Shown here piece by piece: positions 1 through 64,000 of a stretch of 64,000 nt of DNA. The DNA lies in assembly GCA_030652995.1 (NCBI GenBank), contig JAUSAG010000035.1, positions 62,001-126,000 of the forward strand, read 5' to 3'. The notes below the pieces were generated by a model. That model was given only the letters and a program-made list of their open reading frames with translations. It was not told where the DNA came from and made no database searches. The stretch comes from Methylotenera sp. GTDB lineage: Bacteria; Pseudomonadota; Gammaproteobacteria; Burkholderiales; Methylophilaceae. Each line of letters begins with the position of its first letter. The first letter of the stretch is position 1. The translations under genes and the position numbers were made by a program.

Positions 1-2231
1 AGCTCCTCATTCACTGATTGCAATTCTTCATTGGTACTCTGCAACTCTTCGTTAGAAGCCATTAACTCTTCATTGGTAGCTTGTAGCTCTTCGTTAGAAG
101 TTTCCAGCTCTTCAATCGTCGCCTGTAAGCTATCGCGCGTAGAGGATAGGTCGCGCTCCAAAGATTGAATGCGCTCGCCATTCACTTCTGCTAAGTCTAT
201 TTCTGTTGAATGCGTAAGGGGCTGGGCAGTAGGTTGTTGCAACTCAAACGTCATTAAAAAGTAATGATCATTTTGAGATTCTGAGACAACAGGCCTTACT
301 GCAACCCGTACATGTTCGCTCAGACCCTTGCTCGGTTCAATGAGCTGAATATCTGATCGTAGCTCAATCTTCTCTTTAGCCACTTTATGCAATAGAGCAA
401 TGCCAACCGGTGCAAGCTTACCGACCAACAATTTTGAGACATCCAAACTCGCGCTTCCTGTCGGAATTTGCATGTAGCGTTGCGCGTCGCCATACACATG
501 AATAAGCTCACGCTCGTCGTTAATGAGCAATGCCGGTGGCGTGTAATTCTTCATCAGCATTGCATGGCCAGAGTCAATAATGCTACTCTCAGAATTAAAG
601 ATACGCGGACGTGCAATGCGGCTAACCCGCGCATGGGCATCCACCCTACTGCCCCCACTTTTAAAATCTAAAGGCAGGCTGACTGGTCGTAATACACGGT
701 AAATTTTATGTTTAGCATTAGTCGCCGTGAAGTCTTTTTGCAAAATACCTAGCGACTCACTGGAGCCAAGTAGCAGATATCCACTATGCGAGAGCGCATA
801 TTGAAAGCGTAACAAGGCTTTTTCTTGGGCCGGCGTATCAAAATAAATCAGCACATTACGGCAACTCACCAAATTCATACGCGTAAAAGGTGGGTCTTCT
901 AAAATATTATGCCGGGCAAAAATAATGCTTTGGCGGATTTCATTTTTAACCACGAATTGATTGCCACGCTTTGTGAAATAGCGCTCTAAACGTTCAGGCG
1001 ACATCTCGTTGGCGATACTTTCTGAATACACGCCAGCACTGGCAAAATCAACATACTGTTGCTCAACATCGGTTGCAAAAATCTTGATTTGCGGCCAGCG
1101 TTTAATACGGTCAAACGCCTCCGCAAACAAAATAGCCATGGTGTAGGCTTCTTCTCCAGTCGCCGTACCTGCCACCCATACCCGAATGGGTTGCGCCTCA
1201 TGATGCTCTTCTAAAATCGTCTGAATCGCAGTTTTATGCAGCGTTTCAAAAGTTTCAGCATCACGAAAAAAACTAGTGACTGGAATTAAAGAGTCGCGCT
1301 TCAGCGAAATAATTTCACTACGCTCACTTTCGAGTAAGCGCAGATAGTTACTAAGATCACGAACATGGCGAATTTGCATGCGCCGTTCAATACGGCGCAG
1401 CACTGTAGCCTGCTTATACTCTTTAAAATTAATCCCACCGACTTGATATAGCAGGTGCAAAATAGCCTCAAGCGGATTGCTTTCATCCTGAATCTCCCGC
1501 TCACTGACTTTAGGTGTATGTTCTACGGTATTTTTAACATGACCAACGATGCGCGAAGCCAGTATTTCTGGCGGCATGATTTCATCGACCAAACCAGTAG
1601 CAATGACACTGCGCGGCATGCCATCAAATTTAGCGGTTTCTGGGTCTTGCGCCAGTAAAAATCCACCAGCATCATTAATGGCAACTGCACCACGGGTGCC
1701 ATCTGAGCCAGTGCCAGAGAGAATCACACCGACAACACGATTACCAAATTCTTTAGAAATAGAGTTGAAAAATAAATCAATCGGCAAACTTAGCACATGC
1801 GGCGGTTTTGGCATCAACCGTAACTGATTGCCCGCCACCGTCATAGTTTTGCCTGGCGGAATTAAAAAGACATGGTTTGCTTTCATCTCCATGCCGTTCT
1901 CAGCCATAATTACTGGCATAGCAGTATGTCGTGCAAGCAGATTATCCATCATGCTTTTGTGGTCTGGTGATAAATGCTGAACAACAACGAAAATCGCGCC
2001 TGAATTCACTGGCAGTTCGTCAAAAAATCGCTCTAACGCCTCAAGGCCGCCCGCAGACGCACCAATGGCAACGATATAGCTACCCGAACCTGTTTGGAGG
2101 GGTAATTTTGGCTTGAGACTCTTCTTAAGACTGGCTTCTTTGCCTGCATTAAAGTCTGTAGTAGAAGCTGCAAGAGAAATAGCCTGTTCATCGACCATAG
2201 CCGATGCTTGATTACTTTTGTTTCGCGCCAT
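1..2231 (-). CDS. CheB-CheR hybrid (methylesterase/methyltransferase, PAS/coiled-coil), 3' truncated by window edge
   Basis: My translation from ATG at 2231 (minus): MARNKSNQ...[19 protein letters not shown]...[16 protein letters not shown] (CheB) then [21 protein letters not shown]...[11 protein letters not shown] (CheR), then a repetitive [24 protein letters not shown] coiled coil. Absent from the ORF track because it has no stop inside the window. Confidence 0.93.
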
Positions 2232-2596
2232 AATGCGAAGAAACCTTTATATAAAATTTAGCCCTTATCTAGCTTTAGCCTAGTGGGGGTCTGCATTATC
2301 CCACAGATGAAGAACTACTGCAAAAACATACGTTTACCCCAATCGATGACCCACCCGTTAGGGTAGGTGTATGATTTACGTTAGCTTTAAAATAGTTTTT
2401 ATCGTGGTAACTGCACCATTTAACTGCACAATTTCAATGTGAAATCTAGCCTGGATTTTGAGCTAAATGCAGGATGCTGATAAATAACATCCCCTAACGT
2501 CATGCTTCGCTACGTTTCTCGTTTGAATAATCTGCTTCAATTTTCGGTCAAATTAATCACAAACCATTTAGATAGCCTAAATTTTTTAAAGGTGCC

Positions 2597-3175
2597 CTAT
2601 AAACTATCCAGTGTCGATTGGCACACTGGGCAAATACCGTAAATAACATCTAGCGTGACTGATTTTTGACCCGTAACTAAACTTTCGGCTTCAACCCAAT
2701 GGCTTTTATGCAAAATACCATTGCAAAAACTGCAACGCACTTTAGTATCAGCGCTTCTTTGTTGCGCACGCTTAAAGTGAATACTTACGGGTCTAGATTC
2801 AGTACGCAGCAATGCGCTCTCAAAATGTAAGCTCTCACCGTCACCACCATAGACTTTAATTCGCATAAAGCGCCGTAAATCTGGAGAATCACAACGATAA
2901 TCGAGGTGTAATACTGTATTAGCTAGGCGCGCTTTGATTAGGAGCGCTTGCCAGAACTGTTTGGTAATGTTGCCACTAATGTACTGCATTAATGGCTTGC
3001 CGATTACTTGGTCTATACCTAACTCTGGTGCATTGTTTGCTAGAGCAAAAGATTGCCACAATCGGTTTACCGCAACAATATTATTGTCCACATCCAGCTT
3101 ATAGACGATCGTTTCGCCAGAGATAGATTCAATGCCTGGCTTGGTTGAAGTGTGTAAAATGTCAGGATATTCCAT
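2597..3175 (-). CDS. PAS-like sensory protein with C-terminal CxxC...CxxC (possible zinc ribbon)
   Basis: 192 aa ORF; PAS-like N-terminus (GETIVYKLDVDNNIVAVNRLWQSFALANNAPEL); C-terminus CSFCNGILH...YGICPVCQSTL. Confidence 0.7.
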   Translation of the reverse strand: MEYPDILHTSTKPGIESISGETIVYKLDVDNNIVAVNRLWQSFALANNAPELGIDQVIGKPLMQYISGNITKQFWQALLIKARLANTVLHLDYRCDSPDLRRFMRIKVYGGDGESLHFESALLRTESRPVSIHFKRAQQRSADTKVRCSFCNGILHKSHWVEAESLVTGQKSVTLDVIYGICPVCQSTLDSL

Positions 3176-3290
3176 TTGTTAATTTTAGATTTTTTAGGTT
3201 TTTATAACATTAAAAATAATAATTTTAGGTAAAATTTCTGATAATTTCAGGTAATCGTAAAAGTTAACCATTGCCACCACGCTGATTGCT

Positions 3291-5363
3291 TTATCCCTCT
3301 AACTTAAACACACTCACGGCATTACTTAACTCATCGGTTTGCTCCAGCATAGACTCAGCAGCTGCCGCAGCTTGTTCTACCAAGGCTGTATTTTGCTGCG
3401 TCACATCATCCATTTTTGAAATAGCATCATTGACTTGCGCTATGCCAATGCTTTGCTCTTGTGATGCAACTGTAATCTCCCCCATAATATCAGCCACTTG
3501 CTGTACGGATGATACGATTTCCTGCATTGTCATGCCAGCATGTTCAACCTGCTTGGTTCCTTCTGCCGTTTTGCTCACTGAGTCAGTAATGAGTTGCTTG
3601 ATCTCTTTAGCTGCAGAGGCTGATCGTTGGGCTAAGTTACGCACCTCGCCCGCAACCACAGCAAAGCCTCTGCCTTGCTCACCAGCCCTCGCAGCTTCTA
3701 CTGCCGCATTAAGTGCAAGTATATTGGTTTGAAACGCAATGCCATTGATAACGGAGATGATGTCTTCAATCTTTTTAGCGCTACTATTAATAGCACTCAT
3801 AGTGGCAACAACGTCAGAGACCACCACACCGCCTTTTATTGCGACGCTGGATGCAGCAGACGCAAGCTGGTTGGCTTGTTTGGCATTATCCGCATTTTGT
3901 TTAACAGTAGCAGATAGCTCATCCATGCTGGCTGCTGTTCTCTCTAAGCTTGAAGATTGATCCTCAGTACGTCGCGACAGGTCAGCATTGCCCTCGGCAA
4001 TTTGTCTAGCATCTGAGCTAATTGATTCGGTGGCTACTTTAATTTCATTAACCAATTTCCTAAGCGTATCAACTGTAGTGTTAACGCCATCACTGGTTTG
4101 TCCAAACGCGCCAGGGTAATCAGAGCTAATGCTTTGCGTTAAATCTCCATCACCAATCGCATTAGCTACTCGTGTAATGTCTATCAGGCTGGTAGAAGTA
4201 GTTTCCGATAGTGCGTTGATGCCGTCTTTGGTCTCTCCCATTGTGCCGTGATAGTCTCTAGTAATTTTTTGGCTGAAGTCGCCTAAAGCTAAAGCTGTAG
4301 CAACACGTGTAACGTCTTTTAAACCAGTTTCTATCGTATCCGTCAGCTGATTGAGTGATTCACCAATAACTCGACCAAAACCCTGCTTTCCGTTTAGATC
4401 CATGCGTTTACTAAAGTCGCCCTGATTGGCTGCAGCTTCAACGATGGTATGAATTTCATTGACGATACTATTGAGCGCAGTCACCGTACCATTCATCGCG
4501 TCAATGACCGCACCAAAAGTACCTGGGTAATTTTTGCGCGTAGTTTGCGTCAGATCACCTTTAGATAATGCGTTGGCAATAAGCGCTATGTCATTAAGGC
4601 TATTGAGGGCATCGAGCGAAAGATTTATATCGTTTTTTAACTGATTGAGGCTACCTCGACCATCTGCTTGAACACGCTGATTTACGCTACCCTGCGCAAC
4701 ACCGCCCATGACTTCTCCTATGTCTCCCAACATAGCTTGCATCGCACCCATCGCTTCCATAGCGCTATCTATAGTCAGCCTATAAGTGCCGGAGACATTA
4801 ACACCAACCGTTTTACTAAAGTCGCCATCGTTAATGGCATTCATTAGGTCAGTAATAGCGGTTGTAGTGGTAGAAAGCGTTTGGGCAACAGCGTTAAATT
4901 GTTCCAACGCTACAGAAAATTCGCCATGCAAGCCTTGTGGATAGCCTTTTCTAGAAAAATTGCCGTAAGCTACACAGGTCGTTGAGTAGTACATGTCAAC
5001 CTGGGTCGCTTCTACCTGATCCATCAAATTATTAAGGTGCCAAGCGAGCTGCTGCATTGGCCGTGTGTTTCCACCAATATGCGTAATACGCACGCCAACA
5101 GACCCCTGCGCCCATTCTTCGCCTACACTTAATAAGTTTTTCAGTAAATGTGTATCGACAACAGTTGAACGCCTCCACCAAATTACAGATAAAAGCGAGG
5201 CTACCGTCAATAAAACTGGGATAATTAAGTCGCTTCCAGCCGCATCGCTCAGCGCTGATTTCAATAAGTAGATTAGCGAGCACAGCCATATAAAAACAAC
5301 GCTAGTGAGCGCTAAAGATTCATTATTTTTAAAGCGACTGTAAGACATTGATAAGCTCCTCAT
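3291..5363 (-). CDS. Methyl-accepting chemotaxis protein with multiple HAMP-like repeats
   Basis: Signalling hairpin motif [54 protein letters not shown]; five GD(F/L)(S/T)... HAMP-like repeats. Confidence 0.95.
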
Positions 5364-5859
5364 AACTAACGCCTTTCTGTTTCAATACGTCGCCAAGTAT
5401 CGCTCCTGAAGCCGCTATCGCATCCATAGCGCCTGCGCTACGCTCTGCATCCAACATGGTTTTGTAAACACTCGTGACAATCGGAATGGCTTTTGGATTA
5501 GGCATGCGACGTACAGAGGTATAACCGATTTTGTTATTATTCTTATCTTTCATCGGTGCAACATGCGTAAATACCCAATAAAAACCGCCGTCTTTTGACA
5601 TATTCTTAACAAAAGCAAATATTTCTTTGTCTTGCGCCAAGTAATCCCACAGCAAACTAAACACGGCTCTAGGCATATCTGGATGACGAACGATATTGTG
5701 CTGACTACCAAGAAGCTCTTCTTCGCTATAACCAGAAAATTCGATGAAAATCTCATTTCCGTAAGTTATCCGACCTTTTAGATCGGTTTTGGATACGATG
5801 AAGTCGTTTTCCCGCATCAGCCTCTCTTGACTTGTTGGTACTATGTCTTTCCGCTTCAT
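5329..5859 (-). CDS. PAS domain protein, Aer-like aerotaxis sensor
   Basis: [58 protein letters not shown]...[14 protein letters not shown], a typical Aer PAS; stop overlaps the MCP start. Confidence 0.88.
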
Positions 5860-6053
5860 AACAACCCTTTAACTATAACTACCGCCTAATAAAGTTCAGA
5901 CTGAAAATATATACACGTATATATAACACCTTAACGACCATTATAAGCAATTGTTTAGCTTAAACTAAACCTGCACCTAACCGCTATTGTTAATGTTATT
6001 CAATATTTATGCGCTGAGTATGACGCAGTTATTTTGTAAGGAGCTAAAAAATT

Positions 6054-7294
6054 ATGTTAATCGGAGTCCCCAAGGAAATAAAGGTGCGTGAATATCGAGT
6101 GGGCCTGGTACCAGCTAATGTTAGAGAGTTGGTGGCGCACGGTGACGAGGTTATTGTCGAGTCAGGCGCGGGTAATGGAATCGGTGCGCTAAACCAGCAG
6201 TATCAGGCCGCAAATGCAACAGTGGTCAAATCAGCACAGGAAATATTCGAGCGAGCGCAATTGATCATTAAGGTCAAGAAACCCCAAGCCATTGTGCGCA
6301 AGTGGCTAAAGCCTGGGCAGATTCTTTTTACTTATTTGCACCTCGCCCCGACTCTGAGCAGACTCAAGACCTGGTAGGCTCGGGAGCAACTTGCATCGCC
6401 TACGAAACCGTTACCTCCGATGGAGGCTGCTTGCCATTGCTGGCACCAATATCAGAAGTGGCTGGACGACTTGCGGTTCAGTCAGGCGACTATTTTTTAG
6501 AAAAAGCGCATGGCTGGGCTGGCATATTGCTGGGTGGCATTACTGGAGTTGATCCTGCCAGAGTAACGATTATCGGTGGCGGCATCGTCGGCACCAATGC
6601 CATTGATGTCGCCCTCGGCATGGGCGCCATGGTGACACTACTGGATCGCAATATAGATGTCTTACGCAACCTCAGTAAGCAATTCGGTCATCGCCTAAAT
6701 ACCGTTTACTCAACGGCAGATGCGATTGAGCATCACTGTAGCATTGCCGAGCTCGTGATTGGTGCAGTACTGGTTGCGGGCGCTACGGCACCCAAACTCA
6801 TCACACGTAATATTGCCACCAAGATTAAACCTGGGAGCGTGATTGTAAATGTTGCCATTGACCAAGGCGGCTGTTGCGAGACTTCGCGTCCGACCACCCA
6901 CGACACACCAACCTATGTAGTCGATGGTGTCATTCATTACTGCGTCGCTAATATGCCGGAGTCGGTCCTACGCACATCCGCCTATGCACTCAATAATGCC
7001 ACGCCGCCTTGCGTGCTGGCACTTGCAGATAAGGGCTTGCAAGCACTACGCGATAATTGGCATTTTCTGAACGGGTTAAATGTGCATCAAGGAAAAGTGA
7101 CCAATCAATCTGTTGCCAACGCTCTAGGACATACCTTCCATGAACCATCTGCCGCCATTGGGCTACTCAAAGAGAACACTACCCCTATTCAAATAACAGA
7201 TGTTAGGCGCGAGCAATTGACTCCGCTGAATGACTTTACTAGTTTTTATAAGACAGGGCGTGAAAGTAGCGCCGCGCCAATAATCCCCGCATGA
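6054..7294 (+). pseudogene. ald: Alanine dehydrogenase, disrupted by a single frameshift near 6348
   Basis: Two consecutive ORFs (6054..6377 and 6302..7294) together cover the full alanine dehydrogenase: MLIGVPKEIKVREYRVGLVP...ILFTYLHLAP / DSEQTQDLVGSGATCIAYETV...DQGGCCETSRPTTHDTPTYVVDGVIHYCVANMP. Confidence 0.88.
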
Positions 7295-8214
7295 TCACCC
7301 ATATTAGAAATACTCACATTGACCTTGCCGCGTAAAGCCGGGATTAAATCCTGTTCTAATTGCTGATGAAAAGCTTGTTGCATCAACGGCCAGCCAGCAC
7401 TCATGCCACCGCCAATGACTACATTTGCAACATCAATCACTTTTAATATGTGTGCCAATGCTTGCGCTAGTGCTGTGCCCGCGCGCTGATAAGCGGCAAC
7501 GGCAGCTTCATCACCTGCGCTTGCACGTGTTGCAATTTCTAAAGCGGTGCAATGCTGGTTCGTGGCCTCAAAATAACTAATTGCAACCCCGCCCGCTGAG
7601 GCATATTGCTCCATGCAGCCTAAGTTACCACAACCGCACAACCTGCCATTGGGCTGAACCGTAATATGCCCAACTTCCATTGCCACACCATGCTGGCCTT
7701 GGAATGGCTTACCATTCAAAATCAAACCACCACCCACGCCGGTGCCTAAGCCTAAATAAATCAAACTACTTGCATGACCACTTGTTTGGCTAATGGCTTG
7801 AGATGGATGCATCATGTATTCGCCATAAGCTGCCGCCAATGCGTCATTCTCCGTGATTACCGGCAATGCAATGATCGCGCTTAAATCTGCACTTAAATCA
7901 ACATTGCTTAACCCTGGCAAATTGGGGGATTGTGAAATAGTTTGGGTAACTGGGTCAATAAACCCAGGAAAACCAACACCAACCGCCAATATAGCCGGGT
8001 GCTTGGCACGAACGCTGTTAACGGCATCCGCAATGGTCATTAAAATGGTTTGCCAGGCCTGCTGTGGTGAATGCTGATGTGTTTTACTTAGGCTGGAAAA
8101 GTCAGCTTGAAAACGTACTTCTTCTAGTAGTTGCGGTGGCGTAAATGCATGACATTCCACTACGCCAACGCGTAGGTTAGTGCCGCCAACGTCTATGCCA
8201 ATTAGGGTTGCCAT
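7246..8214 (-). CDS. ROK-family glucokinase
   Basis: MATLIGIDVGGTNLRVGVVE; LGLGTGVGGGLILNG; ROK zinc motif GHITVQPNGRLCGCGNLGCMEQYAS. Confidence 0.93.
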   Translation of the reverse strand: MATLIGIDVGGTNLRVGVVECHAFTPPQLLEEVRFQADFSSLSKTHQHSPQQAWQTILMTIADAVNSVRAKHPAILAVGVGFPGFIDPVTQTISQSPNLPGLSNVDLSADLSAIIALPVITENDALAAAYGEYMMHPSQAISQTSGHASSLIYLGLGTGVGGGLILNGKPFQGQHGVAMEVGHITVQPNGRLCGCGNLGCMEQYASAGGVAISYFEATNQHCTALEIATRASAGDEAAVAAYQRAGTALAQALAHILKVIDVANVVIGGGMSAGWPLMQQAFHQQLEQDLIPALRGKVNVSISNMGDHAGIIGAALLSRPVL

Positions 8215-8218
8215 ACAC

Positions 8219-9709
8219 TTAATGGCGCTTTGTACGTTTAATTAGCTCGGTAATGCTGGCTTTTTGCTCGACTGATAATTGCTGCCAATTAAAACGCCAG
8301 TGCCAATTGCCAGTAGAAGTGCCTGGTGTATTCATACGGTGATTGCTATCTAGCGCCAAAATATCCTGCATCGGGATAATCGCCAATTGCGCTTTCGATT
8401 CAAGCGCCATGAGAATTAAATCGTTAGGCATGCTCGGCTCATGTTGCTCATAGTGAGATACGCGCAAATAGGCATGCACATATTCACGTTGCTGCTCATC
8501 CATTGACTCATACCAACCCAGGGTAGTGTCGTTATCATGCGTACCGGTGTAAACCACACTATTTTCTTCAATATTATGCGGTAAATATGGATTATCATCG
8601 TTGCCGCTAAATGCAAATTGCAAAATCTTCATCCCTGGCAAATTGTATTTTTCTCTCAAAGCATCTACTTCTGCGGTAATAATACCCAAGTCTTCTGCCA
8701 CCAATTTAATATCAGGCAAGGCGGCTTTTATCGCAGCTAATAACGCATCGCCAGGCGCTAATTCCCATACGCCATTGATTGCGGTTTCTTCAGTCGCGGG
8801 GATTTCCCATGCCGCTTCCAACCCTCTAAAATGATCAATACGTACGATATCAAACAGCTCATTTTGAGTCGTCATACGCGACACCCACCAGCTAAAGCCA
8901 GTTGCAGCCATTGCGTCCCAGTTATAGTGTGGGTTACCCCAACGTTGACCCGTTACAGAAAAATAATCTGGTGGCACACCCGCCACTACCGTCATATTTT
9001 TATCGGCATCAAGCTTAAAAAAATGTGGTTCAGCCCATACGTCTGCGCTGTCGTACGCGACAAAAATTGGAATATCTCCAAATAAAGCTACTTTTTTATG
9101 CGTTGCATATTTTTTTAACGCTAACCATTGTGTAAAGAAAATAAACTGTGAAAACTGAATCACTGCAATTTCTTGTTCTAACTCAGCTTGCGCCAGTTTT
9201 AACGTTTTTTTATCACGATTTTTATAAACTTCAGGCCACTGACTCCAACCAGCATTATTAAATTGATTACGTAACGCCAAAAAAAGGGCAAAATCATTTA
9301 ACCAATGCTTATGTTTTTTGCAAAAACGGCTAAATGCTTGCTGCATTTTCTTATCAGTTTGCTGGCTAAATGTGGCATACGCCTTAGCCAGCAAACGGGA
9401 TTTACTGGTCAGCAATCCACCTAAATCCTCTTTAGTAAGCAAGCCTTGCGTTTGCAATGCTTCTAAACTAATGAAATCTGGGTTTCCTGCATGCGCTGAC
9501 AAACACTGATAAGGCGAGTTATCTGCATGCGGCATATTGATGGGCAAAGTTTGCCAGACTGTTGCGCCAATATTATGTAAAAAATCAACAAAGCGATAAG
9601 CTTCTACCCCCAAATCACCTGTGTAATAAGCGCTAGGTAGCGAGCTAACGTGCAACAGCACGCCTGCCTGGCGTTCAGTTAAAGGTAATGAGTTAGATTC
9701 AAAAGTCAT
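8219..9709 (-). CDS. malQ: 4-alpha-glucanotransferase
   Basis: GVLLHVSSLPSAYYTGDLG; FGDIPIFVAYDSADVWAEPHFF; VRIDHFRGLEAAWEIPA; VAEDLGIIT; VVYTGTHDNDTTLGWY. Confidence 0.95.
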   Translation of the reverse strand: MTFESNSLPLTERQAGVLLHVSSLPSAYYTGDLGVEAYRFVDFLHNIGATVWQTLPINMPHADNSPYQCLSAHAGNPDFISLEALQTQGLLTKEDLGGLLTSKSRLLAKAYATFSQQTDKKMQQAFSRFCKKHKHWLNDFALFLALRNQFNNAGWSQWPEVYKNRDKKTLKLAQAELEQEIAVIQFSQFIFFTQWLALKKYATHKKVALFGDIPIFVAYDSADVWAEPHFFKLDADKNMTVVAGVPPDYFSVTGQRWGNPHYNWDAMAATGFSWWVSRMTTQNELFDIVRIDHFRGLEAAWEIPATEETAINGVWELAPGDALLAAIKAALPDIKLVAEDLGIITAEVDALREKYNLPGMKILQFAFSGNDDNPYLPHNIEENSVVYTGTHDNDTTLGWYESMDEQQREYVHAYLRVSHYEQHEPSMPNDLILMALESKAQLAIIPMQDILALDSNHRMNTPGTSTGNWHWRFNWQQLSVEQKASITELIKRTKRH

Positions 9710-9765
9710 AAATTTCTGCAGAATAAAAAAGTTGTGCGAAACGTCCCAGCTATTAACGCTACAAA

Positions 9766-11499
9766 TTATGCCTGCCCACGCCGCATAGTGCCCGCATTGT
9801 CCGCATCGCCACCACCTGCACTAATTTTTTTATGCAAAGCTTCTGGCACGGGTTGTCCAAGCAATGTGTATAAATTGATTAAATTACGGCGATAGAGCTG
9901 ATCAAAACTGGCAACGCTATCGGATGAGTTATAATCACCGAACCACCAGAACCAGTCCGACCCTTCGCAAATAGCAAGTTGGCGTTCACATGCACTAAGC
10001 TGCTCTGCATCTAAACTATCGGATGCCAGCACACTGTCGTAAGTTTTTTTAGCCTCACAAAGTAAATCCCACGCCAAGTTTTTATCTTTACTGCCAATCC
10101 AAGTACTAAAAGTACCATAAACCCAGCTACCAGCAGCGACTTGCGGCAAACCGGGTGTGGATAATCGATTAGTTTTACTGGTTTTGGCTTGATATATATC
10201 AACGATGTCGCTGAAAGTAGTCATTTTAATATCAGGATGCTTTGCCAGCGCTTCGTATAATTCGCTCAAGAAATAAAAGCCGTTATACGGGAAGTATTCC
10301 CAAGCGTTTTCTCCATCTAAAATCACGCTGACCACTTTGGTTTGATCGCTCGTGTTCGCCTGCTGAATACGCTCAAGCGAGCGGATAAAATCCCCCACTG
10401 CTTCGTTAGAGTGCATTTTTGCGTATTCAAAGCCAATTTTGTCTGAAAGCTCATCATCTCTAAAGAAACATAAAACATCATGTTTACCATTGGTAACGCG
10501 ATATGGCTGATATAAATAGTCATCTTTATTTTCAACACTTAAGTTTGACTTAATTAAACTATTAGCCAAAACGCCTTGGCCCGTTGCGGCCCACTCAACG
10601 CCATGCTCGGCCATCAGTGACAGTGCTGCATGTGAAACAGCGCCTTCAGCTGGCCACATACCACGCGGCACTACACCAAAATAATGCTGATGTGCTTTTT
10701 TTGCAGATAATATATGTGCAACCGCACGACTTTGCCCGCCCATATACCGGGTATTTTCTGGCAAAGGCGCATCAGGCATAGCATCTAGCGTAGATTTAAA
10801 GTCGAGCAATAACGGCAAGATCGGGTGGTAATATGGCGTGGTAGAAATTTCAATTTGCTTACGCACCATTAAGGCTTTATAACGCGGAATTAAATTTGAA
10901 ATCGTGTCACCAATCACCACATACAACTGCTGTCTTTCTTCATAAGTAAATAATGAGCCTTTAGCCATCAGCGCTTGCACTACTTTATTTGTACGTCTCA
11001 AGCTCTCGCCACACCAGGCTAAGTGATACCACACTAGTAAGTCTGCCTTATATTGCGCAGATAAATAATGAAACTGATCATTCGTCATCATCGGCTCTAC
11101 TAACTGATAAAGCTGTAACAAGCGTTGATAATGTGGAAACGGCGTAAGCATTTTTTCGTGATGACTCTTAAAACAGCTTTGCACAATCAAATGGCATTGA
11201 TCAAGGTTGATGTTTTCCAAGTCTTTTTTAATCAATAACGCAAGCAAAGGGTCGCGTATGGTATTTTGCTTGAATTGTTGCGTGTAGTCTTCCAACTGCT
11301 CTAATAAAATCGGTACGAAATTAAAGCTCACACGTGCTGCAGGATTGATTTCAAGGTGATACGCCATATCACTGTAATCTTTGATCGCGTGTAAATAAGT
11401 CCACGGCAGCACGTATTCATTCGTCGCTAAATCGCGATAATCCGGTTGGTGCATGTGCCAATAGAGGTTGAGATATAACTTAGGTCTGGCAGTATTCAC
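9766..11499 (-). CDS. Glycoside hydrolase family 57 alpha-amylase/glucanotransferase-like
   Basis: LYWHMHQPDYRD; GMWPAEGAVSHAALSLMAEHGVEWAATGQ; VSVILDGENAWEYFPYNGFYFL. Confidence 0.93.
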   Translation of the reverse strand: MNTARPKLYLNLYWHMHQPDYRDLATNEYVLPWTYLHAIKDYSDMAYHLEINPAARVSFNFVPILLEQLEDYTQQFKQNTIRDPLLALLIKKDLENINLDQCHLIVQSCFKSHHEKMLTPFPHYQRLLQLYQLVEPMMTNDQFHYLSAQYKADLLVWYHLAWCGESLRRTNKVVQALMAKGSLFTYEERQQLYVVIGDTISNLIPRYKALMVRKQIEISTTPYYHPILPLLLDFKSTLDAMPDAPLPENTRYMGGQSRAVAHILSAKKAHQHYFGVVPRGMWPAEGAVSHAALSLMAEHGVEWAATGQGVLANSLIKSNLSVENKDDYLYQPYRVTNGKHDVLCFFRDDELSDKIGFEYAKMHSNEAVGDFIRSLERIQQANTSDQTKVVSVILDGENAWEYFPYNGFYFLSELYEALAKHPDIKMTTFSDIVDIYQAKTSKTNRLSTPGLPQVAAGSWVYGTFSTWIGSKDKNLAWDLLCEAKKTYDSVLASDSLDAEQLSACERQLAICEGSDWFWWFGDYNSSDSVASFDQLYRRNLINLYTLLGQPVPEALHKKISAGGGDADNAGTMRRGQA

Positions 11500-11609
11500 T
11501 TCAAGAAAACCTTAAACTATTAAATTAAAAAAATAGGTGAGCTCAGGTAACGGCAAGTCTTACGCACTTGCCATTAAACTAAACTGAACGCTTCATTTAA
11601 AGCATGCGA

Positions 11610-12902
11610 TCAAACCACACGATATAAATTCTGCCCTAACATATCTGGCGTCACCAACACGATACCTTTTTCAGACACATAGAAACGTTTTGCATCCAGC
11701 GTTAAATCTACGCCAATTTGCATGCCTTCCGGGATGATGCAACCACGGTCTATCACCACATTTTTGAGCACAACGCTTCGATTGATTGTCACTTTAGGCA
11801 AAATAACCGACCCCTTAATATCGCAATAACTATGGACACGCACATCTGAAAATAAAACAGAGCTTGTAATGCATGAGCCACTGATCAAGCAACCGCCAGA
11901 CACCAGAGAATCTATTGCCTTGCCAGTTCTACCATCATCATTAAATACAAACTTGGCAGGCGGCAATTGTTCTTGATAAGTCCAAATTGGCCAATCTCTG
12001 TCGTATAGATTAAGCTCAGGAATCACTTTTGTGAGCTCCATGTTAGCTTCCCAGTACGCGTCAATCGTACCTACATCACGCCAATAATAGTTGTCGTTCT
12101 TGGCACCGACACAACTATCAGTAAATCGATGTGCCTGTATTTTATATTTATTGATGATGTAAGGAATAATATCACCACCAAAATCATGGCTGGATTTTGA
12201 GTCTCCGGCATCGCGAATCAATTGCTCATACAAAAATTTAGCGTTAAATACGTAAATCCCCATGCTTGCGAAAGCTTTAGTGGTGTCGTCTGGCATGTGC
12301 TTTGGATTAGCGGGTTTTTCAGCAAACTCGATTACGCGGTCTGACTCATCAACAGCCAATACACCAAACCCTTTGGCATCTTCTAAAGGCACATTAATGC
12401 ACGCGACCGTCATATCCGCATTATTTTTCACATGTGTCGCCAACATTTTGCCGTAATCCATTTTGTAAATATGGTCGCCCGCTAAAATCAACACATACTC
12501 AGCGCCACTCTCGCGCAATAAATCTATATTTTGATATACCGCATCTGCTGTGCCTTTGTACCAATCTTCAGATATTCGCTGTTGTGCCGGGATAATATTA
12601 ACGTACTCATTAAACTCACCACGTAAAAAACCCCATCCGCGCTGAATATGCTGAATTAAGCTTTGTGCTTTATATTGCGTGGCGACGTTAATACGGCGAA
12701 TGCCAGAGTTCATGCAATTTGAAAGCGGGAAATCAATAATACGAAACTTTCCACCAAACTGCACCGCAGGCTTGGCGCGCCAGTCTGTTAAATTCTTCAA
12801 ACGGCTCCCGCGCCCACCTGCCAGAATAATCGCGGCAGTATTTTTGGTTAAGGTACTAATAAAACGGTCTGAATGCTGATCCACTTGTCGATTTTGCGAC
12901 AT
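11610..12902 (-). CDS. glgC: Glucose-1-phosphate adenylyltransferase
   Basis: [80 protein letters not shown]. Confidence 0.97.
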
Positions 12903-13108
12903 GATGCCCTCCTGAGGTTTGGTTAGTTACTTACGTTAACCTTTGATAAATTCGCGTGTCGGGGAAATCGCACCACAGGGACACTAAAGTCAGTAAAATG
13001 CCAAGCCAGCATCTAGCTTCGTTTCCCATCACATAAATTTATAAAGGTTGCCTTACATTGCACTAGCTGGGCCAACTAGTTTAATTTAGTTAACATTGTA
13101 ATTGATTA

Positions 13109-13159
13109 CATTATAATCAGCTTAAAGCATTATAATCTAGCTAGATTAGATCTAATCTA
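13109..13159. promoter_or_regulatory. glgC/glgB divergent intergenic region: 18-bp palindrome and 10-bp direct repeat
   Basis: CATTATAATC at 13109-13118 and 13128-13137; perfect palindrome TAGATTAGATCTAATCTA at 13142-13159. Confidence 0.55.
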
Positions 13160-13205
13160 ACAAATAAAAACTAAAATACCTTAAAAATGATGAGGGGATA
13201 TAACT

Positions 13206-15428
13206 TTGGCAAAATCTAAAGCAACTCAATCGGTATCAAAAGCGCATACACAGGCACTTCGCCTCATTTTAGAAGCACGCCATCATGACCCGTTTAGCTT
13301 TTTAGGTCATCACGCAGTGAATGATGTTGAGAACCAAGGCTTTGTTTTTAGAGCATTTTTACCTTATGCCTCCGAGGTGCAAATCAACACTGGCACGACT
13401 TGGGAAAAGCTTGAAAAAACGCATCGCGATGGTTTATTTGAGCGCATCAGTAAAACGCCAATTAAAACACCTTGCTTACTCAAAATAGCGTCAGCGACTC
13501 ACAGTTACGAAACTTACGATCCCTATTCATTTAACTCCAGCCTCACCCAGGATGAGCTTTACCTATTTGGTGAAGGCCGTTTAAAACAAGCCTACAAAAC
13601 ATTAGGCGCGCAATTCACCACACAAGATAATGTTGCTGGCGTGCGCTTTGCTGTTTGGGCGCCTAATGCTGAGCGTGTCAGTGTGGTCGGTAGCTTTAAT
13701 AACTGGGACGGTCGCATAAACCCAATGCGTGCGCATGGCTCAAGTGGGGTTTGGGATATTTTTATTCCTAGCTTAACCACAAGTGACACTTATAAATTTG
13801 AAATCCGCAATCGCCATACAGGCAACATTTTAGTTAAAACAGACCCTTACGGCTTTGAGTTTGAACAACGCCCAGGCACCAGTGCAAAAATCAGTGCCAG
13901 CCATCACCAGTGGGAAGATAAGCAATGGCTGGAAACACGTAAACAGCGTGATTGGCTACACGCGCCTTTAAACTGTTATGAAGTACATTTAGGCTCATGG
14001 CAACGCAATGATAAAGGCCATTTTTTAACGTACCGTGAACTAGCAAAAACACTGGTGCCACATGTAGCCAGTATGGGTTACACCCATATTGAGTTAATGC
14101 CAATTTCTGAGCATCCGCTAACAGAGTCATGGGGTTACCAAACCACGGGTTATTTTGGCGTCACTAATAGATTCGGCTCGCCTGATGATTTACGCTTTTT
14201 GATTGACGCTTTTCACCAAGCCAATATCGGAGTGATATTAGACTGGGTACCAGGGCACTTTCCTAAAGATGACTGGGCGTTAGCTCGCTTTGATGGCACA
14301 GCTTTATATGAACATGAAGACCCGCGTTTAGGTGAACATCAGGACTGGGGGACCTATATTTTCAATTATGGTCGAAATGAAGTACGTAACTTCCTAATTG
14401 CCAACGCTTACTTTTGGCTGCAGGAGTTTCATATTGATGGCTTACGTGTTGATGCTGTGGCCTCGATGCTCTACCTTGATTACTCACGTAAAGCTGGTGA
14501 GTGGCTACCGAATAAATTTGGCGGTCGGGAGAATCTAGATGTTATTGATTTCTTAAAACAACTTAACGTGATGGTGGGTGAAGATTTCGCAGGCGTACTC
14601 ACTATTGCTGAAGAATCAACGGCATGGCCAATGGTATCTCGCCCTGTGTATTTAGGTGGGCTAGGCTTTAACATGAAATGGAACATGGGCTGGATGAATG
14701 ACACTTTGTCATACATTGAAACCGATCCCGTACATAGACGTTACTACCATGACATGCTCACCTTTGGTCAGCTTTACGCTTATTCAGAAAATTTTGTGTT
14801 GCCGTTTTCTCACGATGAAGTGGTGCATGGTAAAAAGTCACTACTTGATAAAATGCCAGGCGATGCTTGGCAGAAATTTGCAAATTTACGCTTGTTATTC
14901 ACCTATCAAATGACCTCCCCTGGTAAAAAACTTAACTTCATGGGTAACGAATTTGGCCAGGGACGTGAATGGAATGTGAACGCCAGCCTTGATTGGCATT
15001 TGCTGGATAATGATTACCCAGGTCACCAATGGCATCAAGGGGTTAAACAACTTAACACTGACTTAAATAAACTATATAAAGACCTCAACGCTCTGCATAC
15101 CCTTGATTTTGAAGTGCAAGGTTTTGAATGGATAGACTGTCACGATACAGAGCAATCAATTGTTAGCTATGTAAGGCGTGGATTGGACAATAGTTTTGTT
15201 ATAATAGTGTTGAACTTCACGCCTGTATTGCGTAATGAGTATCGCATTGGCGTGCCGCAGGCTGGCAGTTACCATGAGATTTTTAACAGTGATGCAAACT
15301 GTTATGGCGGTAGCAACCAAGGTAACTGTACTGACTTGCAAACTGAAAGTATTGCATGGATGCATCATCAACAGTCGCTTGTAATAACATTACCACCATT
15401 ATCTGGCATCGTATTACAAATAAAATAA
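13206..15428 (+). CDS. glgB: 1,4-alpha-glucan branching enzyme
   Basis: YEVHLGSWQRNDKGHFLTYRELA; DWVPGHFPKDDWALARFDGTALYEHEDPRLGEHQDWGTYIFNYGRNEVRNFL; DGLRVDAVASMLYLDYSR; MGNEFGQGREWN. Confidence 0.97.
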   Translation: MAKSKATQSVSKAHTQALRLILEARHHDPFSFLGHHAVNDVENQGFVFRAFLPYASEVQINTGTTWEKLEKTHRDGLFERISKTPIKTPCLLKIASATHSYETYDPYSFNSSLTQDELYLFGEGRLKQAYKTLGAQFTTQDNVAGVRFAVWAPNAERVSVVGSFNNWDGRINPMRAHGSSGVWDIFIPSLTTSDTYKFEIRNRHTGNILVKTDPYGFEFEQRPGTSAKISASHHQWEDKQWLETRKQRDWLHAPLNCYEVHLGSWQRNDKGHFLTYRELAKTLVPHVASMGYTHIELMPISEHPLTESWGYQTTGYFGVTNRFGSPDDLRFLIDAFHQANIGVILDWVPGHFPKDDWALARFDGTALYEHEDPRLGEHQDWGTYIFNYGRNEVRNFLIANAYFWLQEFHIDGLRVDAVASMLYLDYSRKAGEWLPNKFGGRENLDVIDFLKQLNVMVGEDFAGVLTIAEESTAWPMVSRPVYLGGLGFNMKWNMGWMNDTLSYIETDPVHRRYYHDMLTFGQLYAYSENFVLPFSHDEVVHGKKSLLDKMPGDAWQKFANLRLLFTYQMTSPGKKLNFMGNEFGQGREWNVNASLDWHLLDNDYPGHQWHQGVKQLNTDLNKLYKDLNALHTLDFEVQGFEWIDCHDTEQSIVSYVRRGLDNSFVIIVLNFTPVLRNEYRIGVPQAGSYHEIFNSDANCYGGSNQGNCTDLQTESIAWMHHQQSLVITLPPLSGIVLQIK

Positions 15429-15457
15429 CCTATTGAATATAAAGCACTATTACTAAC

Positions 15458-17116
15458 ATGGCTAGACTAAACAAACTTCCAGCGTGGCAAAAACTTTGTC
15501 ATCACCAACAACAAGTAGCCTCTACTCATATGCGCGACTTATTTGCGCAAGATGCTAATCGCTTTAATAAATACAGCCTGAAATTTGCCGATATTTTATT
15601 TGATTACTCAAAACATCGGATTACCGATGAAACGTTGCCGCTATTATTTCAAATGGCGCGTGAGGCTAACATTGAGCAGTGGCGCGACAAAATGTTTGTG
15701 GGTGACAAAATAAACATGACAGAAGATCGCGCCGTATTGCATACCGCTTTACGCAACCGTGCCAACACACCCGTTTTAGTTGATGGTCACGATGTGATGC
15801 CGGATGTGAATGCTGTATTGGCGCAAATGCGTCAATTCTCGGATAAAGTTCGCGATGGCAGTTGGTTGGGCTACTCAGGTAAACGCATCACCGACATCGT
15901 AAATATCGGCATTGGCGGTTCTGATCTTGGTCCAGTGATGGTATGCGATGCATTAAAACCATATGCCAGCGCAGGTCTGAACGTTCACTTTGTTTCAAAT
16001 ATCGATGGCGCACATTTAATGCGCGCACTAGAAAAATGCAACCCTGAAACTACGCTATTTATCGTGGCATCAAAAACGTTTACGACACAAGAAACCTTAA
16101 CCAACGCCACATCCGCCCGCACTTGGTTTTTAGCTACAGCAAAAGAAAGCGCGCATGTCGCCAAGCACTTTGTTGCGCTTTCTACCAATACCAAAGCCGT
16201 ACAAGCGTTTGGCATTGATACTGCAAACATGTTTGCATTTTGGGACTGGGTTGGCGGGCGCTATTCACTTTGGTCTGCCATTGGCTTATCCATTGCCTTG
16301 TATGTGGGCATGGATAACTTTGAGGCGTTACTCACAGGTGCTTTTGAGATGGATGAGCATTTTAAAACCGCGCCTCTTGAACAAAATATGCCGGTGATTC
16401 TGGCGCTGATTGGCGTTTGGTATAACAACTTTTTTCATGTTGACTCACAGGCTATCCTGCCTTATGACCAAGGTATGGCGCGCTTCCCTGCGTATTTGCA
16501 GCAAGCGGATATGGAAAGTAACGGTAAATTTATTTGCCGTGATGGTAGCCGTGTTACCTACAAAACCGGCCCTGTTATTTGGGGTGAAGCGGGGACTAAT
16601 GGTCAGCATGCGTTCTACCAACTGATTCATCAAGGTACGCAGATTGTTCCGGCGGACTTTTTAATGCCGGCACATAGTCACTATAAAGTTGGTAGTAACG
16701 GTAACGCGCATCACAAAATTCTGATTGCTAACTTTTTGGCACAAACGCAATCGCTGATGCTAGGTAAAACCAAAGAAGAGGCACGTGCAGAGCTTGAACT
16801 TCAAGGCTTATCTGGTGAAGCGCTTGAAGATTTGCTCCCGCATAAAGTGTTTGAAGGCAACCGCCCTACTACATCGATTCTGTTCGATAAACTTACGCCT
16901 AACACGCTGGGTAAACTTATCGCCTTATATGAACATAAAATATTCGTACAGGGGATTCTTTGGGATATCAACAGCTATGACCAATGGGGCGTGGAATACG
17001 GCAAACAAATTGCGCAACAAATTCTGCCGCAATTGATTAATGAAGAGGTGGTGAGCAATTACGACAGCTCGACTAATGGTCTAATTAACTATACAAAATC
17101 ACTGAAGCTAGACTAG
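15458..17116 (+). CDS. pgi: Glucose-6-phosphate isomerase
   Basis: [62 protein letters not shown]. Confidence 0.97.
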
Positions 17117-17172
17117 CAATTAAACTAAAGTTATTCAATGTTGACTAACATTTGTGCTTGCCAACTACCACT

Positions 17173-17208
17173 AAAAGCCCGATGATTTTAACCATCGGGC
17201 TTTTTTTA
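17173..17208 (+). terminator. Intrinsic terminator downstream of pgi
   Basis: AAAGCCCGATG - loop - CCATCGGGCTTTTTTT: GC-rich stem followed by a T run. Confidence 0.9.
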
Positions 17209-17380
17209 TGAGACGGAGCTTATTGTTATCCAAGGTACTGCCCAATCATTGCAACAAGTGCTCTAATCCTATGAACAGCAACTAAACCTCCCCATGGCTA
17301 AAACGAGGGGATTCTCGCGGAGATTGGTTGATCCACTGAAATTACGAAATGCACGAAACCAATCAATTGGTTACCACGAT

Positions 17381-17556
17381 ACATCCGCCACCAAAATAGT
17401 GATAAACCAAAGTGATATATCACTTTGATTATGTTCGTGATTTTGGTGTATTTTGTGGATGTAATGTTTTTTCAAGGCCAAGGCAAACGCCTATTAGCCG
17501 ACCACCACCCTTGAATCACGTAAAACATTCAAACTCCGATTGCGATGCAGTCGGAT
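17381..17556. repeat. Cluster of nested and tandem inverted repeats (structured intergenic DNA/RNA)
   Basis: ACATCC(17381)/GGATGT(17457); CACCAAAAT(17389)/ATTTTGGTG(17440); palindrome CAAAGTGATATATCACTTTG (17408-17427); AATGTTTTTTCAAGG(17463)/CCTTGAA...AAAACATT(17509-17529); CCGATTGCGATGCAGTCGG. Confidence 0.65.
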
Positions 17557-17574
17557 GACCTATGCAATAACTAC

Positions 17575-18003
17575 TTAAGCCAGCGTATATTGCGGCATAA
17601 TTGGCCTAAAAATAAGGCGTAAATGACGCCTACCCAAGCTTTCAATTTCGTTGAAAAATAATACACAAGCAAAGTGTATCCCACCTACCCCAATCACTTC
17701 AAAACTATAACCGATACGGGATAAAAATCGCAGGGTAGGATTGACGCTTTTGCCTAGCATTAACGGTGTTTCCTTCAGCCATGGCAGAAACTTGGATATA
17801 GGTTGCCAAGTCAGGTTGTTAGGTGCGCCATCCAACAATATGGCGGCCGCTTTATTGTATTCGCAAATTAGACCATCATCATCTAGCGTTATGAATGCTA
17901 AATCTTCTTCACTTTGGGAATAATCTGCATTGTTTGTTGCTTCAATCTCATTTGTCACAAGGGCATCTGAGTTAAGTTTAGTGTTCAAATTCGATATTTT
18001 CAT
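17575..18003 (-). CDS. Small PAS-like hypothetical protein
   Basis: 142 aa; EEDLAFITLDDDGLICEYNKAAAILLDGAPNNL resembles a PAS N-terminal strand; ATGA overlap with the upstream DUF2934 ORF. Confidence 0.6.
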   Translation of the reverse strand: MKISNLNTKLNSDALVTNEIEATNNADYSQSEEDLAFITLDDDGLICEYNKAAAILLDGAPNNLTWQPISKFLPWLKETPLMLGKSVNPTLRFLSRIGYSFEVIGVGGIHFACVLFFNEIESLGRRHLRLIFRPIMPQYTLA

Positions 18004-18245
18004 CCATTCACCTCCGTTTCAGCGTCTAGCCAGCCATCAATCTCATGGCCAGGCTCAAAACCTCTAGCTTCCGCTTTATGATATGCACATATAGCAATGC
18101 GAGCGCATCTATCTGCTACGCTAGATTCTTGATTGGTTTCAGTCTCGGATTGAATACCGAAAATAGGGATAGGGTTTTTACTGCCTCCCTGCGTTGCTTT
18201 TAAAAGTTCCATCATGCCTCCTATTGAATATGGCGCAAAAGTCAA
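18000..18245 (-). CDS. DUF2934 domain protein
   Basis: RCARIAICAYHKAEARGFEPGHEIDGWLDAETEVNG matches the DUF2934 signature (A..AY..AE.RGFEPGHE.DDWL.AE). Confidence 0.8.
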   Translation of the reverse strand: MTFAPYSIGGMMELLKATQGGSKNPIPIFGIQSETETNQESSVADRCARIAICAYHKAEARGFEPGHEIDGWLDAETEVNG

Positions 18246-18342
18246 TGCTCATAAATCCAGGGGTGAGATTTACTACAACAGAACATTACTTCGAACGCAA
18301 TGCCGAAGATATCAATCTACTTCACTAATCAAAACATGTAAA

Positions 18343-18372
18343 TTAGGGCAAACACGTACGGGCTAACCCTTA
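18343..18372. promoter_or_regulatory. Shared 30-nt motif, copy 1 (upstream of amrB)
   Basis: TTAGGGCAAACACGTACGGGCTAACCCTTA; 27/30 identical to 24503-24532. Confidence 0.7.
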
Positions 18373-18444
18373 TAGGATTGAAAAATGAAAAATTGCCTCA
18401 ATCATATGGGCAATATTCTTATTGTTATCTGGTGGAGGTTCGCT

Positions 18445-19260
18445 ATGCACACTACCCGTCAGCCTGCTGTGGCTGGTGCTTTTTATTCAGGCAATAAACA
18501 GATATTAACAGATGAAATTAAAACGTTACTAGCGTCGGCAGAGGCGGTTATCGGTCATGCATATCCCAAGGCAATCATTGTTCCGCATGCTGGCTATATC
18601 TATTCTGGACAAACTGCAGCTATCGCTTATGCACGCCTAACGCAGGGGCGTGAATCAATCAAACGTGTGGTTTTGCTGGGGCCTGTGCATCGCGTACCCC
18701 TGCGTGGTTTAGCTCTGCCAGATGCCGATGCTTTTGCAACACCGCTAGGTGAAATAACAATTGACCAAGAAGCCATTGCATCCCTCTCTGGTTTGAGTCA
18801 GGTTGTAGTGAGTCGTGCCGCCCATGGTCAAGAGCACTCACTTGAAGTGCAATTACCATTTTTACAAACGGTGCTGGATGATTTCAAATTAGTGCCACTG
18901 GCGGTGGGCGACTCTACACCTGCCGAGGTGGCAGAAGTGCTGGATGCACTGTGGGGTGGGCCGGAAACCTTGATTGTTGTCAGCTCTGATTTATCCCACT
19001 ACTTACCGTACGACTTAGCACAATCAGTTGATCAGGCAACCGTACAGAACATACTAAGCATGAAGAGCTCATTAACACACCAGCAAGCCTGTGGCGGCAC
19101 GCCCGTTAATGGATTGATTCTAGCCGCTAGCCGACACCATTTAAAACCCAAGCTATTGGATTTATGTAACTCTGGTGATACCGCAGGTGATAAGGATAAA
19201 GTGGTTGGCTATGCCTCGTTTATTTTCACAGAGGAAACAAACGATGGCTCAACTATCTGA
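18445..19260 (+). CDS. amrB: AmmeMemoRadiSam system protein B (MEMO1 family)
   Basis: MHTTRQPAVAGAFYSGNKQ...IIVPHAGYIYSGQTAAIAYARL...VVLLGPVHRVPLRGLALPDADAFATPLG...VVSSDLSHYLPYDLA. Start set at 18445; the ORF track begins at 18385. Confidence 0.92.
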   Translation: MHTTRQPAVAGAFYSGNKQILTDEIKTLLASAEAVIGHAYPKAIIVPHAGYIYSGQTAAIAYARLTQGRESIKRVVLLGPVHRVPLRGLALPDADAFATPLGEITIDQEAIASLSGLSQVVVSRAAHGQEHSLEVQLPFLQTVLDDFKLVPLAVGDSTPAEVAEVLDALWGGPETLIVVSSDLSHYLPYDLAQSVDQATVQNILSMKSSLTHQQACGGTPVNGLILAASRHHLKPKLLDLCNSGDTAGDKDKVVGYASFIFTEETNDGSTI

Positions 19261-19843
19261 GAGTACTACTGACAGCGCTGGGGAAGTACTCATTTCAATA
19301 GCACGTGCCGCTATTTTTGATGCATTTGGCAAACCGTATGACGAAACTACCAAAGATTTTCCATTGCTACATGAGAAAGGCGCAAGCTTTGTGACATTGA
19401 CTCAAAACCAGCAACTTCGTGGTTGTATCGGCACGCTAGAAGCGCATCGCCCTTTGTTGATAGATGTTAAAGCCAATGCGGAAGCCGCCGCTTTCCGTGA
19501 CCCGCGTTTCTCACCGCTCACTGAAGCAGAGCTAACGCATACCAAAATCGAAATTTCACTGCTATCAGCGATGCAGGCCATGGCGTTTTATGATGAACAT
19601 GACGCGCTGGCTCAATTACAGCCAGGCATCGATGGTGTTGTGTTCGAATTTGGGCGCTACCGCAGCACTTTTTTGCCGCAAGTATGGGAGCAACTGCCTG
19701 ATGCTGATGTTTTTATGGCGCACCTAAAGCATAAAGCTGGCTTACAGCCTGGATTTTGGGATGACGAGGTCAAGCTCTATCGTTACACAGTGAGCAAATG
19801 GAAAGAAAAAGACATCACAAAAGATGTAAAAGTCTTAAAGTAA
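19244..19843 (+). CDS. amrA: AmmeMemoRadiSam system protein A (AMMECR1 domain)
   Basis: GASFVTLTQNQQLRGCIGTLEAHRPLLIDVKANAEAAAFRDPRFSPLTEAEL...IEISLLS; overlaps the amrB stop; start set at 19244. Confidence 0.93.
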   Translation: MAQLSESTTDSAGEVLISIARAAIFDAFGKPYDETTKDFPLLHEKGASFVTLTQNQQLRGCIGTLEAHRPLLIDVKANAEAAAFRDPRFSPLTEAELTHTKIEISLLSAMQAMAFYDEHDALAQLQPGIDGVVFEFGRYRSTFLPQVWEQLPDADVFMAHLKHKAGLQPGFWDDEVKLYRYTVSKWKEKDITKDVKVLK

Positions 19844-19855
19844 AAGGGCGCAGAC

Positions 19856-20941
19856 ATGATTGAAAATTCAAATTACTTAGCGCGTTACTGGCACATGATT
19901 GAAGATGGACGCATGCAATGCGACCTTTGTCCGCGTGATTGTAAGTTGCATGAAGGTCAGCGCGGCGCCTGCTTTGTACGCATGCGTCAGGGTGACCAGA
20001 TGATTCTCACAACGTACGGGCGTTCTTCCGGTTTCTGCATTGACCCTATCGAAAAAAAACCGCTGAATCATTTTTACCCAGGCAGTAGCGTACTGTCATT
20101 CGGCACGGCAGGTTGCAATCTGGCATGCAAATTTTGTCAGAACTGGGACATCAGTAAGTCCAAGGATATGGATAAAATGATGGATCAGGCCTCGCCTGAA
20201 GACATTGCGATTGCAGCAGAAAAACATGGCTGCAACAGCGTAGCATTTACCTATAACGACCCTGTTATTTTTGCTGAATACGCAATGGACGTGGCGGATG
20301 CCTGCCATGCACGTGACATTAAGACCGTGGCTGTTACCGCTGGTTATATGCATGATCAAGCCCGACGCGATTTTTACGCAAAAATAGATGCCGCAAACGT
20401 AGATCTGAAAGCTTTTACCGATGATTTTTATTTCAAGCTAACTGGCGCGCATCTGCAACCCATACTCGATACCTTGCGTTATCTTAAACACGAAACGAAT
20501 GTATGGTTTGAAATCACAACTTTGCTGATTCCAGGTAAAAATGACTCAGATGAAGAAATCACCGCCATGTGCCAATGGATTAAAAAAGAATTGGGTGTTG
20601 ACGTGCCGCTGCATTTCTCTGCGTTCCATCCTGATTACAAAATGCCGGATATTCCACCCACCCCGCCTGCCACCCTTGTACGCGCACGCAATATCGCCAT
20701 CAAACAAGGTCTGCAATATGTTTATACCGGCAATGTGCACAATCAAGAAGGTGATACAACTTTCTGCCCAAGCTGCCACACACCGCTCATCGTGCGCGAC
20801 TGGCATCAAATTAACCAGTATCGATTAACTCAAGATGGCACTTGCCCACATTGCGCTACTCACATCGCCGGATATTTTGCGGAACAGGCAGGTAATTTCG
20901 GCAGAAAGCGCATTCCAATCAGCATCATGGCGCATGCTTAA
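19856..20941 (+). CDS. amrS: AmmeMemoRadiSam system radical SAM enzyme
   Basis: CDLCPRDCKLHEGQRGACFVRMRQG; radical SAM CX3CX2C in GTAGCNLACKFCQNWDISK; C-terminal zinc-ribbon-like CPSCHTPL...CPHCATHI. Confidence 0.95.
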   Translation: MIENSNYLARYWHMIEDGRMQCDLCPRDCKLHEGQRGACFVRMRQGDQMILTTYGRSSGFCIDPIEKKPLNHFYPGSSVLSFGTAGCNLACKFCQNWDISKSKDMDKMMDQASPEDIAIAAEKHGCNSVAFTYNDPVIFAEYAMDVADACHARDIKTVAVTAGYMHDQARRDFYAKIDAANVDLKAFTDDFYFKLTGAHLQPILDTLRYLKHETNVWFEITTLLIPGKNDSDEEITAMCQWIKKELGVDVPLHFSAFHPDYKMPDIPPTPPATLVRARNIAIKQGLQYVYTGNVHNQEGDTTFCPSCHTPLIVRDWHQINQYRLTQDGTCPHCATHIAGYFAEQAGNFGRKRIPISIMAHA

Positions 20942-20955
20942 GCCAGAAAGTCATT

Positions 20956-21618
20956 ATGTCAACTGCAGTTGAAAAGCTCGTTCATATTCCAGCTGATGAT
21001 GTTTATCTCGAAGGTAAGCTGGATCTGCCAGAAAATGCCAGCAGCTTGGTTCTGTTTGCCCACGGCAATGGCAGCAGTCGCCATAGTCCGCGCAACAATT
21101 ATGTTGCCCAGGTGTTGCGTGATAACGGCATCGGCACACTGCTGATGGATTTGCTCACAGCAGAAGAAGACATGCACTACCAAACTCGCTTTGATATTTC
21201 GCTACTTACAAGGCGCCTGCTTGCGGCTACGCGCTGGGTAACATCTGAAGCAGTTACGCACAAGTTACCACTTGGCTATTTTGGCGCTAGTACAGGCGCT
21301 GCGGCGGCACTTCAAGCTGCGGCTGTGCTTGGCTTTGAAATCGGCGCCGTTGTTTCTCGCGGTGGCCGCCCAGACTTAGCAGGTCAGGATTTTTTGGCTA
21401 GTGTAAAGTCACCCACATTGCTATTGGTAGGCGGACGAGATGATGTGGTGATTACATTAAATCGCGATGCCTATAACCTGATGCATAGCAAAAAAGAAAT
21501 ATCCATCATCCCTGGGGCTACGCATTTGTTTGAAGAAGCTGGCACGTTGGAAGAGGTCGCTTATCAGGCCTCTGCATGGTTTTTGCAGTATTTAAAATCA
21601 CCACAAATAACCAGCTGA
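20956..21618 (+). CDS. Alpha/beta hydrolase (dienelactone hydrolase-like)
   Basis: LVLFAHGNGSSRHSPRNNYVAQVL; GYFGASTGAAAAL; LLLVGGRDDVVI; PGATHLFEEAGTLEEVA. Confidence 0.88.
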   Translation: MSTAVEKLVHIPADDVYLEGKLDLPENASSLVLFAHGNGSSRHSPRNNYVAQVLRDNGIGTLLMDLLTAEEDMHYQTRFDISLLTRRLLAATRWVTSEAVTHKLPLGYFGASTGAAAALQAAAVLGFEIGAVVSRGGRPDLAGQDFLASVKSPTLLLVGGRDDVVITLNRDAYNLMHSKKEISIIPGATHLFEEAGTLEEVAYQASAWFLQYLKSPQITS

Positions 21619-21619
21619 T

Positions 21620-22240
21620 TTATCCCTGCAAAATCTCAATCACTTCTTCGTCTTCAACCTGTGGGAAATTTTCATAAAACTGCCCAACTGCCTGAAAATT
21701 TCCAGGCGTCTCAAGGCAAACTACTTCATCAGCAAGCTCAGCTATTTTTCTCAATGTATCTGGCGGTGAAACCGGCACTGCACAAATGAGTTTGGCTGGC
21801 TTTCCATTACGTAAGCCATGCAATGCAGAAATCATGGTAGCACCGGTGGCAAGACCATCATCAATGACGATAACGACACGCCCAGCCGGATCAATCGGAG
21901 GGCGAATTGGCGTGTACTGTTCGCGACGTTTTTTGATAGTACCTAGCTGCACAGACTTTTCAGTCGCAATATATTGAGCATCAGCCCCAACCGATGCGGC
22001 AAAGTCGGCAATGTAAGTCCAGCCACTTTCATCAACTGAGCCAATGGCTAATTCCGGTTGATATGGTGCTCGCAACTTGCGCACCAAAACCACATCATAA
22101 GTACCGCCAAGCGCATCCGCGATTACCCTCGCCATGGGCACAGCACCACGCGGAATAGCGAGGATCAAAGGATTTTTACCTTTGTAATTTGTAAGTTTTT
22201 CCGCAAGTGCTAATGCAGCTTCATTGCGATCATAAAACAT
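21620..22240 (-). CDS. Phosphoribosyltransferase family protein
   Basis: AIPRGAVPMARVIADALGGTYDVVLVRKL; PRPP motif VVIVIDDGLATGATM. Confidence 0.9.
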   Translation of the reverse strand: MFYDRNEAALALAEKLTNYKGKNPLILAIPRGAVPMARVIADALGGTYDVVLVRKLRAPYQPELAIGSVDESGWTYIADFAASVGADAQYIATEKSVQLGTIKKRREQYTPIRPPIDPAGRVVIVIDDGLATGATMISALHGLRNGKPAKLICAVPVSPPDTLRKIAELADEVVCLETPGNFQAVGQFYENFPQVEDEEVIEILQG

Positions 22241-22371
22241 AGAGGCGGCTCATGTTAATTGCTCACATTTATTGATAGTTAATCACATATTTTCTATTAG
22301 AACCGAACCATCCCTTTTCTAACCCTCCCCGCTTAAAGGGGGCGTATATTTGGCCTAATGATCCATCTGAG

Positions 22372-22938
22372 TTAATTGATAGTCGGTTTAAGTAAGTCTA
22401 TTTTAAATTCTGTTTCATAAGGCGGCACATTGCACTCGATAATATCAGTCGGGGCAACATCCAGCCTGACGCCGGCAATATCAATGCGCACCGGCAGCTT
22501 GTTTGCCCCTCTATCCACAAGTACGGCGGTTCTAATCTCGGCCGCCTGCTTTCTGGCCAGATATTCCACCGCGCGCAACATGGAGTGGCCTCGATACATG
22601 ACATCATCCACCACCAATACCGTCGTATTGCTCAAATCAAGTGATGCGTGTTGATTATTCTCAGTCAATTTTGTTTCAGGATAAAGTAGCGTCAAATCAT
22701 CGGCATAGCGTTTAATTTGCAGGTTCATCAAATCTATTCTAGCCAATTTAAAATTACGCATCAGCCTTTCGTGCAACATTTCTGCAAGCGGCGCACCACG
22801 GCGTAAAATGCCTACAATCATGATGCGTTGTTTCGCCGTCAAAAATCCAGCCGCTTGCCAAGCCATGTGATCAAGTACAGCATCAAGCTGGGCGGTTTGA
22901 TACAAACAGGTTCTATCTCCGAGCGGTGGGAATTCCAA
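22372..22938 (-). CDS. Phosphoribosyltransferase, PyrR-like
   Basis: VGILRRGAPLAEMLHERL; TTVLVVDDVMYRGHSMLRAVEYL; VDRGANKLPVRIDIAG. Confidence 0.85.
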   Translation of the reverse strand: MEFPPLGDRTCLYQTAQLDAVLDHMAWQAAGFLTAKQRIMIVGILRRGAPLAEMLHERLMRNFKLARIDLMNLQIKRYADDLTLLYPETKLTENNQHASLDLSNTTVLVVDDVMYRGHSMLRAVEYLARKQAAEIRTAVLVDRGANKLPVRIDIAGVRLDVAPTDIIECNVPPYETEFKIDLLKPTIN

Positions 22939-22983
22939 CTAAAGCCTCCTGTAAACAAATGTTTTAAGGTGAACCCAAATATT

Positions 22984-23427
22984 TTAAAGCGAATCTATAA
23001 TCGGCCACCAGAACACGATTTTTTGATGTTTTTTAATACCAACACGCACCCATTGCTGTTTAACAGCACCTTCATATTCAGCAATCACTAAATATCTGCC
23101 TTGTGGTAAATTTGCCAACAGATATGGACCATCAGTGATGACATCAAGCACTACATTCTTTTGTGCGTCCTGAATCTGTACATTAACCTCAGCCAGAAAC
23201 TCTTCTATCTGCGCTTGTTTTTGCACAAAAACGACTTCAAGCGCGAAGTCTTTGGCAACACTTCTCATCGCCTCAGCCTCTGATTTACCAACACCACCAG
23301 AGATGTAAGTAATATCGCCAACCACCTTTGCCTTATGCGCCAGCTCCGGAGTTGAACTTAACGCGCTTGTAGGCATTAACCCAAAAGCGGCTATCGCAAC
23401 TGCAACTATAAATCCTGCGGCTTTCAT
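22984..23427 (-). CDS. Exported protein with carboxypeptidase-regulatory-like fold
   Basis: Signal peptide MKAAGFIVAVAIAAFGLMPTSALS; VVLDVITDGPYLLANLPQGRYLVIAEYEG. Confidence 0.6.
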   Translation of the reverse strand: MKAAGFIVAVAIAAFGLMPTSALSSTPELAHKAKVVGDITYISGGVGKSEAEAMRSVAKDFALEVVFVQKQAQIEEFLAEVNVQIQDAQKNVVLDVITDGPYLLANLPQGRYLVIAEYEGAVKQQWVRVGIKKHQKIVFWWPIIDSL

Positions 23428-23471
23428 GCTAAACCCCTTTGCAAGAACAGATTGGTAAGAAGTAATAATCC

Positions 23472-23987
23472 TTACTGAATGGAGATATTACGCCGCTTGG
23501 AAGATTCCACTTTAGGTAAAGTAACTTCAAGAATACCATCTTTCAAACTTGCTGCGGTTTTAGTTGCATCAACCTTACTAGGCAAAGACACCGAACGCGC
23601 AAATGAAGAGCTGGAGATCTCATGGCGATGATAATCACCTTTTTCTTCTTTTTTCTCACTACTGGATTGACCTTTGATAGTGAGCAGATTATCTGTCAAA
23701 GAAACGTTCAGATCTTTTTTATCAATGCCAGGGATTTCGGCGCGAACCAGAATATCGGCATCTCTATCAATCACATCCAGGCTAGGCAAGCGTAAACCTT
23801 CTTGCTCGAACATATTATCTAGTAATGAAAGATCATTACGGCGCCATAATGACGGCCAACTGCGACCAAAAAGGCGATCAAAAGCACGCTCCATGTCAGC
23901 AATCGGATGAATATCAGGCCATGAAGTCTTTGCGGCCTCCTTACCTGTAGTTACCGGAATGTTTGTCTTGTTTTCTGTACTCATCAT
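23472..23987 (-). CDS. Hsp20/alpha-crystallin family small heat-shock protein
   Basis: LPSLDVIDRDADILVRAEIPGIDKKDLNVSLTDNLLTIKGQSSSEK...SFARSVSLPSKVDATKTAASLKDGILEVTLPK. Confidence 0.94.
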   Translation of the reverse strand: MMSTENKTNIPVTTGKEAAKTSWPDIHPIADMERAFDRLFGRSWPSLWRRNDLSLLDNMFEQEGLRLPSLDVIDRDADILVRAEIPGIDKKDLNVSLTDNLLTIKGQSSSEKKEEKGDYHRHEISSSSFARSVSLPSKVDATKTAASLKDGILEVTLPKVESSKRRNISIQ

Positions 23988-24048
23988 GCTCTCCTCAGAT
24001 TATCATTTAAAAAAACCTAAAAATCACTCAATACATCATCCAACATCA

Positions 24049-24273
24049 TTACTTACTAATAAATTCAGCCTCGGCTTCTAGCCAATCTTGCAGCTCATGC
24101 CCAGGCTCATAACCTCGCGTCTCTGATTTATAATAAGCGGCTACAGCAATGTGAGTGAGGCTATCTTCGTTATTAGATTCCAGCGTGGGGCCTTCCTTAG
24201 TAATAGGTTTTTTCCTACTGACTTTGGTTGTTTTTAAAGATGTCATGGTGCCTCCAAAAGAATCACAAAACAA
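24049..24273 (-). CDS. DUF2934 domain protein (second copy)
   Basis: LTHIAVAAYYKSETRGYEPGHELQDWLEAEAEF. Confidence 0.8.
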   Translation of the reverse strand: MFCDSFGGTMTSLKTTKVSRKKPITKEGPTLESNNEDSLTHIAVAAYYKSETRGYEPGHELQDWLEAEAEFISK

Positions 24274-24502
24274 AAAATCAAAGACCTGAATCTCTGATAT
24301 GGGTTCTACAACTATAGCGAATCTCTAAAATAATGGCAGTCACTTATCATTTTGCACCATAAGGATGCTTCGACTTTCTAAGAGATAAATCACTTGAGAA
24401 GCCCTATGTAGCAACACAATTTATTTATGAAAGCAGCTATAACCAATGCGTTAAGCATCCATCTGATTAGCGAAGGTTACTGGAGTATTTGAAATTAATA
24501 TA

Positions 24503-24532
24503 TTAGTGCGAACACGTAAGGGCTAACCCTTA
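24503..24532. promoter_or_regulatory. Shared 30-nt motif, copy 2 (upstream side of the DUF2934/Hsp20 genes)
   Basis: TTAGTGCGAACACGTAAGGGCTAACCCTTA; contains perfect inverted repeat TAAGGG-CTAA-CCCTTA. Confidence 0.7.
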
Positions 24533-24753
24533 ATCTGGCTTGGGGATTAACAGATAGAAACTCATTTACATTTTAAGGCACCTCTAATGTCTTGCTGTTT
24601 TCACTCAGGGTAATGTGCGCTGGCGCATGTATACAAGCTAAACCAAATGCTGGCTTAGCTTTTATATTCAATGACAAAAACCCCTGCGGTCGACACATGC
24701 ACTCTGTGAGGAAGTTAAATACGGGCTTAACGCTAAATAGCCATACAGCTTTA

Positions 24754-26136
24754 CTATTTAGTCAAACGCAATATCTCACTGGCAATCTTGCTAAAGGCTT
24801 CATCACACTGCGCTATAGTTGCCGCAGAGACGTAGATGCCCGTGGGTTGTGCGGCATTGTAAGTAGTAGAATCTGTCGAATTAGCGAGGCGCTTCAAAAT
24901 AGTGGACCCAACTTCACTATTGGTACTACACCCTCCACTAAAGCTAGTTTCTGGATTATTAACAGCACTACCCAAAGATGCGGAATGTACATATATACTC
25001 TGACCACGTGACGTATTAGCAATATTCTCAACCATATTTCTCGCAGCCTTGTTCACGTTACAGCGCGTATTGGTAATCGGGCTACCAGTAAGCGTACGTA
25101 CGTTGTTGTAGCTGGCAAGCGGGACGCCTCCCACCCCCGTTATAACCAAACCAGTGTTCGGCAATGTGGCGATATTAAGAGGATAATAACTGGCGAGTTC
25201 TACATCTCGTCGATCTTCACGATAAAGTAGAGTGGCCGCCCCTGTTGCCGACCCGCCAGTTCCGGATTCCAGATCCCCAGTTACTGGGTTTGGGCTTCCC
25301 GAGGTACGGGTAAAGGTTGCCGGTACAGCATTTGGGGCACCATCACTAAAAAACACAATGGCACGCAAACTGGAGCGATACGAGGCTGGTATCGCGTTAA
25401 TCTCATTCAGCGCTCTACGCATTCCCTCTGCTGACGCGGTCCAACCACTGGAGGTAAACGCATCAATGGCATTATTCATCTGCGTCTTATTAAACCCTCT
25501 AGTCGCGTCCTTGTTAATTGGCACATCGAGTACCGCACCTGAGGCAAAGCTGACCAATCCAAGCCTATCGCCGCCAGGACCCGAAATAAACTTACTCACA
25601 AAAGAGTTTTTAGCACAGTTTTTTAGTCCAGTCATTGCAGACCCAATGGACCCTGAAGTATCCATCACCAACATGATATCAACGTCACGCCGGATAGCCT
25701 CGCCTGCAGCACTGACATTAATCTCATTTTGACCCAGCACGCGCATGAAGGTGGTTGGCATGTTTGCTGTGGCTGATACATTCACCTGCCAATAGCCGTC
25801 CTCCTTGTGCACCGCTGTCGTATTGAGTGATGTTGGCGTAGATCCCAAGTAATTATTAGGGAAATTACCATTAAAGAACTTCTGCGCTGATGCCTGCGCA
25901 TTGGCGAGGCGTTCAGCATCGTCATTACCTACCGTCAAACCGCGCGCTGCCGCGATGGCTGCTGCATCAACTGCGGCGCTCAACTTAGCCTTAACGCCAT
26001 ACCCCCGGCCTGAATCAATGGCTAGGCCAACCATGCCAATCAAAACAATGAGCGAAATCGCGACAATAATCGCAATCTGACCTTTGCAATATTTTAGGTA
26101 TAAAGATTTCATGTTTCCTCCTTTGGCTAATCGCAT
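24754..26136 (-). CDS. tadG: TadG-like pilus assembly protein with vWA domain
   Basis: KGQIAIIVAISLIVLIGMVGLAIDSGRGYGVKAKLSAAVDAAAIAAARG; vWA MIDAS DIMLVMDTSGSIGSAM. Confidence 0.9.
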   Translation of the reverse strand: MRLAKGGNMKSLYLKYCKGQIAIIVAISLIVLIGMVGLAIDSGRGYGVKAKLSAAVDAAAIAAARGLTVGNDDAERLANAQASAQKFFNGNFPNNYLGSTPTSLNTTAVHKEDGYWQVNVSATANMPTTFMRVLGQNEINVSAAGEAIRRDVDIMLVMDTSGSIGSAMTGLKNCAKNSFVSKFISGPGGDRLGLVSFASGAVLDVPINKDATRGFNKTQMNNAIDAFTSSGWTASAEGMRRALNEINAIPASYRSSLRAIVFFSDGAPNAVPATFTRTSGSPNPVTGDLESGTGGSATGAATLLYREDRRDVELASYYPLNIATLPNTGLVITGVGGVPLASYNNVRTLTGSPITNTRCNVNKAARNMVENIANTSRGQSIYVHSASLGSAVNNPETSFSGGCSTNSEVGSTILKRLANSTDSTTYNAAQPTGIYVSAATIAQCDEAFSKIASEILRLTK

Positions 26137-26137
26137 G

Positions 26138-26719
26138 CTATAGCACCGTCAGTGAGTAAAGTTTGGGGCCTATTTGCATCACATAGTTCACAATCACGTT
26201 ATAGTCATAGAGCGTTTCCACCGCAAAAACAACTTCCCCGTCATTAAGGGTCATCGGTAAAGTGGCTGTAGCATTTGCAGGAACAGAACTGCAACCTCCG
26301 TTACTATTCCAACCAGCCGAACAATTCCACACCTTGCTCGGTAGCGTTGCAGCACCAGTGATAGATCTCGTCTGCGCTTGTACTTGCGGATATATAGCAC
26401 AAAGTGAGCCGCTACAAGTTGGCACCACTTTTCGTCCCATAATTTCAGTGATATACACCCTACCCCGTGTGTTCATCACTAAAGGTTCAGCAGTATTATT
26501 CAAAGCTACAATAATATTCTTAGGTTCTTCACTTGTCCTTGATGCCAAGTTAGCCCCCTCCCGACTCATCGCTACCAAAATATTGTTAAATTGAATGGCA
26601 CGTCCGTAATCAATAACACCAAATACCAACATCAGCAACAGCGGTAGAATAATCGCCAGTTCAATGAGGCTTTGTCCACGTAATTTTTTTGAGATTAGGA
26701 ATTTGTAATTTTTCATCAT
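26138..26719 (-). CDS. tadF: TadE-like pilus assembly protein
   Basis: RGQSLIELAIILPLLLMLVFGVIDYGRAIQFNNILVAMSREGANLASR. Confidence 0.85.
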   Translation of the reverse strand: MMKNYKFLISKKLRGQSLIELAIILPLLLMLVFGVIDYGRAIQFNNILVAMSREGANLASRTSEEPKNIIVALNNTAEPLVMNTRGRVYITEIMGRKVVPTCSGSLCAIYPQVQAQTRSITGAATLPSKVWNCSAGWNSNGGCSSVPANATATLPMTLNDGEVVFAVETLYDYNVIVNYVMQIGPKLYSLTVL

Positions 26720-27264
26720 TTAAACGCCTCGTTTCTCATGGTGGTACTCACAGAAAACTTATACTCCCCATTGGTAAAACTACTGCCTCCCATAAGGCCC
26801 AAAAGCTGAGTGAATGGAGTGATTAACGGAAGGGTACAGTCAATGTGGATCACAACAACCTGTTGCGCCGCGCCACAACCAGACCCTATATTCACAACGT
26901 TACCCGCAGCATTAATCGTTCTAAACGTAACCACCGGCGACACTCTGTCATAAAACCCCATGGAGCTATCTTGAGTAAAGTTTTTAACTCTGTCGCATCT
27001 ATCTTCTATCGGGTCAGGTTGAGCTGGATCAAAACCCGTCACCACGGCAAACCGAGATCCTTCGCGCACGGCATGCTGCATGCTTAGGTTTCCCCAAAAC
27101 AGATATCCAAATTCGATGATTGAGAACAGCACTGTAAAAAAAATCACAGACACCAATGCAAACTCGACTAATGCGGCTCCTCTTTCCTTAAAATTTATTT
27201 TCACAATGCATCCTTTTTCAATCATTACCGCATTATTCAACAAGTCAGGTTTATCAAAATACAC
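26716..27264 (-). CDS. tadE: TadE family pilus assembly protein
   Basis: ERGAALVEFALVSVIFFTVLFSIIEFGYLFWGNLSMQHAVREGSRFAVV. Confidence 0.88.
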   Translation of the reverse strand: MYFDKPDLLNNAVMIEKGCIVKINFKERGAALVEFALVSVIFFTVLFSIIEFGYLFWGNLSMQHAVREGSRFAVVTGFDPAQPDPIEDRCDRVKNFTQDSSMGFYDRVSPVVTFRTINAAGNVVNIGSGCGAAQQVVVIHIDCTLPLITPFTQLLGLMGGSSFTNGEYKFSVSTTMRNEAFK

Positions 27265-27521
27265 TCAGTCTCAATACTAAAGGCAACACAAACCTTACCA
27301 ACCCAATACCGTATAGCTTTATGCCATCTGCTTACAACTTGATAGTGAAAATTTGTTGATACAAAGCTATACCTATTGAAAACACACTAAATGCAACTAC
27401 TAAATACACATAAAAGCGAATCTTACTTTCAATCCATCCCTAGAACCGTTAAGTCCACACCCTGAAACGGTCATGATCAACAACCATTTCAGGGATTAAA
27501 GCAGTCACTAAAACAGCGCTT

Positions 27522-27749
27522 CTATTCTTGCTCTTGCTGTGCTGGGATTACAGGTGCCTTAGCAGATGGGTTTGCAGTCTCAATTTTCTTATTGAGTAAC
27601 AACACCTGAGTCTGCGTCATATACATCAAATCGTCGCTTCGTTTAATACCCACAAACGCTACCACCAAAGCCAGCAACGCAATTACAAACGTTGCAGCAA
27701 TCCACAGACCAAATCTCTCTGGTTCAATAATATGTTTCATATCAGCCAT
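27522..27749 (-). CDS. Small single-TM hypothetical protein inside the tad locus
   Basis: 75 aa; FGLWIAATFVIALLALVVAFVGIK TM helix; sits between tadD-like and tadE. Confidence 0.65.
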   Translation of the reverse strand: MADMKHIIEPERFGLWIAATFVIALLALVVAFVGIKRSDDLMYMTQTQVLLLNKKIETANPSAKAPVIPAQQEQE

Positions 27750-27830
27750 TTCATACTCCCTTTAATTAAAAAAATTAAACTACTATTTACTACCCTACCA
27801 AAAAATAATTACCATGCTAATACTGCCCAC

Positions 27831-29072
27831 CTAAGATTTTGATGCACTGAGCATGGGTGTAAGTGCAAGCTGAAGTTTCTGCCATTTGCCATCAAAATGG
27901 GCTAGGTGAGGCGCCATATCCTTACCTAACACCAATCGCACGCTGACATCTGCACGCAGACTATGACTTCTAACTAGCTCAGGCGCTTCTGGCAAGCTAG
28001 ATTGCAAAAGCTGTGCCTCTGCCTGATGCCCTTCACGATACTGAATTTGTGTTACTCGAACCTGAAACGGCTTTTGGTTGGTTAACCGTGCAGCAGGATA
28101 ACCTTGGTGACGCAAAAACTGCCCCACCTTACCTGCCATGCCAGCCAATCCATTGCCGTTAGCAACCTCAACCCGCAGCTTTGCTGTGCTGGGAATGTCG
28201 GCCACAATAGCAACCTGAACCGGTTCGACGTTGTACTGTTTTGCATGCAGCTCATAAACATTGGGCGCCACCTGTACCAACTTTACGCGGCTATCCACCA
28301 CAGGAATCGTGATAGTGGTAGATGCCGGTCTAATACCCCCCCTGTCGTTTGGTAGCGCCAACATCTGTATTTCGGGCTTCTGAACTTCTGACATCTGCAT
28401 TACAAGTTTAGAAACAGGCATCACATTTTTTTCGGCATTAACAGATGCAACCTCAACTGGCAACGGCAATGCGTTCTGCAAAGGGGCCGCTACCGTATCT
28501 CTGGTTATACTTTGGGATTCAACCGCAGTTACGACCGAAACATTCACAGCTTGAGTAAACGCCTGTGCTGATTCACTTTTACCACCAGTTTTTGCATAAG
28601 CTAGCCCCAAATTATTGAGTGCACGCTGGTTCGTCGGGTCAAGCGCAGCGGCCTGCTTCAGTGCCGCCACAGATTCAACATACCGCCCTTGCAAATAATA
28701 GGCATAACCCATGTTGCTGTATAGGTGTGCGGCCTTGGGTGCTTGCTGGATAGCTATTTGAAAAGCCTCAATCGCCTCACGGTATTTGCCCTGCCTTGAA
28801 TATATAACGCCTAAACCGTTACGCGCTTCTACAAAACTACTGTCAACTGCAAGCGCGTTTTCATAAGCTTTGATTGCCTGGTCAAAGCGATTCTGACCTT
28901 GATAGTAACGGCCTATCTGGTACATAGCCTTTGGATTGTCGCTACTGTTTTTGGCAATCATTGGTGTAATGGTTAAAGGCGCAACAACAGCTTGCTGATT
29001 AGATGCACAAGCGCTCAGCAAGGCAATGCAACACACTGCTGGCAATATCTTCTGTTTGCTTTTCATTTTCAT
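27831..29072 (-). CDS. tadD: TadD-like TPR lipoprotein with LytR C-terminal-like domain
   Basis: Lipobox LLSACAS; TPR repeats (YENALAVDSSFVEARNGLGVIYSRQGKYREAIEAFQIAIQQAP...); LRVEVANGNGLAGMAGKVGQFLRHQGYPAARLTNQ. Confidence 0.85.
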   Translation of the reverse strand: MKMKSKQKILPAVCCIALLSACASNQQAVVAPLTITPMIAKNSSDNPKAMYQIGRYYQGQNRFDQAIKAYENALAVDSSFVEARNGLGVIYSRQGKYREAIEAFQIAIQQAPKAAHLYSNMGYAYYLQGRYVESVAALKQAAALDPTNQRALNNLGLAYAKTGGKSESAQAFTQAVNVSVVTAVESQSITRDTVAAPLQNALPLPVEVASVNAEKNVMPVSKLVMQMSEVQKPEIQMLALPNDRGGIRPASTTITIPVVDSRVKLVQVAPNVYELHAKQYNVEPVQVAIVADIPSTAKLRVEVANGNGLAGMAGKVGQFLRHQGYPAARLTNQKPFQVRVTQIQYREGHQAEAQLLQSSLPEAPELVRSHSLRADVSVRLVLGKDMAPHLAHFDGKWQKLQLALTPMLSASKS

Positions 29073-29116
29073 ATCTCCAATCCAATCATACTTATGGCTT
29101 TATCACTAAATATCGA

Positions 29117-30073
29117 TTACTGACCCGACAATGTCGGCAACAGAACACGATGTATGCTGATAAACGCAGGCCCCAACAATACCAACAGCATTGATGGAAA
29201 AATAAAGAAAATCAGCGGAAACAACAGTTTTACCGCAATTTTTGCGGCAGCTTCTTCAGCGCGCAAACGGCGTTTAGTGCGTAAGCTATCAGCGTGTACA
29301 CGCAATGAATCTGCAACACTGGTACCAAAACGGTCAGACTGCACCAGCATAGCCACCAGCGTATCAATGTCTTCAACGCCTGTTCTTAATGCTAGGTTAC
29401 GCAACGCTCTTTCGCGTGAGCTACCGGCGCGCAGCTCAAGGTTGATTAAATGCAATTCATCTCCCAGTATCGGGCTTCTCATGTGCATTTCTTCACCCAC
29501 TCTGGCAAGTGCGGCATCCAAGCCTAAACCAGCTTCTACGCAGACAATGATCAGATCCATCGCATCTGGAAAACTTTCAAAAATTTCACGTTTTCGGTAC
29601 GCGATGCGCCGCGCCAAAAAGGCATTGGGCAAAAAATATCCAATCGCGGCCAAGCTCACCATCAATAATAAAAAGGTATTGGGCTTAAAGGACGTTCCAG
29701 AAATGGCGGTATAAAGCACAAATAGGCCAGGTAACGCAAAAGTGAGTAGTGTTTTTGCCACAAAAAACAATGTTGGCGCTATGCTACTGCGATAACCCGC
29801 GTTCATAAAACGGATACGTAACTGCGATTGCTCCCAGCCTTCACTAGGCAGCGAAAGTTTAGCAATTGGGCCACTCAACTCGACAATGCGACGCACCCAA
29901 GCAGGCTCTTTCAACGCAGCATGGGATTCTCCCATCACATGTGCATCTTCACTTAACGATTGCAATCGTGCATGTAACGGGCTTGTATTAAGTTGCATCA
30001 ATATCACTAACGCAACCACAAATGCGGTAACAAAAATAAGAACTAGGTAAATTATTTGTATTGTGTCCATCAT
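29117..30073 (-). CDS. tadC: Type II secretion F family protein TadC
   Basis: FPDAMDLIIVCVEAGLGLDAALARVGEEM...ELRAGSSRERALRNLALRTGVEDIDTLVAMLVQSDRFGTSVADSLRVHADSLRTKRRLRAEEAAAKIAVKLLFPLIFFIFPSM. Confidence 0.94.
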   Translation of the reverse strand: MMDTIQIIYLVLIFVTAFVVALVILMQLNTSPLHARLQSLSEDAHVMGESHAALKEPAWVRRIVELSGPIAKLSLPSEGWEQSQLRIRFMNAGYRSSIAPTLFFVAKTLLTFALPGLFVLYTAISGTSFKPNTFLLLMVSLAAIGYFLPNAFLARRIAYRKREIFESFPDAMDLIIVCVEAGLGLDAALARVGEEMHMRSPILGDELHLINLELRAGSSRERALRNLALRTGVEDIDTLVAMLVQSDRFGTSVADSLRVHADSLRTKRRLRAEEAAAKIAVKLLFPLIFFIFPSMLLVLLGPAFISIHRVLLPTLSGQ

Positions 30074-30095
30074 GTTCTCGCTTATTTAATCTGCA

Positions 30096-31067
30096 TCAAA
30101 CCCGTATTTTAGTAATACGCCACATCGCAAAAATACCCAACACCATCAGGCACAGTGCCGCAACAACCATTTTCTGCCCTATTGGATCAGTCCAAAGTAC
30201 ACTCAAAAATTGAGGGTTCATCAGCTGAAGCACAAACCCTAGCGCAAAGGGTAGAAGCGTTAAGATCCAAGCGGATAAACGTCCCTCAGCGGATAAAACG
30301 CGTACTGTTCCCATTAATTTCAGGCGTGCCCGAATCAGTTGGCTAATGTTGCCAAGCAACTCTGCCAAGTTACCTCCTGTTTCACGCTGAATCAGCACTG
30401 CAATCACAAAGTAGCTGAGATCAGTACTCGGTACACGCGTGGTGAGGTTAATCATTGCCTCCTGTGTAGATATGCCATAGTTGATTTCATCAAAAACAAT
30501 ACGAAACTCAGAAGCGATAGGCTCAGGCATTTCACCGCCCACCATCTGTAATGCGCTCGGAAAAGCATGACCCGCCGTCATGGCACGCCCCATCAGATCA
30601 AGCGCATCAGGCAATTGCTGCTCAATGGCAATCATTCGATTATGTTTAGCGCCTTGCATGTATAACAAAGGTAAAACACCAGCCGCTGAGCCAATGGCTA
30701 CCACCGCAAACACAGGCAGACGTAACAGCAATGCAATCGCTACTCCAGTAGCCACTGCAAATAGCATTAAGCCTATAAACTTTGCAACACTCAAATTCAA
30801 GCCTGACTGCATAATGAGCCTGTCGAGCTGATGGATACGCGGTATTTGCAATAGCAATTGCTCAATACCCGGGGTTTGAGATAGCAAGCGCTGCTTGACC
30901 AAGGATGAACTTTTTTGGTGTGCCCCTGCAGACATAGCCTGCAAACGCTTTTCAATGCGTTTTACCTCAGGGCCTTTATAAGCATTCCAGGCTAAATAAA
31001 CCCCCTCCAAAAAAAGAACTACTGCCAGAAACCCTAGCACTACAAAGACATAGTAGAGATAATCCAC
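30096..31067 (-). CDS. tadB: Type II secretion F family protein TadB
   Basis: QLPDALDLMGRAMTAGHAFPSALQMVGGEMPEPIASEFRIVFDEINYGISTQEAMINLTTRVPSTDLSYFVIAVLIQRETGGNLAELL. Confidence 0.94.
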   Translation of the reverse strand: MDYLYYVFVVLGFLAVVLFLEGVYLAWNAYKGPEVKRIEKRLQAMSAGAHQKSSSLVKQRLLSQTPGIEQLLLQIPRIHQLDRLIMQSGLNLSVAKFIGLMLFAVATGVAIALLLRLPVFAVVAIGSAAGVLPLLYMQGAKHNRMIAIEQQLPDALDLMGRAMTAGHAFPSALQMVGGEMPEPIASEFRIVFDEINYGISTQEAMINLTTRVPSTDLSYFVIAVLIQRETGGNLAELLGNISQLIRARLKLMGTVRVLSAEGRLSAWILTLLPFALGFVLQLMNPQFLSVLWTDPIGQKMVVAALCLMVLGIFAMWRITKIRV

Positions 31068-31076
31068 ATTAACCTC

Positions 31077-32435
31077 CTACTCATATAACTTGGTTGGATC
31101 GAACAGCTCGTCAGACACGGCAATACCGTGAACACGCAAACGTTCAATAAATCTGGGGCGAATACCCGTAGCTTTAAAGTGCCCAAGCACTGTACCGTCC
31201 TCAGCCACACCTGTTTGCTCGTAAACAAAAACATCCTGCATGGTAATAATGTCGCCTTCCATGCCAGTAATTTCCTTAATACTGGTTACCTTGCGCTTAC
31301 CGTCACTCAAGCGCGATATATGAACCACAGCTGTCAATGCAGAACTGATCTGCTCACGCATCGCCTTTGGTGGCAGGTTAAAACCTGCCATGCCTATCAT
31401 GTTTTCTAAACGAGTCAGTGCATCGCGCGGCGTATTGGCATGTACTGTCACCATAGATCCTTCATGGCCAGTATTCATCGCCTGCAACATATCAACCACT
31501 TCTGCACCACGCACCTCACCTACAATGATGCGGTCTGGACGCATACGCAGACTGTTCCTAACCAGCATGCGTGGCGTAACCTCGCCCTTGCCTTCAATAT
31601 TAGGAGGGCGAATTTCCAAACGCACGACATGCGGCTGTTGCAGTTGCAACTCAGCGGCATCCTCAATGGTGATTACGCGCTCGTTTGCAGGAATATTGCT
31701 AGAAAGTACATTGAGCAAGGTAGTCTTCCCTGTACCTGTACCGCCGGAAATCAGCAAGTTCACTTTGGCCTTCACCAGACCTTCAAGGATTTCAGCCATT
31801 TCTGGTGTTAGGCTTTTAAATTGCAGAAAGTCTTTCATCTGCAAAGGTGTCAAAGCAAAGCGGCGAATCGAAAGAATAGCGCCATCAACTGCCAGCGGTG
31901 GGATAATCGCGTTAACCCTTGACCCATCTGGTAAGCGAGCGTCTACCATTGGGCTTGATTCATCCACACGACGACCGACCCCGGAAACAATTTTGTCGAT
32001 AATCTTTAACAAATGCGCTTCATTTTCAAAACGAACATCGCTTAGCTCTAGCTTGCCTTTGCGCTCTACATATACTTGCCGATAGGTATTGACCAAAATA
32101 TCCGAGATCGTAGAATCTGCCATCAAGGTTTCCAAAGGTCCTAATCCAAGCACCTCATGCTGAATATCACGTACTAAATTCACGCGCTCGGAGTCGTTAA
32201 TTGCCATCGTTTCCTCTGAAAGCAGGCGTTCAACCAGCGTTTTCAGCTCTTCCCGTAGCAACTCCGGCGGCATGTTTTCCATCATGGCAAGATCAACACG
32301 ATCAAGTAGCTTACGATGTATCCGTGATCTAAGCTCCTGATAAACCTTATTACCCATAAATCCGATCTGCGGTGTAGTCGTCGGGGCCTGAGCCGTATCT
32401 TTTTTGATGTCTTCCAACCTATCACGTAGCGACAT
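31077..32435 (-). CDS. tadA: CpaF/TadA secretion ATPase
   Basis: NLLISGGTGTGKTTLLNVLSSNIPANERVITIEDAAELQLQQPHVVRLEIRPPNIEGKGEVTPRMLVRNSLRMRPDRIIVGEVRGAEVVDMLQAMNTGHEGSMVTVHANTPRDALTRLE. Confidence 0.98.
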   Translation of the reverse strand: MSLRDRLEDIKKDTAQAPTTTPQIGFMGNKVYQELRSRIHRKLLDRVDLAMMENMPPELLREELKTLVERLLSEETMAINDSERVNLVRDIQHEVLGLGPLETLMADSTISDILVNTYRQVYVERKGKLELSDVRFENEAHLLKIIDKIVSGVGRRVDESSPMVDARLPDGSRVNAIIPPLAVDGAILSIRRFALTPLQMKDFLQFKSLTPEMAEILEGLVKAKVNLLISGGTGTGKTTLLNVLSSNIPANERVITIEDAAELQLQQPHVVRLEIRPPNIEGKGEVTPRMLVRNSLRMRPDRIIVGEVRGAEVVDMLQAMNTGHEGSMVTVHANTPRDALTRLENMIGMAGFNLPPKAMREQISSALTAVVHISRLSDGKRKVTSIKEITGMEGDIITMQDVFVYEQTGVAEDGTVLGHFKATGIRPRFIERLRVHGIAVSDELFDPTKLYE

Positions 32436-32490
32436 AATTCACTTCCTTCCTCAATTCAGCATTTATTCTTAATTGCAATCTAGCGACCTA

Positions 32491-33657
32491 CTACGCGTGT
32501 TGAAACAAACTATCCAGCCAACTACTGCTTTTAGCCTTTGGATCTGTTGTCAAATTTTTCGCCACTTCCTGTAAAACCTTTGTCACTGAGTTGTGCTTGT
32601 ATATCTTCATAATCGGCACCCCCTGATTAACCGACGCAGAAACTGCCTCGTAACTATTCGGGATGGTTTTAAACATTTTCATACCAAGCGTCTCTTCAAT
32701 ATCATCCAGTTGAATGTCGCCACCCTTATCGTAACGGTTAAGAATCAAATGAATCTTATCTTTCGCGTAACCCAATGACTGCAAGGTATGAATCAGCCGC
32801 TTTGAGTCACGTATAAAAGGCAACGTTTCCTGCAGCACTACAAAAATCATATCGGCATGATCCAAAGCTTTTACACTGGTGGCGCTAAGCGTTCTGCCAA
32901 TATCCATAATCACGAAATCATATTGAGACTTAGCCAACCTTATCAATACTTCAATATGCTCAGGCTTAATCTCTACAGAGCGCTCTGCATCCTCAGGTGC
33001 GGCCAGCACCCCATAATTGGGTAGCACCTGCACCATAGAAGATGCTAAAAAAGAGGCATCAAGACGTGAAATATTGCTCGCCACATCAGACAAGGTGTTA
33101 GATGGAACGGAATCCGAAACAAACAATGCAGCGTCACCAAACTGCAAATTCAAATCAAGCAGTGCTACCTTTACATCTCGGGTCGCTGCCAAAATGTATC
33201 CTAGGTTACATGCCAGAAATGTGGCTCCGCTACCACCTTTACTTGCCATAAAAGCAATCACCTTACCCATTTTTTGCGAAGTGGAAACTGGCTTTAATTT
33301 ACTTTCAATCCTTCTAACAGCTTCTTGTAAAGCAACTGCTTCCAAAGGCAATACATCTTTTACGCCAGTACGTATTGCAGCAACTAAAAACTCTGACGAG
33401 GCGTTTTCACACAGGATAATCATTGCTGATCCTGGGTAATGCTGACCGAACTGCTCAAGTGTTAGAAGCTCCTCTGTTCCATGGCTTATCACATCCAAAA
33501 TAACAATATCTGGGTGCTCTTTATCAGCAACCAAAGCAAGCTGATCCAAGCCATCCTTAAACAGCAAAACTTGCCTCGAAAAATCACCACCCTGAAGAAT
33601 TTGGCGAATCTCCTCCATTCGAGCTTTGTTTGGCGATATGACTGCAATTTTCAACAT
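32491..33657 (-). CDS. tadZ: CpaE/TadZ pilus localisation ATPase (receiver-like plus MinD-like)
   Basis: GKVIAFMASKGGSGATFLACNLGYILAATRDVKVALLDLNLQFGDAALFVSD (deviant Walker A). Confidence 0.94.
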   Translation of the reverse strand: MLKIAVISPNKARMEEIRQILQGGDFSRQVLLFKDGLDQLALVADKEHPDIVILDVISHGTEELLTLEQFGQHYPGSAMIILCENASSEFLVAAIRTGVKDVLPLEAVALQEAVRRIESKLKPVSTSQKMGKVIAFMASKGGSGATFLACNLGYILAATRDVKVALLDLNLQFGDAALFVSDSVPSNTLSDVASNISRLDASFLASSMVQVLPNYGVLAAPEDAERSVEIKPEHIEVLIRLAKSQYDFVIMDIGRTLSATSVKALDHADMIFVVLQETLPFIRDSKRLIHTLQSLGYAKDKIHLILNRYDKGGDIQLDDIEETLGMKMFKTIPNSYEAVSASVNQGVPIMKIYKHNSVTKVLQEVAKNLTTDPKAKSSSWLDSLFQHA

Positions 33658-33710
33658 TATTGTTCTCTCATGTTATTCAATGTGCCTAAACACCTTCAGT
33701 CCGAGCGCAC

Positions 33711-34046
33711 TTAGCGCACGACACCACCAGCACCAGTACCAACACCACCACTACCTGTTCCCACCCCAATATTGAATACATTGGTGGTTACAGGCGGCTG
33801 AACGAAAGATTTATGATAACGGTCAACCGCTGCGTCAGCTACCTGCCCATCTACCCCCGCCACTGGGTCGGTGTTGAGTGAAGCATCCGGATTGATGGTC
33901 TGCTGTGCCTTGGCAGCGTTTACCGCTTCACCAAAGTGCTCGTCAATATATGGTGTGTTTGTAGCACAACCGGCTAAAACGACTGCACTGAACAAAGCTG
34001 TGAGCACTAATTTATAAGTAGATGGTTTGAATGTTAATGTGTTCAT
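33711..34046 (-). CDS. Tad-locus lipoprotein, Gly-rich C-terminus
   Basis: Lipobox VVLAGCAT; DPVAGVDGQVADAAVDRYHKSF; VGTGSGGVGTGAGGVV tail. Confidence 0.7.
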   Translation of the reverse strand: MNTLTFKPSTYKLVLTALFSAVVLAGCATNTPYIDEHFGEAVNAAKAQQTINPDASLNTDPVAGVDGQVADAAVDRYHKSFVQPPVTTNVFNIGVGTGSGGVGTGAGGVVR

Positions 34047-34056
34047 GATGCTCTCC

Positions 34057-35631
34057 TTATTTCACTTCAAAGCCATCGTTTTGGCCTTGCTGGGCTGATT
34101 GTGGCGCCGTAGCATCGCTCGGCAAGGCTGTAGGTGCGGCCGGCTTACCTTCCAATTTTCCATCCAGAAAAAACTCTTTTTTGCTTGGAGCATTAAAGCT
34201 GTCTGTAGGCAATATGTAATCAGGTGGTAATGGTTTAACCAAGCGTGGTGTCACTACAAACAGAAGCTCAGTCTTTTCATTCTGAAACGCACTACTGCGG
34301 AACAATGCACCAAGGATTGGGATATTGCCCAACACCGGAAAGCGTTTAATATTCTCTGTAACGTTATTCTTTAGTAACCCTGCAATAGCAAAGCTTTGCC
34401 CATCGCGGAGCTGTACGGTGGTAGAAACACGCCGAGTAACGAGAGAAGGGAAAGGTGAATTTGCAATCGTAGTGCCGACGACATCTTCTGATTTAGCCAG
34501 CTCCGTCACTTCAGGTGCCACCCTCAGGTTGATGAGGCCATCTTCCAGCACGGTTGGTGTAAATTTAAGACCTACACCAAAGTCCTTTTCCTCCAGCGTA
34601 ATGGCTCCCGCTGCGCTACCACCCTGTGGCACTGGAATGTAGAACTTACCACCAGCCAGAAAACTACCTTCCTGCCCACTGATCGCGATGATATTCGGCT
34701 CAGCCAATATTTTAACAACGGTATCTCTGTCCTCAGCATCTATATTGATCGCCGTATTGCCGTGAGTAATTCTCAATGCACCGCCGGCCCCACCACTAAA
34801 TGGACTTGTTGTCAGACTCAAGAATCCGGCAGCAATCGCATAAGCCACACCGCCATTCGTGCGTGATGCACCAAATGAGGCACCCAGTTTATCCAGAAGA
34901 TTTTTAGAAACTTCAGCCATTTTCACTTCCAACATCACCTGTTGCGGTGCTGCAACCTGTAGCATGTTGATGACTTTTTTGTCTTTATCTTTGCCTACGT
35001 AAGCCTCGGCCAGCGACATGGCTTTATCTACTTTGACTGCATCAGCCACGGTGCCACTTAACACTATCGAATCAGACGCTGTGCTCACCTTAATCCCTTT
35101 TTCACTTGGCAATACTTGTTGCAATTTAGCTTGTAGTGCAGCGGCGTCCACGCCCACAGTCACGCCTACAACGCTTACGTCCATTACGGTGGTTTGCCCA
35201 GATTTATCCCAAATAATCACGACCGTTGAACCTACCGTTTTGGCATGTATCACCACCTCCCTAGGGCTAGTCACCTCAACCTGCACTATTTTTTCATCAT
35301 CCACCTTTACCTTTTGCAGATTCACTCCTACGGGTAGCCTTACCAAATGAGATTGCCCTAATGAAAGCTCCATCCTTGGCACAAGTTCCGTTAAGGCAGG
35401 GTAAGAACGCATTGGCTTTTTAGATACAGCAGCTGCTACAGCCGGCTTCTGCGCCTTCTGTTTTGATTCTGCAGCATATAGCGGTGCCCCAGTAATCAGC
35501 GCTACCCCCAACATGGAAGCGAGCAACTTACTACCACAAATTGATAACTGGCTATTGGTAATCTTGTGCTTATTCATTTTCATTTCTCCCTGGCAATATG
35601 CCATTTCGCTTTCAAATTCGATGTAAACCAT
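34057..35631 (-). CDS. rcpA: RcpA/CpaC secretin (start probably near 35583/35577)
   Basis: BON-like LSGTVADAVKVDKAMSLAE; secretin VGLKFTPTVLEDGLINLRVAPEVTEL...RRVSTTVQLRDGQSFAIAGLLKNNVTENIKRFPVLGNIPILGALFRS. Confidence 0.96.
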   Translation of the reverse strand: MVYIEFESEMAYCQGEMKMNKHKITNSQLSICGSKLLASMLGVALITGAPLYAAESKQKAQKPAVAAAVSKKPMRSYPALTELVPRMELSLGQSHLVRLPVGVNLQKVKVDDEKIVQVEVTSPREVVIHAKTVGSTVVIIWDKSGQTTVMDVSVVGVTVGVDAAALQAKLQQVLPSEKGIKVSTASDSIVLSGTVADAVKVDKAMSLAEAYVGKDKDKKVINMLQVAAPQQVMLEVKMAEVSKNLLDKLGASFGASRTNGGVAYAIAAGFLSLTTSPFSGGAGGALRITHGNTAINIDAEDRDTVVKILAEPNIIAISGQEGSFLAGGKFYIPVPQGGSAAGAITLEEKDFGVGLKFTPTVLEDGLINLRVAPEVTELAKSEDVVGTTIANSPFPSLVTRRVSTTVQLRDGQSFAIAGLLKNNVTENIKRFPVLGNIPILGALFRSSAFQNEKTELLFVVTPRLVKPLPPDYILPTDSFNAPSKKEFFLDGKLEGKPAAPTALPSDATAPQSAQQGQNDGFEVK

Positions 35632-35674
35632 GTGTTATCGACACCCTAAGTTAGGTACAACTACACGCGTCTCC

Positions 35675-36550
35675 CTAGGGCTTGAATTCTTCAATCGTTT
35701 TGTTAGTGCCGCGCACCACTTCAACCTGCTCATAAACTGGCTTTTCAACTGCCTTTTTAACAGCCGCCTTGCGGTATACAACGACTTTTTTCACTTCAGC
35801 TTTATCACCAGTTTGCTGAATCGCAATGGCTTCAGGCTGTTCCGTACGGTTAAGCAAATTCTTTTTAGTAGAGCCTATCGTCGTCACCAAGCTGGTATCA
35901 ACCTGATTACGAAGTACCAGTGATAACGTGCCTACGCTACGTGCAAGATCAAGTTTTTCAGCCTGCTCTGGCGTTACCTCTAGCGTTACCGCATTCACTA
36001 CCTTAGGCTTTGTGTCATCCCTAACCTGCTCTTGTGCAACCGCCAGCACCAGAATATGTTCCAGTACAATTTTTGAAATGCTCTTATTAACATTTTCTGC
36101 TTTAACACTCTCGTCCTCAGTGTTCACTACGATATCCACATAGTTACCAGGTAAGGCAAACCCTGCCACACCAACCACATCATTGACCCGCACGGTAATT
36201 GCTCGGTTACCTTGCGCGATCACCGCAGACAAGCCACCTGTTGCACCAATTGGTGCCAACTTAGATTCCAACACTGGCTCACCGCGTAACAAGCTTACTT
36301 TCACCACACGCGTGTCTAAAGTTTTGACATCATCTGTAGCGCCTGCAGGTACGCTACCTTTAGGCCAATCGGCTACCTTAAGCATTTGTGGCGTAAGGGG
36401 CGTACCCAAATCAATGTCACTGGCTGCCACAACAACCTTATCGGAGGCGACTTTCGTTTGCTTTGAAACCCAGTTTGAGGCCAATACAACGGCGCCAAGC
36501 CCAATCCCTACCGAAATCACTATCATCACAAAAGCTCTTGGATTTTTCAT
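35675..36550 (-). CDS. cpaB: RcpC/CpaB Flp pilus assembly protein (SAF domain)
   Basis: VVVAASDIDLGTPLTPQMLKVADWPKGSVPAGA...VVKVSLLRGEPVLESKLAP...RAITVRVNDVVGVAGFALPGNYVDIVVN. Confidence 0.95.
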   Translation of the reverse strand: MKNPRAFVMIVISVGIGLGAVVLASNWVSKQTKVASDKVVVAASDIDLGTPLTPQMLKVADWPKGSVPAGATDDVKTLDTRVVKVSLLRGEPVLESKLAPIGATGGLSAVIAQGNRAITVRVNDVVGVAGFALPGNYVDIVVNTEDESVKAENVNKSISKIVLEHILVLAVAQEQVRDDTKPKVVNAVTLEVTPEQAEKLDLARSVGTLSLVLRNQVDTSLVTTIGSTKKNLLNRTEQPEAIAIQQTGDKAEVKKVVVYRKAAVKKAVEKPVYEQVEVVRGTNKTIEEFKP

Positions 36551-36590
36551 CTGTCATCCCCTTTATTTTCTATTCTCATCAATTTAAGCG

Positions 36591-37922
36591 TTAGTCATGC
36601 GTAAAATAGTTGTTCCACGCCCAGTCCAGCAACTCTCTACTCATCTCTGCCGACTTACCTTCATACCGTGCTATATCTCTTAACTGCTCCAATATATCGC
36701 GCGGGATGCAAGCAGATAATGGCTTGCCACTCTTATAGTGATGCTCATGCAAAAGGTAGTTAAAACCTTCTTCACTAAATGGAATTTGCAATTCGGTGCA
36801 CACTTGTTTAGCAATCTGGCGGTATTCATCCTCACTCAGCGGCCCCACATAAATCTTGTAGCCCAAGCGACGTAAAAATGCTTCATCTGCCAGCTTGCTA
36901 GGCGGTAAATTGGTAGAAAACACCACGATCACGTCAAACGGCAACATGAATTTTTTACCAGTGTGCAGTGCTAAATAATCAACATGGCGATCCAGCGGCA
37001 CAATCCAGCGGTTCATAATGTCAATAGCAGGTGCTAGTTGCCGCCCTAAGTCATCAATAATCAACAGACCATTGTTGGCTTTTACCTGCGGTGGCGCTTG
37101 GTAAAAACGGGCACTTTCATCAAAGTCTAAATCAAGCATGGCAAGTGTTAATTCACCGCCTGTTTTAATCACGGGACGATGACACGCTACCCAGCGCGCA
37201 TCCGTTGTCATTCTGCGATCCAACCCTAGCGCCGTTTCATTGCCACTGCCATTGACTGGCACACAAGGCTCGTGGGTTAATGGATCAAACACTTGAATCA
37301 CCTCGTTATCCACCACAATCGCATGCGGGATGGCAACATCCCCTGAAAGCAACCCCGCCAGATGTTCTGCAATAAAAGTTTTACCGCTACCTGCTGGGCC
37401 ATACACAAAAATCGCACGGCCAGAGTTCATTGCCGCACCAAACTGCTTAAGAATGCCCTCTTTTACCACCAAGCCATTAAATACTTTCGATAACTGCTCA
37501 CGCGTCACCTGCATGTTGGCCACAGATTGCTCTCGGACTTGCTTAACATAAGCAGGCAAACTAACTGGGGCTGGCCCTACATATTGGCTCTTACGCAGAT
37601 AATCTTCAGCACGTAAGCGCCCCAGCTCAGTAAGGTTGTAGGCAATGGCGGTTTCAGCCTCACTGCTACGTGTAGCCTCACACATGCGCTCGGTACGCAT
37701 AAATGCCAGCAAAGGCTCTAACACTGCAACAGAAAGTTTGGAATAGGAAACCAAATCCATCAACCGCATTTGCCCGCGCAAAAACAAGGCTTTGGTGAGG
37801 AGCTCTACAAGAAATTGAAAGCTAAGACCAGTTTCATCAATAGTACGAGGATGTGCTGGAATCAACGTATGACGCCGCTCTTCTGTCGCTACTCTTGCCT
37901 GTTCTGTAAACCTTGTTTTCAT
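36591..37922 (-). CDS. AAA+ ATPase with N-terminal winged-helix-like region, tad-associated
   Basis: Walker A IFVYGPAGSGKTFIAEHLA; Walker B GLLIIDDLGRQL; VIVVFSTNLPPSKLADEAFLRRLGYKIYVGPLS. Confidence 0.85.
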   Translation of the reverse strand: MKTRFTEQARVATEERRHTLIPAHPRTIDETGLSFQFLVELLTKALFLRGQMRLMDLVSYSKLSVAVLEPLLAFMRTERMCEATRSSEAETAIAYNLTELGRLRAEDYLRKSQYVGPAPVSLPAYVKQVREQSVANMQVTREQLSKVFNGLVVKEGILKQFGAAMNSGRAIFVYGPAGSGKTFIAEHLAGLLSGDVAIPHAIVVDNEVIQVFDPLTHEPCVPVNGSGNETALGLDRRMTTDARWVACHRPVIKTGGELTLAMLDLDFDESARFYQAPPQVKANNGLLIIDDLGRQLAPAIDIMNRWIVPLDRHVDYLALHTGKKFMLPFDVIVVFSTNLPPSKLADEAFLRRLGYKIYVGPLSEDEYRQIAKQVCTELQIPFSEEGFNYLLHEHHYKSGKPLSACIPRDILEQLRDIARYEGKSAEMSRELLDWAWNNYFTHD

Positions 37923-38014
37923 TTTTAGTTTCTTTTCTAATCACCAGGTTTTAGTGAGCTATCTCTGTACGCGTGTTTCTTTAAATCTTAAATCCTTGCT
38001 GTTCCCTGAGCTTG

Positions 38015-38102
38015 CGTTCCCTGAGCTTGTCGAAGGGCGAAGGGCGAGGGCGAAGGGCTATCTTTCTTAACCATTTATTCCCTTCGACAAGCTCAGGGAA
38101 CG
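38015..38102. repeat. 23-bp perfect inverted repeat, REP-like element copy 1
   Basis: CGTTCCCTGAGCTTGTCGAAGGG (38015-38037) and CCCTTCGACAAGCTCAGGGAACG (38080-38102). Confidence 0.85.
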
Positions 38103-38123
38103 GCGTGGGGGGGGAAGGTGAGG

Positions 38124-38702
38124 CTACATCCAACCAACCCGCTGCCAAACCAAATAACCCAAGGTGCCTACTGTAATCGCCACTGCGTAAGGTAACTTAC
38201 CCACTGAAACTGGCAAGTCATTCATCAACGGTGCTTGCCCTGCACTCATTTTTACAAAACCACCCAGCAATATCAGCTTCACGTTTAGTAGCATTCGGCT
38301 CAACTGCCTCGACCACAACACCACCGCAAGCGCCATTACACCACCAGCAATAAACGTTGCCAGCACCGCACCTAATACATCAGCTGACCCTAAAAAAGCA
38401 CCAACCATCGACATTAACTTCACATCACCTGCACCCATGGCGCGTAGCCAGTAAATCGGTAACACTACTGCCATACCAACTACTGAACCTCTTAACGCAG
38501 CCAACCAACCCAAGCCGCCAGGTATTGCGCTGTTAAAACCCTGACCTTCAGGTAATAATCCATTCAAAACCACACCTAACACCAAACCGATTAAAACCAG
38601 CTTGTTAGGAATACGACGACTACGAATATCATGCCTTGTCACCATTAACAACAACACAAGTAACGGTGTTAATGCCAGTAATCCCATCAAGTTCGGTGTC
38701 AT
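38124..38702 (-). CDS. cpaA: Prepilin peptidase CpaA/TadV
   Basis: RHDIRSRRIPNKLVLIGLVLG; AMGAGDVKLMSMVGAFLG. Confidence 0.93.
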   Translation of the reverse strand: MTPNLMGLLALTPLLVLLLMVTRHDIRSRRIPNKLVLIGLVLGVVLNGLLPEGQGFNSAIPGGLGWLAALRGSVVGMAVVLPIYWLRAMGAGDVKLMSMVGAFLGSADVLGAVLATFIAGGVMALAVVLWSRQLSRMLLNVKLILLGGFVKMSAGQAPLMNDLPVSVGKLPYAVAITVGTLGYLVWQRVGWM

Positions 38703-38829
38703 GCTAATTCTTTCACATCATTTTTACTGACCAAACCACAACAAAACCGTAGTCTTGATGAGACCGTGAAGGTCTTCCCCGCAGAATATATGCGCTAAAG
38801 CCCATTATTCATGCGTGATAGCTAGAAGC

Positions 38830-38865
38830 GGAATCAAGGGTTACATTTCCCTCGATTCCATCGAG
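38830..38865 (-). promoter_or_regulatory. Alternative stem-loops in the flp-cpaA intergenic region
   Basis: GGAATCAAGGG(38830)/CCCTCGATTCC(38849), 10/11 paired; and CTCGAT(38851)-TCC-ATCGAG(38860), which shares bases with the first. Confidence 0.4.
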
Positions 38866-38914
38866 GCTACGCTTGCTCAATGCATCCTCAACCTTGTTGA
38901 ATCAGCACCTAGAA

Positions 38915-39100
38915 TCAAGGAGTAGCAGGAGCAAGAGCCGCAGCAACTCTTGTAAACACATCATTAACCCTTGTGCCCGTCAACTGTACCGCACCAATAA
39001 TCACCACCGCGATTAACGATGCTATCAGTGCATACTCAATCGCTGTCACACCTTCTTCATCATTCACAAAACGTTGTAAGCCTAAATATAAATTTTTCAT
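38915..39100 (-). CDS. flp: Flp/Fap pilin
   Basis: MKNLYLGLQRFVNDEEGVTAIEYALIASLIAVVIIGAVQLTGTRVNDVFTRVAAALAPATP; start set at 39100. Confidence 0.95.
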   Translation of the reverse strand: MKNLYLGLQRFVNDEEGVTAIEYALIASLIAVVIIGAVQLTGTRVNDVFTRVAAALAPATP

Positions 39101-39266
39101 GTTATTTCTCCTTAAATTAAAAAAACCACCCATTTACAACTACACACCTTTTACTGCAAACTCAGGTTCTATCACGCGACGTTCAATTGAGAGAGCCTCT
39201 GTCATCTGCTCATCAACATTGATTTAACGCCGATGTATGCAATTTACCGCACCGGGTAGGTCTGCG

Positions 39267-39315
39267 CCTATACGCGCTGACACCTATACGTGCTAGCACT
39301 TAACCCTTATGGGTA
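39267..39315. promoter_or_regulatory. tad/fixLJ divergent promoter region: 16-bp-period direct repeat plus TAACCCTTATGGGTA
   Basis: CCTATACGCGCTGA (39267) and CCTATACGTGCTAG (39283); TAACCCTTATGGGTA at 39301-39315. Confidence 0.5.
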
Positions 39316-39413
39316 GCTGGGTAAATTGCTAGGCAAATGTCGGTTTTTTATCGTAGACTGCAAACTTATGTTGAGCCAATCTCTCGTGTGGCAGATTTTT
39401 TTGAAAAGGTGAT

Positions 39414-40913
39414 TTGTTGACCGATCCACTTAAAGACCTTAGCTTTAAAACACTGTTTGAGGCAGCGGCAGATGCCATGCTGTTGGTTAATGACAAGGGT
39501 CATATCATTCGTGCCAACGCTGTAGCACTTGATCTTCTGGGCTATTCGGAAAAAGAAATATCTAGCCTTGAGGTTGAAGAACTCATGCCAGAGGAATATC
39601 GGGCTCAGCATCACCATCATCGAAGTGCCTTTTACCGTAAGCCGGAGAAGCGCTCTATGGGGAGCGGAAAAGCGCTTTCAATACTTCGCCATAACGGCGA
39701 AGTGCTAACCGTTGATATCAGCTTGAGCCCCATGCAATCAAAACGGCAGTTTTATGTGCTGGTGACACTTCATGTTGCTGACAGACGTAACCAAGCTGAA
39801 GAAGCATTAAGAATCAGTGAAGAAAGATTAATGCTAGCAAAACAGGCCGCAGGTTTGGGGGTGTTTGATTTCGACTCCAATCACAACATTTGGTATTGGG
39901 ATGAGCGTATGCGTGAGCTTTGGGGCGCAGAGTCTAACGAAGCCATCGCGACCAAGCAGTTTTTAACCGCCATTCATCCAGAAGATCGTGCCGCTAGAGA
40001 GGCTGCACTAGACCGCTCAATTGACCCGGCAGGCAATGGTGAATACAGCGCTGAATATCGGGTAACCAACCCTGCTAACGGTGTCGAGCAATGGATATCA
40101 GCCATAGGACGCATGCATTTTGAAGATGGCGTTGCGATTAGGCTAGTGGGTGTGGCCCGTGATATTACCGAACAAAAAATACTAGAAAAAAATTGGCAAA
40201 CCCATCGTTCTGAAACTGAGGCGCTTTTTGCGCAGCAAGTAGCCTCGCAGACGGTTTCGGCCATTGCGCATGAGCTTAACCAGCCACTCGCTGCAATTTC
40301 GGCTTATAGCGAAGTTGCATTACATGCGTTACAAAATGATCATTTTGACCAAAAAAACTTAAGGCAAGCGCTTGATGGCTGTGTAAAGCAATCGCAACGC
40401 GCCGGTCGTAGCTTGCACGAATTGCTGGCTTTTTTGCAAAAAGGTGAGTTGATCACAGAAAAACTAAATCTCAACAACATCGTACTAGAGTCTTTGAACC
40501 TTGCAAAAAGTTATGGTTATGGTGAGTTTCAGCTAGAACTTCAGTTAGAGCCGGATCTACCTACCATTCTAGGCCATCGGGTTCAGATACAAAAAATACT
40601 GGTAAACCTATTAACCAACGCAGTTGAGGCAATGCGGGGTGCAGGTGTCCCTACCGCTGCCATCACCATCAAGGTAAGCACCAATGCCGAGCTCAACATG
40701 GCGCATGTAATAGTGCAAGATAGTGGTCCAGGCCTTGATGCCATCACAGCTAATCGCATATTTGAACCATTTTTTACCACCAAACATAACGGTATAGGCA
40801 TGGGGCTTGCCATTAGCCGTGCGCTAACCGAGGCCAACGGTGGAAGACTCTGGCTTGAACCTAACGTAAAAGCTGGCGCTATCTTTCATTTAACATTACC
40901 ATTTGCACCATGA
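39414..40913 (+). CDS. PAS-PAS sensor histidine kinase, FixL-like (TTG start proposed)
   Basis: PAS: MPEEYRAQHHHHRSAFYRKPEKRSMGSGKAL; second PAS; H-box AIAHELNQPLAAISAYSEVAL; HATPase ILVNLLTNAVEAM...DSGPGL...GIGMGLAISRAL. Confidence 0.93.
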   Translation: MLTDPLKDLSFKTLFEAAADAMLLVNDKGHIIRANAVALDLLGYSEKEISSLEVEELMPEEYRAQHHHHRSAFYRKPEKRSMGSGKALSILRHNGEVLTVDISLSPMQSKRQFYVLVTLHVADRRNQAEEALRISEERLMLAKQAAGLGVFDFDSNHNIWYWDERMRELWGAESNEAIATKQFLTAIHPEDRAAREAALDRSIDPAGNGEYSAEYRVTNPANGVEQWISAIGRMHFEDGVAIRLVGVARDITEQKILEKNWQTHRSETEALFAQQVASQTVSAIAHELNQPLAAISAYSEVALHALQNDHFDQKNLRQALDGCVKQSQRAGRSLHELLAFLQKGELITEKLNLNNIVLESLNLAKSYGYGEFQLELQLEPDLPTILGHRVQIQKILVNLLTNAVEAMRGAGVPTAAITIKVSTNAELNMAHVIVQDSGPGLDAITANRIFEPFFTTKHNGIGMGLAISRALTEANGGRLWLEPNVKAGAIFHLTLPFAP

Positions 40914-41530
40914 TGACTGCTAACCCGACTGTTTTTATCGTTGATGATGAGCCCGCAATCCGAGATTCTCTGACGCTGATGATTACGCAAGAGAACCTCG
41001 CCGTGATGGCATTTGAAAACGCCTATGCATTTTTAGAAGCCTGCCAAGCGGGGTGTTTAGGCTGTGCAATCGTTGATGTTCGTATGCCTGGTATGGATGG
41101 CATGCAACTACAACAAGCGCTTTTAAAGCGCAACATTCTGTTACCGATTATTTTCTTGACTGGGCACGGCGATATTCCCATGAGCGTTAAAGCGATGAAA
41201 TCTGGCGCAATGGATTTTCTCACTAAGCCAGTTTCGCGTGAAAAACTCATCTCTGCGGTGCGCTCTGCCATGCGCGAATCTGAAAAAATAACCACAGAAA
41301 GCATTCATCGTCATGATGCAAAATCTCGTCTTGCGGATCTCACCGACCGTGAACGTGATGTCATGATGCTGGCTATTCAAGGCTACCCCAACAAAGAAAT
41401 TGCCCGCCACTTAGATATCAGCCATCGTACTGTAGAAATCCACAAATCCAAGATCATGCGTAAAACTGGCGCAATTAACCTGCTTGATCTGGCTCGTATT
41501 GCCCACGAAGGTGGCTCGATAGAATCCTGA
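40910..41530 (+). CDS. FixJ-family response regulator (REC + LuxR HTH)
   Basis: TVFIVDDEPAIRDSL...CAIVDVRMPGMDGMQLQ...IIFLTGHGDIPMSVKAMKSGAMDFLTKPVSREKL; LTDRERDVMMLAIQGYPNKEIARHLDISHRTVEIHKSKIMRKTGA; 4-nt overlap with the kinase. Confidence 0.95.
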   Translation: MMTANPTVFIVDDEPAIRDSLTLMITQENLAVMAFENAYAFLEACQAGCLGCAIVDVRMPGMDGMQLQQALLKRNILLPIIFLTGHGDIPMSVKAMKSGAMDFLTKPVSREKLISAVRSAMRESEKITTESIHRHDAKSRLADLTDRERDVMMLAIQGYPNKEIARHLDISHRTVEIHKSKIMRKTGAINLLDLARIAHEGGSIES

Positions 41531-41653
41531 GCTACAAAAAAGTCATTAACTCGTAAAAAAGTTAATGATAATTCTAAGGACTTTACAGAAGCCGCATAAG
41601 CGCCACCGCTTCCATGCCTTTTGTCAAGCTTAGCAAGCTGTAAAGAAAATTCG

Positions 41654-41983
41654 TCACTCAATGCTGGAAAAATAAGTGGCAATATCCTTAATATCATTAT
41701 CGCTCAAACTGTGCCCCAGTAACGGTTGCGGTGAATAGGCATCTCGTATGCTTTGCATCGCGTTAACCAACTCATCATAAGGACGACCGCCAAGAGAAGG
41801 TACTCCCGCTTTACCGCTTTTTCCATCAGAACCATGGCAAACAATGCAACTCTGCACTTTTTTCTCCGCAGTGACATTATTTTGCTTAGCTTCTAGGGCT
41901 TTATCTTGCGTTGAGCAGCCTATAAACATGAGCAGAAATAAGCTTGGTATGTAATATTTCATTTGTTGCTCCTTTTTAAACAC
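41654..41983 (-). CDS. Small class I c-type cytochrome (exported)
   Basis: Signal/lipobox LFLLMFIGCS; haem motif CIVCH; Met ligand region HSLSDNDIKDIATYFSSIE. Confidence 0.88.
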   Translation of the reverse strand: MFKKEQQMKYYIPSLFLLMFIGCSTQDKALEAKQNNVTAEKKVQSCIVCHGSDGKSGKAGVPSLGGRPYDELVNAMQSIRDAYSPQPLLGHSLSDNDIKDIATYFSSIE

Positions 41984-42261
41984 CTTTTAGAACTAATCAA
42001 ATTAAAACGCTGTGTTTCATTGTTTAAACCAAGACATTTCAAGCTAAATTGAAGCGCGTTAATAATTACCGCGATCAATTAAACATGCTAAAAAATCTTG
42101 AGCGCTAAAACAAACACGTAACAACTCAAGTCTACTACCAGCATGATTTTAGTCTAACTAATCAACTATTTAATATACGTGCTCGCGCGGATTACTTTGT
42201 TTACAAATTCTTGATACCGTAGGCCCTATTGTGATTAAGTCTATGCTGAGAAGGTAATGCA

Positions 42262-42867
42262 ATGATGCCGTTACTAAAAGTAGAAATGAATATTTTTGAG
42301 ACAATACTGGCGAGGCGCTCAATTCGTCATTACAAAACGCAACCGGTCGATCAAGTCACTGCTCATATATTGCTAGAGGCTGCCGTTCGGGCGCCTACAG
42401 CAATGCATCGAGAGCCTTGGGCGTTTGTCATTATTCAAGATAAAGCGCTTTTCAAAAAACTGTCCGATCATGCAAAACCACTTTTTATTGCCAAGGTGAC
42501 GTCTCACCAGAGCGCCTATGAAAATCACGGCCACCTATTAGAGGCTTTTCGTAGCCCGGATTTTAATATTTTTTATAACGCTGGCACGCTTATCCTTATT
42601 TGCGGCAAAAAAACGGCGCACCCTTTTGAGGCAGATTGCTGGATGGCAGCAGAAAACCTGATGCTGGCAGCTTCTGCAATGGGGCTAGGCACATGCGTCA
42701 TTGGCAGCGCTCTGCCCGCAGTTAATGACCCTGAAGTGAAATTATCACTTGGTATTTCAAATGAATTTTCTGTGGTCGTGCCAATTATTCTGGGCTACCC
42801 AGATCAAGATGTCACACCAAATTTACGCAAGCCGCCGTTAATTCTATCCAGCATGATTGCAACATAA
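42262..42867 (+). CDS. Nitroreductase family protein
   Basis: FETILARRSIRHYKTQPVDQVTAHILLEAAVRAPTAMHREPWAFVIIQD; AAENLMLAASAMGLGTCVIGSA. Confidence 0.92.
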   Translation: MMPLLKVEMNIFETILARRSIRHYKTQPVDQVTAHILLEAAVRAPTAMHREPWAFVIIQDKALFKKLSDHAKPLFIAKVTSHQSAYENHGHLLEAFRSPDFNIFYNAGTLILICGKKTAHPFEADCWMAAENLMLAASAMGLGTCVIGSALPAVNDPEVKLSLGISNEFSVVVPIILGYPDQDVTPNLRKPPLILSSMIAT

Positions 42868-42921
42868 ACCACCACATTTAACGCCATTGTTTCATATTGT
42901 ATTTTTGATAAGGATACTGTC

Positions 42922-43374
42922 ATGTACAAACAAATTCTTTGCCCAGTAGATGGCAGTTCGTCATCAAAACGCGGCATGGTTGAGGCCATCCAACTGGCGA
43001 AAGACCAAAATGCCAAGCTCCGTTTTTTACATGTGGTTGATACTTTTTATCCGATGATGGATGTTACCGCTGGTTTAAATGTGATTGAGATTGCCGAGGC
43101 TTTAAATAAAAACGGCAAAAAGATACTTAAAAAGGCAGTAGATGCCGCCCAAAAAGAAGGTTTGACCGCCGAGGCAGAAATAAGAGAGTCCGTTGGTGAG
43201 GCTGTCGCGCAGTTTATCGTGAGTGAAGCTAAAAAATGGCCGGCTGACTTGATCGTAATTAGTACACATGGCTTGCGCGGCATTTCACGTCTGGTAATGG
43301 GAAGCGATGCTGAAACCGTAGTGCGAACCAGCCATGTACCTGTTCTACTCGTCAGAAGTCAGGCAAAAAGCTGA
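42922..43374 (+). CDS. Universal stress protein
   Basis: YKQILCPVDGSSSSKRGMVEAIQLA; DLIVISTHGLRGISRLVMGSDAETVVRTSHVPVLLVR (ATP-binding USP motif). Confidence 0.94.
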   Translation: MYKQILCPVDGSSSSKRGMVEAIQLAKDQNAKLRFLHVVDTFYPMMDVTAGLNVIEIAEALNKNGKKILKKAVDAAQKEGLTAEAEIRESVGEAVAQFIVSEAKKWPADLIVISTHGLRGISRLVMGSDAETVVRTSHVPVLLVRSQAKS

Positions 43375-43381
43375 GCAAGTG

Positions 43382-44701
43382 ATGTCAACGCAAATTAACT
43401 CAGAATATAAGCCAAGTAAGGGTCAAAACAGCATTAGTTTTACTCACCGCATTTTGCGTCGATTATTCAGGGATTACAGAGAGGCGTTTGCAATCCGTTT
43501 ATGGAACGGCAGCGTATTGCATATTGGCGATGATGCATCACCTACATTTACGCTGGGGGTTATGCACCCAGGTGTATTACGTCATTTGGTGTTGTTCCGT
43601 GACCCGATTCGTTTAGCTGAGGCCTATTTTGATGGCGAGGTTGAAGTAACGGGAGATTTTAATGCAGCAATGGGGCTACGTTATTATCTTGAGAACTTAA
43701 GACTCCCGCTCCATGAAAAACTTTTAATGGCATGCCACGCGCTTGCGTTAGGGCAGCAAAAAATTAAGTCACGCCCACAGCAGCAAGCTGTTACTAAAAA
43801 ATCAACCCATGTGACTAATCAAAACAATATTGAATCAATTGCCTTTCATTACGATGTTTCAAATGAATTTTACCGACTTTGGTTGGATGATCGCATGCTG
43901 TATTCCTGTGCCTACTTTGAAACATCGGAGCAAAATTTAGAGCGCGCTCAGTGCAATAAGCTTGATTATATCTGTCGCAAATTGCGCCTACAGGCAAACG
44001 AAAACCTGCTTGATATTGGTTGCGGATGGGGCGCGCTCGTGTGCTGGGCCGCCAAATACTACGGCGTAAAAGCCCATGGCATTACGCTTAGCCGTAACCA
44101 GTATGAATATGCCTGTGCAGAGGTAAAAAGACTGCAATTAGAAGACCAAGTCACGATAGAGTTGTGTGACTACCGTGACCTGCCACTAGCAGCAAGCTAT
44201 GACAAAGTATCCAGTATTGGCATGTTTGAACATGTTGGCCTTAAAAATTTAAGCAGCTATTTTTCAACAGTGCATCGAGTGCTTAAACCTGGTGGCTTAT
44301 TTCTAAACCATGGTATTACTTCCGATACCGCAGGCTGGAACCAAGGTGTTTCTACCCAGTTTATCAATCGCCATGTGTTCCCAGATGGCGAGCTAGATAC
44401 GGTCAGCAATATCCAGCGCAGGATGGAAGAAGCAAATTTTGAAATATTTGATGTAGAGGGCTTACGTCCGCACTATGCGCTCACATTGCGGCACTGGGTA
44501 AAGCGCCTAGAAGAACAGCGTGAAGAGGGTGTGAGCTTGGTAGGCGAGCGCACCTACCGTGTTTGGCGGCTTTATATGACTGGCTGTGCCTTGCAGTTTG
44601 AGCAGGGCGCTACTGGCATCTACCAGATTCTGGCTGAACGTAAAAAGAAGGGTTTGCCTAATTTACCGCTGACTAGGCGAGATTTATATGTAAATGATTA
44701 G
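43382..44701 (+). CDS. Cyclopropane-fatty-acyl-phospholipid synthase family methyltransferase
   Basis: SIAFHYDVSNEFYRLWLDDRMLYSCAYFETSEQNLERAQCNKLDYICRKLRLQANENLLDIGCGWGALVCWAA; start set at 43382. Confidence 0.93.
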   Translation: MSTQINSEYKPSKGQNSISFTHRILRRLFRDYREAFAIRLWNGSVLHIGDDASPTFTLGVMHPGVLRHLVLFRDPIRLAEAYFDGEVEVTGDFNAAMGLRYYLENLRLPLHEKLLMACHALALGQQKIKSRPQQQAVTKKSTHVTNQNNIESIAFHYDVSNEFYRLWLDDRMLYSCAYFETSEQNLERAQCNKLDYICRKLRLQANENLLDIGCGWGALVCWAAKYYGVKAHGITLSRNQYEYACAEVKRLQLEDQVTIELCDYRDLPLAASYDKVSSIGMFEHVGLKNLSSYFSTVHRVLKPGGLFLNHGITSDTAGWNQGVSTQFINRHVFPDGELDTVSNIQRRMEEANFEIFDVEGLRPHYALTLRHWVKRLEEQREEGVSLVGERTYRVWRLYMTGCALQFEQGATGIYQILAERKKKGLPNLPLTRRDLYVND

Positions 44702-44748
44702 AAGTAGCTTGAAGTTTATTCATTCAATAACTAGAAAAGGAAATAACC

Positions 44749-45198
44749 ATGACTATCGGAGCAATATGTAATCGTGAAGTAATCACTGTGCGGCGTGACG
44801 CCAATGTGTTGCATGCGGCCACGCTCATGCGCAAGTATCACGTAGGCGATGTAGTTGTGATTGAAGATCATAAAGGTAAATCAGTGCCGGTAGGCATAGT
44901 CACCGATCGTGACATCGTGATAGAACTGGTGGCAACAGAGCTTGATTGCAGAGTCATTACCACGGGTGACATTATGGTCAGCAATGTCAATGTTATCAAA
45001 GAGAGTGCAGGTATTTTTGAGGCGATTCAACTGATGACAAACAAAGGCATCCGACGGTTGCCGGTGGTTGATAATGAAGGCGGACTGCTAGGCATTGTGA
45101 CATTGGACGATTTATTGCAATTGCTGGCAAAAGAGTTTGGGGCACTGACCAAGTTAATCAGCCGTGAACAGAAAAATGAAATCAGTAAACGGCCTTAG
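44749..45198 (+). CDS. CBS-domain protein
   Basis: Two CBS motifs: VGDVVVIEDHKGKSVPVGIVTDRDIVIEL and KGIRRLPVVDNEGGLLGIVTLDDLLQLL. Confidence 0.93.
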   Translation: MTIGAICNREVITVRRDANVLHAATLMRKYHVGDVVVIEDHKGKSVPVGIVTDRDIVIELVATELDCRVITTGDIMVSNVNVIKESAGIFEAIQLMTNKGIRRLPVVDNEGGLLGIVTLDDLLQLLAKEFGALTKLISREQKNEISKRP

Positions 45199-45256
45199 CG
45201 CAGGCACGACCAAAAAGTGCTCCATTAATTAAAACTAAAACGAAAGGACTTATACC

Positions 45257-45757
45257 ATGAGTATCAATAAAATACCTTCAAATGCGCAATCTGCCGGTTA
45301 TGAACGTCCGCTATTTGAACGGGACACAGATGCCTACAAGGCTAAAGGCAAGTTGTCGGAGCCAACCATTTGCCCGCAGTGCGGTGCTGTGTATCATGCA
45401 GGGCGCTGGCAATGGGGTGAAGTATCTGCCAGTGCAGACCGAAAAACCTGCCCTGCTTGCCATCGCATCAACGACAATTTTCCGGCTGGTTTTGTTACGC
45501 TGGATGGGCCGTTTTTTAAAGACCATGTTCAAGAGATTATTAGCTTGATTAACAACCATGAGCAACACGAGCGCGCCGAGCACCCCCTCAAGCGCATCAT
45601 CTATATTGAACGGCAGGGTGACGCTATATTAGTCACAACAACCGACACCCATCTCGCGCGCGGCATTGGCGAGGCAGTGCGCCACGCTTATCAAGGTGAT
45701 TTAAAAGTTGACCATGTATCGGGTGAAAGCTCAGTACGTGTTCACTGGCATCGTTAG
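45257..45757 (+). CDS. BCAM0308-like protein (zinc-ribbon-like CxxC pairs)
   Basis: YERPLFERDTDAYKAKGKLSEPTICPQCGAVYHAGRWQW...KTCPACHRINDNFPAGFVTLDGPFFKDHVQEIISLINNHE; family name from memory. Confidence 0.75.
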   Translation: MSINKIPSNAQSAGYERPLFERDTDAYKAKGKLSEPTICPQCGAVYHAGRWQWGEVSASADRKTCPACHRINDNFPAGFVTLDGPFFKDHVQEIISLINNHEQHERAEHPLKRIIYIERQGDAILVTTTDTHLARGIGEAVRHAYQGDLKVDHVSGESSVRVHWHR

Positions 45758-45765
45758 GCTTTTTT

Positions 45766-45927
45766 ATGTTAAAAAATAAGTCTGCTAGGCGATTTTTATC
45801 GGTGTTGCTGGTGTTATTTGGTGCAGCACTGATATTTTTAACAACAGAGGCATGGTCTGGCGCGTTGCTGGTAACGCTAGGCGTCATCATTGAGCTAATC
45901 GGCATCGGCATGCGGCATCGAAAATAA
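45766..45927 (+). CDS. Small hydrophobic membrane protein (53 aa)
   Basis: My translation: MLKNKSARRFLSVLLVLFGAALIFLTTEAWSGALLVTLGVIIELIGIGMRHRK*; below the track length cut-off; starts 9 nt after the preceding stop. Confidence 0.7.
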   Translation: MLKNKSARRFLSVLLVLFGAALIFLTTEAWSGALLVTLGVIIELIGIGMRHRK

Positions 45928-45998
45928 CAAGGGGGATACCGTGGTGACTTATTTACCACCTTGTCATTACCATCATTGGTTGATCTTAAAAACAGCAA

Positions 45999-46037
45999 TT
46001 GCCCACGAAATGCCTGCTTATAGCATTTCGCGGGCAA
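45999..46037. terminator. Terminator-like hairpin
   Basis: TTGCCCACGAAATGC / GCATTTCGCGGGCAA, 14/15 paired; T-rich tract only in the minus reading. Confidence 0.55.
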
Positions 46038-46137
46038 CTGTTTCGCCTGATTTGATAGTTTAGTCCGTCACTCAGTCGTTCGACTAGCACTACCCATTTA
46101 AGGTAAAATGGCGTTTTACCTTAAATCCCTACCGCAC

Positions 46138-47709
46138 ATGTCTCTGCAAGAAGAAATCACCCGCCGCCGCACCTTTGCCATTATTTCTCATCCTGATGCG
46201 GGTAAAACCACGCTCACTGAGAAGCTGTTGTGGTTTGGTGGCGCGATTCAAGTCGCGGGTGAAGTACGTGGCCGCAAGGCCTCGCGCCATGCCACGTCAG
46301 ACTGGATGGAGCTTGAAAAACAACGTGGTATTTCGGTGACATCCTCCGTCATGCAGTTTCCATACCGTGAGCACATGATTAACCTGCTCGACACCCCCGG
46401 CCATGATGACTTTTCTGAAGATACTTATCGCACATTAACCGCAGTAGATTCTGCGGTGATGGTGATTGATGCAGTCAATGGTGTAGAAGCGCAAACCATC
46501 AAACTACTTAATGTATGCCGCATGCGCGATACGCCGATCATCACGTTTATCAATAAACTAGACCGTGAAAGCCGCCCGCCGATTGAGTTGCTGGATGAGA
46601 TTGAAACCACATTAGGCATGGAATGCGCGCCGATGACGTGGCCGATTGGCATGGGCAAAAGCTTCCGTGGGGTTTATAACCTCTATACCGATACTATTTC
46701 ATTTTTTGATCCGCGTGCCGAAAAAGGCACTTCAGAAATCATTCAGGGCTTGGATAATCCACGCCTAGACGAATTGCTAGGACACTTGGCGGCTGAGTTG
46801 CGCATAGACATTGAACTGGTACGTGGTGCCTCTCACGCGTTTGATAAAACGCGTTATTTAAATGGTAAACAAACCCCGGTTTACTTTGGCTCAGCAATTA
46901 ACAACTTTGGCGTGCAATCATTGCTAGATGCGGTGGTGGACTTATCCCCTGCCCCGCTTGCACGCAATACGGCAAGCCGCTTAATTGCGCCAGATGAACC
47001 TAAGTTTTCAGGCTTTGTGTTTAAAATTCAAGCCAATATGGACCCAAAACACCGCGACCGCATTGCATTTTTGCGCGTATGTTCTGGTCGTTTTGAACGC
47101 GGCATGAAGATTAAACAAGTCAGCACGGGAAAATTAATGGCGGTGAATAATGCCATCACCTTTATGGCGCAAGACCGCACCACCATGGATGAAGCGTATT
47201 CCGGTGACATTATCGGCATCCCCAACCACGGTACGATTAAAGTTGGTGATACATTTACCGAAAGTGAAGCATTAAAATTCACTGGCATTCCATCATTTGC
47301 TCCTGAGTTTTTCCGCCGTGCGCGCATTAAAAACCCAATGAAAATGAAGCAGTTACAAATTGGCCTGAAACAACTGGCAGAAGAAGGCGCAGCACAACTG
47401 TTCCGCCCACTGTTAAGTAACGATTTGATTTTAGGTGCAGTTGGCATGCTGCAATTTGAAGTTGTCGCACACCGTTTAGAGCATGAATATAGCGTGGACA
47501 TGGTGTTTGAACCTTACGACTGCTACACCGCACGCTGGCTACGCGGTAAAGATGCAGATCTTAAAGCCATTGCCGATAAATACGGTTTTAATGTAGCACT
47601 TGATGGTGCAGATGAATACGTTTACTTGGCGCCTAACCGCGTTAACCTGCAATTGGCACAAGAGCGCTACCCGGATATAGAGTTTTTAGAAACGCGTGAA
47701 ATCGCATAA
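46138..47709 (+). CDS. prfC: Peptide chain release factor 3
   Basis: [84 protein letters not shown]; start set at 46138. Confidence 0.97.
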
Positions 47710-48094
47710 AGCACCTTCAGATAACTGTCCATGTGAAAGCGGCAAGCCTTACGTAGCTTGCTGCGCGCCATTTCACCAAGGCTTACCTGCACCAACGGCT
47801 GAAGCGTTGATGCGTTCGCGCTACACCGCTTATGTATTAAAGTTGGAAGCGTATCTGCTAGCAACATGGCACCCCAACACCCGCCCGCAAGCCCTTAACC
47901 TAGCCGATGACACCGCTACTAAATGGTTAGGTTTACAGATAAAACATGCTGAAATCACTGGCGAAACAACAGCAACGGTAGCGTTTGTTGCACGCTATAA
48001 AATAGGCGGAAAAGCTGAAAGAATGCATGAAATCAGCCAGTTTATCCGCTTAGACAACCATTGGCATTACTTATCAGGTGTGCATATTGATTAA
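47696..48094 (+). CDS. YchJ-like SEC-C domain protein
   Basis: [54 protein letters not shown]. Confidence 0.9.
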
Positions 48095-48148
48095 TCAGCT
48101 GAATAAACCCCCACCCCACAAAACCAATTAAAAAACCACCATTTTTAC

Positions 48149-48180
48149 GTCACACTATTGTCACGCTATTGTCACGCTAC
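48149..48180. repeat. Three tandem 11-nt repeats upstream of a winged-helix-like ORF
   Basis: GTCACACTATT GTCACGCTATT GTCACGCTAC. Confidence 0.75.
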
Positions 48181-48224
48181 TTAAATAATATTCACCCTGT
48201 AAAAGTTTCTTCAGGCTTATCATC

Positions 48225-48791
48225 ATGGTGTATGAAAAATCCGCACTGGGTCACAACGAGTTCACCAGCAACAAGCGCACATTGAGTGTTAGAGAGCGTC
48301 AGGTGCTATTACTTGTGAATGGGTTACGCAACTTTGACGAATTAGAAAAGTTTTTTAAAAAAGACTTATTAATTAACACCCTAAAAAAACTAGAGTCCGA
48401 AGGCTATATTCAGCGGCCAAATGCTAAGCCAACTAGCCAAAGCGCAAGTCAGACAACACCGCCTTTCTTCGACACGCAAAACTCAATCGTCCCTATTTGC
48501 CCGAAAAAACTCATGTCCATAAAAACTATTTTAGGTGATGCATCTGATGATTACTTAGGAATGATGGGTCGTAGCATTAAATTGCGCATTGAAGCATGTA
48601 CCAATGAAACTGATTTAAAACATTGCATTTCCAGTTGGCACATGGCGATGCGCGAATCTAAGTTAGGTCGAGAATCTGCTAGTTTTTTAATGGAGCAAAT
48701 TCATCAAATACTTGAAAGTAGAATGGTCGATGCCTCGATCAATCTCACACGCTACACTCAAACACCGCTAAATTCGAGGTGGATTGATTAG
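48225..48791 (+). CDS. Hypothetical protein, possible winged-helix N-terminus
   Basis: 188 aa; LSVRERQVLLLVNGLRNFDELEKFFKKDLLINTLKKLESEGYIQRP; good length and a downstream terminator. Confidence 0.65.
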   Translation: MVYEKSALGHNEFTSNKRTLSVRERQVLLLVNGLRNFDELEKFFKKDLLINTLKKLESEGYIQRPNAKPTSQSASQTTPPFFDTQNSIVPICPKKLMSIKTILGDASDDYLGMMGRSIKLRIEACTNETDLKHCISSWHMAMRESKLGRESASFLMEQIHQILESRMVDASINLTRYTQTPLNSRWID

Positions 48792-48822
48792 AGCACCGTT
48801 CGATTTAATTACCTTCGCTAAT

Positions 48823-48856
48823 AACGCCTATTGGCAATGTTCAATAGGCGCTTTTA
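48823..48856 (+). terminator. Terminator after 48225..48791
   Basis: CGCCTATTG ... CAATAGGCG followed by CTTTTATTT. Confidence 0.75.
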
Positions 48857-48863
48857 TTTAAAG

Positions 48864-49432
48864 TTAATCGCGCTCGAACGCCTCACACAACTGGCTTAAC
48901 AATTGCCCAAAAATTGGTAGCACCTCTTCCATGCCATACGGGCTATCATCATCCGTACCTGCTATCACAAATGAAATTACCAGTTTATCCAGGTTTTCTC
49001 TAAACTCGGTCCAATGCTCGGTATCTGTGCCGGCGATCAGTTGAAATTTATTAAAGCCTGATTCAATAATTTCAATGAGTTCAGCCTCTGGTAGCCCGGC
49101 AAATAATGTTTTTGCAATGGTAATCTGAACGGCTTGAAAGTCTGGTGTCACACCTTCTTGTACTAATGGCGTGGTAAAAAATGCATAGACCAACATTGCA
49201 TAGGCTTGATACACGCTCAGCATATCAAAATTATCATTACGTTCTGCCAAAGGTGAGCGATCAGCAACCTGAATAGCTTTAAACGTCACATAACAACTTA
49301 GATAATCTGCTGCGCTAAGTGGGTCGTATTCATCTAAATTGGTGTTAGGTTTTGCTTCATCATCACGCAAAGTTGCGGCTAAACATAAGGCATGCATGAG
49401 TGTTAAGCGTTGTGAGTATTGAGTTTCCATCA
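48864..49432 (-). CDS. Hypothetical protein
   Basis: Reading from the internal ATG MMETQYSQRLTLMHALCLAATL; the longer start at 49532 reads through a REP-like repeat and is unlikely. Confidence 0.65.
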
Positions 49433-49497
49433 TAAATCCTAATGTTTGAACTTGAATAAAAAAATGTTTACCTTGTTTGCGATTACTTGATGCATCC

Positions 49498-49553
49498 CGT
49501 TCCCTGAGCCTGTCGAAGGGGACACGTTGCACCCTTCGACAAGCTCAGGAACG
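49498..49553. repeat. REP-like inverted repeat, copy 2
   Basis: CGTTCCCTGAGCCTGTCGAAGGG (49498-49520) and CCCTTCGACAAGCTCAGGAACG (49532-49553). Confidence 0.85.
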
Positions 49554-49558
49554 GAATA

Positions 49559-51460
49559 TTACTCTAGCACTGGCATTGCCTCTAGTAGCTCGTGCAATGT
49601 TAACCAGCGCTCTTCAGCTGCTTCTAATTTTGTTGCAAACTCAGCTTGAGTTTTTAGTAATTGCTGCAATGCGCTTTTATCAGCGGCGGTATAAAGTGCG
49701 CCATCATTTAAGCGTTCATCGCAGGCTTTTTTATCGGCTTGCCACTGCGCCATGTGGCGCTCAATTTGCTCTAACTCCTTTAGCAACGGACGACGCTCGG
49801 CAATTCTAGCCTGGCGCTCTGCTTTATTAAGCGCACGGTCGTTTTTGTTGGGCTTTTCAAGCACCACTTGCGTCGCTTGTTTTTCTTTTAAACGTTGTTC
49901 ATTTAACCATCGGCTATAGCCTTCTAAATCGCTATCAAACGGTTCAGCTTTGCCGTCTGCTACTAAAATAAATTCATCACAACTGGCGCGTAATAGGGCT
50001 CTGTCGTGCGATACCAAAATCACACCACCGGCAAAATCTTGCAAGGCTAGCGTGAGTGCATGGCGCATTTCCAAGTCCAGGTGGTTAGTTGGCTCATCTA
50101 ATAATAACAAATTTGGGCGCGTCCAAATTAACAAAGCTAACGCTAAACGTGATTTTTCACCACCTGAAAAGTTCGCGCAAGGGGACCTTGCCATCTCACC
50201 TTTAAAATCAAAACCGCCTAAGTAATTTAGATGTTCCTGCTCACGTGTTTGTGGGTCTAATTTCATCATGTGCTGTAAGGGCGATTCATCAGGGCGCAAC
50301 TGCTCTAACTGATGCTGTGCAAAATAACCGATATTGAGATCTTTACCTTCTACCCGCTTGCCAGACAACGGCTCTAGCTCATGCGCTAATAATTTTATCA
50401 GCGTAGTTTTACCTGCGCCGTTCCTACCCAATAAACCAATGCGCTCACCTGGCCTAATCGCCAACTCAATATTGCTAATTAACGCGACACCGCCGTAACC
50501 AACACTCATGCCATCCAGCACTAGCAGTGGGTCAGGTGCAGCGATTGGTGCTCTAAACTCAAAGTTGAATTGTGAGTCCACATGCGCGGCAGAAATCATT
50601 TCCATGCGTTCGAGTGCTTTAATGCGACTTTGCGCTTGGCGCGCTTTGGTGGCTTGCACCCGAAAACGGTCGATGTAACTTTGCAAGTGCGATACTTTGC
50701 GTTGCTGCTTTTCAAACATGGCTTGTTGCAGGGCTAGTTTTTCTGCGCGTTGACGCTCAAAATCTGAATAACCACCACGATAAAGCGTGAGCGTTTGTTG
50801 CTCAATATGGGCAATATGATTCACAATCGCATCCAGAAAATCTCTATCATGCGAAATCAATAGCAACGTACCGCGATAGCTTTGCAACCAACCCTCTAAC
50901 CAAATCACCGCATCTAAATCCAAGTGATTAGTCGGCTCATCCAGCAATAGCAAATCAGAACGGCACATCAGCGCACGCGCTAAATTTAGGCGCACGCGCC
51001 AACCGCCAGAGAACGTAGAAACGGCTTGTTGCAAATTGGCTTGGCTAAAACCCAAGCCGCTTAACAACTCAGCCGCGCGCGCCTTAGCACTGTAACCCTC
51101 AATATCAGTGAGTCGCTGATGCAGTTCAGCAATCAATTCGCCTTGATGGTTAGTTTCAGCTGACACCAGCTCGGCCTCAATTTCACGTAGCTCGGCATCG
51201 CCATCTAATACAAACTCGATAGCGGGCATAGCCAACGCGGGGGTTTCTTGCGCCACATGTGCCACCACCCAGCTTGCGGGCATGTCTAAATCGCCTTTTT
51301 CAGGATGCAGTTCACCGCGCAATAAGGAAAATAAAGATGATTTACCCGCACCATTAGCACCAGTTAAACCTACTTTATGACCAGGGTGCAGCTGCAAGGA
51401 CGCGTCTTGAATGAGAATTTTTGAACCGCGCGTGAGAGTGAGTTGTTTAAACTGAATCAA
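49559..51460 (-). CDS. ABC-F family ATPase
   Basis: Two Walker A motifs (GLTGANGAGKSSLFSLL, GLLGRNGAGKTTLIKLL), two signature/Walker B (STFSGGWRVRLNLARALMCRSDLLLLDEPTNHLD, NFSGGEKSRLALALLIWTRPNLLLLDEPTNHLD). Confidence 0.96.
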   Translation of the reverse strand: MIQFKQLTLTRGSKILIQDASLQLHPGHKVGLTGANGAGKSSLFSLLRGELHPEKGDLDMPASWVVAHVAQETPALAMPAIEFVLDGDAELREIEAELVSAETNHQGELIAELHQRLTDIEGYSAKARAAELLSGLGFSQANLQQAVSTFSGGWRVRLNLARALMCRSDLLLLDEPTNHLDLDAVIWLEGWLQSYRGTLLLISHDRDFLDAIVNHIAHIEQQTLTLYRGGYSDFERQRAEKLALQQAMFEKQQRKVSHLQSYIDRFRVQATKARQAQSRIKALERMEMISAAHVDSQFNFEFRAPIAAPDPLLVLDGMSVGYGGVALISNIELAIRPGERIGLLGRNGAGKTTLIKLLAHELEPLSGKRVEGKDLNIGYFAQHQLEQLRPDESPLQHMMKLDPQTREQEHLNYLGGFDFKGEMARSPCANFSGGEKSRLALALLIWTRPNLLLLDEPTNHLDLEMRHALTLALQDFAGGVILVSHDRALLRASCDEFILVADGKAEPFDSDLEGYSRWLNEQRLKEKQATQVVLEKPNKNDRALNKAERQARIAERRPLLKELEQIERHMAQWQADKKACDERLNDGALYTAADKSALQQLLKTQAEFATKLEAAEERWLTLHELLEAMPVLE

Positions 51461-51723
51461 GTGAAAGTAATCTCAAAAAATTTGTTTGCCCGATTGGTCA
51501 ACCAATTTTTGGCAAAACCGCTATTCTAAATGATTAAGAGATTACTCTTCATAAAACTTCATTTTTAACACATTGATTGTCGACGAAAAAATTCTAAAAT
51601 CAACTACCCATGCAAAGAGATAGCAAGATTTATAACAGCACCACCCCACAAATCAGCTCCATTGATTGATATTGCAGTAAAATAATACCTACTTACATAG
51701 CAAAAATAAAACCCACTAAATAA

Positions 51724-54700
51724 ATGGTCAAAAAATCTCTGCTTTGGGTTTATCGCGCGGCACTTTGGGTCACTGGTACAGTGGTTGTTATTCTGCTTAT
51801 AGCCGCACTGAGCCTGCATTTCTGGTTGATGCCCAACATCAATCAATTTAAGGCATCTATTGCAACGTTTGCTAGCCAAGCCATCAAACAAAAAGTAGTC
51901 ATCGGTGACATTAAGGCAGATTGGCGTGGATTTAATCCACACTTGACACTCAGCGATATTACTATTTTTGACACCCAAAACCGCCCGGCTTTGCAGTTAA
52001 AGCAGTCGAACACTTCTTTGTCCTGGTTTAGCATTCCATTACTCGAACCGCGTCTGGCCGAGCTCATTATCCACGCACCGGAGCTGACTATTCGCCGCAT
52101 TGCCAGTGGTGAGATTTTTGTAGCAGGCATCAGCATACTGGGTGAATCAAAACCTGATTTTTCTAACTGGTTATTAAGACAAAATAAGCTCGTCATCAAT
52201 GATGCTAAAGTTATTTGGCTTGATGAAAAGCGTAACGCACCGGCTTTAAGCCTGGACAAGCTAAATATTGAGATTACTAGCCCGCCGTGGAGGAGTGTTG
52301 TTAAAAACCATTTATTCACAGTGAGCGCGCAACCTTCTACCGGTAGCAACTATCCGATTGTGATGAGCGGTAACCTCTATGGCAATGATGTCAGCCAGAT
52401 TGACACATGGCGCGGCAATATTACCGTGCAACTCAAAGATGCTAATTTAGCCGCTTTTAAAACTTGGTTTGATTATCCTGTTGATTTGCAATCAGGCATT
52501 GGCAGTGCTGATTTCACCGTTAAATTTGCAAGCAAGCAGGTGCAGTCCATCACGAGTAAAGTTAGTCTTACCAATCTGCAATTACAACTCAAACCAAGTG
52601 TCGCACCAATAATGCTGAGCAAGCTGGCTGGAAAAATCGACTGGAACAACTTAAACAAACTTAATTTTTCAATTGCGCCTAAAGTAACTACGGCTAGAAC
52701 AAGCTTTGGCCATTCAGTGAGTCTTAATGAGCTGACGCTTATTGCAAATAATGGCTTGAATTTGCAAAACATCAATGCTGATTACGCTCAAACCAACCAA
52801 GGTCACCAAACCCTTAACTTAAAGTTGCCTCATCTTGATTTAGCGCTTATTCAGCCCACCTTATTACAGCTACCATTACCCGAAGTGCTGTTGCAAAAAA
52901 TTACTGGCATGGCTTCACAAGGCATCCTCAACAACCTAACAATGCACTGGGAGGCGCAACACGATAAAACAAGTGCATACCAGATTGGCGCCAAATTTAA
53001 TCATTTAAGCATTCAAGCGCATGAAAAAATACCTGGCTTCACCAATTTATCAGGTGAAATACAAGCCAATGAAAAAGATGGGCATTTGCAGCTAAATACG
53101 CAAAATGCAACACTGGATATTAAAGACATACTACGCGGACCAATTCCTGCGGATAAGTTAAGTGGAGAAATCTCCTGGCGCATAGGCGATAAAGTGTTAG
53201 AGATTAAAGCCAGTAAACTTAGTATTAGCAGCCCGCATTTATCTGGTGTAGCTGATGCCAATTACAAGATGGATGGCATTAAGGGCGGCTACCTTAATTT
53301 GCAAGGTAAATTTGACAATGGCAACGCGAAGTTCGCATCACTTTACTACCCGATCATGCTGGGTGAAACCACGCTGCATTGGTTGGATACCTCAATCTTG
53401 GCCGGGCGCACGGAAGACATCAACTTTACCGTAAAAGGCCGTTTGGGCGACTTTCCATTTGTGGACAGTAAAAACAATCCAGACCCAAAACAAGGGGTTT
53501 TTAGAGTCAGCGCTAAAATCAGCGATGTCCTTTTAGAATATGGAACTGGCTGGCCCGTGATAGAAAAACTGGGTTTAACGATGCTGTTTGAAGGTAAGCG
53601 CATGGAACTGAATGCGCATACTGGTCACATCCTTGGTAACCAAATCATTAAGAGTAAAACAACAATTGCCCAGCTTGATGCAGACTATCCTATACTTAAC
53701 ATTGAATCTGAAATTCAAGGTTCTGTAAGTGAAGGTGTCAACTTTGTAAATAAAAGCCCAGTACACGAACTCACACAAGGCTTTACTGATCACTTAAAAA
53801 CCAGCGGTAAAGGTAAACTTAACCTTGGTTTAAAAATTCCGATGCAAGATATAGATGCATCTAAATACAAAGGCTTGTATCAAATCACTAACGGCACAAT
53901 GGCGAGCGAAGACATCCCCGCACTCAGCAACATCAATGGTGCATTAGAGTTTACCGAAAGTAGCCTGACTGCAAAAAACATCAAAGCCACCGCTTTTAGT
54001 TCACCTGTGGCCTTTAATTTAACCTCAGATAAAGATAAATCTATCCGTGTAGCCATCCGAGGCAAACTTAACGACGAAAGCCTTAGGCAAATTTTTAAAG
54101 AGCAGAATTTTGCCAAAGCCTCACAATATGTCAGTGGCAATGCAGACTGGGTAGGCGATATTTTGATTCAAAAACCTCGTGTGAGTATTGGCATCCGTTC
54201 TGATTTGAACGGCATTACCTCTCATCTACCTGCACCCCTTAACAAATCAGCCAACCAACCATTTAGCCTGCGAGTGGACAAAAAACAAGACGCCAATACT
54301 GACACTCTGATTATCAATATTGATAACAAGGTTGGCGCAAAAATAATGCGTAGTGCAAGCAATGGAAAAATGCAGCTGGATTCTGCCAGTGTTAATGTAA
54401 ACAGTAATGCTGTTAATTTTAGTGAGATTAACAATGATGCACGCCCGCCAAAAGGCATTCAGGTGACTGGCAACCTTGACTATCTTGATGCGGACGCCTG
54501 GCGTGGTGTGTTGCGTGATTTTACAGGTGGCTCGAAACAATCAGCTTCACTGCCCATTCAAAAAATAGCGCTTAAAGTGAATGCGCTCGATATTTTTGAC
54601 CGACGTTTAAACCAACTCACCATCATTAACAAACCCAATAAAGATAGCTTACAAGCAAACATACAAAGCCGTGAAATTACGGGTGATTTACAGTGGCAAA

Positions 54701-55680
54701 GTCAAAATAACGGAACACTAATAGCGCGGTTAAGTAAGCTAACCATTCCAGATATCGCACCGCACAAAATATCCACTAATTTGGAGAGTGATGCATTAAA
54801 TGCCAATTTAAAGCAATTTGTTAAGCTCGACCAAGACTATCCATCACTTGATATCGTTGCCGATAACTTTGAACTGGATAATAAAAATTTTGGCACCTTA
54901 GAACTTATTGCTTACCCACAAAACGACAACTGGAATATACAGAAATTTAAACTCAGCACCCCTGAAGGGTCAATTAGTGGTGAAGGGCAATGGAACAACT
55001 GGGTAAGAAGCCCCAACACCTACCTCAATTTAACTTGGGACATCAAAGATTTAGGTAAAACTCTAAAACGGTTTGGCTACCCAGATACCATTAAAGATGG
55101 TGAAGGTGAGTTAATAGGTACGTTGCATTGGCCGGGCAGTCCGCGTCAATTTGATACGACTCGTTTAAATGGTGAACTGCAATTTGAAGTACGTAAGGGG
55201 CAAGTTTTGCAAGCGCAGCCAGGGGTTGGTCGCCTACTGGGACTACTTAGCCTACAAAGTTTGCCGCGTCGTTTAACGTTAGACTTCAGAGATTTATTTA
55301 GCAATGGTTTTGCTTTTGACAAAATTAACGCAACCGTTAAAATTAACCAAGGCGTGATGCGCAGTGACAACTTTGCGATGTCGGGGCCTGCTGCCGACGT
55401 TAAGATTAAAGGCGAAACTAATTTAAAAAAAGAAACACAGCATCTTTTTGTTAAAGTAATGCCACGCATTAGTGATAGTATTTCTCTCGCAGCCTTAGCT
55501 GGTGGTCCACTAGCTGGCGCTTTAGCATTTTTAGCACAAAAAATATTAAAGGACCCGCTTAATAAAATCGCATCATCTGAGTATGAAATTACCGGTACAT
55601 GGGATAATCCTCAAGAGGTAAAATCTACCGGTAGTAATAAAAAGAATCAACAAAGTAACGACATTTCACCACTTAATTAA
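51724..55680 (+). CDS. yhdP: YhdP family protein (AsmA-like/DUF3971), 1318 aa
   Basis: N-terminal TM; length; C-terminal FEVRKGQVLQAQPGVGRLLGLLSLQSLPRRLTLDFRDLFSNGFAFDKINATVKINQGVMRSDNFAMSGPAADVKIKGETNL. Confidence 0.92.
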   Translation: MVKKSLLWVYRAALWVTGTVVVILLIAALSLHFWLMPNINQFKASIATFASQAIKQKVVIGDIKADWRGFNPHLTLSDITIFDTQNRPALQLKQSNTSLSWFSIPLLEPRLAELIIHAPELTIRRIASGEIFVAGISILGESKPDFSNWLLRQNKLVINDAKVIWLDEKRNAPALSLDKLNIEITSPPWRSVVKNHLFTVSAQPSTGSNYPIVMSGNLYGNDVSQIDTWRGNITVQLKDANLAAFKTWFDYPVDLQSGIGSADFTVKFASKQVQSITSKVSLTNLQLQLKPSVAPIMLSKLAGKIDWNNLNKLNFSIAPKVTTARTSFGHSVSLNELTLIANNGLNLQNINADYAQTNQGHQTLNLKLPHLDLALIQPTLLQLPLPEVLLQKITGMASQGILNNLTMHWEAQHDKTSAYQIGAKFNHLSIQAHEKIPGFTNLSGEIQANEKDGHLQLNTQNATLDIKDILRGPIPADKLSGEISWRIGDKVLEIKASKLSISSPHLSGVADANYKMDGIKGGYLNLQGKFDNGNAKFASLYYPIMLGETTLHWLDTSILAGRTEDINFTVKGRLGDFPFVDSKNNPDPKQGVFRVSAKISDVLLEYGTGWPVIEKLGLTMLFEGKRMELNAHTGHILGNQIIKSKTTIAQLDADYPILNIESEIQGSVSEGVNFVNKSPVHELTQGFTDHLKTSGKGKLNLGLKIPMQDIDASKYKGLYQITNGTMASEDIPALSNINGALEFTESSLTAKNIKATAFSSPVAFNLTSDKDKSIRVAIRGKLNDESLRQIFKEQNFAKASQYVSGNADWVGDILIQKPRVSIGIRSDLNGITSHLPAPLNKSANQPFSLRVDKKQDANTDTLIINIDNKVGAKIMRSASNGKMQLDSASVNVNSNAVNFSEINNDARPPKGIQVTGNLDYLDADAWRGVLRDFTGGSKQSASLPIQKIALKVNALDIFDRRLNQLTIINKPNKDSLQANIQSREITGDLQWQSQNNGTLIARLSKLTIPDIAPHKISTNLESDALNANLKQFVKLDQDYPSLDIVADNFELDNKNFGTLELIAYPQNDNWNIQKFKLSTPEGSISGEGQWNNWVRSPNTYLNLTWDIKDLGKTLKRFGYPDTIKDGEGELIGTLHWPGSPRQFDTTRLNGELQFEVRKGQVLQAQPGVGRLLGLLSLQSLPRRLTLDFRDLFSNGFAFDKINATVKINQGVMRSDNFAMSGPAADVKIKGETNLKKETQHLFVKVMPRISDSISLAALAGGPLAGALAFLAQKILKDPLNKIASSEYEITGTWDNPQEVKSTGSNKKNQQSNDISPLN

Positions 55681-55700
55681 AAAAACTATTTGGATTACTC

Positions 55701-56579
55701 ATGGCTATTACTTCCCGCTTAAAAACCACCAAAGCTAAACTAAGCAAACAAGAGATTAACAAAGACATCATCAAAATTGCAGCTATTCAGATGGCGTCTG
55801 GGCCGCAAGTAAGTGCTAATTTGAGTGAGGCAGAGCGTCTCATTGAAATCGCAGCGAATCAGGGTGCTAATCTGGTGGTACTTCCTGAATACTTTGCTAT
55901 TATGGGCCTCAAAGAAACTGATAAGGTAGCCGTACGTGAAGAAGTCGGTAAAGGACCGATTCAAGACTTTTTAAGCAAAATAGCAAAAAAACATAAAATC
56001 TGGTTGATCGGCGGCTCTGTTCCGCTAGTGAGTAACTTCCCTAATAAAGTACGCAACAGTTGCCTGGTGTATGACGACAAAGGCAAACAAGTTGCGCGCT
56101 ATGACAAAATTCATTTGTTTGGTTTAGATTTAGGTAACGAACATTACTACGAAGAAAAAACCATTGAAGCTGGCAGTGAAGTGGTCGTCGTAAAATCACC
56201 CTTTGGGAAAATTGGCTTGTCTATTTGTTACGATTTGCGCTTCCCGGAACTTTATCGCGCCATGGGTGAAGTGGACATTATCGTCATACCCGCAGCGTTT
56301 ACTGACACTACTGGCAAAGCACATTGGGAAAGCCTGATTCGCGCACGCGCCATTGAAAACCTAAGTTATGTCATCGCTCCAGCCCAAGGTGGCTACCATA
56401 TTTCAGGACGTGAAACACATGGTAATAGTATGATTGTTGACCCATGGGGCGTAATGCTTGATAGGTTACCCCGCGGTTCCGGGGTTGTAATGGCAACAAT
56501 GAACCCAAAATACCAAGAGAGCTTGAGAAAAAGCTTGCCTGCGCTGAAACATCGTACCATTAAGGTTGTCAGTAAATAA
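55701..56579 (+). CDS. Carbon-nitrogen hydrolase (nitrilase superfamily)
   Basis: Catalytic triad regions NLVVLPEYFA, RYDKIHLFGLDL, GLSICYDLRFPELYRAM. Confidence 0.94.
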   Translation: MAITSRLKTTKAKLSKQEINKDIIKIAAIQMASGPQVSANLSEAERLIEIAANQGANLVVLPEYFAIMGLKETDKVAVREEVGKGPIQDFLSKIAKKHKIWLIGGSVPLVSNFPNKVRNSCLVYDDKGKQVARYDKIHLFGLDLGNEHYYEEKTIEAGSEVVVVKSPFGKIGLSICYDLRFPELYRAMGEVDIIVIPAAFTDTTGKAHWESLIRARAIENLSYVIAPAQGGYHISGRETHGNSMIVDPWGVMLDRLPRGSGVVMATMNPKYQESLRKSLPALKHRTIKVVSK

Positions 56580-56613
56580 TGTTGCAGCCTATTACTCTAT
56601 TGAAACTAAACTC

Positions 56614-58089
56614 ATGAAAACTCAAGAAACTCCCAGTAGCTCAAGCCTCATCAAAGGTTCACACTTTGATGCCGCAACCGAGGCACTGTTAGCGCCTTCT
56701 AACTTGGACGTTGCAAAGCTACAGAATGTATTGAGTGACATGATGTCGCACAAAATCGATTACGCAGATTTGTACTTTCAATACAGCCGCAGTGAAAGCT
56801 GGGGGCTTGAAGAAGGCCAGGTAAAATCCGGTAACTTCTCAATTGACCAAGGCGTAGGCGTGCGCGCCGTCAGTGGCGAAAAAACCGCATTTGCCTATTC
56901 TGATGACATCAACCTAGAAGCACTGGTAGAAGCCGCTAAAGCGACCAAATCTATTGCCAGTTTGGGCAATGAGCAAACGGCTAAATCTATTATCACTTCG
57001 CAACCGAAGCAACTGTATTTACCGCAAGACCCAATCGCCTCATTATCAGCTGAAGCAAAAGTAAAGCTACTTGAACATTTAGAATCTATCGCCAGAAAGT
57101 TGGACCCGCGCATTACACAGGTAACCGCATCGATTGCAGGCGAGTATGAAGTAGTGATGGTAGCGCGCCACGATGGCCTAATGGCGGCAGATGTACGCCC
57201 ACTGGTGCGCGTTGGTATTAGCGTAATTGCAGAAAGCAACGGTCGCCGCGAGCAAGGCTCAGCAGGTGGTGGTGGGCGTTTTGACTACAGCTACTTTACT
57301 GATGAGGTGTTGCAGGATTACGCGCAAAAAGCTGTGCATCAAGCCATTATTAACCTAGATGCACGCCCTGCCCCCGCAGGTAGCATGACGGTCGTATTAG
57401 GCGCAGGCTGGCCTGGTATTTTATTGCACGAAGCCATCGGCCATGGTTTAGAAGGTGACTTCAATCGCAAAGGTAGTTCAGCTTTCAGTAATATGATAGG
57501 CCAACAAGTTGCGGCAAAAGGCATCACTATTGTGGATGACGGCACGATTGCCGACCGTCGCGGCTCGTTGAGTGTAGATGATGAAGGTAACCCCACCAAT
57601 AGGACTGTGTTGATTGAAGATGGCATTTTGCGTGGCTATATACAAGATACTCTCAACGCCCGTTTGATGAACATGCCAATCACAGGCAATGCGCGCCGCG
57701 AGAGTTACGCACACATTCCGATGCCGCGCATGACCAACACCTACATGCTCAATGGCACGGTACCTCCGGAAGAAATCATTAAATCGGTTAAAAAAGGTTT
57801 GTACGCAGCCAACTTTGGCGGTGGGCAAGTGGATATTACCAGCGGTAAATTTGTATTCAGCGCTGCTGAAGCCTACATGATTGAAGACGGCAAAATCACT
57901 TATCCAGTCAAAGGTGCCACGCTAATTGGCAACGGGCCAGATGTGCTTAAGCGCGTATCGATGATAGGCAACGATATGTCGCTTGATAGCGGTGTAGGCA
58001 CCTGCGGTAAAGAAGGTCAAAGTGTGCCGGTAGGTGTTGGACAGCCGACACTAAAAATTGACGGCTTAACTGTGGGCGGCACGGCTTAA
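56614..58089 (+). CDS. tldD: TldD metalloprotease
   Basis: GWPGILLHEAIGHGLEGDFNRKGSSAFSNMIGQQVAAKGITIVDDGTIADRRGSLSVDDEG (HExxxH); GVGVGQPTLKIDGLTVGGTA; start set at 56614. Confidence 0.97.
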   Translation: MKTQETPSSSSLIKGSHFDAATEALLAPSNLDVAKLQNVLSDMMSHKIDYADLYFQYSRSESWGLEEGQVKSGNFSIDQGVGVRAVSGEKTAFAYSDDINLEALVEAAKATKSIASLGNEQTAKSIITSQPKQLYLPQDPIASLSAEAKVKLLEHLESIARKLDPRITQVTASIAGEYEVVMVARHDGLMAADVRPLVRVGISVIAESNGRREQGSAGGGGRFDYSYFTDEVLQDYAQKAVHQAIINLDARPAPAGSMTVVLGAGWPGILLHEAIGHGLEGDFNRKGSSAFSNMIGQQVAAKGITIVDDGTIADRRGSLSVDDEGNPTNRTVLIEDGILRGYIQDTLNARLMNMPITGNARRESYAHIPMPRMTNTYMLNGTVPPEEIIKSVKKGLYAANFGGGQVDITSGKFVFSAAEAYMIEDGKITYPVKGATLIGNGPDVLKRVSMIGNDMSLDSGVGTCGKEGQSVPVGVGQPTLKIDGLTVGGTA

Positions 58090-58167
58090 AATATCCTGGA
58101 ATATATAACGGTTGCCGCCTGCTAACCGTTATAATCTTGCCCTTACTTATTGCAACAAACCAGACAC

Positions 58168-61100
58168 ATGACGCAGACAACACTGCCAATTCCAAGCCTT
58201 GGTCTAGCCAGTCGCATCACACTTGCTACTAGTGGTGAAGATGCGCTTTCATTGGCAAATTTGGCACTAAAACTTAAAGCCAACAAGCCCAGCCAACCGC
58301 TAGTCATCATCACGGCCAATGCTTTTGATGCACAGCGCCTGCTAGAAGAAATTCCCTACTTTGCACCGAGTTTGAGCGTACATTTATTGCCAGACTGGGA
58401 AACGCTGCCTTACGACCAGTTTTCGCCGCACCCCGACTTAATTTCAGAACGCCTCACTACGCTTTATCATATTGCGCATAACGCCTGCGATGTGATTATT
58501 GTGCCGTTAGCAACGGCACTCATTCGATTAAGCCCAAAGGCTTATTTAAATGCCAATACATTTATGCTCAAAAAAGGACAAAAGCTGGACCTTGAGGCGT
58601 TGCGACGCCAATGTGCTGAAGCGGGCTACCATCACGTTACGCAAGTCATCAGTCATGGTGAGTTCAGCGTGCGCGGCGGTTTAGTTGATTTATTCCCAAT
58701 GGGCTCTGCACTACCCTACCGCCTTGATTTATTTGATGATGAAATCGAAACCATCCGCACTTTTGATGTAGATACACAGCGCAGCCTATACCCGGTGCCA
58801 GAAATCCGGTTATTACCAGCGCGCGAGTTTCCATTAGATGAAACGGGCATTACCCTGTTTCGTAGCCAATTCCGCGAAGCATTTGAGGGCGACCCGCAAC
58901 GGGCAAAAATATATAAAGATGTTAGCAAAGGTGTCGCCTCTGGCGGTATCGAGTGGTATTTACCACTATTTTTTGAACAAACAGCCACCCTGCTCGATTA
59001 CCTGCCAGCCAACAGCCTACTTTGTCTACATGGTGATTTAGACCAAAGCGCGCAACAGTTTTGGCGCGAAGCGCAATCACGCTACCGCACACTGGCGCAC
59101 GATGCTGAACGTCCATTATTAGTCCCCGAAAAATTACTGATTAAAACTGAAGACTTTTTTAGCACCACACACGCCTTTGCCAGGGTTACGTTAACCATCA
59201 GTAAAAGCGCTAACAACCTGCCCGCGCTGGACATCGAACGCCGTGCAGAAAACCCCCTACACAAACTCACAAACTTTATCAGCCAATTTAAAGGGCGCAT
59301 TTTAATTGTGGCAGAAAGCTTAGGTCGTCGTGCAACCATGACACAGCTTTTTGCTGAACATGGACTCAATGTCAGCACTTGCGAAACCTGGGCAGAGTTT
59401 CAAGCGAGCGTCGCGCATGTCATGTTAGGCGTGAGTTCGCTACATACAGGCGTTGCGCTGACTGACAGCACACCCAATCTAGCCATCATTACCGAAGCAG
59501 AACTCTACGCTGCCACAGTACGCCAACAGCGCCGACGCGAAAAAGAAAAATCGCGCAGCACTGAAGGCATGCTCAAAGATTTATCCGAGCTACGTATTAA
59601 CGACCCAGTGGTACATGAGCAGCATGGCGTTGGTCGTTACAAGGGCTTAATCAACCTCGATTTTGGTGAAGGTGAAACTGAGTTTTTACTGCTGGAATAC
59701 TTTGGCGACGATAAGTTATATGTGCCGGTTTCACAGCTATTCCTGATTTCACGCTATTCTGGCGGGCCGCCGGAGTCTGCACCATTGCATCGATTAGGCA
59801 GTGGCAACTGGGAGAAAGCCAAGAAAAAAGCGCTCAAACAGATTCGCGATACCGCAGCTGAACTGCTCAATCTTTATGCACAACGCGCAGCGCGGCGCGG
59901 CCATGCCTTTACCTTGAGCCTGCATGATTACGAAGCGTTCTGTGAAGGTTTTCCATTTGAAGAAACGCCAGACCAGCTGGAAGCCATTGAAAACGTCATC
60001 AAAGACATGCAATCAGGCCGCCCTATGGATAGACTGGTGTGTGGCGACGTAGGCTTTGGTAAAACAGAAGTCGCGTTGCGTGCCGCATTTGTAGCTGTGA
60101 TGGGCGGGCGTCAGGTTGCGGTACTAGTACCCACTACGCTACTGGCTGAACAGCATTTTAATAACTTTAAAGATCGCTTTGCAGAATGGCCGATTAAAAT
60201 TGCAGAAATCTCACGCTTTAGAACCGCCAAAGAACAAAAAGAAGCGCTGGCAGGTTTAGATGCTGGGCAAATTGACATTATTATCGGCACGCATCGCTTG
60301 ATTCAAAAAGATGTGAAGTTTAAAAATCTAGGCTTAGTAGTGTTGGATGAAGAGCACCGTTTTGGCGTACGCCAAAAAGAGCAGTTAAAAGCCCTACGCG
60401 CTGAAGTCGACGTGCTAACGCTCACCGCCACGCCAATTCCACGCACTTTAAGCATGGCAATGGAAGGCTTACGCGAGTTTTCTATCATCACCACGCCGCC
60501 ACAAAAACGTTTGAGCATCAAGACATTCCATACTGATTACTCTGAAGGCATTATCCGTGAAGCCGCCATGCGCGAGTTCAAGCGCGGCGGGCAAGTGTAT
60601 TTCCTGCATAACGAGGTAGATACCATCCACTCTATGCGCGAGAAGTTGGAGCGTATTCTGCCAGATGCGCGCATTGCCGTGGCGCATGGGCAATTACGTG
60701 AACGCGAGCTTGAACATGTGATGCGTGATTTTTACCATCAGCGTTACAACCTGCTACTTTGTACGACGATTATTGAAACAGGCATTGATGTGCCCACCGC
60801 CAACACCATTATCATGAACAAAGCCGATATGTTCGGTTTAGCACAGATGCATCAATTACGTGGCCGTGTCGGGCGTTCGCATCACCAAGCCTACGCTTAT
60901 TTACTCACCGATCCAGACCGTAAAATTACGCCTCAGGCGCAGAAACGCCTAGATGCAATTCAGTTAATGGAAGACTTAGGCGCAGGATTTCACCTTGCCA
61001 TGCATGACCTAGAAATTCGTGGCGCAGGCGAATTGCTAGGTGACTCACAAAGTGGCGAGATGCAGGAAATAGGCTTTCATTTATATTCTGACATGCTCAA

Positions 61101-61590
61101 CCATGCGGTTAAGCAACTTAAAGCAGGTAAAGAGCCTGACTTAAATGCACCGTTAAGTGTCACTACAGAAATCAATCTGCACACCCCTGCATTACTGACC
61201 AATGCTTATTGCCCAGACGTGCATGAGCGCTTGGTGATTTATAAACGCCTCGCCAACTGTGTTGAAGATGATGATTTAGATAACCTGCAAGAAGAACTGA
61301 TAGACCGCTTTGGATTGCTACCCGAGCAAGGCGAAGCTTTAATCGCCTGCCACCGCTTACGCATTGCGGCAAAACCATTGGGTATTATTAAAATTGACGC
61401 GAGTGATACTGCAATTCAACTGCAATTTAACCCCAAAGCTGATATTGACCCAATGAAGTTAATTAACTTGTTGCAACGCGATAGAAGATGCCGCATGAAT
61501 GGACCTGACAAGTTAAGAGTAACGGTAGGGCTAGAAGCCATTAATCACCGCGCAGATTTTGTAAAAACGTTATTAAAAGAGTTCATCTAA
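58168..61590 (+). CDS. mfd: Transcription-repair coupling factor
   Basis: [109 protein letters not shown]; start set at 58168. Confidence 0.98.
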   Translation: [1140 protein letters not shown]

Positions 61591-61622
61591 ACCATGCCAA
61601 TTAAATTAGCTGTTAACCGTTT

Positions 61623-64000
61623 ATGCATTGCTCACTAAAAGCTAACATACGCATTTCGCTTTCCACGCCAATCACTACATTGTCGGTGGATGAACATATC
61701 TATGCTCTACTTGGTTTCAATGCAAATGATTTTATTAGCGGCAAAATTAACTTACAAAATTTGATACATCAGGATGATCAGGACATTGCCGCTACGTTAT
61801 TTTCTAGTGAATTACCTACTAAAACCACCACAAATTCACGCAGTTTTAATGTTAGATTAAGGCACGCGGACGGTCAAATCCGCTGTATTAAAGGTTATTA
61901 CGAAAAAATCGTGCTTGATAACGTATTGGTACTTGACCTGTTATTGCAAGATGCCAAAAGCCTGTGGCAACCTCAAAGCGATCAGTCCTTGATGGCTAAC
62001 TTTAAAGCCATGATGGATAACACTGATGACTACATCTATTTTAAAGATCGTAACCATGTGTTTACAGGGGCGAGTCAAGCACTGGTAAAAATCACGGAAT
62101 CGACTCAACACTGGACAGAGTTTCTCGGCCTCACTGATTACGATGTGTTTTTAGAAGCGTACGCTGATATTTATTACAGCTTAGAGAAAAAAGTATTTTC
62201 TGGCGTTGATGTCGCACACGACATACAAGAAACATTATTGCAAGACGGCAGTAAGGGCTGGATTAACAACCGCAACTACCCGATAAATAATGAGAATGGC
62301 GAAATCGTTGGCTTATTTGGTATTGCTCGAGATATCACCGAAAGCAAGCAGGCTGAATTAGCACTGCAGGTGAGTGAGGCCTATTTAAAAGAATCACAAA
62401 AAATCGCAGGACTTGGTAGCTATGTTTTCAATATACAAGACGGAACATGGCAAAGCTCGGCAATTCTCAATCAAATATTAGGGATAGATGACAGCTATGA
62501 GCGTAATGAGCAAAGCTGGGATGCGCTGATTCATCCAGATGACCTTGTAAAAGCAAAACACTATCTCAGGCGACGATTTGCTGCCAAAAGCTCGACCTTC
62601 GATAGAGAATATCGTGTCATTCGCCCCAACGACCATGCTGAACGATATATTCGCGGTATCGGCAGACTGGTTCTTGATAAACAAGGACGCCCGCTACAAA
62701 TGCATGGCACTATTCAGGACATTACCTCAGTAAGACATGAACTTCTGAATGAAAAACGGGCAATTTTAGGCAATCAACTTGTTGGCGCCCTTGCATTAAA
62801 ACAACGCAAAATTATCTGGGCAAATACCGCTTTTGAGACCATGTTGGGTTATGAACCAGGTGAACTGGTAGGTGTGCCTACGCGTAGGTTTTACACCAAC
62901 GAAGATGAATACAAATCTGTTGAGATAATTTATGCAGATATAGCAAAAAACAACATAGGACATACCCAGCACGAATATGTTCGTAAAGATGGGCGTCGAA
63001 TTTGGCTGGCAATGAGTGGCGCGCAACTGAATAAAGATACTGACGAATCACTTTGGACATTTGTTGACATCACCCAACAAAAACTCGCAGAGAGTGAATT
63101 ACGTATTGCCGCAGTTGCATTTGAGTCGCAAGAATCAATGATTATTACAGACGCAAACAACGTGATACTGCGTGTCAATCGCGCCTTTACCGATACTACA
63201 GGCTATACAGCAGCAAACGCGATAGGCAACAACCCTAAAATGCTAAACTCGGGTTGTCATGACCCGTCTTTTTTTGCTGATATGTGGAATACTATCCAAT
63301 CCATAGGAACATGGAATGGTGAAGTTTGGAACCGCCGCCGTAATGGTGAGCTGTATCCAGAGCATCTCACCATTACTGCCGTTAAAAATGTAGCGGGTGA
63401 AATCACCAATTATGTTGGCACAGCAACCGATATTACTACCAGCAAAGCCGCTGCTGCCGAAATTGAAAACCTGGCATTCTATGACCACCTAACAGGTCTA
63501 CCCAATCGGCGCTTGTTAGTTGATAGACTCAACCACGCATTATTATATAGTGCAAGGCATGATAAAGATGGCGCAGTGCTGTTTCTTGATCTGGATCATT
63601 TTAAAACCATTAATGATACCCTTGGGCACGATGTGGGCGATGTGCTATTGCAACAAGTCGCCACGCGCCTGACTAACTGCATGCGCGAAGGTGACACCGT
63701 TGCCCGTTTGGGAGGGGATGAGTTTGTAGTCATGATTGAAGGCTTGGATGAGCAAGGGGCAGAGGCCGCCACCCAAACGGAAGAGGTCGGTGAAAAAATT
63801 CTCGCAGCGCTTAACCTGCCTTATCAACTCGCTGGACAAGAGTACCAAATTGGTTGCAGTATCGGCGTGGCACTTTTTAGTGACCACAAACAATCCCTCG
63901 ATGACCTGCTAAAACATGCAGATATCGCCATGTATCAAGCCAAGAAATCTGGCCGAAATGCATTGCGATTCTTTGACCCCAAAATGCAGGCAAGTATCAA
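61623..64000 (+). CDS. Multi-PAS diguanylate cyclase (GGDEF), truncated at window end
   Basis: My translation from ATG 61623: MHCSLKANIRISLSTPITTLSVDEHIYALLGF...; several PAS/PAC blocks; DHLTGLPNRRLLVDRL...MREGDTVARLGGDEFVVMIEG; no stop before the window end. Confidence 0.92.
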   Translation, partial: MHCSLKANIRISLSTPITTLSVDEHIYALLGFNANDFISGKINLQNLIHQDDQDIAATLFSSELPTKTTTNSRSFNVRLRHADGQIRCIKGYYEKIVLDNVLVLDLLLQDAKSLWQPQSDQSLMANFKAMMDNTDDYIYFKDRNHVFTGASQALVKITESTQHWTEFLGLTDYDVFLEAYADIYYSLEKKVFSGVDVAHDIQETLLQDGSKGWINNRNYPINNENGEIVGLFGIARDITESKQAELALQVSEAYLKESQKIAGLGSYVFNIQDGTWQSSAILNQILGIDDSYERNEQSWDALIHPDDLVKAKHYLRRRFAAKSSTFDREYRVIRPNDHAERYIRGIGRLVLDKQGRPLQMHGTIQDITSVRHELLNEKRAILGNQLVGALALKQRKIIWANTAFETMLGYEPGELVGVPTRRFYTNEDEYKSVEIIYADIAKNNIGHTQHEYVRKDGRRIWLAMSGAQLNKDTDESLWTFVDITQQKLAESELRIAAVAFESQESMIITDANNVILRVNRAFTDTTGYTAANAIGNNPKMLNSGCHDPSFFADMWNTIQSIGTWNGEVWNRRRNGELYPEHLTITAVKNVAGEITNYVGTATDITTSKAAAAEIENLAFYDHLTGLPNRRLLVDRLNHALLYSARHDKDGAVLFLDLDHFKTINDTLGHDVGDVLLQQVATRLTNCMREGDTVARLGGDEFVVMIEGLDEQGAEAATQTEEVGEKILAALNLPYQLAGQEYQIGCSIGVALFSDHKQSLDDLLKHADIAMYQAKKSGRNALRFFDPKMQASI

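Follow-up and report, generated by a model that had tools for sequence, protein, structure and literature searches.

The window, as we call the whole 64,000-nucleotide stretch of Methylotenera sp. DNA that was analysed, carries a gene pair for a FixL-like kinase and a FixJ-like response regulator, separated by a spacer from the divergent flp gene. The genes and sites on which the analysis turns are the following:

17575..18245, minus strand: DUF2934 protein (Pfam) and small PAS-like protein, divergent from Memo
18342..18376, plus strand: full operator ATTAGGGCAAACACGTACGGGCTAACCCTTATAGG, between the DUF2934/PAS-like pair and Memo (amrB); 44.9 bits, E=9.6e-7 with the R1 model in its own genome
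18385..20941, plus strand: AmmeMemoRadiSam genes, from ORFs (Memo by Pfam; AMMECR1 and radical SAM named from sequence)
23472..24273, minus strand: ORFs for hsp20 and another DUF2934 gene, which the 24502 operator may control
24502..24536, plus strand: full operator ATTAGTGCGAACACGTAAGGGCTAACCCTTAATCT, upstream of the DUF2934-hsp20 genes; 38.3 bits, R1 E=1.1e-8, the best in the genome
39270..39287, plus strand: weaker upstream copy ATACGCGCTGACACCTAT (U12 matrix), 16 bp before the core unit, the first of the CCTATACG repeats
39287..39302, plus strand: core 16-bp palindromic unit TACGTGCTAGCACTTA of the flp/fixL operator, matching TAMGKGCNARCMCKTA with zero mismatches
39301..39315, plus strand: TAACCCTTATGGGTA, right end of the putative variant operator, read directly
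39354..39359, plus strand: TAGACT, probable -10 box of the fixL-like promoter, 50 bp downstream of CCCTTA
39414..40913, plus strand: FixL-like kinase gene (PAS, PAS_3, HisKA and HATPase by Pfam; FixL kinase core in the PDB, 7e-42)
40910..41530, plus strand: FixJ-like response regulator gene (receiver and GerE HTH by Pfam), the proposed binder of the element
42174..42194, no strand assigned: nitroreductase-promoter block TATACGTGCTCGCGCGGATTA, whose reverse strand can be read as one operator unit (42175-42192)
42262..45757, plus strand: ORFs for nitroreductase, USP, cyclopropane-synthase-like, CBS and BCAM0308-like proteins (nitroreductase and Usp by Pfam)

The remaining gene names in 42262..45757 are tentative, assigned from sequence. 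Memo probably starts at 18445, since gGAGG precedes the ATG there, and the small PAS-like protein encoded in 17575..18245 has no Pfam match. Elsewhere in the window, one perfect FNR-type palindrome, TTGATATATATCAA, is found at 10189, and a methyl-accepting chemotaxis-type protein and a PAS protein are encoded at 3291-5859, near a glycogen gene group (about 7200-17100).

A preliminary description of this DNA had pointed to the spacer at 39267-39315. The direct repeat that it reported, CCTATACG(C/T)GCT with a 16-bp period between flp and the FixL-like kinase gene, is present, and its copies, CCTATACGCGCTG at 39267 and CCTATACGTGCTA at 39283, are identical at 11 of 13 positions when read directly. 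The likeness that it had drawn between 39301 and 18364 is also real (TAACCCTTATGGG and TAACCCTTATAGG are equal at 12 of 13 positions), and the 12-mer AACCCTTATRGG occurs just twice in the 2,660,931-base genome, both times inside the window. Taken as the motif itself, the 13-mer proved too short and misleading, being a mere fragment of a 35-bp element. This full element, ATTCGTGCnARCACGTAAGGGCnARCCCTTATAT, emerged from relatives gathered via the FixJ-like protein (Methylotenera, Nitrosomonas and other Methylophilaceae) and, within the genus, via the kinase; most Methylophilaceae and Nitrosomonas having the pair, about 30 relatives in all, carry it ahead of their orthologous fixL-like gene. It is composed of two 16-bp palindromes (TAMGKGCNARCMCKTA), TTCGTGCnARCACGTA and TAAGGGCnARCCCTTA, which have two bases in common and hence a 14-bp period, and 14 of its 35 columns are invariant across 27 training sites. 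In one relative (L016:3378-3426), three units stand in tandem with the same period. Nitrosomonas-type loci (L012-L020) hold a second operator at about 940-1430, about 2 kb upstream of the fixL operator, preceding a gene whose product has NGTNGAP-like repeats and looks like a membrane or exported protein; nearby genes resemble those for SbtA and a PII-like protein.

Aligned with the full element, 39267-39315 is best read as a variant operator of the fixLJ-like promoter, with 1) a perfect 16-bp unit, 2) a weaker copy 16 bp upstream, and 3) an TAACCCTTAT end. Conservation is concentrated in the block TATACGnGCnARCnCTTA, where 13 of 18 columns are invariant across 7 genomes versus 34 of 210 elsewhere (p=1e-6). 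The upstream copy scores 14.6 bits with the U12 matrix, at 0.25 expected per 64 kb, and is kept in the closest relative (L084), and a 16-bp tandem arrangement is also found at L225:575/591. The TAACCCTTATGGGTA/TAACCCTTAT end stands where the full element has its second palindrome, and its counterpart in L084 is TAACCCTTTTAGG. CCCTTA precedes TAGACT by exactly 46 bp in the fixL promoters of 7 relatives and by 56 bp in that of one more; this constant spacing would set the operator immediately ahead of the -35 region, as expected of an activator.

The strongest predicted sites of the window are not in this spacer but at 18342-18376 and 24502-24536. The site at 18364-18376 in the preliminary description is real but covers only half of an operator, and the operator at 24502-24536 had been missed. 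Equal neighbours surround the first in three relatives (L179, L181 and L196), and the second is conserved in L179, L181 and L184, its hsp20-DUF2934 arrangement recurring in the last two. The exact pattern TAMGKGCNARCMCKTA occurs at three places in the 2.66-Mb genome (18357, 24517 and 39287), versus 0.15 expected, all of them in the window and within 23 kb of fixJ; a few further places outside the window appear when one mismatch is allowed. This pattern was defined after the sites had been seen, and a single-unit matrix trained on other genomes is the cleaner test. Its four top-scoring single units in the window are 24502, 18342, 39286 and 42175, each with about 0 to 0.05 expected in shuffled 64 kb. 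Enrichment no greater than background was the result that the preliminary description had set against its own proposal, and this was not what was observed. Beyond the window, model and pattern searches of this genome gave no full operator.

A related block lies upstream of the nitroreductase. TATACGTGCT, which had been reported there, does occur at 42174, and 12 genomes share the surrounding TATACGTGyTCrCGCGGATTA with almost no change, some 80-110 bp ahead of the nitroreductase start and with a conserved TTGnTA after it. A genus-wide search found it at 29 places in 26 of 52 genomes and at none with the reversed control. The decamer CAAACACGTA, said to be shared by 18350 and 42111, is present at both (the first copy at 18349), but the copy at 42111 is a chance match: it is outside the top matrix list of the window and absent from the nitroreductase promoters of most relatives. 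The block fits the operator unit well on one side only; its right half, GCGGATTA, deviates from the unit yet is nearly invariant, and the full operator and the block stand together in the nitroreductase promoters of four genomes (G009, G027, G029 and G043). It is a serious possibility, though one that we lean against, that the block is a separate conserved element, either a promoter core or the site of another regulator. This would suit the two genomes that have the block without the FixJ-like regulator. Against it, only three units in the window score higher than the block, which matches on the minus strand, and it is carried by 24 of the 28 genus genomes with the regulator versus 2 of the 24 without. 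Since some nitroreductase promoters hold both block and full operator, the block has two possible assignments, to the FixJ-like regulator or to something different.

Which protein binds the full element can be approached from its distribution. Among 187 genomes of the family, 45 carry the regulator (E below 1e-70) and 39 the full element (E at most 1e-3): 38 genomes have both, one the element only, seven the regulator only, and 141 neither (Fisher p=2e-31, with genomes treated as independent and kinship ignored). Part of this co-occurrence is circular, as the training sites of the model lay upstream of fixL; the near-absence of the element from the 142 regulator-free genomes is not. Several of the seven regulator-only genomes carry variant or single units near fixL, without a strong full site. 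In a 399-genome sample of the order, the element was found in the genome under study and in four genomes of one other genus only, and nowhere outside the family and that genus, which the loci of named relatives suggest is Nitrosomonas.

A different transcription factor, sharing the neighbourhood and phyletic distribution of the fixLJ-like pair, might bind the element instead, and two genomes invite this idea. The orthologous regulator was not found in G043 (86% complete), the element-only genome, which has full sites and the nitroreductase block, nor in G046 (71% complete), which has the block. Both exceptions are reduced draft genomes, however, and a NarL-type regulator near their sites is unconvincing as an alternative binder, with about 30% identity and an unrelated kinase adjoining it. 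Moreover, most genomes have the site in the promoter of the regulator itself, site and regulator co-occur almost perfectly, the palindrome is similar to a known FixJ site, and the recurring neighbours include no other recognised DNA-binding protein. We therefore regard a different binder as unlikely. That the element is mobile or repeated (REP-like) DNA or a structured RNA is very improbable: it is palindromic and recurrent, but it has few copies at most per genome, beside a narrow gene set only and at a fixed distance from a promoter-like box, and the window gave no Rfam match to a structured RNA. Chance has almost nothing left to explain, for although the similarities were picked after the sequence had been viewed, and the decamer at 42111 is such a case, this reading is already refuted for 18342, 24502, 39287 and 42174 by the independent matrix, genome-wide rarity and conservation.

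The FixJ-like regulator, our preferred binder, matches the response regulator FixJ (5xso) best in the PDB, over its full length (residues 2-204; 8e-48). The first PAS domain of the kinase aligns with the FixL haem PAS domain (1d06) without gaps over 105 residues (E=8e-10). A candidate haem histidine, His66, in the putative proximal column, is present here and in the covered Methylophilaceae orthologues, and is Tyr or Phe in Nitrosomonas-type orthologues. The FixL distal arginine is not conserved, being Lys here and Asn, Arg or Lys among the orthologues. Because the histidine is lost in Nitrosomonas and the arginine is not kept, haem oxygen sensing by this kinase is no more than a candidate function.

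In relatives, the recurring neighbours of the element are fixLJ, DUF2934, the PAS-like companion, Memo/AMMECR1 and Hsp20, together with phosphoribosyltransferases, nitroreductase/USP/CBS and the BCAM0308-like protein. Orthologues of the DUF2934 and PAS-like pair adjoin it in many of them, and these two genes are a probable core of the regulon. Small DUF2934 proteins are encoded at 18000-18245 and 24049-24273, each adjoining a full operator, and many relatives have a DUF2934 gene and a small PAS-like gene ('LTLYDNGMI') divergent from fixL. Since it is this pair and not flp that is divergent from fixL in most relatives, Tad pilus control is possible but Tad is not a conserved target. The Tad cluster (24754-39100) lies between the operators at 24502 and 39287, and in G038, G049, G050, G004 and G008 a second site is similarly some 15-20 kb away from fixL. 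Insertion of the Tad cluster between fixL and the 24502 site was considered and given up, because in G171, too, a separate DUF2934-hsp20 site stands about 15 kb from fixL.

Among known systems, rhizobial FixLJ (S. meliloti and Bradyrhizobium) is alike in pairing a PAS kinase with a FixJ-type regulator. The S. meliloti FixJ site at the fixK promoter, TAAGTAATTTCCCTTA, is a 16-bp imperfect palindrome with overlapping footprints at -69/-44 and -57/-31 (PMC4999443), just upstream of the promoter, much as the palindromes overlap here. If N is counted, 12 of its 16 positions agree with TAMGKGCNARCMCKTA, a likeness of sequence only. In contrast to the rhizobial system, the pair here would control its own operon along with a group of stress genes, neither fixK nor nif genes were seen among the neighbours, the core is GC-rich with a 2-bp overlap between two palindromes, and the haem histidine is not in all orthologues. 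The DosR/DevR box of Mycobacterium tuberculosis differs in sequence from the element. DosR/DevR itself is a NarL-class, autoregulated regulator with closely packed cooperative sites, divergent promoters and many universal stress proteins (PMC3029386, PMC6127331). It is alike in regulator class, closely packed sites, divergent promoters and universal stress protein genes, and in the autoregulation and cooperativity that we propose here; it belongs to another phylum, with another kinase type. As in DosR-type regulons, USP, nitroreductase and Hsp20-class genes stand beside the sites, and one site is in the regulator's own promoter. BCAM0308 presumably belongs to the lxa locus of Burkholderia cenocepacia. 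That locus is alike as a low-oxygen-induced island of universal stress protein and other genes, and the accessible text of its reports contains no FixJ-type operator (PMC9104464, PMC6127331). FixLJ of Burkholderia dolosa, upstream of fixK, is a betaproteobacterial pair alike in kind and not an established orthologue, and the available portions of its reports give no operator motif (PMC5234846, PMC9104464). NmpRSTU of Myxococcus xanthus, a two-component control of an oxygen-utilization regulon, is alike in its paired palindromic sites but has an NtrC-type regulator, sigma-54 promoters and another motif (PMC11841059).

Taken together, the sites, their rarity and conservation, their co-occurrence with the regulator and their spacing to promoter-like boxes are directly established, and we infer that the FixJ-like regulator very probably binds them, autoregulates and controls a stress/dormancy-type regulon. 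The FixL-like kinase would phosphorylate the regulator, which would bind the 16-bp palindromes as a dimer; on the full element, cooperative binding of two dimers immediately ahead of a sigma-70 promoter would activate that promoter. Activation rather than repression, phosphorylation dependence and cooperativity are drawn by analogy from FixJ (PMC4999443) and DevR (PMC3029386). Through the operator of its own promoter, the regulator would control its own operon; through 18342 and 24502, the AmmeMemoRadiSam, DUF2934/PAS-like and DUF2934-hsp20 genes; and through the variant site at 42174, probably the nitroreductase-USP genes. The putative signal is low oxygen or redox stress. Of the four modules that the preliminary description had tied to this regulator, a shared operator links the fixLJ-like operon, AmmeMemoRadiSam and, as a variant, the nitroreductase-USP promoters, on the evidence of regulator co-occurrence and of the same gene classes adjoining the element in relatives; Tad shares only the flp-fixL spacer.

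The literature searched, to which most subscription papers do not belong, holds no earlier description of the motif or of FixJ in these bacteria. It is quite conceivable, if still tentative, that this is an undescribed autoregulated FixLJ-like dormancy or low-oxygen regulon of methylotrophs and ammonia oxidisers, built on tandem overlapping 16-bp palindromes, with the widespread AmmeMemoRadiSam and DUF2934 proteins acting in stress survival and a sensor whose signal may have shifted from one family to another, given the missing haem histidine in Nitrosomonas orthologues. These findings provide an example of a FixJ-type site doubled by overlap and supply a concrete operator and a brief list of targets for an orphan two-component system found in methylotrophs and ammonia oxidisers. 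Through their tie to a stress or dormancy-type response, the function of AmmeMemoRadiSam, DUF2934 and the PAS-like companion becomes testable.
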